Shown one piece after another: positions 1 through 51,722 of a DNA stretch of 51,722 nt. Source of the DNA: Acidisphaera sp. GTDB lineage: Bacteria; Pseudomonadota; Alphaproteobacteria; Acetobacterales; Acetobacteraceae. How positions within the stretch are numbered: the stretch's first letter is position 1; every line of letters starts with the position of its first letter. The translations under genes and the position numbers were made by a program. The DNA is taken from positions 1 through 51,722 of the forward strand of contig JAFAYM010000067.1 of assembly GCA_019240395.1 (NCBI GenBank), written 5' to 3'. A model generated the notes under the pieces. The model searched no databases. It worked only from the letters and a program-made list of their open reading frames with translations, and had not been told where the DNA came from.

Positions 1-3000
1 CGATGCCCTTGTTCGGCAGAAAGAAGCCGTAGCAGCCGATCAGCGGCGCCTCACCGGGAGTGAGCGGCCGCGGCGAACGGGGCGCAATTCCCGGCGGGGC
101 GCCCTGCGGGAACAGCGCGACGTTGGAAACCAGACCGAAGGATTTCATCAGATTCAGGTCAGCGATGGTGTGCACGATCACCCGGGCGACGCCGGCCAGC
201 GCGGCGACGGCACGGTCCCGCTCCTCCACGCTGGCATCCAGCAGGTCGCGCGTGTTGTGCAGCGTGACGACGGCGACGCGCTCCACGAAGGCCGGCGTGC
301 GCAGAAGGTCGGCGAGGATGCCCCAGGCAAACAGCCCGGGCTGGTGCTGCAGGACGACGATGTGCGGATCCTGCGCCGCCACGGCAGCCGCAAGAGTGTG
401 CGGGTTCTCGGGATTGCCGAGCTCCCAGCCCTGCAGCACGCGGCGCGGGCCGCTCGTCGGCTCGGTCCGCCGGTCGGCGAGGATGGTGATTTCGCCGATC
501 GCCTCGTCGGCGGGCAGGTTGTCGAGGAGATGGCGGGAATATTCGGCGATGCCGCAGCGCACCGACCAGGTCGAGACCCAGGCGATGCGCAGCGGCTCGC
601 GCGGCGGCGCCAGCAGGAAGTCGAGCGCCGCCTCGCGCACCCGCCGCACCATCGCACCGCGATCGGCCAAGGCCTCGGCCGCGACCACGGCGCGGCGCGT
701 GCGCTCGCCCCCCGAGCCCGCGCAAGCAGCCCCGCCCGCAACCTCCCGCATCGCCGCCGCCAGATCCTTCACCAGCGGCTCGACCCAGATGGAGTGCGCT
801 GCCGCGAGATGGCTGCGGGATGGGGCAAAGCGGTAGTCGATCAACCGCGCGACACTGGCATCGCAGAAATCCCGGTGGCCGCCGAAGCCGGTGACGATCA
901 GAGGCATGCCCGCGGCCATGGCCTCCGCGGCGGGGATGTTGAACCCCTCCCCGCGCGTCGGCAGCACCATCGCATCCGCCTCGGCGTAGAGGTCCAGCAA
1001 CTCGGGCTCCGTCATGTCGCGATCGACCAGCACGATCTCGGGTGCCTCGGGGTCGGTCTCGCGCAGTTGCGCGATCTGCTCCGCCGTCGCGTTGTGCGGA
1101 TTGGGAAAGCCCTTGATCACCAGCCGCACGGCATCGCCGCGCCGGAACGCGCCGGCATAGGCCGCGAGCAGCACGTCAACGCCCTTGCGGGGGAAGCAGG
1201 ACGAGACGTGCAGGAAGGTGAAGCGCCCGCCCCGGCCTGCGCCTCCAGCCCGCGTTTCGGCGAGCCGGCGGAAGCCCGCCAGGTCCGGTGCGAAGCCGAC
1301 CGTGCGCACCGGGATGGAAAGCCCGGAATCGATCAGCGCCTTGCTGACGAAGCGCGAGGGCGACAGCACGCCGCGGAACGAGCGGTTGAGCAGGGCGACG
1401 GTGTCCCACGGCACCAGCGACTCTTCCCAGAAGAACAGCGCGAGCGCCGCGTCGCCGGGCTCCTCCGGGACATGCACGGGAAAATGGTGGCTGATGACGA
1501 TCTCCGGACCGCTGACCGAGCCGGGGCGCGCCGCCAGCTCGGCGATCGCGGCACGCTGCTCCGACGGTACTTCCGAAAGATCCGACGTCGTCTGGCCCTC
1601 TACCGGCACCACCCGTACGCGGCCCGGGCGCTCGGCTTCCAGCGCCAGCGCAAGCCGGCGATTGATGGCGGCCAGGCTGTAGTTCTTGTTGAGATGCCCC
1701 ATCACCGTGAAGCGCATGTTCGCGGCCAGCATCTGCCGCGTCGGCGCGTCCGCCACGGGCGGCGCCGTGCCCGCCATGGTGAGCGCCTGCACCAGTGCCG
1801 GAATCTGGCTTTGCAGGGTGAAGCGGTCGAGCCGGGCGTACTGGCGTTGCACGATCGCCGCGCGACGCGCCGGATCGCCGGCGAGCGCCAGCATCCTTTC
1901 CGCCACCGCTTGCGGCGCCGTGTCTTCCAGCAGCTCGCCGGCGTCGCCCAGCGTGTAGGGAACCGCGCTGCTCGGCCAGGCCAGCACCGGCACGCCGTGC
2001 ACCATCGCTTCGATCAGCGGCACGCTGAAGCCCTCGTGCCGGCTGAGCGACACGTAGAGATCGGCGGCGGCGTACCAGCCGTGCAGCTCGTCGTCGGAGG
2101 CCAGCCCGGTGAGCAGCACGTGCGCGGCCAGCCCGTTCTCGGCGATGCCGGCCTGCAGCGCCTGCAGATAGTCCGGGCCGGCGCCGTCGTGCCGGCCGAC
2201 GATCACCAGGCGGGACGGCCGCTCGAAGCGGGCGCGGAAGGCGGCGTAGGCGGCGATCAGCTCGCGCTGCCCCTTGGCCTGGGTGACCCGTCCGACGAAC
2301 AGGATGGTGAAGGGCTCGTCCGCGCCCGCGCGGGTGAAGCGCCCTGCCGTGGCGCGCAGCTCCGCCATGTCGAACAGCAGCATGCAGGACTGCACCGCGG
2401 CGAAGCCCAAGCGGCGAAGTTCGATGGCATTGTATTCGCTGTCCGCCAGCGCCGCCGCGACCCGCGGGCGCCACTCCGCCAGCTGCCGGCGGCCGAGTCG
2501 CGAATAGTCCTGCAGCACCGGCTCGCCGGGCAGCAGCTCGGGAGGCGTGATGTTGTGGTAGAGCAGCACTTTCGGCGCGGCCAGTTGCGCCACAAGCGAG
2601 AACGCGTCGAAGCCCATGGAGTGGTGCACGATCAGCACATATCCGTCGTGCTGCGGCAGCTCATTCATCGGCCGCAGCGCGTCGAGAAGCTTCGCGTCCC
2701 GATGCTCGACGAAGATGTCGCTGACGTAACCGAGCTCGCGCAGCTTCCTGCGGATCAGGAACATCGAATTGGTGATGGCGTCGCCGACCGCCGAGCCGGA
2801 ATGGAACTGGTGCACGACGCGGCGTTTTCCTGGGCTCGGCCCGGGGGAAGGCGCGCGACGGTCGGGCTGGGCGACGGACAGCGCCGCCGGCCCGGCCGCG
2901 GGCGGTATCGCCTGGGGCGGCGCCGCCGGCGGCGTGACCGGAGGAACGCCGCGGGCGCGCAGCTCGCCGATCGCGTTGACCACCAGCCGCAGCGGCGCGG

Positions 3001-4036
3001 TCAGCCGCCAGGACGTGCTCCGGCGCATCGCGGCGAGCCAGTTCTCCGCCTCCCGCGTGCGCTTCTCGCCCTCGGCGATGACGGCGTGCAGGCGGTCGAC
3101 CTCATGGCCGCGGCTGTCGGCCAGCGAGCGCAGCCGGGCGGCGTTGCGGGTCTCCTCGGCGAGGCGCAGATAAGCCGCCTCGGCACGCTGCTCGACGGTC
3201 CTGGCATGGCTCTCCGCCGTCTCGGCCCGCCCCTCGGCGACCGCCGACCGGTCGAGCAGCGCGGCGGCACGGGCCTCGGCGGCGACCGCACGGTCGAGCA
3301 GTGCGGCGACGCGTGTTTCCGCCTCGCTGATCCGTCGCGTCCAGTCGGTGTCGGCGATCCGCAGAAAGTCGTCGAACACGTTCGGCGGCGTCCGAAAGCT
3401 GGGCGCCAGCGCGGCGTGCCGCTCGGCCGCGACGTAGAAGCGGTTGAGGCCGTCGAACCAGACGAAGCGGTACCCCGCCTCGAGCAGGAGCGGCTCCCAC
3501 GCCGCATGGGTCTCGACTGTGGACATCGGCGCGGTGGCTTCCACCAGCACGATCCAAGGACGGAACGCCGCGAAATCGGCACCCGCCAGAACCGCCCGCT
3601 CACTGCCCTCGACGTCGATCTTGAGGAAATGGATGTCGGCCGGCGCATGACGGCGGCAGATCTCCGCCAGCGTCTCGATCTGCACGAGGCCGGGCTCTAC
3701 GGGGAACTTGCCCTCGCCGTAGCCGTCGACGACCTGACGCTCCAGTGTCGAGAGCCCGGTGCCCACGACCACGTAGAGTTCGCCCTGGCCAGCGCGCTCG
3801 CCGAGCGCCAGGGGCAGCACGACATCGCGGGGCCGGCAGGCCTGCAGGCGGCGGGCAAAGTCGGCAACCGGCTCGACGTCGATGCCGCTCCAGCCCCGGT
3901 CATAGAAGGCGCGGGTGACGGAATCGACGTCGGGATGGGCGGCGCCGACATCGATATAGAAGCCGGCCGGGATATGCCCGAGGGCGCGCCAGAGCAGCAC
4001 GTCCTCGAAATTCTGGGCATAAGAGGTGAACGTCAT
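1..4036 (-). CDS. FkbM methyltransferase / multi-glycosyltransferase fusion, 3' end cut by window edge
   Basis: At least 1345 codons are open from the ATG at 4036 to the left edge; the C-terminus is missing. Residues 1-230 are an FkbM-type SAM methyltransferase: MTFTSYAQNFEDVLL start, SAM-loop IDVGAAHP near residue 28, and KIDVEGSE near 138. Residues about 230-350 are Ala/Glu/Arg-rich and look coiled-coil, ending in the SWRLTAPLR linker common in glycosyltransferase fusions. A GT4-like domain starts near 404 (VVHQFHSGSAVGDAI, later VGRVTQAKGQ and HEGFSVPLIEAM). A second glycosyltransferase spans about 780-1085 (NKNYSLAAINR, SSCFPRKGVDVLL, RGEGFNIPAAEAM). A third begins near 1150 (WVSTWSVRCGIAEYS). 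It probably builds and caps a cell-surface glycan in the cytoplasm. It diverges from the FkbM-gmd-rmd operon, which fits that role. No clear ribosome binding site precedes 4036, so the start rests on the FkbM N-terminus. Confidence 0.88.
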   Translation of the reverse strand, partial: MTFTSYAQNFEDVLLWRALGHIPAGFYIDVGAAHPDVDSVTRAFYDRGWSGIDVEPVADFARRLQACRPRDVVLPLALGERAGQGELYVVVGTGLSTLERQVVDGYGEGKFPVEPGLVQIETLAEICRRHAPADIHFLKIDVEGSERAVLAGADFAAFRPWIVLVEATAPMSTVETHAAWEPLLLEAGYRFVWFDGLNRFYVAAERHAALAPSFRTPPNVFDDFLRIADTDWTRRISEAETRVAALLDRAVAAEARAAALLDRSAVAEGRAETAESHARTVEQRAEAAYLRLAEETRNAARLRSLADSRGHEVDRLHAVIAEGEKRTREAENWLAAMRRSTSWRLTAPLRLVVNAIGELRARGVPPVTPPAAPPQAIPPAAGPAALSVAQPDRRAPSPGPSPGKRRVVHQFHSGSAVGDAITNSMFLIRRKLRELGYVSDIFVEHRDAKLLDALRPMNELPQHDGYVLIVHHSMGFDAFSLVAQLAAPKVLLYHNITPPELLPGEPVLQDYSRLGRRQLAEWRPRVAAALADSEYNAIELRRLGFAAVQSCMLLFDMAELRATAGRFTRAGADEPFTILFVGRVTQAKGQRELIAAYAAFRARFERPSRLVIVGRHDGAGPDYLQALQAGIAENGLAAHVLLTGLASDDELHGWYAAADLYVSLSRHEGFSVPLIEAMVHGVPVLAWPSSAVPYTLGDAGELLEDTAPQAVAERMLALAGDPARRAAIVQRQYARLDRFTLQSQIPALVQALTMAGTAPPVADAPTRQMLAANMRFTVMGHLNKNYSLAAINRRLALALEAERPGRVRVVPVEGQTTSDLSEVPSEQRAAIAELAARPGSVSGPEIVISHHFPVHVPEEPGDAALALFFWEESLVPWDTVALLNRSFRGVLSPSRFVSKALIDSGLSIPVRTVGFAPDLAGFRRLAETRAGGAGRGGRFTFLHVSSCFPRKGVDVLLAAYAGAFRRGDAVRLVIKGFPNPHNATAEQIAQLRETDPEAPEIVLVDRDMTEPELLDLYAEADAMVLPTRGEGFNIPAAEAMAAGMPLIVTGFGGHRDFCDASVARLIDYRFAPSRSHLAAAHSIWVEPLVKDLAAAMREVAGGAACAGSGGERTRRAVVAAEALADRGAMVRRVREAALDFLLAPPREPLRIAWVSTWSVRCGIAEYSRHLLDNLPADEAIGEITILADRRTEPTSGPRRVLQGWELGNPENPHTLAAAVAAQDPHIVVLQHQPGLFAWGILADLLRTPAFVERVAVVTLHNTRDLLDASVEERDRAVAALAGVARVIVHTIADLNLMKSFGLVSNVALFPQGAPPGIAPRSPRPLTPGEAPLIGCYGFFLPNKGI

Positions 4037-4234
4037 GCAGGTGCCGGGCCGCGAGCCAGGGTGGAGGGAGGCGCCCTGCTACAGGAACCGGATCGGTTTG
4101 GCACCCCCCGCTCCCGACGGGTGCGGCCCGGCCCTCGACACCGCGAGGGGCTCGGCATAGTAATATCAGCAAGCCGCCGCTTGCACTCCGGGAGAGGCCG
4201 GCTTGCGCTCGCAGCCAGGGGAGTTGCATCGGCA
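4037..4234. promoter_or_regulatory. Divergent intergenic region of the glycan locus
   Basis: This 198-bp gap separates two divergently transcribed FkbM genes, so promoters for both must lie here or in the neighbouring coding ends. It contains the GC-poorest stretch locally (around 4158-4170, with a TAGTAATA core) and a small stem ccctcg/cgaggg near 4133-4150. A GGGGAG at 4218-4223 can serve as ribosome binding site for the plus gene. I see no convincing -35/-10 pair and no other gene. Confidence 0.4.
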
Positions 4235-5224
4235 ATGCCGGACGGCGCCGGACCGGGACATGAGCCGTGGCTGCTCCCTTATCACTCCACTGCCAGTCCC
4301 GAGGACATTTTCTATTGCTTCCGCCTGCTGCTCGGCCGCCACCCCAACCGGGAGGAGTGGCAGGGCCATTCCGCCCGCGCGGGTGACGATCTGACGCGGA
4401 TCGTCGCGAGCTACGTCAACAGCCTCGAATTCTCCCGCCGGGGCCTGCTCGAGCCGAGCCCCGATCCGGGGGTCCGCCTGACCAGGCTCGACGGCTTCGC
4501 CATCTACACCAGTGTGGATGACCTGGCCGTCGGTCAGTCGGTCGCGGCCGGGCAGTATGAGCCGGAGGTCACTGCGGTGTTCCGGCGCCTGCTGCGGCCA
4601 GGCATGGGCGTCCTCGATCTCGGTGCCAATATCGGCTACTTCACCCTGCTCTCGGCCTCCCTGGTCGGCGCCACCGGCTACGTGCTGGCGGTCGAGCCGA
4701 ACCGGCGCAACGTGCGGCTGCTGGAAGCCAGCCGGCGGGCCAACGGCTTCGCCCAGGTGACGGTCTCGCAGACCGCCGCCGGGCGCGACACCGGTCTGCT
4801 GGAGCTCAACGCGTCCTACTCCAACGGCACCACGTCCGCGCTGCCCGACCGGCACGATGCCGTCCTCGGATCGGAGATCGTGCCCTGCGTGCGCGCCGAC
4901 GCGCTGCTGCCGCCCGAGCGGCGCATCGACCTGATCAAGGCCGATGTCGAAGGGGCCGAGTACAATGCCCTGCTCGGGTGCCGGCAGACCATCGCCGAGC
5001 ACCATCCGGTGATCGTCAGCGAGTTCAGCCCCGGCCTGATGCCGGGCATCTCCGGGATCAGCGGCGAGGAATACCTGCGCTGGATCATCGGCCAGGGCTA
5101 CCGGCTGGCGACCATCCGGCCCGATGGGTCGCTACAACACGCAGAACGCAACTGGAGAGCAGTGATTGACGAATACGAAACCCGAGGCGTCGACCACGTG
5201 GACATCGTCGCGACGCCGACCTGA
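4235..5224 (+). CDS. FkbM family SAM-dependent methyltransferase
   Basis: A 329-residue protein. The open frame extends far upstream, but that part is the antisense of the large glycosyltransferase gene. I place the start at ATG 4235, 12 bases after GGGGAG. Residues about 20-75 (DIFYCFRLLLGRHPNREEW) resemble the DUF4214/linker-like N-terminal module often fused to FkbM enzymes. The methyltransferase core follows: GMGVLDLGANIGYFTLL (SAM loop, near residue 125), VLAVEPNRRNVRLLE, and DLIKADVEGAEYNALLG. The family O-methylates sugars of polysaccharides or secondary metabolites. With gmd and rmd directly downstream, methylation of rhamnose in an O-antigen or capsule is likely, as in methyl-rhamnose-capped glycans. 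Substrate and position are inferred. Confidence 0.85.
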   Translation: MPDGAGPGHEPWLLPYHSTASPEDIFYCFRLLLGRHPNREEWQGHSARAGDDLTRIVASYVNSLEFSRRGLLEPSPDPGVRLTRLDGFAIYTSVDDLAVGQSVAAGQYEPEVTAVFRRLLRPGMGVLDLGANIGYFTLLSASLVGATGYVLAVEPNRRNVRLLEASRRANGFAQVTVSQTAAGRDTGLLELNASYSNGTTSALPDRHDAVLGSEIVPCVRADALLPPERRIDLIKADVEGAEYNALLGCRQTIAEHHPVIVSEFSPGLMPGISGISGEEYLRWIIGQGYRLATIRPDGSLQHAERNWRAVIDEYETRGVDHVDIVATPT

Positions 5225-7173
<1,949 letters not shown>

Positions 7174-7179
7174 CTCAGT

Positions 7180-7214
7180 ATACGAGGTCGCACAGAAATA
7201 CGAGGTCGCACAGA
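7180..7214. repeat. Two-copy 17-nt tandem repeat
   Basis: The 17-mer atacgaggtcgcacaga occurs at 7180-7196 and again, identically, at 7198-7214, giving an 18-base period. It lies just after the rmd stop, in the gap between convergent transcription units. It has no hairpin potential of its own. It may be a slippage product or a fragment of a larger dispersed repeat. Confidence 0.8.
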
Positions 7215-7221
7215 GCGCCTC

Positions 7222-7290
7222 CCATTATCGTCACCCCCGCTAAAGCGGGGGTCCACGCCGCACAAGGATTCCCGCTTCGCTGATATGACG
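7222..7290. repeat. REP-like palindromic element (possible bidirectional terminator)
   Basis: A perfect 8-bp stem, acccccgc at 7233-7240 and gcgggggt at 7245-7252 with loop TAAA, sits between the convergent rmd and ZnuA-like genes. Its flanks (CGTCACCCCCGC...GCGGGGGTCCA, then GGATTCCCGCTTCGC near 7266-7280 and ATGACGG) follow a pattern I recognise as a dispersed intergenic palindrome of alphaproteobacteria. The second half is degenerate here. It could terminate transcription from both sides, although no T-run follows. Confidence 0.6.
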
Positions 7291-7338
7291 GCTATGAGTC
7301 GGCGCTCCCGAGAACTGGTATAAGGCGGATTGGGGGCC

Positions 7339-8175
7339 TCACTGCGCCAGCGCCCTGTCCAAAGCCTCCAGCTCGCCGAGCATCCACTCCTGGTACGTCT
7401 TGCCTGCCGGCTCGGTCTCGGTCACGCCGACGACCGGGATCTTGGCGGTCTCGGCAAGGTGCATCAGGCGCAGCGCCGAACTGTCGGTCGCCTGGCTGTT
7501 GTAGATCAGCACTCGCACGCTGTGCGTCTGCAGATCCCGCTCGAACGCGGCGGTATCGCCAGCACTGGGCTCCGTATTGTTCATCACCGCGAGCTGGAAG
7601 CGCTCGTTGCGCATCGTCAGGCCGAGCGCGGCGGCCATGTAGCCGAACACCGGCTCGGTCGCGGTGACCGGGATGCCGGCATAGGCCTTGCGCATCTGCG
7701 CGATCTTGGCATCGATCGGCTGCAGCGAGGCAAGGAACGCCTGCAGCCGCGGCCCGGCGCCCGGCAGCTCCGCCGCGATCGCTCTGGCGACGGCCGGCAT
7801 GGTCTCGGGATCGTACCAGAGATGCGGGTTGATCCCGGTGCGCCGGTGCAGCAGGTCCGCCACCACGATGATCCGCCGGCGGGACGATCGTCCCGCTGCC
7901 AGCAGTTTCGCCATCCAGGGGTCGTAGTCCGCACCGTTGTAGATGACGAGATCGGCGCCCGACAGCGCGCGCGCCGTCGAGGGGCTGGCCTCGAACAGAT
8001 GCGGATCCTGATCGGGATTGCTGAGAATGCTGGTGACCCTGACCTCCGGCCCGGCGATCTGCCGCGCCACGTCGCCATAGAAGTTCTCCGCCGCCACGAT
8101 GGCCATGGCGTCGCCCGCCCAGGCCGGGACCGCAACCAGCAGAGCCAGGCAGAGCAATCCGGCGAGCCGCGTCAT
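7339..8175 (-). CDS. ZnuA/TroA-like metal ABC substrate-binding protein, orphan
   Basis: A 278-residue exported protein. ATG 8175 overlaps the upstream oxidase stop as ATGA and begins a clear signal peptide (MTRLAGLLCLALLVAVPAWA). The cluster A-I binding-protein fold shows in AAENFYGDVARQIAG, SNPDQDPHLFEAS and INPHLWYDPETMP, which supply two metal-ligand histidines. The third usual histidine position reads TEPVFGY, so Glu replaces His, as in a branch of Zn/Mn-family proteins with uncertain ligand. No ATPase or permease of the metal type is in the window. It is the last gene of the operon that begins at 15773. It may deliver a metal, or a metal-chelated substrate, to a transporter encoded elsewhere. 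Confidence 0.82.
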   Translation of the reverse strand: MTRLAGLLCLALLVAVPAWAGDAMAIVAAENFYGDVARQIAGPEVRVTSILSNPDQDPHLFEASPSTARALSGADLVIYNGADYDPWMAKLLAAGRSSRRRIIVVADLLHRRTGINPHLWYDPETMPAVARAIAAELPGAGPRLQAFLASLQPIDAKIAQMRKAYAGIPVTATEPVFGYMAAALGLTMRNERFQLAVMNNTEPSAGDTAAFERDLQTHSVRVLIYNSQATDSSALRLMHLAETAKIPVVGVTETEPAGKTYQEWMLGELEALDRALAQ

Positions 8176-9464
8176 CGCTGCCGAGCCCGGCTCCAGCCGG
8201 ACAGGCGGTCCTGCAAGGTCAGCCAGGCGAACACGGCGGGCATGAACCAGGCCTTGCCATTGAACAGCGGCACCGCCGGCGGGGGCCGGAAATCCAGCGC
8301 CGAGCGGCCGCTGCTCTCCGCCAGCACCTGCAGCGCCGCCTTCTGCCCGGCCCAGCGGGCCCACACCACACCCGAGCCGCAATAGCCAACGGCGTAGCGC
8401 ATGCCGGATCGCGAAAAGATCCGCGGCACCATGTCGCGATTCATCGCCACGTTGCCGAACCAGCTATGCGCGAGCTCGACATCGCGCAGTTCCGGGAACA
8501 CGCTGACCAGCGCATCCTGCAACGACCTGGTCGGCCAGGCCGGATCGCCGGCAATGGTGCCGTCGCGCCCGCCGAACAGGATGCGCGTGCCGTCCGGCGA
8601 CGGCCGGTAGTAGTAATGCAGCTTGCGCGTGTCGCCGGCCATCATGCGCCTCGGCATCAGCGCGCCCATCAGATTGGGCGAGATCGGCGCGGTGGCGATG
8701 ATGCGGCTGCGCACCGGCACCAGGCGGCGGCGCAGCCAGCGGTCGGCGGCATCGGTGTAGCCGTTGGTGCCGACGATCACGTCGCGCGCCCGCACCACGC
8801 CGCGTGCCGTCGCAACCTCATAGCGTTCGCCGTCCCGGCGTATGCCGAGCACGGCGGTCTGGCCGTGGATCGGCACACCCGCAGCGGTCGCCAGGCGCAG
8901 CATGCCGGCGTGCAGCTTGGCCGGATGCAGCCCGCCGATATCCATCCGCACGCTGCCGCCGTGATAATAGTCGGTGCCGAGATAGTTCCGCTGCTCGCCG
9001 CGCGGCACCGCGTAGCTTTCTATCCCGAGCGTGCGGTGCAGCCGCTCGGCCTCCCGTGCCAGGGTCTCGTAGCCGGCCGGCGTGGCGGCGCCGCTGAACC
9101 GGCCGACCAGCTTGAAGTCGCAGTCGAGCCGTTCCTCCTCGATGAAGCGGTAGAGGTCTTCGCGCGCCGCCTTGGCTTCCGCCAGGATGGCGTCCGCACG
9201 GGCCGCGCCGAAGCGCCGCGTCATCGTCGCGTGGCTCGGCCGCAGATTGCCGCTGGTGATGCCGCCGTTGCGCGTCGAGGCGCCTTCGCCCGGGCGCTGG
9301 CGATCGAACACCTGCACCGAGCGGCCGGCCCGCGCCAGGGTGATCGCGGCGCTCAGCCCGGTATAGCCGGCGCCCACCACCACGACGTCGCAGCTCTCGG
9401 CGACCGGCAGCTGCGGCGTCTCGGTCAGCGGCGCTTCCTGCCACCAGTAGGCGTCCGGGCGCAT
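8172..9464 (-). CDS. FAD-dependent amine/amino-acid oxidoreductase (DAO family, PuuB-like)
   Basis: A 430-residue flavoprotein. ATG 9464 shares its A with the preceding stop (TGATG); an in-frame GTG lies 3 bases earlier. The FAD-binding dinucleotide fold is VVVVGAGYTGLSAAITLARAG near residues 27-47, followed by GEGASTRNGGITSGN, the flavin-contact segment typical of gamma-glutamylputrescine oxidase and sarcosine-oxidase relatives. NVAMNRDMVPRI and VGYCGSGVVWARWAGQ form the C-terminal FAD part. The N-terminus (DAYWWQEAP) matches the PuuB layout. It probably oxidises an N-substituted amine to an imine with release of peroxide. Its partners (HyuAB and a polyamine-type transporter) suggest a gamma-glutamyl amine or N-methyl amino acid; the exact substrate is unknown. 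Confidence 0.85.
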   Translation of the reverse strand: MRPDAYWWQEAPLTETPQLPVAESCDVVVVGAGYTGLSAAITLARAGRSVQVFDRQRPGEGASTRNGGITSGNLRPSHATMTRRFGAARADAILAEAKAAREDLYRFIEEERLDCDFKLVGRFSGAATPAGYETLAREAERLHRTLGIESYAVPRGEQRNYLGTDYYHGGSVRMDIGGLHPAKLHAGMLRLATAAGVPIHGQTAVLGIRRDGERYEVATARGVVRARDVIVGTNGYTDAADRWLRRRLVPVRSRIIATAPISPNLMGALMPRRMMAGDTRKLHYYYRPSPDGTRILFGGRDGTIAGDPAWPTRSLQDALVSVFPELRDVELAHSWFGNVAMNRDMVPRIFSRSGMRYAVGYCGSGVVWARWAGQKAALQVLAESSGRSALDFRPPPAVPLFNGKAWFMPAVFAWLTLQDRLSGWSRARQR

Positions 9465-10642
9465 CACGCCGACACGCCGATGCGGTCACGCAGCTCGAGC
9501 CACCAGCCGTAGGAGGGCGGCCAGCGCCGCCAGTCCGGATCGACGCCGAGCGCCTGGGCGGCGTGCAGCGCCCAATGCGGGTCGTTCAGCACCTCCCGCC
9601 CGATGGCCACCAGATCGGCCTGCCCCGACTGCAGGATCGCCTCTGCCTGCTTGCCGTCCAGGATGACGCCGACCGCCATGGTCGGCACTCCGGTCTCGCG
9701 CCGGATCGCCTCGGCATAGGGCACCTGGTGCCCGCGCGTCAGCTTCACCCGCCTCTTGGCGAAATCCATGATCGAGTTCTCCGCCCGGATGCCGCCCGAG
9801 GAGCAGTCGATGAGATCGACGCCGCGCGCCGCCAGTTCGCGGGCCAGCACGAAACTGTCCTCGATGGTCCAGCCATCGGCGCGACTGTCGAGGTCGCGGC
9901 GCCAATCGACGCAGGAGATGCGGAAGAACAGCGGCCGCTCCGCCGGCCACTGCTCCCGCACGCTCTCGGCGATCTCCAGCGCCAGGCGCATGCGCCCGTC
10001 GATGCCGCCGCCATAGGCGTCATCGCGGAAATTGGCGACCGGCGAGAGGAAGGAATGGATGAGGTAGCCATGCGCGGCATGGATATCGAGCACGTCGAAG
10101 CCGGCCTCGGCGGCGCGGCGCGCGCCGTTGCCGTAATCCTCGAGCAGGCGGCCGATCTCCGCGACCGTCATCGCCCGCGGCTGGTGCCAGCCCTCGATGG
10201 TACGCGCGGCGCTGGAACTGACCGGCTGCCACGGCGCCTCGCCGCGAGCCGCCTCCGCCTCGCCAAGTGGGCCGAGCCCTTCCCACGGCCGCTGGCGCGA
10301 CGCCTTCGGCCCAGCATGGTGCAGCTGCGCCGCCGCCAGGCTGCCCTGCGATTGCAGGAACTGCGCGATGCGCCGCAGCGGTGCGACATGCGCGTCCGAC
10401 CAGATGCCGAGATCGCCGTAGGTGTTGCGGCCGACGGGATCGACGATGAGCGCCTCGGTCATCACCGTCCCGGCGCCGCCGACGGCGTATTTGCCGAGAT
10501 GCTGGAAGTGCCAGTCCGTGGCGATGCCGTCCTGCCCCGACATGTACATCTGCATCGGCGCGACGACGATGCGGTTCGGGAACGTCACGCCGCGCAGCGT
10601 CAGCGGCGTGAACAGCAGCGCCGCCGGGCTGGACTCGCCCAT
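9464..10642 (-). CDS. NADH:flavin oxidoreductase / old yellow enzyme family
   Basis: A 392-residue FMN TIM-barrel protein. ATG 10642 overlaps the HyuB1 stop as TGATG. FLFTPLTLRGVTFPNRIVVAP-type opening, QLHHAGPKAS, the DIHAAHGYLIHSFLSP substrate-binding His pair, and ADLVAIGREVLNDP are all present. Two departures from classical YqjM-like enzymes are visible. The cysteine of APMCxY is Gln (APMQMY), which should change flavin redox potential. The YGGSxxNR motif reads YGGGIDGR. The family reduces activated C=C bonds or demethylates amines in larger relatives. In this operon it may reduce an unsaturated lactam or imide before or after ring opening by HyuAB; this is inference from position. Confidence 0.85.
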   Translation of the reverse strand: MGESSPAALLFTPLTLRGVTFPNRIVVAPMQMYMSGQDGIATDWHFQHLGKYAVGGAGTVMTEALIVDPVGRNTYGDLGIWSDAHVAPLRRIAQFLQSQGSLAAAQLHHAGPKASRQRPWEGLGPLGEAEAARGEAPWQPVSSSAARTIEGWHQPRAMTVAEIGRLLEDYGNGARRAAEAGFDVLDIHAAHGYLIHSFLSPVANFRDDAYGGGIDGRMRLALEIAESVREQWPAERPLFFRISCVDWRRDLDSRADGWTIEDSFVLARELAARGVDLIDCSSGGIRAENSIMDFAKRRVKLTRGHQVPYAEAIRRETGVPTMAVGVILDGKQAEAILQSGQADLVAIGREVLNDPHWALHAAQALGVDPDWRRWPPSYGWWLELRDRIGVSA

Positions 10643-12678
10643 CACTCGGCCGCCGCCGCCAGGCGCGAGGCCAGCCCGGGCGGCACCGGGGGAAGATCGG
10701 CGAAGCCGGCGGCCAGCGTCTCGTAGGCGGCGACGACGTCCGCCGCACCGCCACCCGTCGACGCGACGTGGCCGGCGAGGGCGGCGAAGACCCGGTGCTT
10801 GACGAAGAAGCGCCAGGTCGTCGGCACCTCGATCAGGATGCGCGTCAGCGCGTCATAGCGCGCCGGCGTCCACACCGCCTCGAAGGCCAGGCGTCCGGCG
10901 CCGTGGCCGAACTCGCCCGGCGCGCGTCGGCGTGACAGCTCGGCGCGCAGCCGTGCGGTCGCCGCGGCATCGACCGCCAGCGCCGCATCCAGCGCCACGC
11001 CGTAATCGGTGCGCGCCCGATCAGCGGAGACGAAGCCGCACCGCACATCCGCCGCCACCGCCTCGACCGGCCGCTCCACGGGATCGCCGTAGCCGCCCGC
11101 GCCGGGGCCCTGGATGAGGATGATGTCGCCGGGATCGCAGGACACCACGTCGGTCGAGCCGAGCTCGACGGCCGCATCGGTATCGGGGTTGCGGATGAAG
11201 CGGGAGACCCGCCCCGCCTGGCCGCCGCACAGCCCCCAGGCCGAGAAGATCGAGCGGTCGCGGTTGCGCGCGGTCACCATGGATTGCGGCGCGAAGAGCT
11301 GGAACTCCATCTCCAGCGCCGAGCCGCCGCGCCAGCGCCCGGCACCGCCGGAATCCGCCACCAGGCCGTAGCGGCGGATGCGCACCGGGATTTCGGCCTC
11401 GCTGATTTCGATGGGCGTGTTCTTGAGGTAGGACATGTTGGCGCCGCTGCCCTCCGAGCCGTCGGCAAACGGGCCGCCGCCGGCGCCGCCGCCCACCGGG
11501 CCGATCGAAGCCATGACGGTACGCCCGGCCCGCGTCGTCGTCTTGACGTTCATCAGGCTGACGCCGCTCCCAGGGGAGGCCGGCATGCGGTCCGGCAAGG
11601 CGCGGCAGAAGGCACCGATCACCGCGGTCTGCGCCAGGTTGCTCATCAGGCTGCGCATGCCCACCGCCGCCGGCTCCACGGCGTTCATCACCGTGCCCGG
11701 CGGCAGGATGGCGCGGGCCGGCCGCACCAGGCCGTAATTCAGCATGACCGTCGGGTCGAGCGAATAGAGCGCATAGACCACACCCACCATGGCGAGCGAA
11801 TGGCGCTCCATGCCGCCGGTCGGCATGTTGAGCGAGGAGACCAGCTGCGGGTCACTGCCGGTGAAATCGACGGTCAGCGTATCGCCGTGGATGCGCAGGG
11901 TGACGGCGACGCGCACGGGGTAGCCGCCTTCCTGATCCTCATCGGCGTAATCCGCGAAGAACCACTCGCCGTCGGGCAGGCTGGCGATCAGCGCGCGGGA
12001 TTGCCGCTCGGCATAGTCCAGCAGGGCGGTGAGGCCGGTGCAGAAGGACTCCCGGCCGAAGCGGTCGATGATCTCGTGCACCTTGCGCTCGCCGACATTG
12101 ACGCAGGCGATCTGCGCGTTCAGGTCGCCCCAGTTCTGCTCGGGCAGGCGGACGTTGCGCGAGATCAGGTTCAGCAGGTCCTGGTTCATCACGCCGTCGC
12201 GCAGCAGGCGCATCGGCGGAATCCGCAAGCCCTCCTGGTGGATCTCGGTCAGGCTGCGCGACAGGGTGGCGGGCACCGCACCGCCGACATCGGTGTTGTG
12301 GATGTGGCTGCCGACGAAGCAGACGAGTGCGCCGTCGCGGAACACCGGCTTCCAGATATGCGTGTCCGGCGTGTGGGTGGCGACGAAGCCGGCATAGGGA
12401 TCGCTGGTGATGCAGATATCGCCGTCGCGATAGTCGAAGCCGGGAATGACGCCGCCATAATCGAGGCCGGTGTACCAGGTGGCGCCGAAGGTTTTCGGCG
12501 AGGCCACGGTGAGCCCCTCGGGCGTCAGCACCTGGCAGGAGAAATCCTCGGTCTCCTTGACGAAGGTGGAGTGCGCGGTGCGCATCAGCGTCCAGCCCAT
12601 ACTCTCCGCCGCCGCGGCGCAGTAATTCGCCAGAACCTGCAAGGTGGTGTTGTCGAGACCGGTGCTTTCGGGACTCAT
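10642..12678 (-). CDS. hyuB: Hydantoinase B / oxoprolinase subunit, copy 1 (C-terminally extended)
   Basis: A 678-residue HyuB-family subunit, the partner of HyuA1 in ATP-dependent opening of 5-oxoproline or hydantoin-like rings, or in a related carboxylase. ATG 12678 overlaps the hyuA stop as ATGA. Conserved stretches are MRTAHSTFVKETEDFS, ITSDPYAGFVATHTPD, GSHIHNTDVGGAVP, EIHQEGLRIPPMRL, SDPQLVSSLNMPTGG and DSGGAGRWRGGSALE. The family is usually 520-600 residues. Here about 110 residues follow the normal end (YGVALD) and include WRFFVK at W622. HyuB2 shares this tail; HyuB3 does not. The order HyuA1-HyuB1-OYE-FAD oxidase-binding protein, all overlapping, argues for one pathway. The substrate cannot be read from sequence. 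Confidence 0.9.
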   Translation of the reverse strand: MSPESTGLDNTTLQVLANYCAAAAESMGWTLMRTAHSTFVKETEDFSCQVLTPEGLTVASPKTFGATWYTGLDYGGVIPGFDYRDGDICITSDPYAGFVATHTPDTHIWKPVFRDGALVCFVGSHIHNTDVGGAVPATLSRSLTEIHQEGLRIPPMRLLRDGVMNQDLLNLISRNVRLPEQNWGDLNAQIACVNVGERKVHEIIDRFGRESFCTGLTALLDYAERQSRALIASLPDGEWFFADYADEDQEGGYPVRVAVTLRIHGDTLTVDFTGSDPQLVSSLNMPTGGMERHSLAMVGVVYALYSLDPTVMLNYGLVRPARAILPPGTVMNAVEPAAVGMRSLMSNLAQTAVIGAFCRALPDRMPASPGSGVSLMNVKTTTRAGRTVMASIGPVGGGAGGGPFADGSEGSGANMSYLKNTPIEISEAEIPVRIRRYGLVADSGGAGRWRGGSALEMEFQLFAPQSMVTARNRDRSIFSAWGLCGGQAGRVSRFIRNPDTDAAVELGSTDVVSCDPGDIILIQGPGAGGYGDPVERPVEAVAADVRCGFVSADRARTDYGVALDAALAVDAAATARLRAELSRRRAPGEFGHGAGRLAFEAVWTPARYDALTRILIEVPTTWRFFVKHRVFAALAGHVASTGGGAADVVAAYETLAAGFADLPPVPPGLASRLAAAAE

Positions 12679-14723
12679 CCGGCTGCCTCCGGCACGATCC
12701 GCAGATTGGTGAACTCGTCCACCTCGGCGCAAAAGCCCGGCGGCAGGATGGTGGTGCAGTCATCCTGGGTGACGATCGCCGGGCCGCGGAAACTCTGTCC
12801 GGCGCGCAGATCGGGCCGGTGGAACAGCGCGGCGGAGCGTGATGCGCCGTCGATCCACACGGTTGCCCGGCCGGCCTCGCGCGCCGGGCCGGGTTCGCGC
12901 AGCTGGCGCGGCAGGGCGGGCTTCGCGGTGGCGCCGCTGATCACCAGCCGGATGGCGATGAGCTGCAGCCTGGCGCCGCGGTCGGCGTGGCCATAGACGC
13001 GCTCATGCGCGCGATGGAACGCCTCGGCGATGCCGGCCGCGTCGGCCGCGGTCACCGTCGCCGCATCGAGCGGCGTGTCGACCTCGAAGGACTGGCCGCG
13101 ATAGCGCAGCTCGGCCGAGTAGGTCAGCCCGTAGGCGCCGTCATAGCCCTGATCGTGGCGCAACCAGGCGACGGCGCGCGCCTCCAGCCCGGCGAAACTG
13201 TCGCGCACCGTCTCGGCCGCGGCGGCGTCCAGATCCAGATAGAGCGTGGCGATGAAATCGTTCTTGATGTCGGCGATCAGCCCGCCGAGCGCACTCAGCA
13301 CGCCGGGCGTCGGCGGCACCACCACCTCGCGCATGCCGAGAGAGCGCGCCAGGAAGCAGCCCAGCATCGGCCCGGCGCCGCCGAAGGCGAGGCAGGCGAA
13401 TTCGCGGGGGTCGATGCCGAAGCGCGAGACCAGCGCGCTGACATCGGCATACATGCCGGAGACGGCGATGCGGATGATCGCCTCGGCGGTCTGCTCGACG
13501 CTGCGCCCGAGTTTCTCGCCGAGTTCGCCCACCGCCGCGCGGGCGCGGTCGCGATCCACGGTAACCGAGGCATAGCCGAGGGCGGAAAAGCCGATCAGCC
13601 CGCAGGCGACGAAGGCATCGGTGATGGTGGCGCGCGTGCCGCCGCGGCCGTAGCAGGCCGGTCCGGGCCGCGATCCCGCGCTCTCCGGCCCTACCTTCAG
13701 CACGCCGAGCGGATCCACCCAGGCGATCGAGCCGCCGCCCTCGCCGATCGAGCTGACGGCGACCGACGGAATGAAGATGTGGAAATCGCCGATCCGCTCG
13801 CCGACGCCGTATTGCGGTTGGCCGTCCAGGATCAGCGCCATGTCGGCGCTGGTGCCGCCGATGTCGAGGCTCATGCAGCGCGGAATGCCGCAGGCCTGGG
13901 CGATGTAGCTGGCGCCAATCACCCCCGAGGCCGTGCCCGAGAGGATCATCTGCACGCAGTCGCTCTTGCCCTGCTCGGCGGTCATCACGCCGCCATTGGA
14001 TTTGGTCAACCGCGGATCGGCGGCGATGCCGACCTGCCGCAGCGCCGCCTGCAGCGAGGTGAGATAATGCGCAACCCGCGGCTGCACGTAGCCGCCGATC
14101 ACCGTGGTGATGGTGCGCTCGTATTCGCGGATGATCGGCCAGGTCTGGCTCGAGCAGAACACCGGCAGCTCCGGCGCCAGTTTTTCCACCACTGCCTTGG
14201 CCGCCAGCTCATGTGCCGGGTTGCGATAGGCGTGCAGGAAGGCGATGACGATGCCCTCGGCACCCGATGCGCGCGCGCCCTCGAGCGCCGCCTCGACGCT
14301 GGTCGGATCGATCGGCTGTTCGACGCTGCCGTCGGCGGCGAGCCGCTCGGCGATGCCGAACACCCGGTCGCGGGTGATCAGCGGCTGCGGGCGCTTGGAG
14401 AGCAGGCTGTACATGTTCGGGATCTTCAGCCGCGCCAGCTCCAGCACGTCGCGGAAATGCTCGGTGGTGAACAGCGCGAGGCGCAACCCCTTGCGCTGGA
14501 TCACCGTGTTCACCCCGACCGTCGTGCCGTGGGTGAAATAGCTTATCTCTTCCGGCGCGATGCCGTAGCGCTCGCCGATCAGGCGGATGCCCTGCAGCAC
14601 CTCCGCCCCCGGCTCGTCGGGACGGGAAAAGACCTTCAGGCTCTCCAGCCGCTGCGTCGCCTCGTCGAACACGGCGAAATCGGTGAAGGAGCCGCCGATA
14701 TCGACGCCGACGCGATATCCCAT
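12675..14723 (-). CDS. hyuA: Hydantoinase A / oxoprolinase subunit, copy 1
   Basis: A 682-residue ASKHA-fold ATPase subunit. The N-terminal phosphate loop is VGVDIGGSFTDFAVF at residues 5-19. The HGTTVGVNTVIQRKG segment follows, and the second phosphate motif is SLDIGGTSADMALI. EYERTITTVIGGYVQP, KSNGGVMT, GPESAGSRPGPACYGRGG, and the C-terminal LRYRGQSFEVDTPL and AEVDEFTNL are family hallmarks. It starts 3 bases after the binding-protein stop (14727) and overlaps hyuB by ATGA. The family includes N-methylhydantoinase, 5-oxoprolinase and acetone/acetophenone carboxylase subunits; all couple ATP hydrolysis to the amide or ketone reaction. It is clearly closer to HyuA2 across the divergon than to HyuA3, judged from the aligned N-terminal 140 residues. 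Confidence 0.92.
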   Translation of the reverse strand: MGYRVGVDIGGSFTDFAVFDEATQRLESLKVFSRPDEPGAEVLQGIRLIGERYGIAPEEISYFTHGTTVGVNTVIQRKGLRLALFTTEHFRDVLELARLKIPNMYSLLSKRPQPLITRDRVFGIAERLAADGSVEQPIDPTSVEAALEGARASGAEGIVIAFLHAYRNPAHELAAKAVVEKLAPELPVFCSSQTWPIIREYERTITTVIGGYVQPRVAHYLTSLQAALRQVGIAADPRLTKSNGGVMTAEQGKSDCVQMILSGTASGVIGASYIAQACGIPRCMSLDIGGTSADMALILDGQPQYGVGERIGDFHIFIPSVAVSSIGEGGGSIAWVDPLGVLKVGPESAGSRPGPACYGRGGTRATITDAFVACGLIGFSALGYASVTVDRDRARAAVGELGEKLGRSVEQTAEAIIRIAVSGMYADVSALVSRFGIDPREFACLAFGGAGPMLGCFLARSLGMREVVVPPTPGVLSALGGLIADIKNDFIATLYLDLDAAAAETVRDSFAGLEARAVAWLRHDQGYDGAYGLTYSAELRYRGQSFEVDTPLDAATVTAADAAGIAEAFHRAHERVYGHADRGARLQLIAIRLVISGATAKPALPRQLREPGPAREAGRATVWIDGASRSAALFHRPDLRAGQSFRGPAIVTQDDCTTILPPGFCAEVDEFTNLRIVPEAAG

Positions 14724-14726
14724 CTT

Positions 14727-15773
14727 CTAGCGTCCGATCTGCTTGTTCCAGGCTTCCACCCAGGCGGCCTGCTTCTCGCCGATCTCCTTGTACGGGGGAA
14801 AGATCAGCAGCGAGGTCTTGGTGATCTCCGGCGCCACCTTCGGGTCGAACTGCGCGTCCTTGTTGGCGATGCCGTAGCGGATGGCGCTGCCGAAGCAGGA
14901 CTGCGCCTCGGCGCTCAGCGCCGTGTTGGCGAACTCATAGCCGAGCGGCGAGCCGTTCTTGATCTTCTGGATCCAGGTCATGGCGACGACGACGCCGGGA
15001 TCGGGCGAGTAGTATTTGAATTCGGAATTGCCGTCATCGATGAAGGAATAGGCGCGGCCGTCCCAGTAGAGCGCCAGGTCGATGTCGCCGCTCTTCAACC
15101 CGTTCAGCACGCTGTTGGGATCGTTCCAGAAGGTCAGGTTGCCGCTGTCCTTCATGCGCTTGATCTGCGCCAGCCCGGGCTGGATGTTGTCCACCCCTCC
15201 GCCATAGGTCTTGGCAAACAGCCAGACCGAGATGGTCAGCCCGCCGCTTGGGTAATTGACGCTCGGCATGGCGGCTTTCCACTTGCCCGCAACCGTGCCT
15301 TCGACGAATTCCTTCCAGTCCTTCGGCGGGTCCTTCAACGTGCTGGTGTTGTAGATGATGCCCATGGCGCCGTAATTGTGGATCGCGCCGTAGCCGTCCG
15401 GGATGGACGCGAATTCCGGCTTCTCCTCGGCGATATTGGGCACGTTGGCAGTGGTGAACTTGTCCACCAGGCCGCGGTTGATCGCGTCGTAGGCCGTTTC
15501 GGTCGCGTTGTAGATGACATCGAGCGGCGGCTTGTCCGGATTGGCGCCGATCTGGTTGAGCCATTGCAGCGGTGCGCCGAGCACCACATCCACCGTCTTG
15601 CCGGTCTTCTTCTCGAACGGCGCGATGATGCATTTGCGCAGGCTCTGCTCCCAGACGCCGCCGAAGGCGCCGACGACCAGGTCCGCCGCGCGCGCAGCCG
15701 CCGGAGCGGCGAGCAGCAGGAGTGCCGCAGCGGCGAGCAGGGTCGCTCGCATCGTGCCTGGATATGCGCCCAT
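14727..15773 (-). CDS. ABC transporter substrate-binding protein, polyamine/family-1 type
   Basis: A 348-residue periplasmic protein. ATG 15773 is preceded by AAGGGGCG at a good distance; a second ATG at 15752 would shorten the signal peptide. Residues 1-30 form an export signal (LLAAAALLLLAAPAAARA). The mature part reads VVGAFGGVWEQSLRKCI, VVLGAPLQWLNQIGANPD, DVIYNATETAYDAINRGLVD, AMPSVNYPSGG and DIDLALYWDGRAYSFIDDG, a pattern of PotD/PotF-like type-1 binding proteins. No ATPase follows on its own strand. Its ATPase and two permeases start 139 bases away on the other strand, so it is the split-off receptor of that importer. It is the first gene of the left-arm operon with hyuAB. Confidence 0.88.
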   Translation of the reverse strand: MGAYPGTMRATLLAAAALLLLAAPAAARAADLVVGAFGGVWEQSLRKCIIAPFEKKTGKTVDVVLGAPLQWLNQIGANPDKPPLDVIYNATETAYDAINRGLVDKFTTANVPNIAEEKPEFASIPDGYGAIHNYGAMGIIYNTSTLKDPPKDWKEFVEGTVAGKWKAAMPSVNYPSGGLTISVWLFAKTYGGGVDNIQPGLAQIKRMKDSGNLTFWNDPNSVLNGLKSGDIDLALYWDGRAYSFIDDGNSEFKYYSPDPGVVVAMTWIQKIKNGSPLGYEFANTALSAEAQSCFGSAIRYGIANKDAQFDPKVAPEITKTSLLIFPPYKEIGEKQAAWVEAWNKQIGR

Positions 15774-15796
15774 CGCGTCGCCCCTTGATAAATGCC

Positions 15797-15818
15797 GCCG
15801 CAGCATATTCGCTGCGGC
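15797..15818. promoter_or_regulatory. Perfect 8-bp inverted repeat, operator or leader hairpin candidate
   Basis: gccgcagc (15797-15804) and gctgcggc (15811-15818) flank the 6-base AT-rich centre atattc. The dyad ends 24 bases upstream of the binding-protein start on the minus strand. It could be a repressor site or a stem in that mRNA leader. Confidence 0.5.
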
Positions 15819-15875
15819 AGAACCTGCAAGAGTCGGGCCGCCCGACAGTTGCGCGGCCCCAAGTTGCGCGTGCCG

Positions 15876-15903
15876 TTGTGTAGCCCGGTCGGGGCAGTAT
15901 AGT
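15876..15903 (+). promoter_or_regulatory. Candidate sigma-70 promoter for the rightward arm
   Basis: TTGTGT (15876-15881), a 16-base spacer, and TATAGT (15898-15903) form a plausible -35/-10 pair. Transcription would begin about 15910, only one or two bases before ATG 15912. No Shine-Dalgarno sequence precedes that ATG, so a leaderless mRNA is possible. Confidence 0.3.
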
Positions 15904-15911
15904 CGGGCCGC

Positions 15912-17027
15912 ATGAGCGTGAGACCGCATGGCGGCGGAAACAACACGACGGCGGGCGCCCCGGTCGAGCTGGCGGACGTCAGCAAGAGCTTCGGCGGCGT
16001 GCAGGTGCTCAAGCCGTTGCGCCTCGCGCTGGTGCCGGGCGAGATGCTGGCCCTCCTCGGCCCTTCCGGCTGCGGCAAGACCACGACTCTGCGGCTGATC
16101 GCCGGGTTCGAGGCGCCCGACACCGGCAGCATCCGCGTCGCCGGGCGCGATGTCACGGGTCTGCCGCCGAACAAGCGCGGCCTCGGCATGGTGTTCCAGA
16201 ACTACAGCCTGTTTCCGCACATGACGGTCGGCGAGAACGTCGCCTTCGGCCTGCGCATGCGCCGCACCGGTCGCGCCGAAAAGGCCCGGCGGGTGCGCGA
16301 AATGCTGGCGACGGTGCGGCTCGACGGCTACGAGGACCGGCTGATCCATCAGCTCTCCGGCGGCCAGCAGCAGCGCATCGCGCTCGCCCGGGCGCTCGCC
16401 ACCTCGCCCTCGGTGCTGCTGCTCGATGAGCCGCTCGGCGCGCTCGACAAGAACCTGCGCGAGCGCATGCAGTTCGAGCTGCGCGACATCCAGCGGCGGC
16501 TCGGCATCACCTCCATCCTGGTCACCCACGATCAGGAGGAGGCGCTGACGATGAGCGACCGCGTCGCCGTGATGGCGCATGGCGAGGTGCTGCAGGTCGG
16601 CCGGCCGACCGAGGTCTACGACCGTCCGCTGACGCGCTTCGTCTCGGAGTTTCTCGGCACCGCCAACATCTTCGCCGCCGTGGTCACCGGCGCGAATGGC
16701 CCGAACCGCTGGTCGGTGGCGCTCGACGCGCAGCCGCACGCCGCCGGCACGGTGGAGAGCCCGGCGGCGCTGGCACCCGGCCAGCGCGTCACCCTCGCCG
16801 TGCGCCCCGAACGGCTGAGCCTCGGCCCGCCGACCGACGGCACGGTGCGCGCGACGGTGCGCGACGTGGTGTTCCGCGGCACCTATTTCGCCTACGAATT
16901 GACCGCGTCTGGACAGCCGCAGCCGGTGTTCGCCTACACCCAGCTGCGCCAGCCGGTGGCGGCGGATGCGGCGGTCGGCCTCAGCTGGGAGCCGGGCGGC
17001 GCGGTGATCCTGCAGGACACGGCGTGA
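15912..17027 (+). CDS. ABC transporter ATPase, polyamine/ferric (PotA-like) type
   Basis: A 371-residue cytoplasmic ATPase. Walker A is GPSGCGKTT, the Q-loop region is VFQNYSLFPHMTV, the signature is LSGGQQQRIALARAL, Walker B is VLLLDEPLGALD, and the switch is ILVTHDQEEAL. A TOBE-type C-terminal domain follows (PGQRVTLAVRPERLSL). The order ATPase-permease-permease, with GTGA overlaps, is that of polyamine and spermidine importers (PotABC). The binding protein at 14727-15773 on the opposite strand completes the set. The import substrate is unknown; hyuAB on both sides suggests a cyclic amide, an amino acid derivative or a polyamine conjugate. No ribosome binding site is visible. Confidence 0.93.
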   Translation: MSVRPHGGGNNTTAGAPVELADVSKSFGGVQVLKPLRLALVPGEMLALLGPSGCGKTTTLRLIAGFEAPDTGSIRVAGRDVTGLPPNKRGLGMVFQNYSLFPHMTVGENVAFGLRMRRTGRAEKARRVREMLATVRLDGYEDRLIHQLSGGQQQRIALARALATSPSVLLLDEPLGALDKNLRERMQFELRDIQRRLGITSILVTHDQEEALTMSDRVAVMAHGEVLQVGRPTEVYDRPLTRFVSEFLGTANIFAAVVTGANGPNRWSVALDAQPHAAGTVESPAALAPGQRVTLAVRPERLSLGPPTDGTVRATVRDVVFRGTYFAYELTASGQPQPVFAYTQLRQPVAADAAVGLSWEPGGAVILQDTA

Positions 17028-17872
17028 GGCGCGTCCGGCCGTACCGCCTCGCCCGACCGAGCTGGTGTGTGCCGGTCATCGCCTATCTCCTGGTCTTCTT
17101 CGTCATCCCGCTGATCGCCAATCTGCTGCGCAGCCGGCCGGTGGATGCCGCGATCGGCGGCGGGCCGTTCTTCTATTACGTCAAGCTGCTGACCGATCCG
17201 TACTATGCCGGGGTGCTGCTGGAGACCACGAAGGTGGCGCTGATCACCACCTTCGTCTGCCTGCTGGTCGGTTACCCCGTGGCCTATTTCATGGTGCGCT
17301 TCGCCGGGCGGTGGAACGCGCTGATCGTGTTCTGCGTCGTCGCGCCGCTGCTGACCTCCATCATCATGCGCACCTTCGGTTGGCGCGTGCTGCTGGCGCG
17401 GCGCGGCGTGCTGAATGCGTGGCTGCTCGACTGGGGGCTGATCACCCGGCCGTTCGAGCTCGCCGACCAGCCGATCGCCGTCTATATCGGCCTGGTGCAC
17501 GTGCTCGTGCCGTTCATGGTGCTGTCGATCAACGCGGTGCTGCAGGGCATCGACGTGCAGCTCGAGGACTCCGCACGGGTGCTCGGCGCCGGGCGGCTGC
17601 GGACCTTCTGGCATGTCACCCTGCCGCTCAGCGTCGACGGGATCGCCACCGGCTGCATCCTGGTCTTCGTGCTGACCAACGGCAGCTTCCTCACCATGCT
17701 GCTGCTCGGCGGCGGCAGGATCACCACCCTGTCGCTGCTGATCTACCAGCAGTTCAGCACCACGCAGGATGTCGGCTTCGCCGCGGCGATGGGAAACGTG
17801 CTGATGCTGGTGGCGCTGCTCGGCTTTTTGCTGCAGTTCCGCCTGTTGCGCCGCCGCGGCGTCAAGCCGTGA
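17024..17872 (+). CDS. ABC transporter permease (PotB-like)
   Basis: A 282-residue membrane protein. GTG 17024 overlaps the ATPase stop as GTGA. Hydrophobic spans begin with WCVPVIAYLLVFFVIPLIANLL and recur about six times. The ATPase-coupling EAA loop reads EDSARVLGAGRLRTFWHVTLPL at roughly residues 183-204. It pairs with the next gene to form the inner-membrane channel. Length and layout match PotB-class permeases of type-1 importers. Confidence 0.92.
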   Translation: MRRVRPYRLARPSWCVPVIAYLLVFFVIPLIANLLRSRPVDAAIGGGPFFYYVKLLTDPYYAGVLLETTKVALITTFVCLLVGYPVAYFMVRFAGRWNALIVFCVVAPLLTSIIMRTFGWRVLLARRGVLNAWLLDWGLITRPFELADQPIAVYIGLVHVLVPFMVLSINAVLQGIDVQLEDSARVLGAGRLRTFWHVTLPLSVDGIATGCILVFVLTNGSFLTMLLLGGGRITTLSLLIYQQFSTTQDVGFAAAMGNVLMLVALLGFLLQFRLLRRRGVKP

Positions 17873-18666
17873 AGCGACCGAGCCTCCCGGTAGCGCTGCT
17901 GTTCGGCTACATGGCGCTGTTCCTGCTGTTCATCATGCTGCCGATCGCCGTGGTGGTGGTGGTCTCCTTTTCGTCCTCCTCCTACATCGTCTTTCCGATG
18001 CCCGGGCTGAGCTGGCGCTGGTACCGCCACATCGTGGAATACCGGCCGTTCATGACGTCGCTGGCAACCTCGATCGAGCTGGCCCTGGCCTCGGCAACGC
18101 TGGGCGCGCTGCTGAGCGTGCCGGCGGCGCTGGCCCTGGCGCGCTCGCGCCACAAGCTCGCCGGGCTGCTCGCCAATCTGCTGCTGGCGCCGATCAGCGT
18201 GCCGGCGATCGTGCTCGGCTTCGCGCTGCTCTACTTCCTGTCCGCGCTGTCGCTCGGCCTCTCCTTCACCTCGCTGCTGATCGCCCACACCGTGGCCGCC
18301 ATCCCCTATGTCGTGCGCACTGTGCTGGCGACCTATCGCGCGGTGCCGTCCGACCTCGAGGAATCCGCTTCCATCCTCGGCGCCTCGCGCGGGCAGATCC
18401 TGCTGCACGTCACCTTGCCGCTGGTGCGCCCAGGGGTGTTCGCCGGGGCGATGTTCGCCGTGCTGACCTCGCTCGACAACCTTCCCCTGTCCTATTTCTT
18501 CGGCAGCGCCACCACCAACACCCTGCCGGTGGTGATGCTGAGCTACATGGAGAACCAGTTCGACCCGTCGATCGCGGCGATCAGCACGGTGCAGATGCTG
18601 ATCGCGCTCGCCACCCTGCTGCTACTCGATCGGGTCTATGGCATCGAACGGCTGACCGCGGTCTGA
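17869..18666 (+). CDS. ABC transporter permease (PotC-like)
   Basis: A 265-residue membrane protein. GTG 17869 overlaps the preceding stop as GTGA; the longer frame upstream is antisense or out-of-frame material. Membrane spans include LFGYMALFLLFIMLPIAVVV and a PotC-like GLSWRWYRHI periplasmic segment. The EAA loop is EESASILGASRGQILLHVTL. It is the second half of the permease pair. Its stop overlaps hyuA2 as TGATG, so transporter and enzyme are likely translated together. Confidence 0.92.
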   Translation: MKRPSLPVALLFGYMALFLLFIMLPIAVVVVVSFSSSSYIVFPMPGLSWRWYRHIVEYRPFMTSLATSIELALASATLGALLSVPAALALARSRHKLAGLLANLLLAPISVPAIVLGFALLYFLSALSLGLSFTSLLIAHTVAAIPYVVRTVLATYRAVPSDLEESASILGASRGQILLHVTLPLVRPGVFAGAMFAVLTSLDNLPLSYFFGSATTNTLPVVMLSYMENQFDPSIAAISTVQMLIALATLLLLDRVYGIERLTAV

Positions 18667-20732
18667 TGGGGCAACACGGCATGAGCTGGCGCATCGGCGT
18701 GGATATCGGCGGCACTTTCATCGATTTCTGCGCGCTGGACGAGACGACGCAGGGACTGCACACGCTCAAGGTGCTGACCACGCCGGACGATCCCGGGCAG
18801 GAGGTGATGGCCGGCATCGCCCTGCTGCAGGAGCGTCACGGCATGGATCCCGCTTCGGTCACCGCCTTCGTCCACGGCACGACGATCGGCATCAACACCA
18901 TCATCCAGCGCAAGGGCGCGGCGCTGGCGCTGCTCACCACCGCCGGTTTCGAGGACGTCATCGAGCTGGCCCGGCTGCGCATGCCCGAGATGCACGGCCT
19001 GTTCTGTGCCCGGCCGGACCCGCTGGTGCCGCGCGACCGCATCTTCGGCATCGCCGGGCGCATCCTCGCCGACGGCAGCGAACAGACCCCGCTCGACATC
19101 CCGGCGATCCGCGCCGCGGCAGCGGCGGCACGGGAAGCCGGGGCGGCGGGCCTCGTCGTCGCCTTCATCAACGCCTATCGCAACCCGGCGCACGAGCGCA
19201 TGGCGGCCGAAATCCTGCGCGAGGCGGCGCCCGATCTCTTCGTCTTCACCGCCACCGCGATCTGGCCGGTGATCCGCGAATACGAGCGCACCACCACCGC
19301 GGTGCTGAACGGCTACGTCCATCCCCGCGTCGCCGGCTATCTCACCTCGCTGGAGGAGGCGCTGGCCCGGCGCGGCGTCGCGGCGCCGCCGATGGTGACC
19401 AAGTCGAACGGCGGCGTCATGGCGACCGGGCTCGGCAAGACCGCGTGCGTCAACATGCTGCTCTCCGGCACCGCCTCCGGCGTCATCGGCGCCGCCTTCC
19501 TGGCGCGCCAGGCGGGCATCGCCAACGCGCTGACGCTCGACATCGGCGGCACCAGCGCCGACGTCGCCCTCGTCATCGACGGCCAGCCGCAATTCGGCAC
19601 CGGCGAAACAGTGGGCAATTTCCCGATCTTCATTCCCGCTGTCGCGGTCACCTCGATCGGCGACGGCGGCGGCTCGCTCGCTTGGGTGGACGGCTTCGGC
19701 GTGCTGAAGGTCGGGCCGGAGAGCGCCGGCTCGGTGCCTGGGCCCGCCTGCTACGGCCGCGGCGGTGAGCGCGCCACCATCACCGACGCCATGGCGGTCT
19801 GCGGCTTTCTCGGCCACACGCCCCTGGCCTATCGCTCGGTCGCCATCGACCGCGGCCGCGCCGAGGCGGCGATCGGGGTGATCGCCGGGCAGATGCGGCT
19901 CGGCCTGCACGAGACCGCCGAGGCGATCGTCAAGGTGGCGATCTCCGGCATGTTCGTCGAGGTCAACAAGCTGCTCGGCCGCTCCGGCGCCGATCCCGGC
20001 GATTTCTGCCTGATGCCGTTCGGCGGCGCCGGGCCGATGCTCGGCTGCCTGCTGGCGCGCGAGCTCGGCATGGCCCGCGTCATGGTGCCGCGCCGGCCTG
20101 GCGTGGTCTCCGCCCTCGGCGGGCTGATCGCCGACGTCAAGAACGACTTCGTCCGCACCGTCTTCCTCGACGCGGATCCGGCCGATGCGCCGGCGCTGCG
20201 CGAGGCGGCGCACGCCCTGCGGGCGCAGGCCGAGGCCTGGCTGCGCGAGGAGCAGCGGTTTCATGGTCCGGCCAGCCGCCGCTATCTCGCCGACATGCGC
20301 TACCACGGCCAATCCTTCGAAATCGAGGTGCCCCTGGACGAGGCCTGCATCGAGGCCGGCGACATGGCGGCGGTGGCGGACGCGTTCCACCGCCAGCACG
20401 TCGCGATCTACGCGTTTTCCGACGAGCAGGCGGCGGCGCAGATCATCAATCTGCGCCTGGTCATCACCGGGGCCACGGCGCCGCCGGCATTTCCCGTCAT
20501 GCCGCGCATCGAAGGAACGCCGGCGCCGCTCAGCGAGGTCACTGTCTGGTACGACGGGGCGAACCGGCAGATGCCGCTCTATCTGCGCGACACGCTGCAG
20601 CACGGCCACCGCCTCGATGGCCCGGCGATCATCGCCCAGGAGGACACGACGATCTGCATCCCGGAGGGCTTCGCCGGCGCGGTCGACGGCTGGGGCAACC
20701 TTCTCCTCACCGCGCAGGGGGCAGCGCCATGA
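18666..20732 (+). CDS. hyuA: Hydantoinase A / oxoprolinase subunit, copy 2
   Basis: A 688-residue ASKHA ATPase subunit. ATG 18666 overlaps the permease stop (TGATG); a second Met at 18681 aligns better with the HyuA1 start and may be the true one. Motifs are IGVDIGGTFIDFCAL, HGTTIGINTIIQRKG, EYERTTTAVLNGYVHP, TKSNGGVMAT, TLDIGGTSADVALVIDG and GPESAGSVPGPACYGRGG. These align closely with HyuA1, far more than with HyuA3. The two copies therefore look like sister paralogues on the two arms of one divergon. It would act with HyuB2 in ATP-dependent cleavage of a cyclic amide or a related reaction. Confidence 0.92.
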   Translation: MGQHGMSWRIGVDIGGTFIDFCALDETTQGLHTLKVLTTPDDPGQEVMAGIALLQERHGMDPASVTAFVHGTTIGINTIIQRKGAALALLTTAGFEDVIELARLRMPEMHGLFCARPDPLVPRDRIFGIAGRILADGSEQTPLDIPAIRAAAAAAREAGAAGLVVAFINAYRNPAHERMAAEILREAAPDLFVFTATAIWPVIREYERTTTAVLNGYVHPRVAGYLTSLEEALARRGVAAPPMVTKSNGGVMATGLGKTACVNMLLSGTASGVIGAAFLARQAGIANALTLDIGGTSADVALVIDGQPQFGTGETVGNFPIFIPAVAVTSIGDGGGSLAWVDGFGVLKVGPESAGSVPGPACYGRGGERATITDAMAVCGFLGHTPLAYRSVAIDRGRAEAAIGVIAGQMRLGLHETAEAIVKVAISGMFVEVNKLLGRSGADPGDFCLMPFGGAGPMLGCLLARELGMARVMVPRRPGVVSALGGLIADVKNDFVRTVFLDADPADAPALREAAHALRAQAEAWLREEQRFHGPASRRYLADMRYHGQSFEIEVPLDEACIEAGDMAAVADAFHRQHVAIYAFSDEQAAAQIINLRLVITGATAPPAFPVMPRIEGTPAPLSEVTVWYDGANRQMPLYLRDTLQHGHRLDGPAIIAQEDTTICIPEGFAGAVDGWGNLLLTAQGAAP

Positions 20733-22678
20733 CCATCGACAAGGTGACCCTGCAGATCATGGGAAACCACCTGCGGGCGGCGGCCGAGACCATGGCCTAC
20801 ACGCTCTACCGCACCGCGCACTCCACTTTCGTCAAGGAGACGGAGGACTTCACCACCCAGGTCACCGACGCCGCGGGCATGTGCGTCGCCGTGCCGATGG
20901 ACCTCGGCGCCACCTGGTACCCCGGCATCAATTACGGCCGCGCCCTGGCGATGATCGAGGAATACGAGCCCGGCGACGTCGCCTTCACCAACGATCCCTA
21001 TAGCGGCTTCGTGGCCACCCACGTTCCCGACCTGCACATGTGGAAGCCGATCTTCCATGACGGCACGCTGGTCTGCTTCGCCGCCGGCCACATCCACAAC
21101 ACCGACATGGGCGGTGCCGTGCCGGCCAGCCTGTCGCGCGCGCTCACCGAAGTCCACCAGGAGGGCGTGCGCTTCCCGCCGATGAAGCTCTACCGCCGCG
21201 GCGTGCTGAACGAGGAACTCCTGCGCGTCATGCTGCTCAACGTGCGCAAGCCCGAGCAGAACCGCGGCGACCTGCAGGCTTTCATCGGCGCGCTGAACAC
21301 CGGCGAGCGCAAGCTGCGCGCGGCGATCGACAAGTTCGGCGCCGACGGGCTGCGCGAAGGCATGGCGCGGCTGCTCGACTACGCCGAGCACCAGGCGCGG
21401 GAGGTGCTGCGCAGCATTCCCGACGGCGAGTACTTCTTTTCCGACTACGCCGACGAGGACGCCGTCGATGGGCAGCCCTGCCGCGTCGCACTCACGCTGC
21501 GCATCGCCGGCGACGCGGCGGTGCTCGACTTCACCGGCAGCGATCCGCAGCTGACCTCGGCGCTGAACGTGCCAACCGGCGGCGACCCGCATCACACGCT
21601 GTTGCTGGTCGGCGTCTATTACGTCCTGTGCACCCTCGAGCCGCGCATCGTGCTGAACGCCGGACTGACCCGGCCCTTCACCTGCGTCGTGCCGGAAGGC
21701 ACCGTGCTGAACCCGCACCCCCCGGCGGCGGTCGGCATGCGCAGCCTGACCTGCGCGCGCCTGCGCAGCCTGATCTTCGGCGCCTTCGGCCTGGCGATCC
21801 CCGAGTGCATGCCCGCCGCGCCGGCCGGCTCCAGCTCCATCGTCAATGTGATGACCACCGACAACCGCACCCATCGCAGCGTGCTCGCCGCGGTCAACCC
21901 GATCGTCGGCGGCGCCGGCGGCATGCCGCACCGAGACGGCACCAACGGCTCCGGCGCCGACGCCGCATACCTGAAGAACACGCCCGTCGAGATCACCGAA
22001 GCCGAGGTGCCGATCCAGATCCTGCGCTACGGCCTGCTGCCGGATTCCGGCGGCGCCGGGCGCTGGCGCGGCGGCCTGGCCACGGCACTGGATTTCCGCG
22101 TCGCCGCGCCGCACACCCGCATCACCGCGCGCAACCGCGACCGCTGTCGCTTCCGCCCGTGGGGCATCCTCGGCGGCGGCCCGGGTGCGCCGTCCGACTT
22201 CGTCCTCAATCCCGGCAGCCCCCGCGAGCGCGTGCTCGGCAACACCGATACCGTCACCTTGGAACCCGGCGACGTCATCCACATCCACTCTCCCGGCGGC
22301 GGCGGCCGCGGCAATCCTCTCGAGCGAGAGGCCGAGCGCGTCGCATTGGACGTGCAGCGCGGCTACGTCTCGCGCGAGGCCGCCGCGTCAGCCTACGGCG
22401 TGATCCTCGACGGCGAGCGGATCGATGCCGCGGCAACCGCACGGGCGCGTCGCCGCCCGCCACCCGCCGGCCACTTCGCCTTCGGGCCGGAACGCGAGGC
22501 GCATGAAGCGGTGTGGACCGCCGAGGCCTATGCCGAATTGACGGCGCTGCTGGCCGGCCTGCCCGTGCACTGGCGGTTTTTCGTGAAAACCAAGATGTTC
22601 GAGGAAATGGCCGCACATCCTGACGCGGTGGGCAGGGTGTTTGCCGCTGTGCGCGCGGGGTATGAGGAGATTCCGTAA
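20729..22678 (+). CDS. hyuB: Hydantoinase B / oxoprolinase subunit, copy 2 (C-terminally extended)
   Basis: A 649-residue HyuB subunit. ATG 20729 overlaps the hyuA2 stop as ATGA. Motifs match HyuB1: YRTAHSTFVKETEDFT, FTNDPYSGFVATHVPD, GHIHNTDMGGAVPASLS, EVHQEGVRFPPMKL, SDPQLTSALNVPTGG and DSGGAGRWRGG. After the family's usual end (YGVILDG) about 85 residues remain, including EAVWTAEAY and WRFFVK at W615, shared with HyuB1. It is the last gene of the right arm; two strong hairpins follow the stop. With HyuA2 and the overlapping ABC genes it forms a transport-and-cleave operon. Confidence 0.9.
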   Translation: MTIDKVTLQIMGNHLRAAAETMAYTLYRTAHSTFVKETEDFTTQVTDAAGMCVAVPMDLGATWYPGINYGRALAMIEEYEPGDVAFTNDPYSGFVATHVPDLHMWKPIFHDGTLVCFAAGHIHNTDMGGAVPASLSRALTEVHQEGVRFPPMKLYRRGVLNEELLRVMLLNVRKPEQNRGDLQAFIGALNTGERKLRAAIDKFGADGLREGMARLLDYAEHQAREVLRSIPDGEYFFSDYADEDAVDGQPCRVALTLRIAGDAAVLDFTGSDPQLTSALNVPTGGDPHHTLLLVGVYYVLCTLEPRIVLNAGLTRPFTCVVPEGTVLNPHPPAAVGMRSLTCARLRSLIFGAFGLAIPECMPAAPAGSSSIVNVMTTDNRTHRSVLAAVNPIVGGAGGMPHRDGTNGSGADAAYLKNTPVEITEAEVPIQILRYGLLPDSGGAGRWRGGLATALDFRVAAPHTRITARNRDRCRFRPWGILGGGPGAPSDFVLNPGSPRERVLGNTDTVTLEPGDVIHIHSPGGGGRGNPLEREAERVALDVQRGYVSREAAASAYGVILDGERIDAAATARARRRPPPAGHFAFGPEREAHEAVWTAEAYAELTALLAGLPVHWRFFVKTKMFEEMAAHPDAVGRVFAAVRAGYEEIP

Positions 22679-22690
22679 GAAAGGAAGGGT

Positions 22691-22734
22691 GAGGGGCTCT
22701 GCCCCTCAACCCCGCTGGGGTCCGTCGACCCCAG
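22691..22734. terminator. Double hairpin between convergent genes (terminator or dispersed repeat)
   Basis: Stem 1 is gaggggc (22691-22697)/gcccctc (22701-22707) with loop TCT. Stem 2 is ctggggtc (22715-22722)/gaccccag (22727-22734) with loop CGTC. Both are perfect and sit between hyuB2 and the convergent pduO gene. No U-run follows stem 2 on the plus strand. The composition resembles a GGGGTC-rich dispersed repeat of GC-rich alphaproteobacteria, so it may be repeat and terminator at once. Confidence 0.6.
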
Positions 22735-22746
22735 ACCCCATTTACT

Positions 22747-23301
22747 TCAGCGATTGGCGCCGGGCACCCACTCGATGTCCGATCCGCGGTTCAGGTGCCG
22801 CGCCAGCACGAACAGGTAATCCGAGAGGCGGTTGAGATAGCGCACCAGCGCCATGTTCACCGCCTCCGCTTCCGCCAGGGCGACGACCAGCCGCTCGGCG
22901 CGCCGCACCACCGTGCGCGCGAGATGCGCATAGGCCGCGGCCTCGGTGCCGCCGGGAAGCACGAAACTCTTCAACGGCGGGAGCGCGGCGTTCATCGCGG
23001 CGATCTCCGCCTCCAGCACCGTCGAGGGTGCGTCGGTCAGCCGCAGCCGGGCGCCGGCCTCGCCCGGCACGCAGAGATCGGCGCCGACATCGAACAGGTC
23101 GTTCTGCACCCGTGCCAGTGCGGCATCCACCTGTGCATCGCCGCGCACCTGCACGCGCAACAGGCCGATGACGGCGTTGGCCTCGTCCACGGTGCCGTAG
23201 CTCTCCACCCGCAGATCGTTCTTGCGCACGCGCGTGCCGTCGCCCAGCGACGTCTGCCCGCCATCGCCGCCGCGCGTCACCACCCGGTCAATGCGCACCA
23301 C
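22747..23301 (-). CDS. pduO: Cob(I)alamin adenosyltransferase, PduO type
   Basis: A 184-residue cytoplasmic enzyme that transfers the adenosyl group of ATP to cob(I)alamin, making coenzyme B12. The PduO-type signature is clear: TRGGDGGQTSLGDGTRV near residues 8-24, then RVESYGTVDEANAVIG, and near the end RRAERLVVALAE and YLNRLSDYLFVLAR. I use GTG 23301, 7 bases after GGAGG; GTG 23298 is equally possible. It follows the TPP-enzyme beta gene by 25 bases and is probably cotranscribed with it. No B12-dependent enzyme is visible here, so its link to the neighbours is unexplained. No cobalamin riboswitch is seen upstream. Confidence 0.92.
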   Translation of the reverse strand: MVRIDRVVTRGGDGGQTSLGDGTRVRKNDLRVESYGTVDEANAVIGLLRVQVRGDAQVDAALARVQNDLFDVGADLCVPGEAGARLRLTDAPSTVLEAEIAAMNAALPPLKSFVLPGGTEAAAYAHLARTVVRRAERLVVALAEAEAVNMALVRYLNRLSDYLFVLARHLNRGSDIEWVPGANR

Positions 23302-23326
23302 CGTGGTCCCTCCGGCGCCTTTCTCC

Positions 23327-23932
23327 TTATAGCTGATGGTGTGCCTCCGGCCCCAGAACCGCTTCGCGCATGCGCGCCTGCAGGTACGCCCCGTCGCGCG
23401 GCGGCAGCACGAGCGGCAGACTGGCGGCGTCGACCTTGGCAACCGCGAACAGCGGGCCGGCGCCGGCGTGGATGGCCTCGCGCAGCGGCGCGACCTGATC
23501 CGCCGAGGTCACCAGCATGGTGCGCGCGAAGCCGGCGCCGCGGGCGATGGCGACGAGATCGACACCGTATCGGGTGGCGGTTTCCTGCATGCCGGTCTCG
23601 CCGTAGTGTTCATTGTCCTGCACCAGGATGGCGAGGTTGGGCGGCCGCTTCACCGCGATGGTGGCCAGGCTGCCGAGACCCATGAGCATTTCGCCATCCC
23701 CGGTGATCACCAGCACGGTGCGGCGGGGTTGGGCGATGGAGAGGCCCAGGCCGATCATCGCGGCCGCGCCCATGCCGCCCCAGAGCGGCAGATTTTCCGG
23801 GCAATCGCCGACCGCCGTGATGTCCCAGGCCGGCGCGCCGAGTCCGGCAACGACCAGCATGTCGCCGCGATCGGCCAGCACGGCGCGGCACAGCTCCCGC
23901 CGGTCGAGCGCCCGGGTATTTGCAGTCGCCAC
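23327..23932 (-). CDS. Thiamine-diphosphate decarboxylase, beta (PP) subunit, sulfopyruvate/phosphonopyruvate type
   Basis: A 201-residue C-terminal half of a split TPP enzyme, starting at GTG 23932. The ThDP/Mg motif is GDGEMLMGLGSLATIA...QDN (GDG and the paired Asn position) at about residues 78-106. AGLGAPAWDI and LPLWGGMGAAAMIGLGLSIA are typical of sulfopyruvate decarboxylase beta (ComE) and phosphonopyruvate decarboxylase. EHYGETGMQETATRYGVDL follows. It begins 4 bases after the alpha stop. The pair should decarboxylate a 2-oxo acid with an acidic tail, such as sulfopyruvate to sulfoacetaldehyde. The substrate is inferred from family only. Confidence 0.83.
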   Translation of the reverse strand: MATANTRALDRRELCRAVLADRGDMLVVAGLGAPAWDITAVGDCPENLPLWGGMGAAAMIGLGLSIAQPRRTVLVITGDGEMLMGLGSLATIAVKRPPNLAILVQDNEHYGETGMQETATRYGVDLVAIARGAGFARTMLVTSADQVAPLREAIHAGAGPLFAVAKVDAASLPLVLPPRDGAYLQARMREAVLGPEAHHQL

Positions 23933-23936
23933 CGCC

Positions 23937-24488
23937 TCAATCCTTTCCGAAGGTCTTCGCGCCGAGCACGCGCTGCCCGATCAGGGTCGCGGTCGGGCGG
24001 AAGGTGTTGAAGGCCATGCGGATGGTGGCATTCACCGTGGGTGCGACATCCTCCGGCCGGTCGGCGCGGCGCACGATGGTGCCCATCGCCTCCAGCACGG
24101 TCTGCGTGGCGCTGCCCATCGGCACCTGTGCCGGGTTGAACTCGCCGAAATCGCCCCGCATGGTCACGATCATCGGCATCGGCGTGCGATGCAGGATGCC
24201 GAGCGAGAGCATGTTGATGCAGTTGCCGACGCCGGAGCTCTGCATCAGCAGCACGCCCTTGTCGCCGCCGAGCCAGGCGCCGAGGAGCATGGCGATGCCT
24301 TCCTCCTCGGTGGTCAGGGTGACGACCTGCATGCTGTCGTCGGCGAGACAGCGGCGGATCAGCCGGGAGTGCCCGGCGTCGGGCACCAGCGCCACCTGCC
24401 GGATGCCGTGGGATTTCAGCAGGTCGTAGATCTGATCCGGCCAGGTCGCGGCGTCATCCGGCGCCTTGTCGAGTTGCTCCGCCTGCAT
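23937..24488 (-). CDS. Thiamine-diphosphate decarboxylase, alpha (PYR) subunit, sulfopyruvate type
   Basis: A 183-residue N-terminal half of a split TPP enzyme. I take ATG 24488, about 9 bases after AGGGA; ATG 24533 would add 15 residues without a ribosome binding site and overlap the LysR gene. The PYR-domain catalytic glutamate is in VVTLTTEEEGIAML near residue 58. QVALVPDAGHSRLI, GVLLMQSSGVGNCINML and PMIVTMRGDFGEFNPAQ resemble ComD/sulfopyruvate decarboxylase alpha. It lies 37 bases after the LysR gene and immediately before its beta partner. Confidence 0.83.
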   Translation of the reverse strand: MQAEQLDKAPDDAATWPDQIYDLLKSHGIRQVALVPDAGHSRLIRRCLADDSMQVVTLTTEEEGIAMLLGAWLGGDKGVLLMQSSGVGNCINMLSLGILHRTPMPMIVTMRGDFGEFNPAQVPMGSATQTVLEAMGTIVRRADRPEDVAPTVNATIRMAFNTFRPTATLIGQRVLGAKTFGKD

Positions 24489-24525
24489 TCGTCCGATCCC
24501 TGTCACGCGATGGCATCGCTCGCAG

Positions 24526-25452
24526 TCAATCATGAAGCAGCGCGCCGGGCCATGCCCCGGAGCGCACCAGGTCGCGTACGGTGGTCCGCACGAGGTCGGC
24601 GAGGGTCGCCACGGCGGCGCCGCGCCGCTCGGCCGGCGGCTCCATCAGGCTGAGGCCCCAGAAGACGCGCGGGCGGAGCGGCCATGCCTGCAACTCCCCG
24701 AGCCGGAGATCGCCGAGGAAGGCGCCATGGGTGAGCAGGCTGCAGCCGAGACCCGCCTTGATCAGCGCCCGGATGATCAGGTGATCGTCGACCTCCATCC
24801 GCACATCGACCTTGACGCCGCGCCGCGACAGCCAGCCATCGAGCAGGCGGCGCGAGGCGTTCGGGCGCCCGGGCAGGATGAGCGGCACGCCGGCGAGGTC
24901 CTGCATGCGGATGTGCTCGCGTCGCGGCGTCACGGCGGCGCGCTTGCCGACCAGGAACACCTCCTCACGCGCCAGCCTGGTGAGCTTGAAGCCGGGCTGC
25001 GGCAGCGGGTCATGCAGGCAGGCGAGATCGACCCGGCCGCGCACCAGCCACTCCTGGATGTAGACGCTGAAACCGGCGGCGATCTTGAGGAAGATGTTGG
25101 GATAGGCGGCGGCGCAGCGCCGGGTCAGCTCGGGGAGCAGGAAGTTGCCGGCGGCCGGCGGCACCGCCAGGGTCACCGTGCCGGACGGACCCGCCTGGCC
25201 GCGGCTGATGTCCTCCCGCGCCTGATCGAACTGGCGCAGGATGTCCTGGCTGCGCTCGAGCAGCGTGCGCCCGGCATCCGTGAGGCTGACGCCGTGGCTG
25301 TGGCGCAGGAACAGCGGGCGGCCGAGTTCCTGCTCCAGAGCGCGGATCTGCCGGCTGACCGCGGGCTGGGAGATGCGCAGCAGGTCGGCGCCGCGGCTGT
25401 AGCTGCCGCATTCGGCGACCGCCTGGAAGTAGCGCAAGGCGCGCGTCTCCAT
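24526..25452 (-). CDS. LysR-family transcriptional regulator
   Basis: A 308-residue regulator. The winged helix-turn-helix spans residues 1-60 (RALRYFQAVAECGSYSRGADLLRISQPAVSRQIRALEQELG), followed by the LFLRHSHGVSLTDAGRTLL wing. The C-terminal effector domain includes GTVTLAVPPAAGNFLLPEL and LGCSLLTHGAF. It resembles the Nac/CynR-like branch. It heads the minus operon with the TPP enzyme and pduO and diverges from the luciferase-like gene 129 bases away. Like most LysR proteins it probably controls that divergent promoter and its own. The effector is unknown. Confidence 0.92.
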   Translation of the reverse strand: METRALRYFQAVAECGSYSRGADLLRISQPAVSRQIRALEQELGRPLFLRHSHGVSLTDAGRTLLERSQDILRQFDQAREDISRGQAGPSGTVTLAVPPAAGNFLLPELTRRCAAAYPNIFLKIAAGFSVYIQEWLVRGRVDLACLHDPLPQPGFKLTRLAREEVFLVGKRAAVTPRREHIRMQDLAGVPLILPGRPNASRRLLDGWLSRRGVKVDVRMEVDDHLIIRALIKAGLGCSLLTHGAFLGDLRLGELQAWPLRPRVFWGLSLMEPPAERRGAAVATLADLVRTTVRDLVRSGAWPGALLHD

Positions 25453-25581
25453 TGCCGAAGGGCGCTCCGTGAATCATCGAACGGGTTATTTGACCTATGC
25501 CCGATATGCCTTGGACGCAAGGCGGCCGGGGCCGCTAACCTCGCCGCGTCGGCGCAGGCGCAGCACGGGAGATGGCTGGTT
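25453..25581. promoter_or_regulatory. Divergent LysR / luciferase-like gene promoter region
   Basis: This 129-bp spacer contains a local AT-rich island at 25485-25510 with TTGACC at 25490-25495 and a repeated TATGCC (25496 and 25505 regions). Such an island is the expected LysR operator site. I could not define a clean T-N11-A dyad. GGGAG at 25568-25572 is a candidate ribosome binding site for the GTG at 25582. Confidence 0.4.
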
Positions 25582-26679
25582 GTGAAATTCGGCCTGATGA
25601 CGCAGATCCAGATGCCGCGGCCGTGGGGCGAGAACGCCGAACTGCTCGCCTACCACCACGCGCTTGACCAGGCCGAGGCGGCCGAGGCCGCGGGGTTCGG
25701 CTATTTCTGGATCACCGAGCAGCACTTCTTCCTGGAGATCGGGCACAGCCCGTGCCCGGACATGCTGCTCTCGGCGATCAGCCAGCGCACGTCGCACATC
25801 CGCCTCGGCTTTGCCGTCGTGCTGATGACGGTGAACAACCCGTTCTCCATCGCCGAGCGGGTCGCCACGCTTGATCTGCTGAGCAACGGCCGCGTAGAGT
25901 TCGGCATGGGCCGGGGTTCTACGCCCTACATGGTCGATGCCTTCGGCGTCACCCGCCCCGAGGAGCGGGAGCGGGCACAGGAGGCGACCGAAGCGGTCAT
26001 GCAGATGTTCGCGGAGGAGCGGTTCAGCGGCTTCAAGGGCAAATACTTCGACCTGCCGCCGCGCCACGTGCTGCCGCGCCCGCTGCAGCGGCCTCACCCG
26101 CCGCTCTGGGCCGCCGCCTCCAACCTCGCCAGCTATGAGCGCGTCGGCCGTCAGGGGCTCGGGGTGATCGGCGTCACCCGCAACAGCGTCGCCGAGACGC
26201 GCGATGCGATCCGTGTGTATCGCGAGGCGATCCGCGCCGCCGATCCGCGCGGGTTCGTCGGCGCCGGCGCCAACGAGCAGGTCGCCGGATTTGCGCTGAC
26301 CTACTGCCACGAGGACGACCGGACCGGGCGCGACACGGCCTGCGCCGCCGCGCGCTGGTACAACGGCGACAACGACGCCGAGCTGAACTCGGTGCGCTTC
26401 GCCACCGCCGGCGGCGTGAACGCCGTGGTGGAGAAATTCCGCAACCGCAGCAACGACGAGCTCATCGAGGACGGCATGGCGATGGGCGGCAACCCCGACA
26501 CGATCTGCCGGATCGTCGAGAAATGGGCGGAGGCGGGTCTCGACCAGATGATCTTCGTGCTGCAGGCCGGGCGCACCACCCATGAGCAGGTGATGCGCGC
26601 CATCGACCTGATCGGCGCGCAGGTCATCCCGCGCTTTGCGAGCAAACCCGCTGCGGCGGAGCAGGAGTGGCAGAGGTGA
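25582..26679 (+). CDS. LLM-class flavin-dependent oxidoreductase (luciferase-like)
   Basis: A 365-residue protein. The open frame extends further upstream, but protein-like sequence begins at GTG 25582 (VKFGLMTQIQMPRPWGENAE). The luciferase-like TIM barrel shows in AEAAGFGYFWITEQHF, ISQRTSHIRLGFAVVL, HP/PFSIAERVATLDLLSNGRVEFGMGRG and AIDLIGAQVIPRF at the end. The family uses reduced FMN to oxygenate aldehydes, alkanesulfonates or other substrates, or F420 in some groups. It overlaps the next gene by GTGA, and that gene starts an SsuABC-type importer. A desulfonation or ether/amine oxygenation step is therefore plausible. No flavin reductase is visible nearby. Confidence 0.88.
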   Translation: MKFGLMTQIQMPRPWGENAELLAYHHALDQAEAAEAAGFGYFWITEQHFFLEIGHSPCPDMLLSAISQRTSHIRLGFAVVLMTVNNPFSIAERVATLDLLSNGRVEFGMGRGSTPYMVDAFGVTRPEERERAQEATEAVMQMFAEERFSGFKGKYFDLPPRHVLPRPLQRPHPPLWAAASNLASYERVGRQGLGVIGVTRNSVAETRDAIRVYREAIRAADPRGFVGAGANEQVAGFALTYCHEDDRTGRDTACAAARWYNGDNDAELNSVRFATAGGVNAVVEKFRNRSNDELIEDGMAMGGNPDTICRIVEKWAEAGLDQMIFVLQAGRTTHEQVMRAIDLIGAQVIPRFASKPAAAEQEWQR

Positions 26680-27653
26680 CGCTGAAAACCCTCTTTGCAG
26701 GCGTGCTGGGTGCGATGGTGCTGCTCGGCAACGCCGCGATGGCGCAGCCGGCGAAGCTCGACCTTGCGGCGTCGAACACGTGGTGGGGACAGATCCCCCT
26801 GATGGTCGCGATCGACAAGGGGTTTTTCCACGAGCAGGGGATCGACACCGAGCTCAAGAACATCCCGGCATCGGGCGACCGGATCGCCGCTCTCACCGCC
26901 GGCTCCGTCGCCTTCAGCAATCTCGGCCGCATCGCCGCCATCGTCGAGATGGCCCGCGGCAACCAGAGTTTCTACTTCTTCGCCAATGTCGACGACTCGC
27001 CGGGCAACGAGGGCTGCTGGGCGCGCCCAGGCTTCGACAGCTTCAAGGCCCTGCGCGGGAAGAAGGTCGCCGCCAACACCTCCGCGGAAATCACCATGAA
27101 CGGCCTGCTCGCAAACGAGGGCATGACCGAGAAGGACATCCAGTTCGTCAATCTCCCGGGGCCGGAGATGGCGGCGGCGCTGGCCAAGGGCGACGTCGAC
27201 GCGGCCTGCGTGTGGGAGCCGCTGTTCACCGGCGTGAAGGACGCGGCGCCCGGCGGCAAGCTGCTCGGCACCGACATGGACACGCCGAACTACAAGAAGT
27301 TTGGCACCATGGCCTCGCCCGACGTCATGATCATCTCGCGCAAGCTGGTGACCGAGCAGCCGGAGCTGGCGCGCAAGCTCGCCGTGGCGATCTTCCAGGG
27401 CGTCGCCTTCACCAACGCGCATCCGCAGGAGACCGCCGAGACGGTGGCGCACTATTTCCGCAAGTCACCGGAGGAGGTGCTGGCGGCGATGAAGACCTTC
27501 AAGTATTTCGGCCAGGAGGGCTGGCCGGAGCACATGAAGCTGCATGCCGGGCAGATGCAGTTCCTGGCCCAGTGGCTGTACGACAACGGCAAGATCCCCT
27601 CGCTGCCTGATACTTCCAAGTGGGAGAGTGTCAGCTTCCTCCCCCAACCCTGA
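26676..27653 (+). CDS. ABC transporter substrate-binding protein, SsuA/TauA-like (NMT1 family)
   Basis: A 325-residue exported protein. I choose GTG 26676, which overlaps the upstream stop (GTGA) and lies 8 bases after AGGAG at 26663-26667; GTG 26667 is an alternative. Residues 1-23 are a signal peptide (LFAGVLGAMVLLGNAAMA). The mature part reads KLDLAASNTWWGQIPLMVAI, DKGFFHEQGID, AALTAGSVAFSNLG, LRGKKVAANTSAEITMNGLL and GDVDAACVWEP, the layout of sulfonate, taurine and nitrate binding proteins. Together with the permease and ATPase downstream it forms one importer, interrupted by a palindromic element at 27654-27797. Confidence 0.9.
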   Translation: MTLKTLFAGVLGAMVLLGNAAMAQPAKLDLAASNTWWGQIPLMVAIDKGFFHEQGIDTELKNIPASGDRIAALTAGSVAFSNLGRIAAIVEMARGNQSFYFFANVDDSPGNEGCWARPGFDSFKALRGKKVAANTSAEITMNGLLANEGMTEKDIQFVNLPGPEMAAALAKGDVDAACVWEPLFTGVKDAAPGGKLLGTDMDTPNYKKFGTMASPDVMIISRKLVTEQPELARKLAVAIFQGVAFTNAHPQETAETVAHYFRKSPEEVLAAMKTFKYFGQEGWPEHMKLHAGQMQFLAQWLYDNGKIPSLPDTSKWESVSFLPQP

Positions 27654-27797
27654 GAGACCGTTCGATAATGCTACTGCGGCGGCCATCTGACGCGGCTTTC
27701 TGCGCTTCCGGTGCTCACGGCCGCACATGGCCGCTCCGCTCCGGTTCTCGAAAGCCGCGCCATCTGACTCGCCGTAGCGCATTCTCAAACGATCTTT
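27654..27797. repeat. 144-bp palindromic element inside the ABC operon
   Basis: The gap between binding protein and permease genes is nearly filled by an imperfect inverted repeat. The inner arms cgcggctttc (about 27692-27701) and gaaagccgcg (about 27750-27759) match perfectly. The outer arms, around CGTTCGATAATGCTAC on the left and GTAGCGCATTCTCAAACGAT on the right, are imperfect complements. The motif CCATCTGAC occurs as a direct repeat beside both inner arms. No coding potential is seen. It resembles a MITE- or BIME-like insertion that can fold into a long hairpin. Confidence 0.65.
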
Positions 27798-27800
27798 GAG

Positions 27801-28616
27801 GTGAGCCAGGCCGTCCTCGGCGCCCAGGTGACGCCGGCAGGGCGGCGCCTGCGCACCAGCCAGTTCCTGCTGGCGCTGAATTTCGCGGCGGTCGCCATCG
27901 TTCTGCTGCTGTGGTGGGCGGCGACGCGGCTGGGCTGGATCGCCCCGATCTTCCTGCCCTCGCCCGGAGACGTGCTGCACGCCGGGCGGATCACCCTGGA
28001 GCAGGGCGAGCTGCTGACAGACGTGCTGGTGTCGTCGCGGCGTGTCTTTCTCGGGTTTGCGCTCGCCGCCGCGATCGCCGTGCCGCTCGGCGTGGTGATG
28101 GGGGTGTGGCGGCCGGCGAAGGCGATCATGGACCCGTTCGTGTCGCTGCTGCGCCCGCTGCCCTCGATAACCTGGATCCCGCTCTCCATCCTGTGGCTCG
28201 GCATCGGCGAGATGCAGAAGGTCGCCATCGTCTTCATGGGATCGTGGATCTACATCCTGCTCTACACGCTGGAGAGCACGCGGCGGGTGGATCCGCTGCT
28301 GCTGCGCGCCGCGCGCAACCTCGGCGCGTCCGACGTCGCGGTGATGCGCGAGGTGATCCTGCCCGGCGCGCTGCCCGGCATAATCTCCGGCCTGAAGGTC
28401 ACGCTCGCGATCTCCTGGTCCTGCGTGCTGACCGCGGAGATGATCGCCGCGCAGAACGGGCTCGGCGCGCTGATCTGGCAGGCCAAGGACTGGGGCAATC
28501 TGCCGCTCGTGCTGGTCGGCATGCTGTGCATCTCGCTCACCGTGCTGGTGGCGGACTGGCTGGCGCTGCGCCTGGAGTGGCTGCTGCTGCCCTGGGAACG
28601 CGCCCGCCGTGGCTGA
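27801..28616 (+). CDS. ABC transporter permease, SsuC/TauC-like
   Basis: A 271-residue membrane protein beginning at GTG 27801, directly after the palindromic element. About six hydrophobic spans are visible, the first being FLLALNFAAVAIVLLLWWAA. The segment FLPSPGDVLHAG, the PFVSLLRPLPSITWIPLSIL stretch and the coupling loop ARNLGASDVAVMREVILPGAL are typical of SsuC/TauC/NrtB permeases. It overlaps the ATPase gene by 8 bases. The only ribosome-binding candidate is the GAG at the edge of the repeat, so the element may limit its translation. Confidence 0.9.
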   Translation: MSQAVLGAQVTPAGRRLRTSQFLLALNFAAVAIVLLLWWAATRLGWIAPIFLPSPGDVLHAGRITLEQGELLTDVLVSSRRVFLGFALAAAIAVPLGVVMGVWRPAKAIMDPFVSLLRPLPSITWIPLSILWLGIGEMQKVAIVFMGSWIYILLYTLESTRRVDPLLLRAARNLGASDVAVMREVILPGALPGIISGLKVTLAISWSCVLTAEMIAAQNGLGALIWQAKDWGNLPLVLVGMLCISLTVLVADWLALRLEWLLLPWERARRG

Positions 28617-29427
28617 GGCCGGCGCGCCCATTCTCTCAGCCCGGCATGTAACGAAAACCTTCGGCGCCGGCGAGGCGGGCAGCGTCGTTGCCATCCGCGA
28701 TCTGTCAATGGATGTGATCGAAGGAGAGTTCGTCTGCCTGCTCGGCGCCTCGGGCTGCGGCAAGACGACGATGCTGGCGCTGTTCGCCGGCTTTCTGCTG
28801 CCCACCGCCGGGCAGGTGCTGCTGCGCGGCGCGCCGATCACCGGCATCGAGCCGCGCTGCGGCATGGTGTTCCAATCCTACGCGCTGTTTCCCTGGAAGA
28901 CGGTGCGCGGCAATGTCGAGTTCGGCCTGAAGATGCAGGGCGTCGGCCGCGCGGCGCGGCGTGAGGCCGGCCAGCGCTTCATCGACCTGGTCAAGCTGAC
29001 CGGCTTCGAGGACCGCTATCCCGTCGAGTTGTCCGGCGGCATGCAGCAGCGCGTGACGCTCGCGCGCATCCTTGCCGCCAACCCCGAGGTGCTGCTGATG
29101 GACGAGCCGTTCGCGGCGCTGGACGCGATGACCCGGCAGGTCATGCAGGAGGAGGTGCTGCGCATCCACGCCGCCAGCCGCAAGACCACCGTGTTCATCA
29201 CCCATTCCATCGACGAGGCGCTGATCCTGTCCGACCGCATCGTGGTGATGTCGGCGCGCCCTGGCCGCATCAAGGCGGTGCTGCCAAACAAGCTGCCGAC
29301 GCCGCGCCACGTCTCGGTGCAGCTGTCGCCGGACTACACCGCGCTGAAGGCGCAGGTCTGGCGGCTGGTGGAGAGCGAGCTGCAGGCCCATGACGAAACC
29401 AGCCGTGCCGTCGCGCCTAAACCCTGA
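28609..29427 (+). CDS. ABC transporter ATPase, SsuB/TauB-like
   Basis: A 272-residue ATPase starting at GTG 28609, overlapping the permease end. Walker A is GASGCGKTTML, the Q-loop is VFQSYALFPWKTV, the signature is LSGGMQQRVTLARIL, Walker B is VLLMDEPFAALD, and the switch is VFITHSIDEAL. LFPWKTVRGNVEFGL is the usual SsuB/TauB/NrtD pattern, and the SARPGRI segment near the end supports it. It energises the importer formed with the two preceding genes. Confidence 0.92.
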   Translation: MAEAGAPILSARHVTKTFGAGEAGSVVAIRDLSMDVIEGEFVCLLGASGCGKTTMLALFAGFLLPTAGQVLLRGAPITGIEPRCGMVFQSYALFPWKTVRGNVEFGLKMQGVGRAARREAGQRFIDLVKLTGFEDRYPVELSGGMQQRVTLARILAANPEVLLMDEPFAALDAMTRQVMQEEVLRIHAASRKTTVFITHSIDEALILSDRIVVMSARPGRIKAVLPNKLPTPRHVSVQLSPDYTALKAQVWRLVESELQAHDETSRAVAPKP

Positions 29428-29445
29428 TCCACACGAGGTCGCACC

Positions 29446-30603
29446 ATGTCGAAACATGATTTCACGCCGGCGGAATTCGCCGACCGCCTCGCCCGCCTGC
29501 GCCGCGCCATCGGGGAGGCTGGGCTCGACTGGCTGCTGGTGCTGCATCCCGTCTCGATACGCTGGCTGATCGGCCAGGACACCAAGAGCTACACGGTGTT
29601 CCAATGCCTGCCGGTTTCCGCCGATGATTCGAAACTGATCATGTTCACCCGCGGCACGGAACAGAGCGAGTTCGCCGCCGACACCATGGCCGAGGAGCTG
29701 CGCTGTTACAACGGCGCCGAGCCCGAGGACCCAATGGAGGGTTTTTCCCGCCTGCTCGATGAGCTCGGCATCCGCGGCAAGCGCGTCGGCATGGAGGTGC
29801 CCGGCGGCTATCTGCAGCCCGGCCATTACCTCAGGCTGAAGGCGATGCTGGGTGACGCACTGGTCCAGGAACCGTGCACGGTGCTGATGGCGTTGCGCGC
29901 CGTGAAATCGCCGGCCGAGATCGCCTATGTCAGGCAAGCCAGCGACATCGCCGCGCTGGCGCTGCAGGCGCTGATCGGCGCCGTTGCGGAGGGGCGCTCG
30001 GAACTGGAGCTGGCGGCAGCGGCGTATCACGCGCTGCTGAGCCACGGCAGCGGTTTGCCCGCGAGCACGATGAACCTGATGACCGGCGAGCGCAGCGCCT
30101 TCGCGCTCGGCGGCCCCACCGAACGGCGCATGCGCCGCGGCGACACCGGCCTCGTCGAGATGGGCGCGGCGCGGCGGCGCTACACCTCGACGCTGGGCCG
30201 GCAATGGAATCTCGGCGAACCCTCACCGCGGCTGCGCGAGCTGCACCAGGTTATCCTCGATGCGTCGGATGCGTGCCTCGCCGAGATGCGCGCCGGCGTG
30301 CCGGCGATCGTGCCGCACGAGGCCTCCAAGCGCGTCATCGCGCAGGCCGGGCTCGACCGATACCGCGCGCACACCACGGGGTACGGCATGGCGCCGGGGT
30401 TTCCGCCCTCCTGGGGCGAGAGCCCGAACATGTTCGGCGGCAGCACCGACATCCTGCGCGCCGGCATGGTGGTGTCGGTGGAGCCCGCCATCTTCCTTCC
30501 CGAGGAGGGCCTCGGCGTGCGGCTGATCGACAATGTCCTGGTCACCGACAGCGGCGTCGAAATTCTGTCGCGCACACCGCGGGAGCTGATCGTCGTCGAT
30601 TGA
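29446..30603 (+). CDS. M24-family (pita-bread fold) protein lacking the metal ligands
   Basis: A 385-residue protein. The N-terminal creatinase/prolidase-like domain (residues 1-150) is followed by the pita-bread domain (MRAVKSPAEIAYVRQAS onward). The five metal-ligand positions of M24 aminopeptidases read E238 (usually Asp), T249 (Asp), Y313 (His), E346 (Glu, kept) and I361 (Glu). The His preceding the GDxxxV segment in creatinase (HNPVT region) is also absent (ALGGPTERR). It is therefore unlikely to be a standard Xaa-Pro peptidase or creatinase. A metal-free hydrolase of a small amide, in the sense of ectoine hydrolase-like relatives, or a binding role is possible. It sits between an SsuABC importer and an FAD amine oxidase. 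Confidence 0.8.
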   Translation: MSKHDFTPAEFADRLARLRRAIGEAGLDWLLVLHPVSIRWLIGQDTKSYTVFQCLPVSADDSKLIMFTRGTEQSEFAADTMAEELRCYNGAEPEDPMEGFSRLLDELGIRGKRVGMEVPGGYLQPGHYLRLKAMLGDALVQEPCTVLMALRAVKSPAEIAYVRQASDIAALALQALIGAVAEGRSELELAAAAYHALLSHGSGLPASTMNLMTGERSAFALGGPTERRMRRGDTGLVEMGAARRRYTSTLGRQWNLGEPSPRLRELHQVILDASDACLAEMRAGVPAIVPHEASKRVIAQAGLDRYRAHTTGYGMAPGFPPSWGESPNMFGGSTDILRAGMVVSVEPAIFLPEEGLGVRLIDNVLVTDSGVEILSRTPRELIVVD

Positions 30604-30613
30604 GGCCGAAGCC

Positions 30614-31930
30614 GTGCCACCGGCCGGCCGCGGACCGCTCGCCGATGACACGCCGCTTCCCGCGGCCTACGCGGCGGCGGCGCCGGCGCTGAACCGCCCG
30701 GCGCTGGCGGGAACCCGGCGCTGTGACGTCGCCATCGTCGGCGGCGGCTTTTCCGGATTGTCGGCGGCGCTGCATCTGGCGCAGGCGGGCTGCGCCGCGA
30801 CTGTGCTCGAGGCGCGGGAAATCGGCTGGGGCGGCTCGGGCCGCGCTTTCGGCCAGGTCGTGCCTTATGCCAAGCACGACGAGCGCCATATCCTGGCGAG
30901 CTTCGGCCCCGACTGGGGCGAGCGGCTCATCACCGGGTTGGCCGGCGGACCCGATCTGGTCTTCCGGCTGATCGCCGAGCACGGCATCGAATGCGAGCCG
31001 GTCCGCACCGGCCTGATCTTCGCCGCGCATGCGCGCAGCGCCGAGCCCGCGCTCGAACGGCGCGCCGTCTTTTGGCAACAGCGCGGCGCCGATGTGGCCA
31101 TGCTGCACGATGCGGCGCTGGCAACCATGACCGGCACCGAATTCTACAAGGCGGCGCTGCTGGACCGGCGCGGCGGCAGTCTGAACCCGCTGGCCTATGC
31201 GCGCGGCCTGGCCCGGGCGGCGCTGGCCGCCGGCGCCGCGGTTTACGAGAACACCAGGGCCCTCGCGCTGCTTCCCACCGCGCAGGGATGGACGCTGCGC
31301 ACGCCGGCGGGCGAGCTTGCGGCGCGGCGGGTCGTTCTGGCCACCGACGCCTACACCGACGATCTGTGGCCCGGGCTGCGCCGCTCTCTCCTGCCGCTGC
31401 GCGGCTACCAGCTGGTCAGCGAGACGCAGCCGGAAGACATCCGTCGCAGGATCCTGCCGGGTGGCCAGGCGCTGACCGACACGAGACGCCTCTATTCCGG
31501 CGTGCGGATGCGGCGCGACGGACGATTGCACGTCAGCGTGGACGGACCCCCCTTCAGCAATCGCGGCGCGGCGGACGCCGGCCTCGCCACCGCGCGCGTG
31601 CGGGCGCTGTTTCCCGACATCGCGCCACCGCGCTGGGAGCACTCGGTCGCCGGCTGGGTCGGCATGACGGCCGACCAGTATCCGCATGTGCATCGCCTGG
31701 CGCCGGGGCTGATCGCGGCACTCGGCCTGAGCGGCCGCGGCATCGCCTTCGCGACGCTGCTCGGGCGCGAGATCAGCCTGCGCGTGCTCGATCGGCCGCA
31801 GCAGGACTGGATGCTCCCCGACACGAAGCTGCGGCCGATCCCGGCCGGACCGCTCGCCCGCCTGCTCCTGCCCGCGCTCATCGGCTGGTACCGCGCCCGC
31901 GACACTGTCGAGTTGCGTCGCGGGCGATAA
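30614..31930 (+). CDS. FAD-dependent amine/amino-acid oxidoreductase, copy 2 (DAO family)
   Basis: A 438-residue flavoprotein from GTG 30614, about 9 bases after GAGG. The dinucleotide fold is DVAIVGGGFSGLSAALHLAQAG near residues 37-58, then GWGGSGRAFGQVVPYAKHD. VAGWVGMTADQYPHVHRL and ALGLSGRGIAFATLLGREI form the C-terminal FAD-binding part. Architecture matches gamma-glutamylputrescine oxidase/OrdL relatives and the gene at 8172-9464, though sequence identity to it looks modest. It lies 10 bases after the M24 gene and 69 bases before hyuA3. A role in oxidising an N-substituted amino acid made or released by those neighbours is likely; the substrate is not known. Confidence 0.86.
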   Translation: MPPAGRGPLADDTPLPAAYAAAAPALNRPALAGTRRCDVAIVGGGFSGLSAALHLAQAGCAATVLEAREIGWGGSGRAFGQVVPYAKHDERHILASFGPDWGERLITGLAGGPDLVFRLIAEHGIECEPVRTGLIFAAHARSAEPALERRAVFWQQRGADVAMLHDAALATMTGTEFYKAALLDRRGGSLNPLAYARGLARAALAAGAAVYENTRALALLPTAQGWTLRTPAGELAARRVVLATDAYTDDLWPGLRRSLLPLRGYQLVSETQPEDIRRRILPGGQALTDTRRLYSGVRMRRDGRLHVSVDGPPFSNRGAADAGLATARVRALFPDIAPPRWEHSVAGWVGMTADQYPHVHRLAPGLIAALGLSGRGIAFATLLGREISLRVLDRPQQDWMLPDTKLRPIPAGPLARLLLPALIGWYRARDTVELRRGR

Positions 31931-31999
31931 CTCCCGCGGCGCCTTTGCAAGCCGTGGCGCCTGCGCTAGTCAGAAAAGAGCGTGGAATGGTAGCGCGGC

Positions 32000-34054
32000 A
32001 TGGCCTGGCGTATCGGCGTCGATTCCGGCGGAACATTCACCGATGCCTGCCTGTTCGAGGAGGGCAGCGGGCGCGTCGAAGTCTGGAAGCTGGCGTCCAC
32101 GCCGGACGATCCGTCGCGCGCCATTGCGCAGGCCGTCGAACAGGGGCTCGATCGCGTCGGCGCCGCGGCCGAGACCGTCGCGTATTTCGGCCATGGCAGC
32201 ACGGTCGGCACCAATGCGCTGATCCAGCATCGCGGCGTGCCGACCGGGCTGATCACCACGGCGGGGTTTCGCGACCTGCTGGAGATCGGCCGGCAGACCC
32301 GCCCGGACCTCTACGATTTCCAGGTGGACAAGCCGCCCGTGCTGGTGGCGCGCAACCTGCGCCTGGAAGTGCCGGAGCGCGTGCGCCACGACGGCACGGT
32401 GGAAACCGCGCTCGACGAACGCGCCGTGCGCGAGGCGGCGCGCGCACTCAAGGCCGCCGGTGTCGCGGCGGTGGCGATCTGCTTCCTCTACGGCTTCATC
32501 CGCCCCGAGCACGAAGCCACGGCGCGCCGCATCGTCGCCGAGGAGTTTCCCGAGGCCTTCGCCTGCGCCAGCCACGAAGTCGCGCCGGAGTTCCGCGAAT
32601 ACGAGCGGCTCTCCACCGCCGTGGTGAATGCCTATCTCGGCCCGATCATGCAGGGCTACATCAGCCGGCTCGGCGAGCGCCTGGCGCAGCTCGGCCTCGC
32701 CGCCCGCCCGCACCTCACGCAATCCAACGGCGGCGTCATCGGCTTCGAGCAGGCGGCGCGGCTGCCGGTGCGCAGCGTGCTGTCCGGCCCGAGCACCGGG
32801 GTCATCGCCGCACAGGCGCTCGGCCGCATGGCCGGGCTCGCCGACCTCATCACCTTCGACATGGGCGGCACCAGCACCGATGTCGCGCTGCTGCGCGGCA
32901 ACGAAGTCCGCCTGGCCAGCGAGGCGACGGTGCACGGCTACCCGATCAAGGCGCCGATGCTCGACATCAACACCGTCGGCGCCGGCGGCGGCTCGATCGC
33001 CACGATCGACAGCGGCGGCCTGCTGAAGGTCGGGCCGCGCAGTGCCGGCGCCGCCCCCGGCCCGGTCTGTTACGACCGCGGCAATACCGAGCCGACCGTC
33101 ACCGACGCCAACGTCGTGCTGCAGACGTTGAACCCGACGCACCTGCTGGGCGGACGCATGCCGGTGCGCCAGGACCTCGCGCGCGCGGCGATCGCGCGGC
33201 TCGCCGAGCCCCTCGGCATGGACGTCATGGCGACGGCGCAGGGCATCGTCGCGGTGGTCACCGCCAACATGGCGCGCGCCATCCGGGTGATCAGCGTGCA
33301 GCGCGGCCACGATCCTCGCGACTACACCCTGGTGGCGTTCGGCGGCGCCGGCCCGCTGCATGCGGCGCGGCTGGCCCGCGAGCTCGACATCGGCAGCATC
33401 CTGGTACCGCGCAGCCCCGGCATCCTCTGCGCCATGGGCCTGCTGCTCACCGATCTGCGGTCCGACTTCGCCAGCACGCGGTTGCAGCTTCTGTCCGGCG
33501 CCTCGCTGCCGAAATTGGAGAGCGCGTTTACCGCCCTGCTCGACAAGGCCGAGACCTGGTTCGCCGAGGAGGGCATCGCGCCGGCAGCCCGCCGCGTCGT
33601 TCGCACCGTCGACATGCGTTACGAGGGACAGAACTACGAACTCGCCATCCCGGTGCCGCCCGGCCCGATCACCGCGGCGAGCCTGGACGTTCTCGCCGAA
33701 GGTTTCGCCGAGGCGCACCGACGCATGTACGGCTTCGTCGCCGAGGGCGAGCCGGTGCAGCTCGTCACCTATCGCGTCGAGGCGGCCGGGGTGGTGCCGA
33801 AGGCCGCCTTCCCGCCGCGTGACGATGCCGGGCCGGACGCCGCGGCAGCGTTGCTCGGCCGGCGCGACGCCTGGCTGCCGGAGGCCGGCGGCTTCGTGTC
33901 CTGCCCGATCTACGACCGGGAAAGGCTCGATTGCGGCAACCGCATCGCCGGCCCGGCGATCGTCGAGCAGATGGACGCGACCACGTTCATTCTACCGGGC
34001 ATGACGGCGCGCGTTGATGCTACCTTGAACCTCATCCTGAAGACCGCGTCATGA
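32000..34054 (+). CDS. hyuA: Hydantoinase A / oxoprolinase subunit, copy 3
   Basis: A 684-residue ASKHA ATPase subunit beginning at ATG 32000. The upstream gap holds a GGCGCC...GGCGCC pair near 31940 but no firm promoter. Motifs are IGVDSGGTFTDACLF, GHGSTVGTNALIQHRG, EYERLSTAVVNAYLGP, LTQSNGGVIGF, FDMGGTSTDVALLRG and GPRSAGAAPGPVCYDRGNTEP. This is the widespread N-methylhydantoinase A type, distinct from copies 1 and 2, which have DIGGT at the first loop. It overlaps hyuB3 by ATGA. With the Dpp transporter and ggt downstream, 5-oxoproline released from gamma-glutamyl compounds is one plausible substrate. Confidence 0.93.
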   Translation: MAWRIGVDSGGTFTDACLFEEGSGRVEVWKLASTPDDPSRAIAQAVEQGLDRVGAAAETVAYFGHGSTVGTNALIQHRGVPTGLITTAGFRDLLEIGRQTRPDLYDFQVDKPPVLVARNLRLEVPERVRHDGTVETALDERAVREAARALKAAGVAAVAICFLYGFIRPEHEATARRIVAEEFPEAFACASHEVAPEFREYERLSTAVVNAYLGPIMQGYISRLGERLAQLGLAARPHLTQSNGGVIGFEQAARLPVRSVLSGPSTGVIAAQALGRMAGLADLITFDMGGTSTDVALLRGNEVRLASEATVHGYPIKAPMLDINTVGAGGGSIATIDSGGLLKVGPRSAGAAPGPVCYDRGNTEPTVTDANVVLQTLNPTHLLGGRMPVRQDLARAAIARLAEPLGMDVMATAQGIVAVVTANMARAIRVISVQRGHDPRDYTLVAFGGAGPLHAARLARELDIGSILVPRSPGILCAMGLLLTDLRSDFASTRLQLLSGASLPKLESAFTALLDKAETWFAEEGIAPAARRVVRTVDMRYEGQNYELAIPVPPGPITAASLDVLAEGFAEAHRRMYGFVAEGEPVQLVTYRVEAAGVVPKAAFPPRDDAGPDAAAALLGRRDAWLPEAGGFVSCPIYDRERLDCGNRIAGPAIVEQMDATTFILPGMTARVDATLNLILKTAS

Positions 34055-35691
34055 GCCAGGCGAACGCACTCAAGAACGCACCGGAGCTCGACCCGATCAC
34101 CGTCGAAGTGATCGGCAGCGCACTCAACTCCATCGCCGAGGAGATGGGCGAGGCGCTGGTGCGCGCCAGCTACTCCACCAACATCAAGGAGCGGCGGGAC
34201 TGCTCGACCGCGCTGTTCGACAGCGACGGACGCACGCTCTGCCAGGCGCAGCATATCCCGATGCATCTCGGCAGCTTCATCGACATGCTGCCGCACATCC
34301 TCAAGCGCCATCCCGCGGAGGAGCTGCGCCCGGGGGACGTGTTCATCGGCAACGACGCCTACGAAGGCGGGGGCACGCATCTGCCGGATTTCGTGCTGCT
34401 CGAGCCGATCTTCGCCGAGGGCACGCTGGTCGCCTGGGCGGTCAACACGGCGCACCACGCCGACTTCGCCGATCGCGGCCACGCCCACATCTACCAGGAA
34501 GGGCTGCGCATCCCGCCGGTGCGGCTCTATCGCGCCGGCGTGCTGCAGGCGGACGTGCAGGCGCTGATCCTGCTGAACTGTCAGGTGCCGCGCGAGCGCC
34601 TGTCCAATCTGCGCGCGCAGATGGCCGCCAACCGGCTCGGCGTTGCCCGCATGACGGCGCTCTGCGCGAAATACGGCACCTCCGTGGTGCTCGCCGCCGG
34701 CCGCGCCCTGCTCGACTACGCCGAACGCAAGATGCGCGCCGGCATCGGCGCCATCCCCGACGGCACGTACCGCTTCTCCGACGTCTACGAGAACCCGGAA
34801 GTGCCGGAGGGCCTGGAATTCGGCTGCGAGATCACCGTCGCCGGCGAGACGATGCACCTGCACTTCACCGCGCCGCCGCAGGTGCGCGCCGGGCTGAACA
34901 TGACGCGCACCGCCCTGCTGGCGACGGTGTTCTACGCCGTCAAGACGATCGTCGATCCCGGCGTGCTGGCCAATGCCGGCCTGGCGCGGCCGCTCACCGT
35001 CACCGCGGCGGAGGGCACGGTGGTGAGCTGCGTGCATCCCGCGGCGGTGAACGGACGCTGCAGCACCTGCCAGCGCGTCGTCGACCTGATCCTCGGCGCG
35101 CTCGCCCAGGCGGTGCCGGAGCGGGTGATCGCGGCGACCAACGGCGCCAACACCGTCTGCCTGTTCGACGGCGCATTCGCCGACGGCACGCCGTGGATCT
35201 ACCTCGAGACGATCGGCGGCGGCTCGGGCGCGCGGGCGACCAAGGACGGGCTGGACGGCGTGCAGGTGCACATGACCAACACCTCCAACCTGCCGGTCGA
35301 GGCGTTCGAGATCGAGTATCCGCTGAGCCTGCTGCGCTACGAACTGGTGGACGGCTCGGGCGGCGCCGGCCGGTTCCGCGGCGGCATGGGCCTGCGCCGG
35401 GTCTATCGCGCCGACGCGCCCTGCCGCCTGCGCGTCGACGGCTCGCGCCTGCGCACCGCACCCTGGGGCCTTGCCGGCGGGGGACCCGGCGCGACGGGCT
35501 CGTTCGATTTCGGCGGCGCCGTCGCCGATCGCGGCGTCGTCACCCTCGCACCCGGCCAGATCGTCACCGTGACGACGGCAGGCGGCGGCGGCTACTATCC
35601 GCCCGAGCAGCGCGACCCCGCCGCCGCGGCCCGCGACCTGGCGGAAGGGCGCCTCGATACGAAACGGCCCTCTCCTCCCGCGGCTCCCTAG
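34051..35691 (+). CDS. hyuB: Hydantoinase B / oxoprolinase subunit, copy 3 (standard length)
   Basis: A 546-residue HyuB subunit, ATG 34051 overlapping the hyuA3 stop (ATGA). Motifs are ASYSTNIKERRDCSTALFD, QAQHIPMHLGSFIDMLP, FIGNDAYEGGGTHLPDF, ANTAHHADF-like VNTAHHADFADRG, IYQEGLRIPPVRLY, SGGAGRFRGGMGLRR and TTAGGGGYYPPEQRD. Length is typical of N-methylhydantoinase B. The C-terminal extension of HyuB1 and HyuB2 is absent. The Dpp-type permease starts 7 bases after its stop, so enzyme and importer are probably cotranscribed. Confidence 0.93.
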   Translation: MSQANALKNAPELDPITVEVIGSALNSIAEEMGEALVRASYSTNIKERRDCSTALFDSDGRTLCQAQHIPMHLGSFIDMLPHILKRHPAEELRPGDVFIGNDAYEGGGTHLPDFVLLEPIFAEGTLVAWAVNTAHHADFADRGHAHIYQEGLRIPPVRLYRAGVLQADVQALILLNCQVPRERLSNLRAQMAANRLGVARMTALCAKYGTSVVLAAGRALLDYAERKMRAGIGAIPDGTYRFSDVYENPEVPEGLEFGCEITVAGETMHLHFTAPPQVRAGLNMTRTALLATVFYAVKTIVDPGVLANAGLARPLTVTAAEGTVVSCVHPAAVNGRCSTCQRVVDLILGALAQAVPERVIAATNGANTVCLFDGAFADGTPWIYLETIGGGSGARATKDGLDGVQVHMTNTSNLPVEAFEIEYPLSLLRYELVDGSGGAGRFRGGMGLRRVYRADAPCRLRVDGSRLRTAPWGLAGGGPGATGSFDFGGAVADRGVVTLAPGQIVTVTTAGGGGYYPPEQRDPAAAARDLAEGRLDTKRPSPPAAP

Positions 35692-35698
35692 GCTCCGC

Positions 35699-36649
35699 AT
35701 GGCCTGGGCGATCCGCCGCGTCGGCCTGTCGATCCTGCTGATCTGGATTGCCGCCAGCATCGTCTTCCTCGCCATCCGTCTGGTGCCCGGCGATCCAGCC
35801 GAGCTGCTGATGGCGCAGGGCGGCGCGCCGGCCGATCCGGGAGCCGTCGCGGCGCTGCACACGCAGCTCGGCCTCGATCGGCCCATGGCCGCCCAGTATG
35901 TCGACAGCTTCCGCCGCCTGCTGCACGGCGATCTCGGCGAGAGCCTGCAGGACGGCACGCCGGTCGCTGGCGAGATCATGCGGCGGCTGCCGCGCACGCT
36001 CGAGCTGATCGGCACGGCGGCGGCGATCGCGCTGCTGATCGGCGTGCCGGCCGGGCTCGCCGCGGCGCTGCGCCGGGGCGGCGCCTTCGACCGCGCCAGT
36101 TCGGCCGTCTCGACGCTCGGGCTGGCGACGCCGATCTTCGTCATCGGCACGCTGATCGTCCTGATCTTCGCGCAGTTGTTGCGCTGGGTGCCGGCGGGCG
36201 GCTACGTGCCTCTGGCGCAGGCTCCGCTGCGGCATTTCGGGCTGCTGCTGATGCCGGCCTGCGCGATTGCGTTCGGTCTCGCTTCGACGATGTTTCGCAT
36301 GACGCGCACGGCGGTGCTGGACGTGTCGCAGCGCGACTATGTCCGCACGGCGCGGGCCAAGGGCGTCGCGCGCCGGCGCGTTCTGATCCACCATGTGCTG
36401 CGCAACGCCCTGATGCCGGTGGTCACCGTGCTGGCGCTGCAGCTCGGCACGCTGCTCGGCGGGACGGTGCTGGTGGAGTACGTGTTCAACTACCCCGGCC
36501 TCTCCGGAATGCTGGTCGATGCGGTGAACGCGCGCGACTACCCCGAGGTGGAGGGCATCGTGCTGGTGATTTCGATCCTGTTCGTCACCCTCAACCTGGC
36601 GGTGGACCTGCTCTACGCCGCGCTCGACCCCCGGGTCCGCCAGGGATGA
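35699..36649 (+). CDS. Dipeptide/oligopeptide-type ABC permease, DppB-like
   Basis: A 316-residue membrane protein. The opening AIRRVGLSILLIWIAASIVFL, then RLVPGDPAELLM, is the DppB/OppB hallmark. TVLVEYVFNYPGLSGMLV near the end is also typical, as is the coupling loop TARAKGVARRRVLIHHVL. It starts 7 bases after hyuB3 with no clear Shine-Dalgarno sequence, so translational coupling is likely. It pairs with the permease half of the next gene. Confidence 0.93.
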   Translation: MAWAIRRVGLSILLIWIAASIVFLAIRLVPGDPAELLMAQGGAPADPGAVAALHTQLGLDRPMAAQYVDSFRRLLHGDLGESLQDGTPVAGEIMRRLPRTLELIGTAAAIALLIGVPAGLAAALRRGGAFDRASSAVSTLGLATPIFVIGTLIVLIFAQLLRWVPAGGYVPLAQAPLRHFGLLLMPACAIAFGLASTMFRMTRTAVLDVSQRDYVRTARAKGVARRRVLIHHVLRNALMPVVTVLALQLGTLLGGTVLVEYVFNYPGLSGMLVDAVNARDYPEVEGIVLVISILFVTLNLAVDLLYAALDPRVRQG

Positions 36650-36656
36650 GCCGCCG

Positions 36657-38510
36657 GTGCGGCGGCTGAACTGGCTGCCGGTCGCCGCCGTCGCGGCGAT
36701 CGCCATCGTGGCGCTGGCGACGCCGCTGCTGCCGCTGCCCGATCCGCTCGCCATGGATATCGCCGGCCGCCTGGCGCCGCCGTCGCGCGCGCACTGGCTC
36801 GGTCAGGACCAGTACGGCCGCGACGTGCTCAGCCGATTGCTCTGGGGCTCGCGCGTGTCGCTCGGGGTTGCCGTCCTGGCCTGCGGCGCCGCCGTCGCGC
36901 TCGGCACCGCGCTCGGGCTGGCCGGCGGCTTTCTCGGCCGCCTCGCCGAGCTGCTGGCACTGCGCAGCATGGACATCGTGCTCTGTTTTCCGCCGCTGCT
37001 GCTGGCGCTGCTGGTCGTCACCCTGCTCGGTCCGGGTGCCGCCACCCTGGTGCCGCTGCTGGCGCTGCTCTATCTGCCGGGCTTCGTGCGGGTGGTCTAT
37101 GCCGGCGTGCTCTCGGTCCGCTCGCAGGATTATGCCGAGGCGATGCGCGCGCTCGGCGCGACGCGGCTGCGCATCATGACACGCACCATCCTGCCCAATA
37201 TCGGCGGCCCGATCCTGGTGCAGTTCAGCCTGACCATGGCCTCGGCCATCGTGCTGGAATCCGGCCTGTCCTTTCTCGGCCTCGGCGTGGTGCCGCCGGC
37301 GCCTTCCTGGGGCCTGATGATCGGCGCCGCGCGCTCCACCATGGCGCAGGCGCCGCTCCTGCTGCTCTGGCCGTGCCTGGCGCTCAGCCTGACCATCCTG
37401 GCGATGAACGCGCTCTGCGATGCGCTGCGCGATGCGGTCGATCCGCAGCGCGCGCCCCGCCCGGCGGGACTGCGCGGGACGCTCGCCCCACACGCGCCGA
37501 GCCTGGCGCCGGACGGCGATGCGCTGCTCGCGCTGCGCGGCCTGACCGTGGAAATCGACACGCCAGCCGGCGCGATCCGCCCGGTGCGCGACGTGTCGCT
37601 GCGCCTGTCGCCGGGCGAGACCCTGGCGCTGGTCGGCGAGAGCGGCTCGGGCAAGTCGCTGACGGGTCTCGCCGCCATGGGCCTGCTGCCGCCGGCCGCG
37701 CGCGTCGTCGCCGGCGACATCCGGGTGGATGGGCGCGACCTGCGGCGCCTCGACGAGACGGCGCTGCGCCGGCTGCGCGGCACCGCCATGGCGATGGTGT
37801 TCCAGGACCCGCTGAGCAGCCTCAATCCGGTGCACCGCATCGGCGCGCAGATCGGCGAGGCGGTGCGCGCCCATCACCGCCTGCCGGCCCGCGCGGTCCG
37901 GGAGCGCGCGGTCGGCCTGCTGCGCCGGGTCGGCATTCCCGACCCCGAGCGCCGCGCCCGCAGCTTCGCCCACGAACTGTCCGGCGGCATGCGCCAACGC
38001 GCGATGATCGCCATGGCGATCGCCAACGACCCGCGCCTGCTCATCGCCGACGAGCCGACGACGGCGCTGGACACCACGGTGCAGGCGCAAATCCTGGAGC
38101 TGATCAGCGGTCTGAAGCGGCAGGGCGGCATGGCCATCCTGTTCATCACCCACAGCCTGCCGGTGGTGGCCGAGATCGCCGACACGCTGGCGGTGATGTA
38201 CGCCGGCGAGATCGTCGAGCAGGGTGCCGCCGCGGCGCTCTTCGCCCGGCCGCTGCATCCCTACACGGCCGCGCTGCTGGCCAGCGTCCCCGGCGAGGAC
38301 GGCGCGCTGCCGCGCAGCATCCCGGGCACCGTGCCGGCGCCGCACGACCTGCCCCCGGGCTGCCGCTTCGCCCCGCGCTGCGCGCACCGGCGCGACGCCT
38401 GCGAGGCGGCGCACCCGCCGCTGGCGCCGGTCGGCGACGACCGCCTGACGCGCTGCATCCGCTGGCGGGATTTCGCCGGCACGCGCCCTTCCGCGGAGAC
38501 CGCGGCGTGA
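36657..38510 (+). CDS. DppC-DppD fusion: peptide-type permease joined to ATPase
   Basis: A single 617-residue frame from GTG 36657. Residues 1-265 are a DppC-type permease: [19 protein letters not shown], six membrane spans, [20 protein letters not shown] and [18 protein letters not shown] Pro/Ala-rich linker (265-285) follows. Residues 285-617 are a DppD-type ATPase: Walker [42 protein letters not shown], Walker [13 protein letters not shown] and switch FITHSLPVV. The C-terminal [14 protein letters not shown] cysteines resemble the Fe-S/oligopeptide_trans motif of DppD. In most bacteria these are two genes. The fusion has no internal stop. It overlaps the next ATPase gene as GTGA. Confidence 0.92.
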
Positions 38511-39493
38511 CCGCGCTGCTCGCCGCCGAGGATTTGTCTCGCCGCTTTGCCGCGCGCGGCCTGTTCCGGCGCGGCCGGCCGGTGCAGGCGGTCGCCGGCG
38601 TGTCGCTGGCGATAGCGCGCGGCGAGGCCGTCGGCCTGGTCGGCGAGAGCGGCTCGGGGAAGAGCACGATCGGCCGGCTGGTGCTCGGCCTGCTGGCGCC
38701 CGACGCCGGCCGCGTGCTGCTCGAGGGCACCGACCTCGCTTCGCTGCGCGAGGCCGCGAGGCGCCGGGTGCGCCGGCGCCTGCAGCTGGTGTTCCAGGAC
38801 CCGTATTCCAGCCTCGATCCGCGCCGCCGCGTCGGCCGGCAGATCGCCGATGGTCTGGCGATCCACCGCCTAGCACCGCCGGCGCAACGGCGCGAGCGGG
38901 TGGCGGCGCTGCTGGCGCAGGTCGGGCTGGCGCCCGAGCACGCCGAGCGCTTTCCCCACCAGTTCAGCGGCGGGCAGCGCCAGCGCATCGGCATCGCCCG
39001 CGCGTTGGCGACCGGCCCGGAGTTCCTGGTGGCCGACGAGCCGGTCTCGGCGCTCGATGTATCCGTGCAGGCGCAGGTGCTGGCGCTGCTCGCCGATCTG
39101 CGCACGCGGCTCGGCCTCGCTTTGCTGTTCATCAGCCACGACCTGCCGGTGGTGCGCAGCCTGTGCGACCGCGTGGTGGTGCTCTATCTCGGCCGCATCA
39201 TGGAGGAGGGACCGGCGAGCGAGGTGCTGCGCCACCCCCGCCATCCCTACACGCGCGCGCTGCTGGCGGCGGCGCCGGGCGATCCGCTGCGGCCGCGCGC
39301 GCGCATCCTGCTCCGCGGCGATCCGCCGAGCCCCGCCGACCCGCCCAGCGGCTGCGTGTTCCGCACGCGCTGCCCCTACGTGCTGGCGGAATGCGCGCAG
39401 GTGGTTCCGGCGCTGCGCTCCGGCGGCCCTGGCCACCGCTTCGCCTGTATTCGCGACGATGTCGAGACGACGCTGCCTGCGCCGACGGCATGA
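38507..39493 (+). CDS. Dipeptide/oligopeptide-type ABC ATPase, DppF-like
   Basis: A 328-residue ATPase from GTG 38507, overlapping the fusion gene as GTGA. Walker A is [11 protein letters not shown], the Q-loop is [16 protein letters not shown], the signature is [15 protein letters not shown], Walker B is [12 protein letters not shown], and [14 protein letters not shown] is the switch. The C-terminus [15 protein letters not shown] carries the cysteine motif of the oligopeptide ATPase family. It is the second ATPase of the heterodimer, with the ATPase half of the fusion protein. Confidence 0.93.
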
Positions 39494-39611
39494 ATGATCG
39501 TGCCTGGCGGCTGACATGCCTTTGGACGGCGAGAAGGGCGCGGGCTTGAACGCCGCGCCGAGAGGATCACAATCGCCGCGCCGTGCGTTCGACAAGACAG
39601 GAGACCGCGTC
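39494..39611 (+). promoter_or_regulatory. Leader of the peptide-binding protein gene
   Basis: A 118-base gap between dppF-like and the binding-protein gene. The open frame continues in from upstream, but it lacks protein-like sequence before the signal peptide. AGGAG at about 39599-39603 is a good ribosome binding site for ATG 39612. I see no convincing terminator or promoter. Confidence 0.4.
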
Positions 39612-41126
39612 ATGCACCTGACCCGTCGCGCACTTCTCGCCGGCGTTCCGTTGGCCGCCTGCCTGGGCGGCCGCACCGCTTTCGCCGACGCCTCGGTGCT
39701 GCGCTACGGCCTGGAACTCTATCCTCCCAGCTTCGCCCCCTGGCAGCAGACCGGCACCTCGGCCGCAACCGTCAACATCTGCCACCGGCGCGGCCTGCTC
39801 TCCTACACGCCGGACGGCAAGCTGCGCGGCGAACTCGCCGAACACTGGGAGCCGGACGGCACCGGCTGGCGCTTCCACCTGCGGGAGGCCTATTTCCACA
39901 ATGGCAAGCGCGTCACCGCCGCCGACGTCAAATGGACCATCCAGCAGATGGCGGCGGCGAACTCCACCGCCTATCTGCGCAGCTCGATGCAGGAGATCAC
40001 CTCGGTCGAAACGCCCGACGACGCAACGGTGCGGCTGATCACCAGGGAGCCGATCTCGCCCCTGCCCTACTGGTTCGCCATGCCGCAGGCGCCGATCATC
40101 TCGCCCGATTCGCCCGATACCGCGGCCGGCGCGATCGGCGCCGGTCCTTTCGTCATCGCCTCGAACGAGCGCGGCGTCGGCCTGCGCCTCACGCCGTTCG
40201 ACAAATTCTACCGGCCCGGCATCCCGAAGCTCAAGACGTTGCAGATGACCGTGTACGCCGACGAGAATCTCCGGGTCTCGGCGCTGCAGGCCGGCGATCT
40301 CGACCTCATCGAATACGTCCCCTGGCAATCTATCGACAGCCTCGCCGCCGATCCGAACCTGAAGCTGGACTCGACGGACGGTCCCTTCATGTATCTCATC
40401 TTCAACGCCCGCACCGGCCCGTTCAAGGACGCCCGCGTGCGCCAGGCCGTCGCCTTCGCGGTCAGGCGCGAGGACGTGGTGAAGGCGGCGTTCTACGGCC
40501 ACGCCACGCCGGTCGGCGGCATGCCGATCACCCCCGACAGCCCGTTCTACGACGCCAGGCTCGCCAACGGCTGGACCTACGATCCCGCGCGCGCCAGAAA
40601 GCTGCTGGCCGAGGCAGGGCTCGGCGGCGGCTTCTCCTGCACCCTGCTCTCCAACATCACCAACGGCATGCACAAATCCACCGCCGAAGTGGTGCAGCAG
40701 GACCTCGGCGCCATCGGCATCGACGTCAAGCTCTCACTGCCGGACTGGGCGAACTTCGTCACCCTGGCCAATCGCGGCCAGTACGAAATCGCCGTCAACG
40801 GCACCACCAGCGACAACAGCGATCCGGACGGTCTCTCGTCGATCATCGATGGCTCGCTCTCGCCGAGCATGGCGCGCAGCGCGGGGATGAACATCCCCGA
40901 ACTGACCCGGCTGCTCGCCGCCGGCCGCTCCGAGTTCGACGCCGGGAAACGCCGCGCCATCTACGGCCAGGTGCAGCAGATCGTGCTGGACGAGGTCCCC
41001 GTCTGTTTCCTGGTGCTGCGCACCCAGGCCTACGCCATGCGCAAGGCCGTCATGGGTTTTCATGATCTTCCGGGCCAGCTCACCTTCTTCTCCGGCTACA
41101 CGCTCGAGGACACGTCACTCACTTGA
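39612..41126 (+). CDS. Peptide/nickel-type ABC substrate-binding protein, DppA-like
   Basis: A 504-residue exported protein. ATG 39612 follows AGGAG and begins a signal sequence with twin arginines ([10 protein letters not shown]). LAAC at residues 16-19 also fits a lipobox, so Tat export, Sec lipoprotein or ordinary cleavage after TAFA are all possible. The SBP_bac_5 fold is seen in [29 protein letters not shown]-type sequence (residues about 77-105), [35 protein letters not shown] and [17 protein letters not shown]. It supplies the transporter at 35699-39493. Genes for such receptors often bind di/oligopeptides, opines or glutathione; the neighbouring ggt favours a gamma-glutamyl peptide. 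Confidence 0.92.
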
Positions 41127-41138
41127 GGAGAACACGGC

Positions 41139-42830
41139 ATGAGTGACTGGCGGGCACGGGCGCACACCAGCTTCACCTGCGAGAAGCGCCCCGCCGCCGG
41201 CGCGCTCGGGATGGTGGTCGCCAGCCATCCCCTCGCTTCCGCCGCCGGTGCGCAGCTCCTGGCCGAGGGCGGCAACGCCGTCGACGCCGCCGTCGCCGCA
41301 TTGTTCGCGCTGACCATCGTCGAGCCGATGATGGTCGGCATCTTCGGTGGCGGCCTGATGCACATCCGCCGGCCGGACGGCACGCATGTCGTGCTGGACG
41401 GGCTCGGCACCGCGCCGGCCGCGGCGCGGCCGGACATGTACGAGGTCGACCCGGCGACGCCGCCGCACAGCATGGACGTGCGCCGCCGGGAGAACGCAAT
41501 CGGCGGCAACGCCGTCACGGTTCCCGGCAATCTCGCGGCCTGGTGCACGGCGCTGCGACGGCATGGCCGCGCCTCGCTCGCCGACACCATGGCGCCGGCG
41601 ATCCGCGCCGCCGAGCGCGGCTTCACCGTCTCGCCCTATCTGCACGAGTGCACCGCCTCCATCGCCGAGGACCTGACCGCCGACCCGGCGATCGCGCGCC
41701 TGTTGCTGCCGGACGGCACGCCGCTGCGCCCCGGCGCGCGCCTGCTCCAGCCGGAAGCGGCGGAGACCCTGCGCTGCATCGCCCGGGACGGCGAGGACAC
41801 GCTCTACCACGGTGCGATCGGCGCCGCCGCGATCGACGGCATCGCCCGGCGCGGCGGCTGCATGACGCGCCAGGACCTCGCTGACTACCGCCTGGTCGAG
41901 CGCCAGCCCGTGCGCGGCCTCTATCGCGGCCACGAGATCGTCGGCCCGCCGCCGCCGGCCGCCTCCGGCGTGCACATCGTGCAGATGCTGAAAATCCTCG
42001 AGGGCTTTGACATCGCCGCGCGCGGCTTCGGCTCCGCCGACACGCTGCATCTGCTGGCCGAAGTGCTGAAGATCGCCTTCGCCGACCGTGCCGCGGCGAC
42101 CGGCGATCCCGCCTTCGTCGAGGTGCCGGTGACGCGCCTGATGTCGGACGACTACGCCGCCGAGCGGCGGGCGGCGCTCGATACCGAGCGTGCCCGGCAG
42201 TGGTCGGCCGGGGTCGCCGCACACGTCTCCGGTCACACGACGCACCTTACCGTCGCGGACGGCGAGGGCACCATCGTCGTTGCCACGCACACCATCAACA
42301 ATCTGTTCGGCGCCCGCTTCCTGCTGCCCGGGCTCGGCCTCATCCCCAACAACTACATGAGCAACTTCGATCCGCGTCCGGGCGGCGCGCTCTCCATCAT
42401 GCCGGGCAAGCGCATCACCACGTCGATGTCGCCGATGATCGTGCTGCGCGACGGCCGCCCGGCCTGGGCGCTCGGCCTGCCGGGTGGCCTGCGCATCTTC
42501 GGCTCGGCGATGCAGACGATCATCAACCTGATCGACCATGGCATGTCGCTGCAGGAAGCCGTCGAGGCGCCGCGCCTGTGGACGCAGGGCCAGGATGTCG
42601 AGGTCGAGGCCGGCTTTCCGCCCGAGATACGCGACGCGCTCGCCCGCCGCGGCCATCGCGTCAACCTCGTCGCCCATGTCGGCGGCGGCATGAACGCCAT
42701 CGCCTTCGCTCCCGACGGCACGCTCACCGGCGCCGCGTGCTGGCGCGCCGACGGTACGCCGGTCGGCATCGGCGGCGGCTACGCGCGCCCCGGCGTCCGG
42801 TTCTGGCCGGACCAGGCGCCGACAGCGTGA
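41139..42830 (+). CDS. ggt: Gamma-glutamyltransferase / glutathione hydrolase family, no signal peptide
   Basis: A 563-residue Ntn-hydrolase. TGAGGAG lies 11 bases upstream of ATG 41139. Family marks are MVVASHPLASAAGAQLLAEGGNAVDAAVA, VEPMMVGIFGGG, GNAVTVPGNLAAW, PPPPAASGVHIVQML and the self-cleavage site SGHTTHLTVAD. T367 aligns with the nucleophile Thr, so the protein should split into large and small chains. LGLIPNNYMSNF and PGGLRIFGSAMQTIINLIDHG belong to the small subunit. It shows no export signal, unlike periplasmic E. coli Ggt, so it may act in the cytoplasm on imported gamma-glutamyl compounds. It follows the peptide-binding-protein gene by 12 bases. Acylases of this superfamily (cephalosporin type) are an alternative. 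Confidence 0.88.
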   Translation: MSDWRARAHTSFTCEKRPAAGALGMVVASHPLASAAGAQLLAEGGNAVDAAVAALFALTIVEPMMVGIFGGGLMHIRRPDGTHVVLDGLGTAPAAARPDMYEVDPATPPHSMDVRRRENAIGGNAVTVPGNLAAWCTALRRHGRASLADTMAPAIRAAERGFTVSPYLHECTASIAEDLTADPAIARLLLPDGTPLRPGARLLQPEAAETLRCIARDGEDTLYHGAIGAAAIDGIARRGGCMTRQDLADYRLVERQPVRGLYRGHEIVGPPPPAASGVHIVQMLKILEGFDIAARGFGSADTLHLLAEVLKIAFADRAAATGDPAFVEVPVTRLMSDDYAAERRAALDTERARQWSAGVAAHVSGHTTHLTVADGEGTIVVATHTINNLFGARFLLPGLGLIPNNYMSNFDPRPGGALSIMPGKRITTSMSPMIVLRDGRPAWALGLPGGLRIFGSAMQTIINLIDHGMSLQEAVEAPRLWTQGQDVEVEAGFPPEIRDALARRGHRVNLVAHVGGGMNAIAFAPDGTLTGAACWRADGTPVGIGGGYARPGVRFWPDQAPTA

Positions 42831-42911
42831 CCGACGAAAGCCCGCGGCCGGCGTAGAGCAGGCGGCCCAAGCACCCTCCTGCAGGGCAGCAGTTGCATCG
42901 CTGCCGGCAAT

Positions 42912-42933
42912 CCGCCAAGGTGCCAAGTGGCGG
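42912..42933 (+). promoter_or_regulatory. Leader stem-loop before the MFS gene
   Basis: ccgcca (42912-42917) and tggcgg (42928-42933) pair around a 10-base loop, ending 4 bases before the GGAG ribosome binding site of the MFS gene. A second weaker stem (ggcagc...gctgcc, about 42875-42905) lies upstream. The 118-base gap otherwise shows no gene. Confidence 0.35.
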
Positions 42934-42948
42934 AAACGGAGAAAAACC

Positions 42949-44265
42949 ATGTCATCAAGCGCCTACGCGCCGACGCTCTCGGCAGCGGAGCACCGCCGGA
43001 TGCTCACGCGAGCGGCGATCGCCGCCACCATCGGCACGACGATCGAATGGTACGACTTCTTCCTCTACGGCACCGCCACCGGCCTGGTCTTCGCCAGCCT
43101 GTATTTCCCCAATTCCGATCCGCTGGTCGGCACGCTGAATGCCTTCGGCATTTACGCCGTCGGCTTCATCGCGCGGCCGATCGGGGCGATCATCTTCGGC
43201 CATTTCGGCGACCGGATCGGCCGCAAATCCACGCTGATCGCCACCCTGATGCTGATGGGCATCGCCACCGTGCTGGTCGGCTGCGTGCCCACCTATGCGA
43301 CGATCGGCATCTGGGGCGCGATCATCCTCACCGCACTCCGCTTCGTCCAGGGGGTGGGCGTCGGCGGCGAGTGGGGCGGCTCGGTGCTGCTCTCCATGGA
43401 ATGGTCACGCGGCAACAGCGGTCGCGGTCTCGCCGCGTCGTGGCCGCAATTGGGTGTCGCCGCCGGTCTCTTCACCTCCAACCTGGCGGTGTTGATCTTC
43501 AGCGCGTGGTCCGGCAGCGCTTTCCTGACCTGGGGGTGGCGTATCCCGTTCCTGCTGTCGATCGTCCTGATCGCTATCGGGCTGTGGATCCGGCTCGGCG
43601 TCGAGGAATCCCCGAGCTTCAAGCAGGTGGCTGCGGAATCCCGCATCGACAAAGCCCCAGCGCTGACGGTGATCGCCCAGCATCCCCGGCTGATCATACT
43701 GAGCGCCCTGGCCCGCATGGGAGAGCAGGCCCCGTTCTACATCTTCACCGCGTTCGTCTTCGCCTATGGCGTCGGCACGCTGAAGGTCTCGCGCGAGCTG
43801 CTGCTGTTTTCGGTGATGCTGGCCTCCGTGCTTTCGGTCGTGACGATACCGCTCTCCGGCCATCTCTCGGATCGCTTCGGTCGCCGGCGCATGTATATGT
43901 GGGGGGCGGCACTCACCGGCGTGTACGGCTTCATCTATGTCGGGCTGCTGAACACCACGGCGCCCCTGCTGGTCTTCATCGCCGTCGTGCTGTCGCTGAT
44001 CCCGCACGACATCATGTACGGGCCGCAGGCGGCGCTGATCGCCGAGGGCTTCCCGGCCCGGCTGCGCTACAGCGGCGCTTCGATCGGCTATCAGCTGGCC
44101 TCGATAATCGCCGGCGGCCCGGCGCCGCTGATCGTCGCCTGGCTCCTCGCCCAGTACAAGACGGGATGGGTGATCGCCTATTTCACCTTGGCCTGCGCGG
44201 TGATCAGCCTGATCGCGACATCGCTGATGCCGGACCACACCAACAAGGAGATTGCCGGGACCTGA
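42949..44265 (+). CDS. MFS transporter, metabolite:H+ symporter (MHS) family
   Basis: A 438-residue inner-membrane protein with twelve expected helices. ATG 42949 follows CGGAGAAAAACC. The MHS signature GTTIEWYDFFLYGTATG, the loop FGHFGDRIGRKSTLI, and LRFVQGVGVGGEWGGSVLL are diagnostic, with the second-half loop SGHLSDRFGRRRMYMW. Relatives carry citrate, alpha-ketoglutarate, proline/betaine or shikimate. It ends the plus-strand run and is convergent with the FHA gene 19 bases away. It may import or export the product or substrate of the neighbouring hydrolases; which is not evident. Confidence 0.92.
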   Translation: MSSSAYAPTLSAAEHRRMLTRAAIAATIGTTIEWYDFFLYGTATGLVFASLYFPNSDPLVGTLNAFGIYAVGFIARPIGAIIFGHFGDRIGRKSTLIATLMLMGIATVLVGCVPTYATIGIWGAIILTALRFVQGVGVGGEWGGSVLLSMEWSRGNSGRGLAASWPQLGVAAGLFTSNLAVLIFSAWSGSAFLTWGWRIPFLLSIVLIAIGLWIRLGVEESPSFKQVAAESRIDKAPALTVIAQHPRLIILSALARMGEQAPFYIFTAFVFAYGVGTLKVSRELLLFSVMLASVLSVVTIPLSGHLSDRFGRRRMYMWGAALTGVYGFIYVGLLNTTAPLLVFIAVVLSLIPHDIMYGPQAALIAEGFPARLRYSGASIGYQLASIIAGGPAPLIVAWLLAQYKTGWVIAYFTLACAVISLIATSLMPDHTNKEIAGT

Positions 44266-44284
44266 TTCGGGCCTGAGGACTCGA

Positions 44285-45427
44285 TCAGAAGGTGAAGGCG
44301 ATGACCGAGAAATCCTCGTCAAAGCCGTCCGGTCCCGCCGCCTCGCGCAGCGCGTGATAGAGTCGCAGCGGCTCGGGCAAGCCGGGTCTCAGCTCCGAGC
44401 GGACCAGCTGCGGCAGGAAGCCCTGGGCGCCCCGCAGGCTCCGATCGGCGGTCTCGCTCGCGCCGTCGCTCAGCAGATAGAGCATGCTGCCGGGCGGCGC
44501 GATCACCGTGTGCACGGAGAAATCGCGCCCCGGCTCCAGGCCGATCGCCGGGCCCCCCGCCGCCAATGGCAGCGCCGCCCGCCGCTCGGGTGGCACCAGG
44601 AAGCCGGGGCGGCGCCCGGCGGCGGCGTAGCGCAGCTCGCCGGAGGTGCGATCGAAGGTGAAATACCAGATCGAGAAGAACAGGCCGTTGTGGTCCTCGG
44701 GCCGGAACATCGCGTCCAGCCCGGCGAGCACGCTCCCGGGATCGGCGAGGTCGATGCCGGGAATGCTCGGCCGACGCAGCAGGTTCATCACCGCCACCGA
44801 GTGCATCGCCGCCCCGGTGCCCTGTCCCGCGACGTCGAGCATGTAGCCGGCGAAGATGTCGGCATCGAGAAAGCGATAGCCGAAGGCGTTGCCGCCGAGA
44901 TGCGCGCACGGCAGGAACAGCCAGTTGGCCCGCACCGGCCCGGCATCGATCGGCTTGGGCAGCAGCATCTGCACGTAGGCGCTGGCCCCCTGGAGGTCGC
45001 GCTCGATCGCCGCCGCTTCCTCGATCTCGCGCCGGGTGCGCCGCTCGTAGATCAGCGTATGTGATCCGACCTGCAGCACCGAGCCGTGCTGCAGCGGCAC
45101 CGCGCCGGCGATCCTGACGCCATCGACGAAGGTGCCGTTGGTGGATTTCAGGTCGGTGGCGACGACGTGCTCGCCCATCAGCTGGATACGGCAGTGTCGG
45201 CGCGAGACCATGCTGCCGTCGAGCACCACTTCGCAGGGCGGCACGCGGCCGATCGTCGTCGGCTCGGTGCCGACCGGAATGCGCTGCTGCACCGCCCCGG
45301 CTTCCGACAGCAGCAGGGTATGGGCGATCTCCTCGCCGGCGGCACCGCCGGGTGCGCGGCCGGGAGTTCCGGCGCCGGGCCTGGCAATGAACGTCGCGTC
45401 CTCGTCGACCGCGATGGCGTCGCGCAT
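44285..45427 (-). CDS. FHA-domain / SpoIIE-type PPM phosphatase fusion
   Basis: I use ATG 45427 (380 residues) because AAGGGG lies 9 bases upstream; ATG 45475 would add 16 basic residues without a ribosome binding site. The FHA domain comes first: PTTIGRVPPCEVVL, VSRRHCRIQ and DLKSTNGTFVDG, the phosphothreonine-binding residues. A SpoIIE/RsbU-like PP2C domain follows: FLPCAHLGGNAFGY, GYMLDVAGQGTGAAMHS, LRYAAAGRRPGFLV, YLLSDGASETADRS and DEDFSVIAF, keeping the metal aspartates. It should read a phosphothreonine signal and dephosphorylate a serine/threonine-phosphorylated partner, such as an anti-sigma antagonist. It diverges from the EAL-PP2C pair. No cognate kinase or STAS protein is in the window. 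Confidence 0.85.
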   Translation of the reverse strand: MRDAIAVDEDATFIARPGAGTPGRAPGGAAGEEIAHTLLLSEAGAVQQRIPVGTEPTTIGRVPPCEVVLDGSMVSRRHCRIQLMGEHVVATDLKSTNGTFVDGVRIAGAVPLQHGSVLQVGSHTLIYERRTRREIEEAAAIERDLQGASAYVQMLLPKPIDAGPVRANWLFLPCAHLGGNAFGYRFLDADIFAGYMLDVAGQGTGAAMHSVAVMNLLRRPSIPGIDLADPGSVLAGLDAMFRPEDHNGLFFSIWYFTFDRTSGELRYAAAGRRPGFLVPPERRAALPLAAGGPAIGLEPGRDFSVHTVIAPPGSMLYLLSDGASETADRSLRGAQGFLPQLVRSELRPGLPEPLRLYHALREAAGPDGFDEDFSVIAFTF

Positions 45428-45620
45428 ACAACCGGGCCCCTTGTTGGCCTTTTCCGGACGACGCTTCCGCGCCATCGGCAAGCAGGCTAGGCCGGGGGGG
45501 TTAGTAATTCGTCAAGCCGGCGCCACGCTCAGGCTGAGCGCCCGCGCGCCGGGACGGGCATTTACCCGACGGTGACCGAAGCCGGGGTATCTCGGCGGCG
45601 CACGCGAGTTTCCCGCAACG
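45428..45620. promoter_or_regulatory. Divergent region between phosphatase and EAL genes
   Basis: A 193-bp spacer (145 if the longer phosphatase start is used). It holds a G7 run at 45495-45501 followed by TTAGTAATTCG, the only AT-rich patch. CTCAGGCTGAG near 45528-45538 is a near-perfect short palindrome. No RBS precedes the EAL start. No gene is seen. Confidence 0.35.
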
Positions 45621-46496
45621 ATGCCGCTTCCCGCCGACCCCGATGAAGCCCCGCCCCAGCCCGGCGGCCGCGGCCTGCCACCACCCTCCTTGCCCGGAAG
45701 AGGGTGGCGGGCCGGCACCACCCGCCCCGAGGCACCCGATCATCGGCTGGAGCAGGACCTCGCCTACGCGCTGGAGCAGGGCCAGCTCACCTTGCACTAC
45801 CAGCCCCGGGTTCGCCTCACCACCCGCCTGCCGATCGGCGCGGAAGCCCTCGCGCGCTGGCCGCACCGGCGCCGCGGCATGGTTCCGCCGGTCGTCTTCA
45901 TTCCCATGGCGGAGCGCATGGGCCTGATCACCCAGCTCGGCGGCTGGGCCCTGTCGACGGCCTGCATCGAGGCGACACGCTGGCCGGCCCCTGCGGTCGT
46001 CTCGGTCAATGTCTCCGCCCTGCAACTCGCCGAAGGCTGCCTGTTGCGGCAGGTGCGCGCCGCGCTCGACGAGTCCGGCTTGGCGCCCGAGCGGCTCGAG
46101 ATCGAGCTGACGGAATCCATGCTGGTCGACGCCGGCATCGAGACGCTGCTGACGCTCTCGGCGGTGCGGGACCTCGGCGTCGGCATCGCGCTCGACGATT
46201 TCGGCACCGGCTACGCCAGCCTCGCCGCCCTCAAGCGCCTGCCGCTCACCCAGCTCAAGCTCGACCGTTCGCTGATCCGCGGCGTGCCGCGCCATCGCGA
46301 GGATAGCGCCATCGCCGGCGCCCTCGTGGCGACGGGACACGCGCTCGATCTCTCCATCGTCGCCGAAGGCGTCGAGTGCGAGGCGCAGTGCCGCTTCCTC
46401 TGCGAGATCGGCTGCGAGCAGGGACAATCCTTCTTCCTCGGCCACCCGGTGCCGGCGGAACGGTTGCGCCAGAACCTGATCGGCGCCATCGGATGA
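45621..46496 (+). CDS. EAL-domain cyclic-di-GMP phosphodiesterase, stand-alone
   Basis: A 291-residue cytoplasmic protein. A Pro/Gly-rich N-terminus of about 40 residues is followed by one EAL domain with all the usual catalytic residues: EAL at E75-A76-L77, VNVSALQL, EIELTES, the LDDFGTGYASL motif, KLDRSLI and AEGVE. The late GCEQGQSFFLGHPVP is close to the standard QGYxxGxP. It should hydrolyse c-di-GMP to pGpG. There is no GGDEF, PAS or membrane segment. The overlap ATGA with the PP2C gene suggests linked phosphorylation and c-di-GMP control. Confidence 0.92.
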   Translation: MPLPADPDEAPPQPGGRGLPPPSLPGRGWRAGTTRPEAPDHRLEQDLAYALEQGQLTLHYQPRVRLTTRLPIGAEALARWPHRRRGMVPPVVFIPMAERMGLITQLGGWALSTACIEATRWPAPAVVSVNVSALQLAEGCLLRQVRAALDESGLAPERLEIELTESMLVDAGIETLLTLSAVRDLGVGIALDDFGTGYASLAALKRLPLTQLKLDRSLIRGVPRHREDSAIAGALVATGHALDLSIVAEGVECEAQCRFLCEIGCEQGQSFFLGHPVPAERLRQNLIGAIG

Positions 46497-47236
46497 GCAC
46501 GCCCCGACACCGCTTCGAATTCGCCGCGGTCACCACACGCGGCCTGCAACGCCGCCGCAACGAGGACGCCCTGGGGGCCGGTGGCGTGCTCCTCGTCGAC
46601 GAGGTGACGGAGCCGCTGTACGGCGCAATCGACGCCGAAGACGCCGCCGTCTTCGTGCTGGCCGACGGCGTCAGCGGGCACGCGCACGGCGCCCTGGCCA
46701 GCCGGGAGGCGGTGGCCGAACTGATGGCCGACGCGTCGTCGCTTGCCGAGCCGCAGACCTGCATGGACGCCGTCCGCCGCGCCAATCTGCGCCTGCACGA
46801 GACGATGATGCGCCAGCCCGAGACCATCGGCATGGCCACCACCGTCGCCGGCCTGTCGCTGCACGATCGCGTCGCCTGCTGGTTCAACGTCGGCGACAGC
46901 CGCGTCTATCGCATGCGCCCGGAGGGACTGGAGCAGATCAGCGTCGACGACAGGCAGGCGCGCTCGCACGGCATTCTCCAGAGCCTCGGCGGGCAACTCG
47001 CCATCCTGCCGATCCGGCCGCATATCGGCTGCGCCACGATCAAGCCCGGTGAAATCCTGCTGCTGTGCACCGACGGGCTGACCGACATGCTGCCCGACAT
47101 GCGTATCGCTGCCATTATCGCGGAAGAGCGCCAGGTGACGGACGCGGTCGCGGCGTTGTTGCAGGCGGCGTTGGACGCCGGCGGGACGGACAATGTTTCA
47201 ATCGCGCTGGTGAAGTCAGCACCGGGAATGCTTTAG
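46493..47236 (+). CDS. PP2C-family serine/threonine phosphatase
   Basis: A 247-residue phosphatase. ATG 46493 overlaps the EAL stop as ATGA. PPM motifs appear in order: RRRNEDALG, FVLADGVSGHAHGALAS, GMATTVAGL, WFNVGDSRVYRM, ILLLCTDGLTDMLPD and GGTDNVSIALV. The four metal aspartates are kept, so it should be active. It resembles PppA/Stp1-type single-domain phosphatases, which reverse Ser/Thr kinase signals, for instance in type VI secretion control. No secretion genes are in this window. Its 3' end overlaps the tail of the convergent amidohydrolase by 4 bases. Confidence 0.92.
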   Translation: MSTPRHRFEFAAVTTRGLQRRRNEDALGAGGVLLVDEVTEPLYGAIDAEDAAVFVLADGVSGHAHGALASREAVAELMADASSLAEPQTCMDAVRRANLRLHETMMRQPETIGMATTVAGLSLHDRVACWFNVGDSRVYRMRPEGLEQISVDDRQARSHGILQSLGGQLAILPIRPHIGCATIKPGEILLLCTDGLTDMLPDMRIAAIIAEERQVTDAVAALLQAALDAGGTDNVSIALVKSAPGML

Positions 47237-48030
47237 AATCGGAACAGCGCCCGCGGCGTATCCGCCAGGATGCTGCGGCGCGCCGCCTCGTCCGGCACCC
47301 AGGCGTGCAGCCAATCGAGGCAGCCGCGGTAGGTCGTGCCAGCCTCGTGGTTGACCCACGGCCAGTCGCTCGCCCAGACCAGGCGCTCCGGTCCGCCCGC
47401 CTGCATCAGGGCGTCCACATAGTGCTGCGGGTCGGCACCACCCAGGCGGTAGGGTGCCGAGAGCTTGACCCAGGTATCGCCGGCTGCCACCGCCTTCAGC
47501 ACCTCCTGGAATCCGGGGGACGCCACGCCCTGCACCGGGTCCGGGCAGCCGAAATGGTCGAGCACCACGCGCACCCCGCTCCGGCGCACCACCGGCAGCA
47601 TGCCGGCCAGCTTCGCGTCCTCGAGAAAGATCTCCACCTGCCAGTCGAGCTCACGCAGAGTGGCAAAAAGCCTTGTCCACTCCGGCGCCGCGACATCCGG
47701 AATGCTGCGCCGGCGCAGCCAGTTCAGCCGGATGCCGACGACGCCCTGTGCCGCCATGCCCTGCAACAGCCCGGGGTCGCTCTCCGGTGCGACGATCGCC
47801 GTGCCGCGCAGCCGGTCGGGGTGGCGCGTCAGCGCGTCGAGCAGAATGGCATTGTCGGTGCCGTAGAAACTCGGCGCCGTCAGCACGCCATGCGACACGC
47901 CGTGCCGATCGAGCAGATCGAGATACTCCTCGACGAGAACATCTCGTTTCGGCTCGGAATGCCGCTCATCCGCCAGCTTCGCCTCGCGCCGCATGACGTG
48001 CGCGTGACAGTCGATTGCAGTCAGCTCCAT
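47233..48030 (-). CDS. Amidohydrolase family protein (LigI/COG3618-like), copy 1
   Basis: A 265-residue TIM-barrel hydrolase. ATG 48030 follows GAGGG within the end of tctA, 10 bases away. MELTAIDCHAHVM supplies the N-terminal HxH-type metal or substrate site, and VRVVLDHFGCPD, WVKLSAPYRLGG and RLVWASDWPWVNHE form the later active-site strands with the Asp of SDWP. Relatives hydrolyse lactones or decarboxylate aromatic and dicarboxylic compounds (2-pyrone-4,6-dicarboxylate lactonase). It is the last gene of the tct operon. A paralogue opens it at 50981. Confidence 0.88.
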   Translation of the reverse strand: MELTAIDCHAHVMRREAKLADERHSEPKRDVLVEEYLDLLDRHGVSHGVLTAPSFYGTDNAILLDALTRHPDRLRGTAIVAPESDPGLLQGMAAQGVVGIRLNWLRRRSIPDVAAPEWTRLFATLRELDWQVEIFLEDAKLAGMLPVVRRSGVRVVLDHFGCPDPVQGVASPGFQEVLKAVAAGDTWVKLSAPYRLGGADPQHYVDALMQAGGPERLVWASDWPWVNHEAGTTYRGCLDWLHAWVPDEAARRSILADTPRALFRF

Positions 48031-48040
48031 GCACTTGCCC

Positions 48041-49558
48041 TCATGTCGCGGGTTTCGAGTGGTCCGATCCTGACGCTAAGGGCGCGTCCGCAGCCTGCCG
48101 CCGCAGAAAGAACGCCGCCAGCAAGACCGTCAGCACCAGGATGGCGAGGCTGACGGGATGGGTGACGAACACCGTCGGGTCGCCCCGGGAGATCAGCATG
48201 GCGCGGCGGAAATTCTCCTCCAGCATCGGCGCCAGCACCAGTGCCAGGACCAGCGGCGCCGGGCTGCAATCCAGCTTGCGGAACACCACGCCGACGACGC
48301 CGAAAATCCCCGCGAGCACCACGTCGAAGGCCGAGTTCGAGACGCTGTAGACGCCGATGCAGCAGAACACCAGGATCGCGGGATAGAGCAGCCGGTAGGG
48401 GATCATCAGCAGCCGGATCCACAGCCCCACCATCGGCAGGTTGAGCACCAGCAGCATCAGATTGCCGATCCACATGCTGGCGACCACGCCCCAGAACAGG
48501 TCGGGGTGGCTCTCGATCACCTGCGGGCCCGGGCTGATGCCCTGGATCTGCAGCGCGCCGAGCATCAGCGCCATCGCCGCGCCGGCGGGAATGCCGAGCG
48601 TCAGCATGGGAATGAAATGCGTCAGCGCGGCGGCGTTGTTGGCGGATTCCGGCCCGGCGACGCCCTCTATCGCGCCCTGTCCGAAGCGCGATGGGTCGCG
48701 GGCCAGCCGGCGCTCGAGCGCGTAGGCGGCGAAGGAGCTCAGCAGCGGTCCGGTGCCGGGCAGGATGCCGAACGCCGCGCCGAGCGCCGTGCCGCGCAGC
48801 ACCGGCCGCCACGACGCGCCGAGATCGGCGCGCGTCGGCAGCAGCGAGGCGATCCTGGCGCTCGGCATGACCCGCCGCTCGGGAGCGCCGAGATTGATGA
48901 TGATCTCGCCGAAGGCGAACAGCCCGACGGCGACGGCGACGAAGTTCACCCCGTCCGCGACCTGGTTGAAGCCGAAGGTGAAGCGCATCTCCCCGGTCGT
49001 CACATCGGTGCCGACGCAGCCGAGCAGCAGGCCGATGACCGTCATGCCCATGGTGGTGGCGAGCGAATTGCTGCTGAGCACGGAGGCCGTCACCAGCGCC
49101 ATGACGATCATGGCGGCGTATTCCGCCGGCCCGAAGGCGAGCGAGGCCTGCGCCAGCAGCGGCGAGAGGGTGGCGATGATCAGCACGCTGACGCAGCCCG
49201 CGAAGAAGGAGCCGAAGGCGGAGATGCAGAGCGCGGCGCCAGCCCGGCCGCCACGCGCCATCGGATGCCCGTCCAGGCAGATGACGACCGAGCTGGGCTC
49301 GCCCGGCATGTTCAGCATGATCGCCGTGGTGGAGCCGGCATGGTGCGCGCCGTAATAGATGCCGGACAGCATGATCAGCGCGCCGACCGCCGGCATCTTG
49401 AAGGTCAGCGGCAGCAGCATGGCGATCGCGGTGACCGGGCCGATCCCCGGCAGCACGCCGACCAGGGTGCCGAGCGCCGCGCCGGCCAGGCAGTACAGCA
49501 GGTTGAGCGGCGAGACGGCGACGCTGAAGCCGAGCGACAGGTTCTGCAGCCACTCCAT
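48041..49558 (-). CDS. tctA: Tripartite tricarboxylate transporter, large membrane subunit
   Basis: A 505-residue protein with about twelve membrane spans. TctA marks are LVGVLPGIGPVTAIAMLLPL, IYYGAHHAGSTTAIMLNMPGE, LDGHPMARGG, ILPGTGPLLSSFAAYALE and GPESANNAAALTHFIPMLTLGIPAGAAMALM. It forms the channel of a secondary importer that needs TctB and the periplasmic TctC. TctB lies 4 bases upstream; TctC is not in the window. Substrates of this family include citrate, phthalates and other carboxylates. Confidence 0.94.
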   Translation of the reverse strand: MEWLQNLSLGFSVAVSPLNLLYCLAGAALGTLVGVLPGIGPVTAIAMLLPLTFKMPAVGALIMLSGIYYGAHHAGSTTAIMLNMPGEPSSVVICLDGHPMARGGRAGAALCISAFGSFFAGCVSVLIIATLSPLLAQASLAFGPAEYAAMIVMALVTASVLSSNSLATTMGMTVIGLLLGCVGTDVTTGEMRFTFGFNQVADGVNFVAVAVGLFAFGEIIINLGAPERRVMPSARIASLLPTRADLGASWRPVLRGTALGAAFGILPGTGPLLSSFAAYALERRLARDPSRFGQGAIEGVAGPESANNAAALTHFIPMLTLGIPAGAAMALMLGALQIQGISPGPQVIESHPDLFWGVVASMWIGNLMLLVLNLPMVGLWIRLLMIPYRLLYPAILVFCCIGVYSVSNSAFDVVLAGIFGVVGVVFRKLDCSPAPLVLALVLAPMLEENFRRAMLISRGDPTVFVTHPVSLAILVLTVLLAAFFLRRQAADAPLASGSDHSKPAT

Positions 49559-49562
49559 CGCG

Positions 49563-50024
49563 CTACCAGAGGCTGCTCGGCCAGAGATCGATGGGCAGCT
49601 GGATGCCGTAGATGAAGATGCCGGTGGCCATGGCGAGCAGCGCGGCGCCGATCACCGCCACCTCGAGCGGACGCCGGAGCAGGCGTTCATGACAGCCCAG
49701 CAGCACCAGCGCGATCACCGCCGGCCCGAGGCCCCAATCCGTTATCAGCGCGGCGAAGGCGAGCACCCCGGCGAGGACGAACAGCAGCGGCGTCAGCGGC
49801 CAGGCGCCGATGATCGTGCGGCGACCCGCGCGAACGCCGCGCCAGGCCGAGATCGCCCCAAGAGCCAGCAGGACGATGCCGAGCAAGGTCGGAAAATACC
49901 CGGGCCCCATCTGCGTCGCAGTGCCCATGGAATAGGCGTGCGCGTGCACCACCACGAAGCTGCCGAAAGCCAGGAAAATCACCCCGGCCCAGAACGCCCG
50001 GGCATCGCGGATGTGCGCGCGCAT
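49563..50024 (-). CDS. tctB: Tripartite tricarboxylate transporter, small membrane subunit
   Basis: A 153-residue membrane protein with about four hydrophobic segments. The segment GTATQMGPGYFPTLLGIVLLALG is the TctB signature. Start is ATG 50024, 9 bases after the isocitrate-lyase-family stop; tctA follows 4 bases after its stop. It acts with TctA as the membrane part of the transporter. Confidence 0.9.
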   Translation of the reverse strand: MRAHIRDARAFWAGVIFLAFGSFVVVHAHAYSMGTATQMGPGYFPTLLGIVLLALGAISAWRGVRAGRRTIIGAWPLTPLLFVLAGVLAFAALITDWGLGPAVIALVLLGCHERLLRRPLEVAVIGAALLAMATGIFIYGIQLPIDLWPSSLW

Positions 50025-50033
50025 CCCGCCGGA

Positions 50034-50981
50034 TCAGCCGCGCACGACGAAGCTGCGATCCTTCGTGCCGTACCGCCGCTCGAGTTCCTCCTCGAGGAGA
50101 TATTTCGATTCCAGCTCGTCGATGAACCCGTAGCCCATCAGCGCGGTGATCTCCTCCATGCCGACGAGGAGGTCGGGCCGGTCGTGCACCGTGCCGGTCT
50201 CGGCGTTGTCGGCCAGCAGCTTCAGCGCCTGCATCATGCCCATGATCGCCGCCGCCGGGAGCATGCGCGCGAAGCTCACCCGCGCCACGCCGATTTCCTG
50301 CAGCCGCGGCACGGGGATCAGCGGGGTGGTCGGGCGGGAGCGGACGCCGAACCCCATGTTGATGCTCACCGGCGCCTGCACGGCGTCGACGAACTGACGG
50401 ATCTGCTCCTCCGAGCGGATGGCGTCGGGATAGACCATGTCGGCACCGGCGGCGAGATACATCCGGGCGCGCCGTATCGCCCCATCGATGCCCTCGACGG
50501 CAATCGCGTCGGTGCGCGCGTTGATGATGAAGCCGGGATCGCGCTTGGCCTGCGCCGCCGCCTCGATCTTCTTTGCGGCCTCGCGCGCATCGATCAGCTC
50601 CTTGCCGTGCATGTGGCCGCAGCGTTTCGGGCTGACCTGGTCCTCAATGTTGATGCCGACCACGCCGGCCTCCTCGAAGAACTGCACGGTGTGATACACG
50701 GTGACGGGATTGCCGTATCCGGTGTCGGCGTCCGCCATGATCGGGATGCCGACGGAGCGGGCGATCCACTTGCAGGCCTCGACATTCTCGGTCAGCGACA
50801 GGATGCCGATATCCGGCACGCTCAGCCGCGAATTGGCCAGGCCGGCGCCGCTCACCGCCGCGGCCTTGAAGCCCATGCGCTCGACGACGCGCGCGGTGTA
50901 GCCGTCATATATGCCGGGCGAGACGATTATCTTTCCACTCTCCAGAAGCCCGCGCATCTGCTGGATTTTGCTGGGGCTCAT
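50034..50981 (-). CDS. Isocitrate lyase / PEP mutase superfamily C-C lyase (methylisocitrate/dimethylmalate lyase-like)
   Basis: A 315-residue alpha/beta barrel. ATG 50981 shares its A with the upstream amidohydrolase stop (TGATG). Marks are GIYDGYTARVVERMGFKA, IMADADTGYGN (Mg site), GINIEDQVSPKRCGH with the catalytic Cys of the PKRCGH loop found in lyases, and INARTDAIAV. The cysteine argues for C-C bond cleavage of a 2-methylmalate-, methylisocitrate- or dimethylmalate-type acid and against a PEP mutase. It sits between a carboxylate transporter and two amidohydrolases, so the imported substrate is likely a branched di- or tricarboxylate. Confidence 0.9.
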   Translation of the reverse strand: MSPSKIQQMRGLLESGKIIVSPGIYDGYTARVVERMGFKAAAVSGAGLANSRLSVPDIGILSLTENVEACKWIARSVGIPIMADADTGYGNPVTVYHTVQFFEEAGVVGINIEDQVSPKRCGHMHGKELIDAREAAKKIEAAAQAKRDPGFIINARTDAIAVEGIDGAIRRARMYLAAGADMVYPDAIRSEEQIRQFVDAVQAPVSINMGFGVRSRPTTPLIPVPRLQEIGVARVSFARMLPAAAIMGMMQALKLLADNAETGTVHDRPDLLVGMEEITALMGYGFIDELESKYLLEEELERRYGTKDRSFVVRG

Positions 50982-51722
50982 CACGGAACTTCCTTGTGCT
51001 GCTCGGGGGAGGCGAAGTCGTAGAGCCGGGCCGGATTGGTAGCCAGGATCATCGTTCGCGTCGTCGCATCGGGCACCCACTCCGTCAGCAGGTCGAGCAG
51101 ATCGCCGTCGTTCGGCATGAAACCGTCATGCGAGGCGTGCGGCCAGTCGCTACCCCAAACCAGCCGATCCGGCGCGGCGGCGACCAGGGCCTTGGCGAAC
51201 GGCAGCAGCCCGGCATAGGGCGGCTTCGGCTCGCCGAAACGGTAGGGCGCCGACAGCTTCACCCAGCAGCGCCTCGTCGCGAGAAGCTCGAGCACGGCGC
51301 GAAATCCCGGCTGCCCGGTCCCTTCCGGCAAATCCACACGCGCGAAATGATCGAGCACCACGTCGACCGGCAGGGCAGCCAAGCGCGACGCCAGCTCCGG
51401 CAGATCGCGTGCATAGAGATGCAGCTGCACGTGCCAGCCGAGAGGCGCGATCCGCGCCGCCATCGCCTCGAGCGCGGCCAGACCTTCCGGCCCCTTCCGC
51501 CCGTCCAGCCGCACACCGCGAAACCCGGCTTCGTGCAACCTCCGCAGTTCCGCGTCCGTGCATCCGTCGTCGATGCGGGCGACGCCGCGCCAGAGCCCGC
51601 CCGCGCTCGCCAGCGCATCGAGCGTCGCCCGGTTGTCGCGGTAGATGCCGGGCTGCACGACAACCGCCCGTGCAATGCCGAGCGCGCGGAGCATGGCGCG
51701 GTACTCGTCGAGCCCCGCCGGG
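50981..51722 (-). CDS. Amidohydrolase family protein (LigI-like), copy 2, 5' end outside window
   Basis: The frame is open to the right edge, so the N-terminus with its metal-binding HxH is missing. Visible parts are YRAMLRALGIARAVVVQPGIY, VDVVLDHFARVD, WVKLSAPYRFGEPKPP, RLVWGSDWPHASHD and MILATNPARLYDF. These align with the gene at 47233-48030, especially WVKLSAPYR and SDWP. It overlaps the lyase gene by TGATG and is upstream of it in the same operon. Function is hydrolysis or decarboxylation of a carboxylate intermediate; substrate unknown. Confidence 0.88.
   Translation of the reverse strand, partial: PAGLDEYRAMLRALGIARAVVVQPGIYRDNRATLDALASAGGLWRGVARIDDGCTDAELRRLHEAGFRGVRLDGRKGPEGLAALEAMAARIAPLGWHVQLHLYARDLPELASRLAALPVDVVLDHFARVDLPEGTGQPGFRAVLELLATRRCWVKLSAPYRFGEPKPPYAGLLPFAKALVAAAPDRLVWGSDWPHASHDGFMPNDGDLLDLLTEWVPDATTRTMILATNPARLYDFASPEQHKEVP

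Follow-up and report, generated by a model that had tools for sequence, protein, structure and literature searches.

The gene at 29446..30603 (+) of the window, the whole 51,722-nucleotide stretch of Acidisphaera sp. DNA analyzed here, is predicted to encode a cytosolic, metal-independent C-N hydrolase of the creatinase/ectoine-hydrolase class, and to represent an undescribed family. We place the probability of this reading at about 0.55. The protein probably helps in the digestion of a nitrogen-containing compound. The gene starts with ATG and encodes 385 amino acids. Pfam recognized Creatinase_N (46.4 bits) and Peptidase_M24 (125.8 bits) in the protein, both above cut-off. The third-position GC of the ORF is 0.88, and GC across its codon positions follows the pattern expected of a real gene here. 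A search of open-access literature with general terms found no description of this family among the titles and abstract openings listed.

The ligand columns were set by alignment with orthologues, with metal-free paralogues from the same genome and with four metal-complete M24 proteins, also from the same genome. They read E238, T249, Y313, E346 and I361, where the peptidases possess D, D, H, E and E. Four of the five columns are changed, as the first-pass annotation had noticed; the aspartic acid to glutamic acid change at 238 is conservative and E346 is retained. A restored Asp/His/Glu set in other columns was also looked for, and the alignment with the in-genome DDHEE proteins showed that neighbouring columns do not rebuild it. 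The same alignment ruled out misalignment as the source of the odd columns. The protein has the fold and the Creatinase_N domain of M24B proteins and lacks their five-ligand set (D, D, H, E, E). The residue after the last ligand column is an aspartic acid (D362), as in the in-genome peptidase L051 (RLEDAI). H309 corresponds by offset to His350 of aminopeptidase P, a second-shell histidine. Column 221, taken as the histidine column of creatinase and aminopeptidase P, is leucine in the window protein and lies within ALGGPTERR, in agreement with the earlier remark that the creatinase histidine is missing there.

Scanning the species-genome collection with a sequence pattern yielded 13 orthologue loci, and an alignment of 18 orthologues down to 48% identity (A1, 385 columns) was prepared. 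At E <=1e-70 the A1 profile matched 14 of 397 family genomes (13 at >=628 bits, one at 241 bits) and 11 of 385 class genomes (9 at >=404 bits), and at 1e-75 the own genome alone matched among 398 phylum genomes. The family is therefore thinly spread in Alphaproteobacteria. Plastoroseomonas hellenica (Acetobacteraceae, L043) and genome G547 (L094) possess identical M24 proteins, and a homologue with 52% identity is located on a Mesorhizobium plasmid (L098). The P. hellenica protein is of the His221 form, Reyranella soli (L039) has a Leu221 orthologue, and Bradyrhizobium sp. LHD-71 is a further culturable carrier. In the phage collection 17 records matched, with 22-32% identity among the 10 listed.

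The E-T-Y-E-I set is found in 30 of 33 distinct orthologue rows, query included, and none of the 33 has the full metal set. Among the exceptions, L038 runs into a contig end after E-T-Y, L089 has serine in column 249 and leaves homology further on, and L084 (G456:C285:4110-5267) reads ETYVT and has lost the otherwise fixed Glu346. Genome G456 possesses three M24 copies, and the two besides L084 keep ETYEI. In A1, 76 of 385 columns are invariant including all five ligand columns, for which the chance is 2.7e-4 if columns are assumed independent. The replacing residues are thus conserved among orthologues, a check that had been proposed for this protein. The NG86 dN/dS of 10 orthologue pairs ranged from 0.07 to 0.38; these ratios are rough, as the synonymous distance is close to 1 in several pairs and YN00 failed for 8 of the 10. 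The open frame, the conserved columns and dN/dS together ruled out the pseudogene reading, in agreement with the earlier view that loss of function by decay is unlikely.

Conservation also bears on the question whether the protein is a catalyst. Loss of four metal ligands and of the creatinase histidine may hint at a pseudoenzyme, a sensor, carrier or scaffold that only binds a partner or the imported compound. Non-peptidases with the M24 fold exist, among them PA2G4/Ebp1, as described in PMC3888471, and Spt16, which matched the structural model of the window protein with Z 31.1-32.8. Against this, E238, H309, Y313, E346 and R359 are invariant in the 18 orthologues of A1, which binding alone would hardly demand, and the surrounding genes encode catabolic enzymes and an importer. 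H309 is present in all 37 aligned rows. A binding protein, the second possibility offered in the first-pass annotation, is therefore rather unlikely and less likely than an enzyme, as the polar active-site columns do not vary in these orthologues.

The own genome (G000) contains 11 M24 proteins, of which, according to the alignments, four possess the metal set and seven do not. One of the seven is the ectoine hydrolase DoeA (L044), identified with 803.3 bits, above the curated cut-off. The six metal-free proteins besides the window protein, DoeA included, are encoded on contigs C47, C161, C187, C253 and C280 (two), and their column sets are EGYPS, EPYIS, EMYVS, ECYHG, EPYMT (DoeA) and ERYYS. 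The ECYHG-type protein has arginine in the histidine column. To place the family, a tree of 26 rows comprising nine window-family rows, 13 other metal-free M24 proteins and the four metal-complete proteins was constructed. It separated the 22 Tyr313 proteins from the four metal-complete ones with 92/91 support, which falls below the 95/80 star of the program in a tree with long branches, while the window family itself received 100/100. In the columns after 205, E238, Y313 and W323 are invariant in the nine family rows; they are found in 12, 13 and 11 of the 13 other metal-free proteins, respectively, and in none of the four in-genome metal-complete peptidases. T249, G251, P317, M329, I361 and N363 occur in the family alone, and E346 is common to the family, the peptidases and a single row among the 13 other metal-free proteins. 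The window protein carries the class residues and groups with the metal-free, DoeA-like proteins. Another metal-free protein, L024 (G105:C108), is of the type DNYEV, with Asp kept in column 238 and Tyr313 present, and it branches outside both the window family and the DoeA group.

Since E238 and Y313 are common to DoeA and most other metal-free M24 proteins, the metal loss is a state of the class and not a peculiarity of the window protein. Metal-free M24 enzymes are already a known kind, represented by ectoine hydrolase DoeA and creatinase. The earlier suggestion of a metal-free hydrolase with new chemistry is hence upheld in its first half, as the protein is probably metal-free; the replaced ligands alone do not point to new chemistry, E238 and Y313 being class-wide. 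A single metal held by E238, E346 and H309 in a rearranged site is improbable. These three potential ligands are invariant in A1, and Mn2+ and Mg2+ enhance the creatinase of Alcaligenes faecalis, but this enzyme is reported to keep more than 80% of its activity with EDTA (PMC7568399, for both statements), and columns 249, 313 and 361 are threonine (serine in one row), tyrosine and isoleucine with few exceptions (L038, L089, L084).

An AF2 model of the window protein built from 13 rows had a mean pLDDT of 85.8, with a weak loop at 314-329 (pLDDT about 42). The fold is intact, as had been assumed, and the top structural match of the model is DoeA (6twk, Z 40.3, rmsd 3.7, 376 aligned residues), tied with PepE (4ege, Z 39.8); creatinase (1chm) gave Z 38.0. 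Foldseek ranked Xaa-Pro peptidases first. Plain sequence search favoured prolidase (1wy2, 124.9 bits) over DoeA (6twk, 88.6 bits) and creatinase (1chm, 36.4 bits), and in the profile search creatinase was at rank 23. As DoeA tops the structural Z while Foldseek and sequence search favour peptidases, fold and overall similarity do not decide between a peptidase and an amidinohydrolase; the residues do. The best NCBIfam match of the protein is DoeA, over residues 4-385, yet its 138.8 bits are far below the TIGR02993 cut-off of 613 bits, and the own genome encodes a separate DoeA with columns EPYMT and His221 against ETYEI and Leu221 in the window protein. It is thus highly improbable that the protein is simply an ectoine hydrolase or a creatinase, and the identity with ectoine hydrolase was ruled out on the score and on the DoeA encoded elsewhere in the genome.

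The absence of the creatinase-type histidine is not a feature of the whole family. Among 32 distinct family rows, column 221 is leucine in 14, histidine in 17 and isoleucine in one. The Leu221 rows (16 with duplicates) form one clade with 100/99 support. The Ile221 row (L095) is sister to four histidine rows (100/99), and a further histidine row (L079) is placed outside them (95/92). Because L095 nests among histidine rows apart from the leucine clade, the histidine would, by parsimony, have been lost at least twice within the family. Positions 50, 170, 176, 221, 236, 254 and 348 fully separate leucine from histidine rows. From histidine to leucine rows, Q50 becomes T or M, N236 (14 of 17) becomes L (12 of 14), F254 (15 of 17) becomes W and P348 becomes A, G or N. 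Such clade-wide differences can be inherited baggage. The Ile221 row departs from the histidine rows at 50 (Arg), 176 (Leu) and 236 (Thr) and retains the histidine-type residues at 170, 254 and 348. A second loss accompanied by changes at 50 and 236 therefore argues for a pocket change coupled to the loss of the histidine. On these residue patterns the phrase new chemistry would be justified only in a narrower sense, namely that the leucine clade lost the acid/base histidine besides the metals.

A dispensable histidine column in one clade also agrees with a non-hydrolytic enzyme, i.e. a lyase, isomerase or decarboxylase built on the M24 scaffold. The DMSP lyase DddP is such a case (Z 31.1 to 4s01), but according to PMC4108388, which describes it as a lyase on this fold, it retains the metal ligands, and both metal-free members with solved structures, DoeA and creatinase, hydrolyse C-N bonds. 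This alternative is unlikely, and hydrolysis of a C-N bond is preferred.

The gene resides in a run of ten co-directional genes (25582 to 38510) with gaps of -13, 147, -8, 18, 10, 69, -4, 7 and 7 bases. A LysR-type regulator (24526..25452, -; LysR_substrate 127.7 and HTH_1 85.3 bits) is divergent from the operon. The first gene (25582..26679, +) encodes a luciferase-like (LLM) flavin monooxygenase of about 360 amino acids (Bac_luciferase, 159.8 bits), with its start at GTG 25582 or ATG 25597. The longer ORF 24466-26679 (+) of 737 amino acids is an artefact, its first half being antisense to the LysR gene and the Bac_luciferase match covering residues 376-693. The monooxygenase gene is followed by an importer composed of an NMT1/SsuA-like substrate-binding protein (26667..27653, +; Pfam NMT1 89.2 bits, SsuA_fam 125.2 bits against a cut-off of 163.5), a TauC/SsuC-like ABC transporter permease (27801..28616, +) and an ABC transporter ATPase (28609..29427, +), the latter two assigned from Pfam/NCBIfam. 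Downstream of the M24 gene are a FAD-dependent amine oxidase of the DAO family (30614..31930, +), for which the best curated model is L-pipecolate oxidase AmaA with 279.4 bits, below the cut-off of 600, and a HyuA/HyuB-type lactam/hydantoin hydrolase pair (32000..35691, +; Pfam Hydantoinase_A and Hydantoinase_B). Dipeptide-type transporter genes complete the run; in ORF 36657-38510 (+) a dipeptide-type permease (residues 83-264) is fused to its ATPase (311-469). An AstE_AspA gene (EutE/DoeB deacylase) is absent among these ten genes. With an importer, a luciferase-like monooxygenase, a FAD oxidase and HyuA/HyuB genes in it, the operon is catabolic, as the first-pass annotation had proposed.

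Other parts of the window hold related genes. Altogether three HyuA/HyuB-type pairs are present in its 52 kb, at 10642-14723 (-), 18666-22678 (+) and 32000-35691 (+); where scanned with NCBIfam they were nearest to caprolactamase CapA/CapB, well below the cut-offs. Two of the pairs have a DAO-type FAD oxidase nearby (8172-9467 and 30614-31930), and one has an OYE-type flavin reductase (9464-10645). Directly upstream of the LysR gene is a split TPP enzyme (23330-24533, -) that resembles the alpha and beta subunits of sulfopyruvate decarboxylase, with matches of 120.9 and 120.8 bits, below the cut-offs of 147.95 and 221.5.

The neighbourhoods of the orthologues showed which of these partners are shared. 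By tblastn, a luciferase-like homologue with at least 57% identity to the L032 copy was found in 22 of 33 distinct loci. It is present at 13 of 14 Leu221 loci, the exception (L031) being cut upstream, and at 9 of 19 others. Gene calling within 6 kb found it at 21 loci, missing L096. Several of the loci are short. No second luciferase-like copy above 31% identity was found in the own genome, and random placement would therefore rarely give co-location with the M24 gene. A FAD oxidase homologue is near the M24 gene at 8 of 33 loci (7 Leu, 1 His), and the importer of the leucine clade (clusters c5 and c3) is also found near the histidine-form L083. Relatives of the TPP pair (clusters c13 and c15) are found in 4 and 3 of 33 neighbourhoods, respectively, window included, the other loci being L042, L082 and L034. 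The window HyuA/HyuB pair (32000-35691) had no homologue in the 36 other orthologue loci (tblastn, 1e-30; several loci short) and was set aside as a pathway partner of the M24 protein. Counting against this decision, an ORF about 6.7 kb upstream in L035, at the outer end of that locus, is 54% identical to the HyuB-like ORF of the window at 20729.

Two earlier-branching members possess other companions. In L086, an amino-acid-type ABC importer is near the M24 gene, and a creatininase-family gene (6288-7070, +; PF02633, 227.7 bits) is located two genes before it, between two substrate-binding genes. The Mesorhizobium homologue (L098), annotated 'Xaa-Pro peptidase family protein', has as neighbours RidA-family, amino-acid ABC importer and aspartoacylase-family (AstE_AspA) genes along with a PLP-dependent gene annotated threonine/serine dehydratase. 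A 399-amino-acid protein with three RidA-type stretches (L098 7802-9001, +) abuts the M24 homologue. PMC3187862 assigns EutE and EutB of ectoine clusters to the aspartoacylase and threonine/serine dehydratase-type families. From the importers and the lineage-specific partners at these loci, these proteins seem to take part in the catabolism of small nitrogen compounds that the cell takes up, with partners varying by lineage. An amidine-type or ring-opened substrate is consistent with the creatininase and the ectoine-like companions.

A possible mechanism can be outlined from the conserved residues. E238, which aligns with Glu255 of DoeA, and E346 would place their carboxylates in the emptied metal site, where they may hold or attack a C-N centre that is electrophilic or positively charged, for example an amidine, a guanidine or a cyclic amide-like group. 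In the Leu221 clade, H309 is the likely general acid/base in place of the creatinase-type histidine. The product is perhaps an amine, which could then be oxidized by the neighbouring FAD oxidase. The substrate of this clade probably differs from that of the His221 rows or is less polar. A more far-reaching and tentative proposal is that the Leu221 clade cleaves the C-N bond with neither metal nor creatinase-type histidine, by means of E238, H309 and E346 after a coordinated change of the pocket (50, 221, 236, 254, 348), and that it is the signature enzyme of an undescribed route for a nitrogen compound, together with the importer, the luciferase-like monooxygenase and the FAD amine oxidase. 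An amidino- or N-alkyl-sulfonate as the substrate of this clade would be a guess, suggested by the sulfonate/taurine type of the importer and by the sulfopyruvate-decarboxylase-like pair upstream. Against it, none of the SsuA and sulfopyruvate-decarboxylase-like matches reaches its curated cut-off, and for the luciferase-like proteins several LLM groups gave better matches than alkanesulfonate monooxygenase did.

The analysis marks out a conserved metal-free M24 branch with a clear residue signature, for whose ETYEI-type members the annotation 'Xaa-Pro peptidase family protein' is misleading. The family also provides a natural experiment in which the column-221 histidine was, by parsimony, lost at least twice, to leucine in a clade and to isoleucine in a single row, with the remaining site nearly fixed. 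This makes catalysis in metal-free M24 enzymes directly testable.

Among the known M24 systems, DoeA/EutD (6twk, 6twj, 6yo9; TIGR02993) shares with the window protein the M24 fold devoid of the metal set, glutamic acid in column 238, tyrosine in column 313, tryptophan in column 323 and a match over the full length. It differs in operon partners, in column set (EPYMT with His221 against ETYEI with Leu221) and in sequence, with 23-24% identity in the structure alignment. Counted along the L044-6twk and L044-query alignments, E255 of 6twk falls in column 238 and H238 in column 221; of these DoeA active-site columns, the former is kept as E238 and the latter is Leu221. The PDB titles for ectoine hydrolase comprise substrate-bound and product-bound forms, and in a 2020 structure paper on EutD, Glu255 is reportedly bonded covalently with ectoine. 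The own-genome DoeA lacks E346, H309 and R359 and keeps the histidine of column 221, and the window protein is the opposite. Because E346, H309 and R359 are of the peptidase type and this DoeA has none of the three, the DoeA mechanism is not transferable as it stands. DoeA itself is reported as creatinase-like and of the M24 family in PMC3187862.

Creatinase (1chm, 1kp0, 7yto) resembles the window protein in its pita-bread fold (Z 38.0, 37.7 and 37.6), with 18-21% identity. Its catalytic His232, which we take to be column 221, is read as leucine in the window protein through the offsets of DoeA and aminopeptidase P. The creatinase product sarcosine feeds a flavin oxidase. Relative to E. coli aminopeptidase P, using offsets from the residues given in PMC5774706, Glu383, His350 and Arg404 are kept as E346, H309 and R359, while Asp260, Asp271, His354, Glu406 and His243 are replaced by E238, T249, Y313, I361 and L221. 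The in-genome peptidases L051 and L101 agree with these offsets, with His, His and Arg in columns 221, 309 and 359, and the other two in-genome metal-complete proteins deviate there (Phe, Ser, Lys and His, Asp, Gln). DMSP lyase DddP is similar to the window protein in combining the M24 fold with non-peptidase chemistry and, as described in PMC4108388, differs from it in retaining the dimetal ligands.
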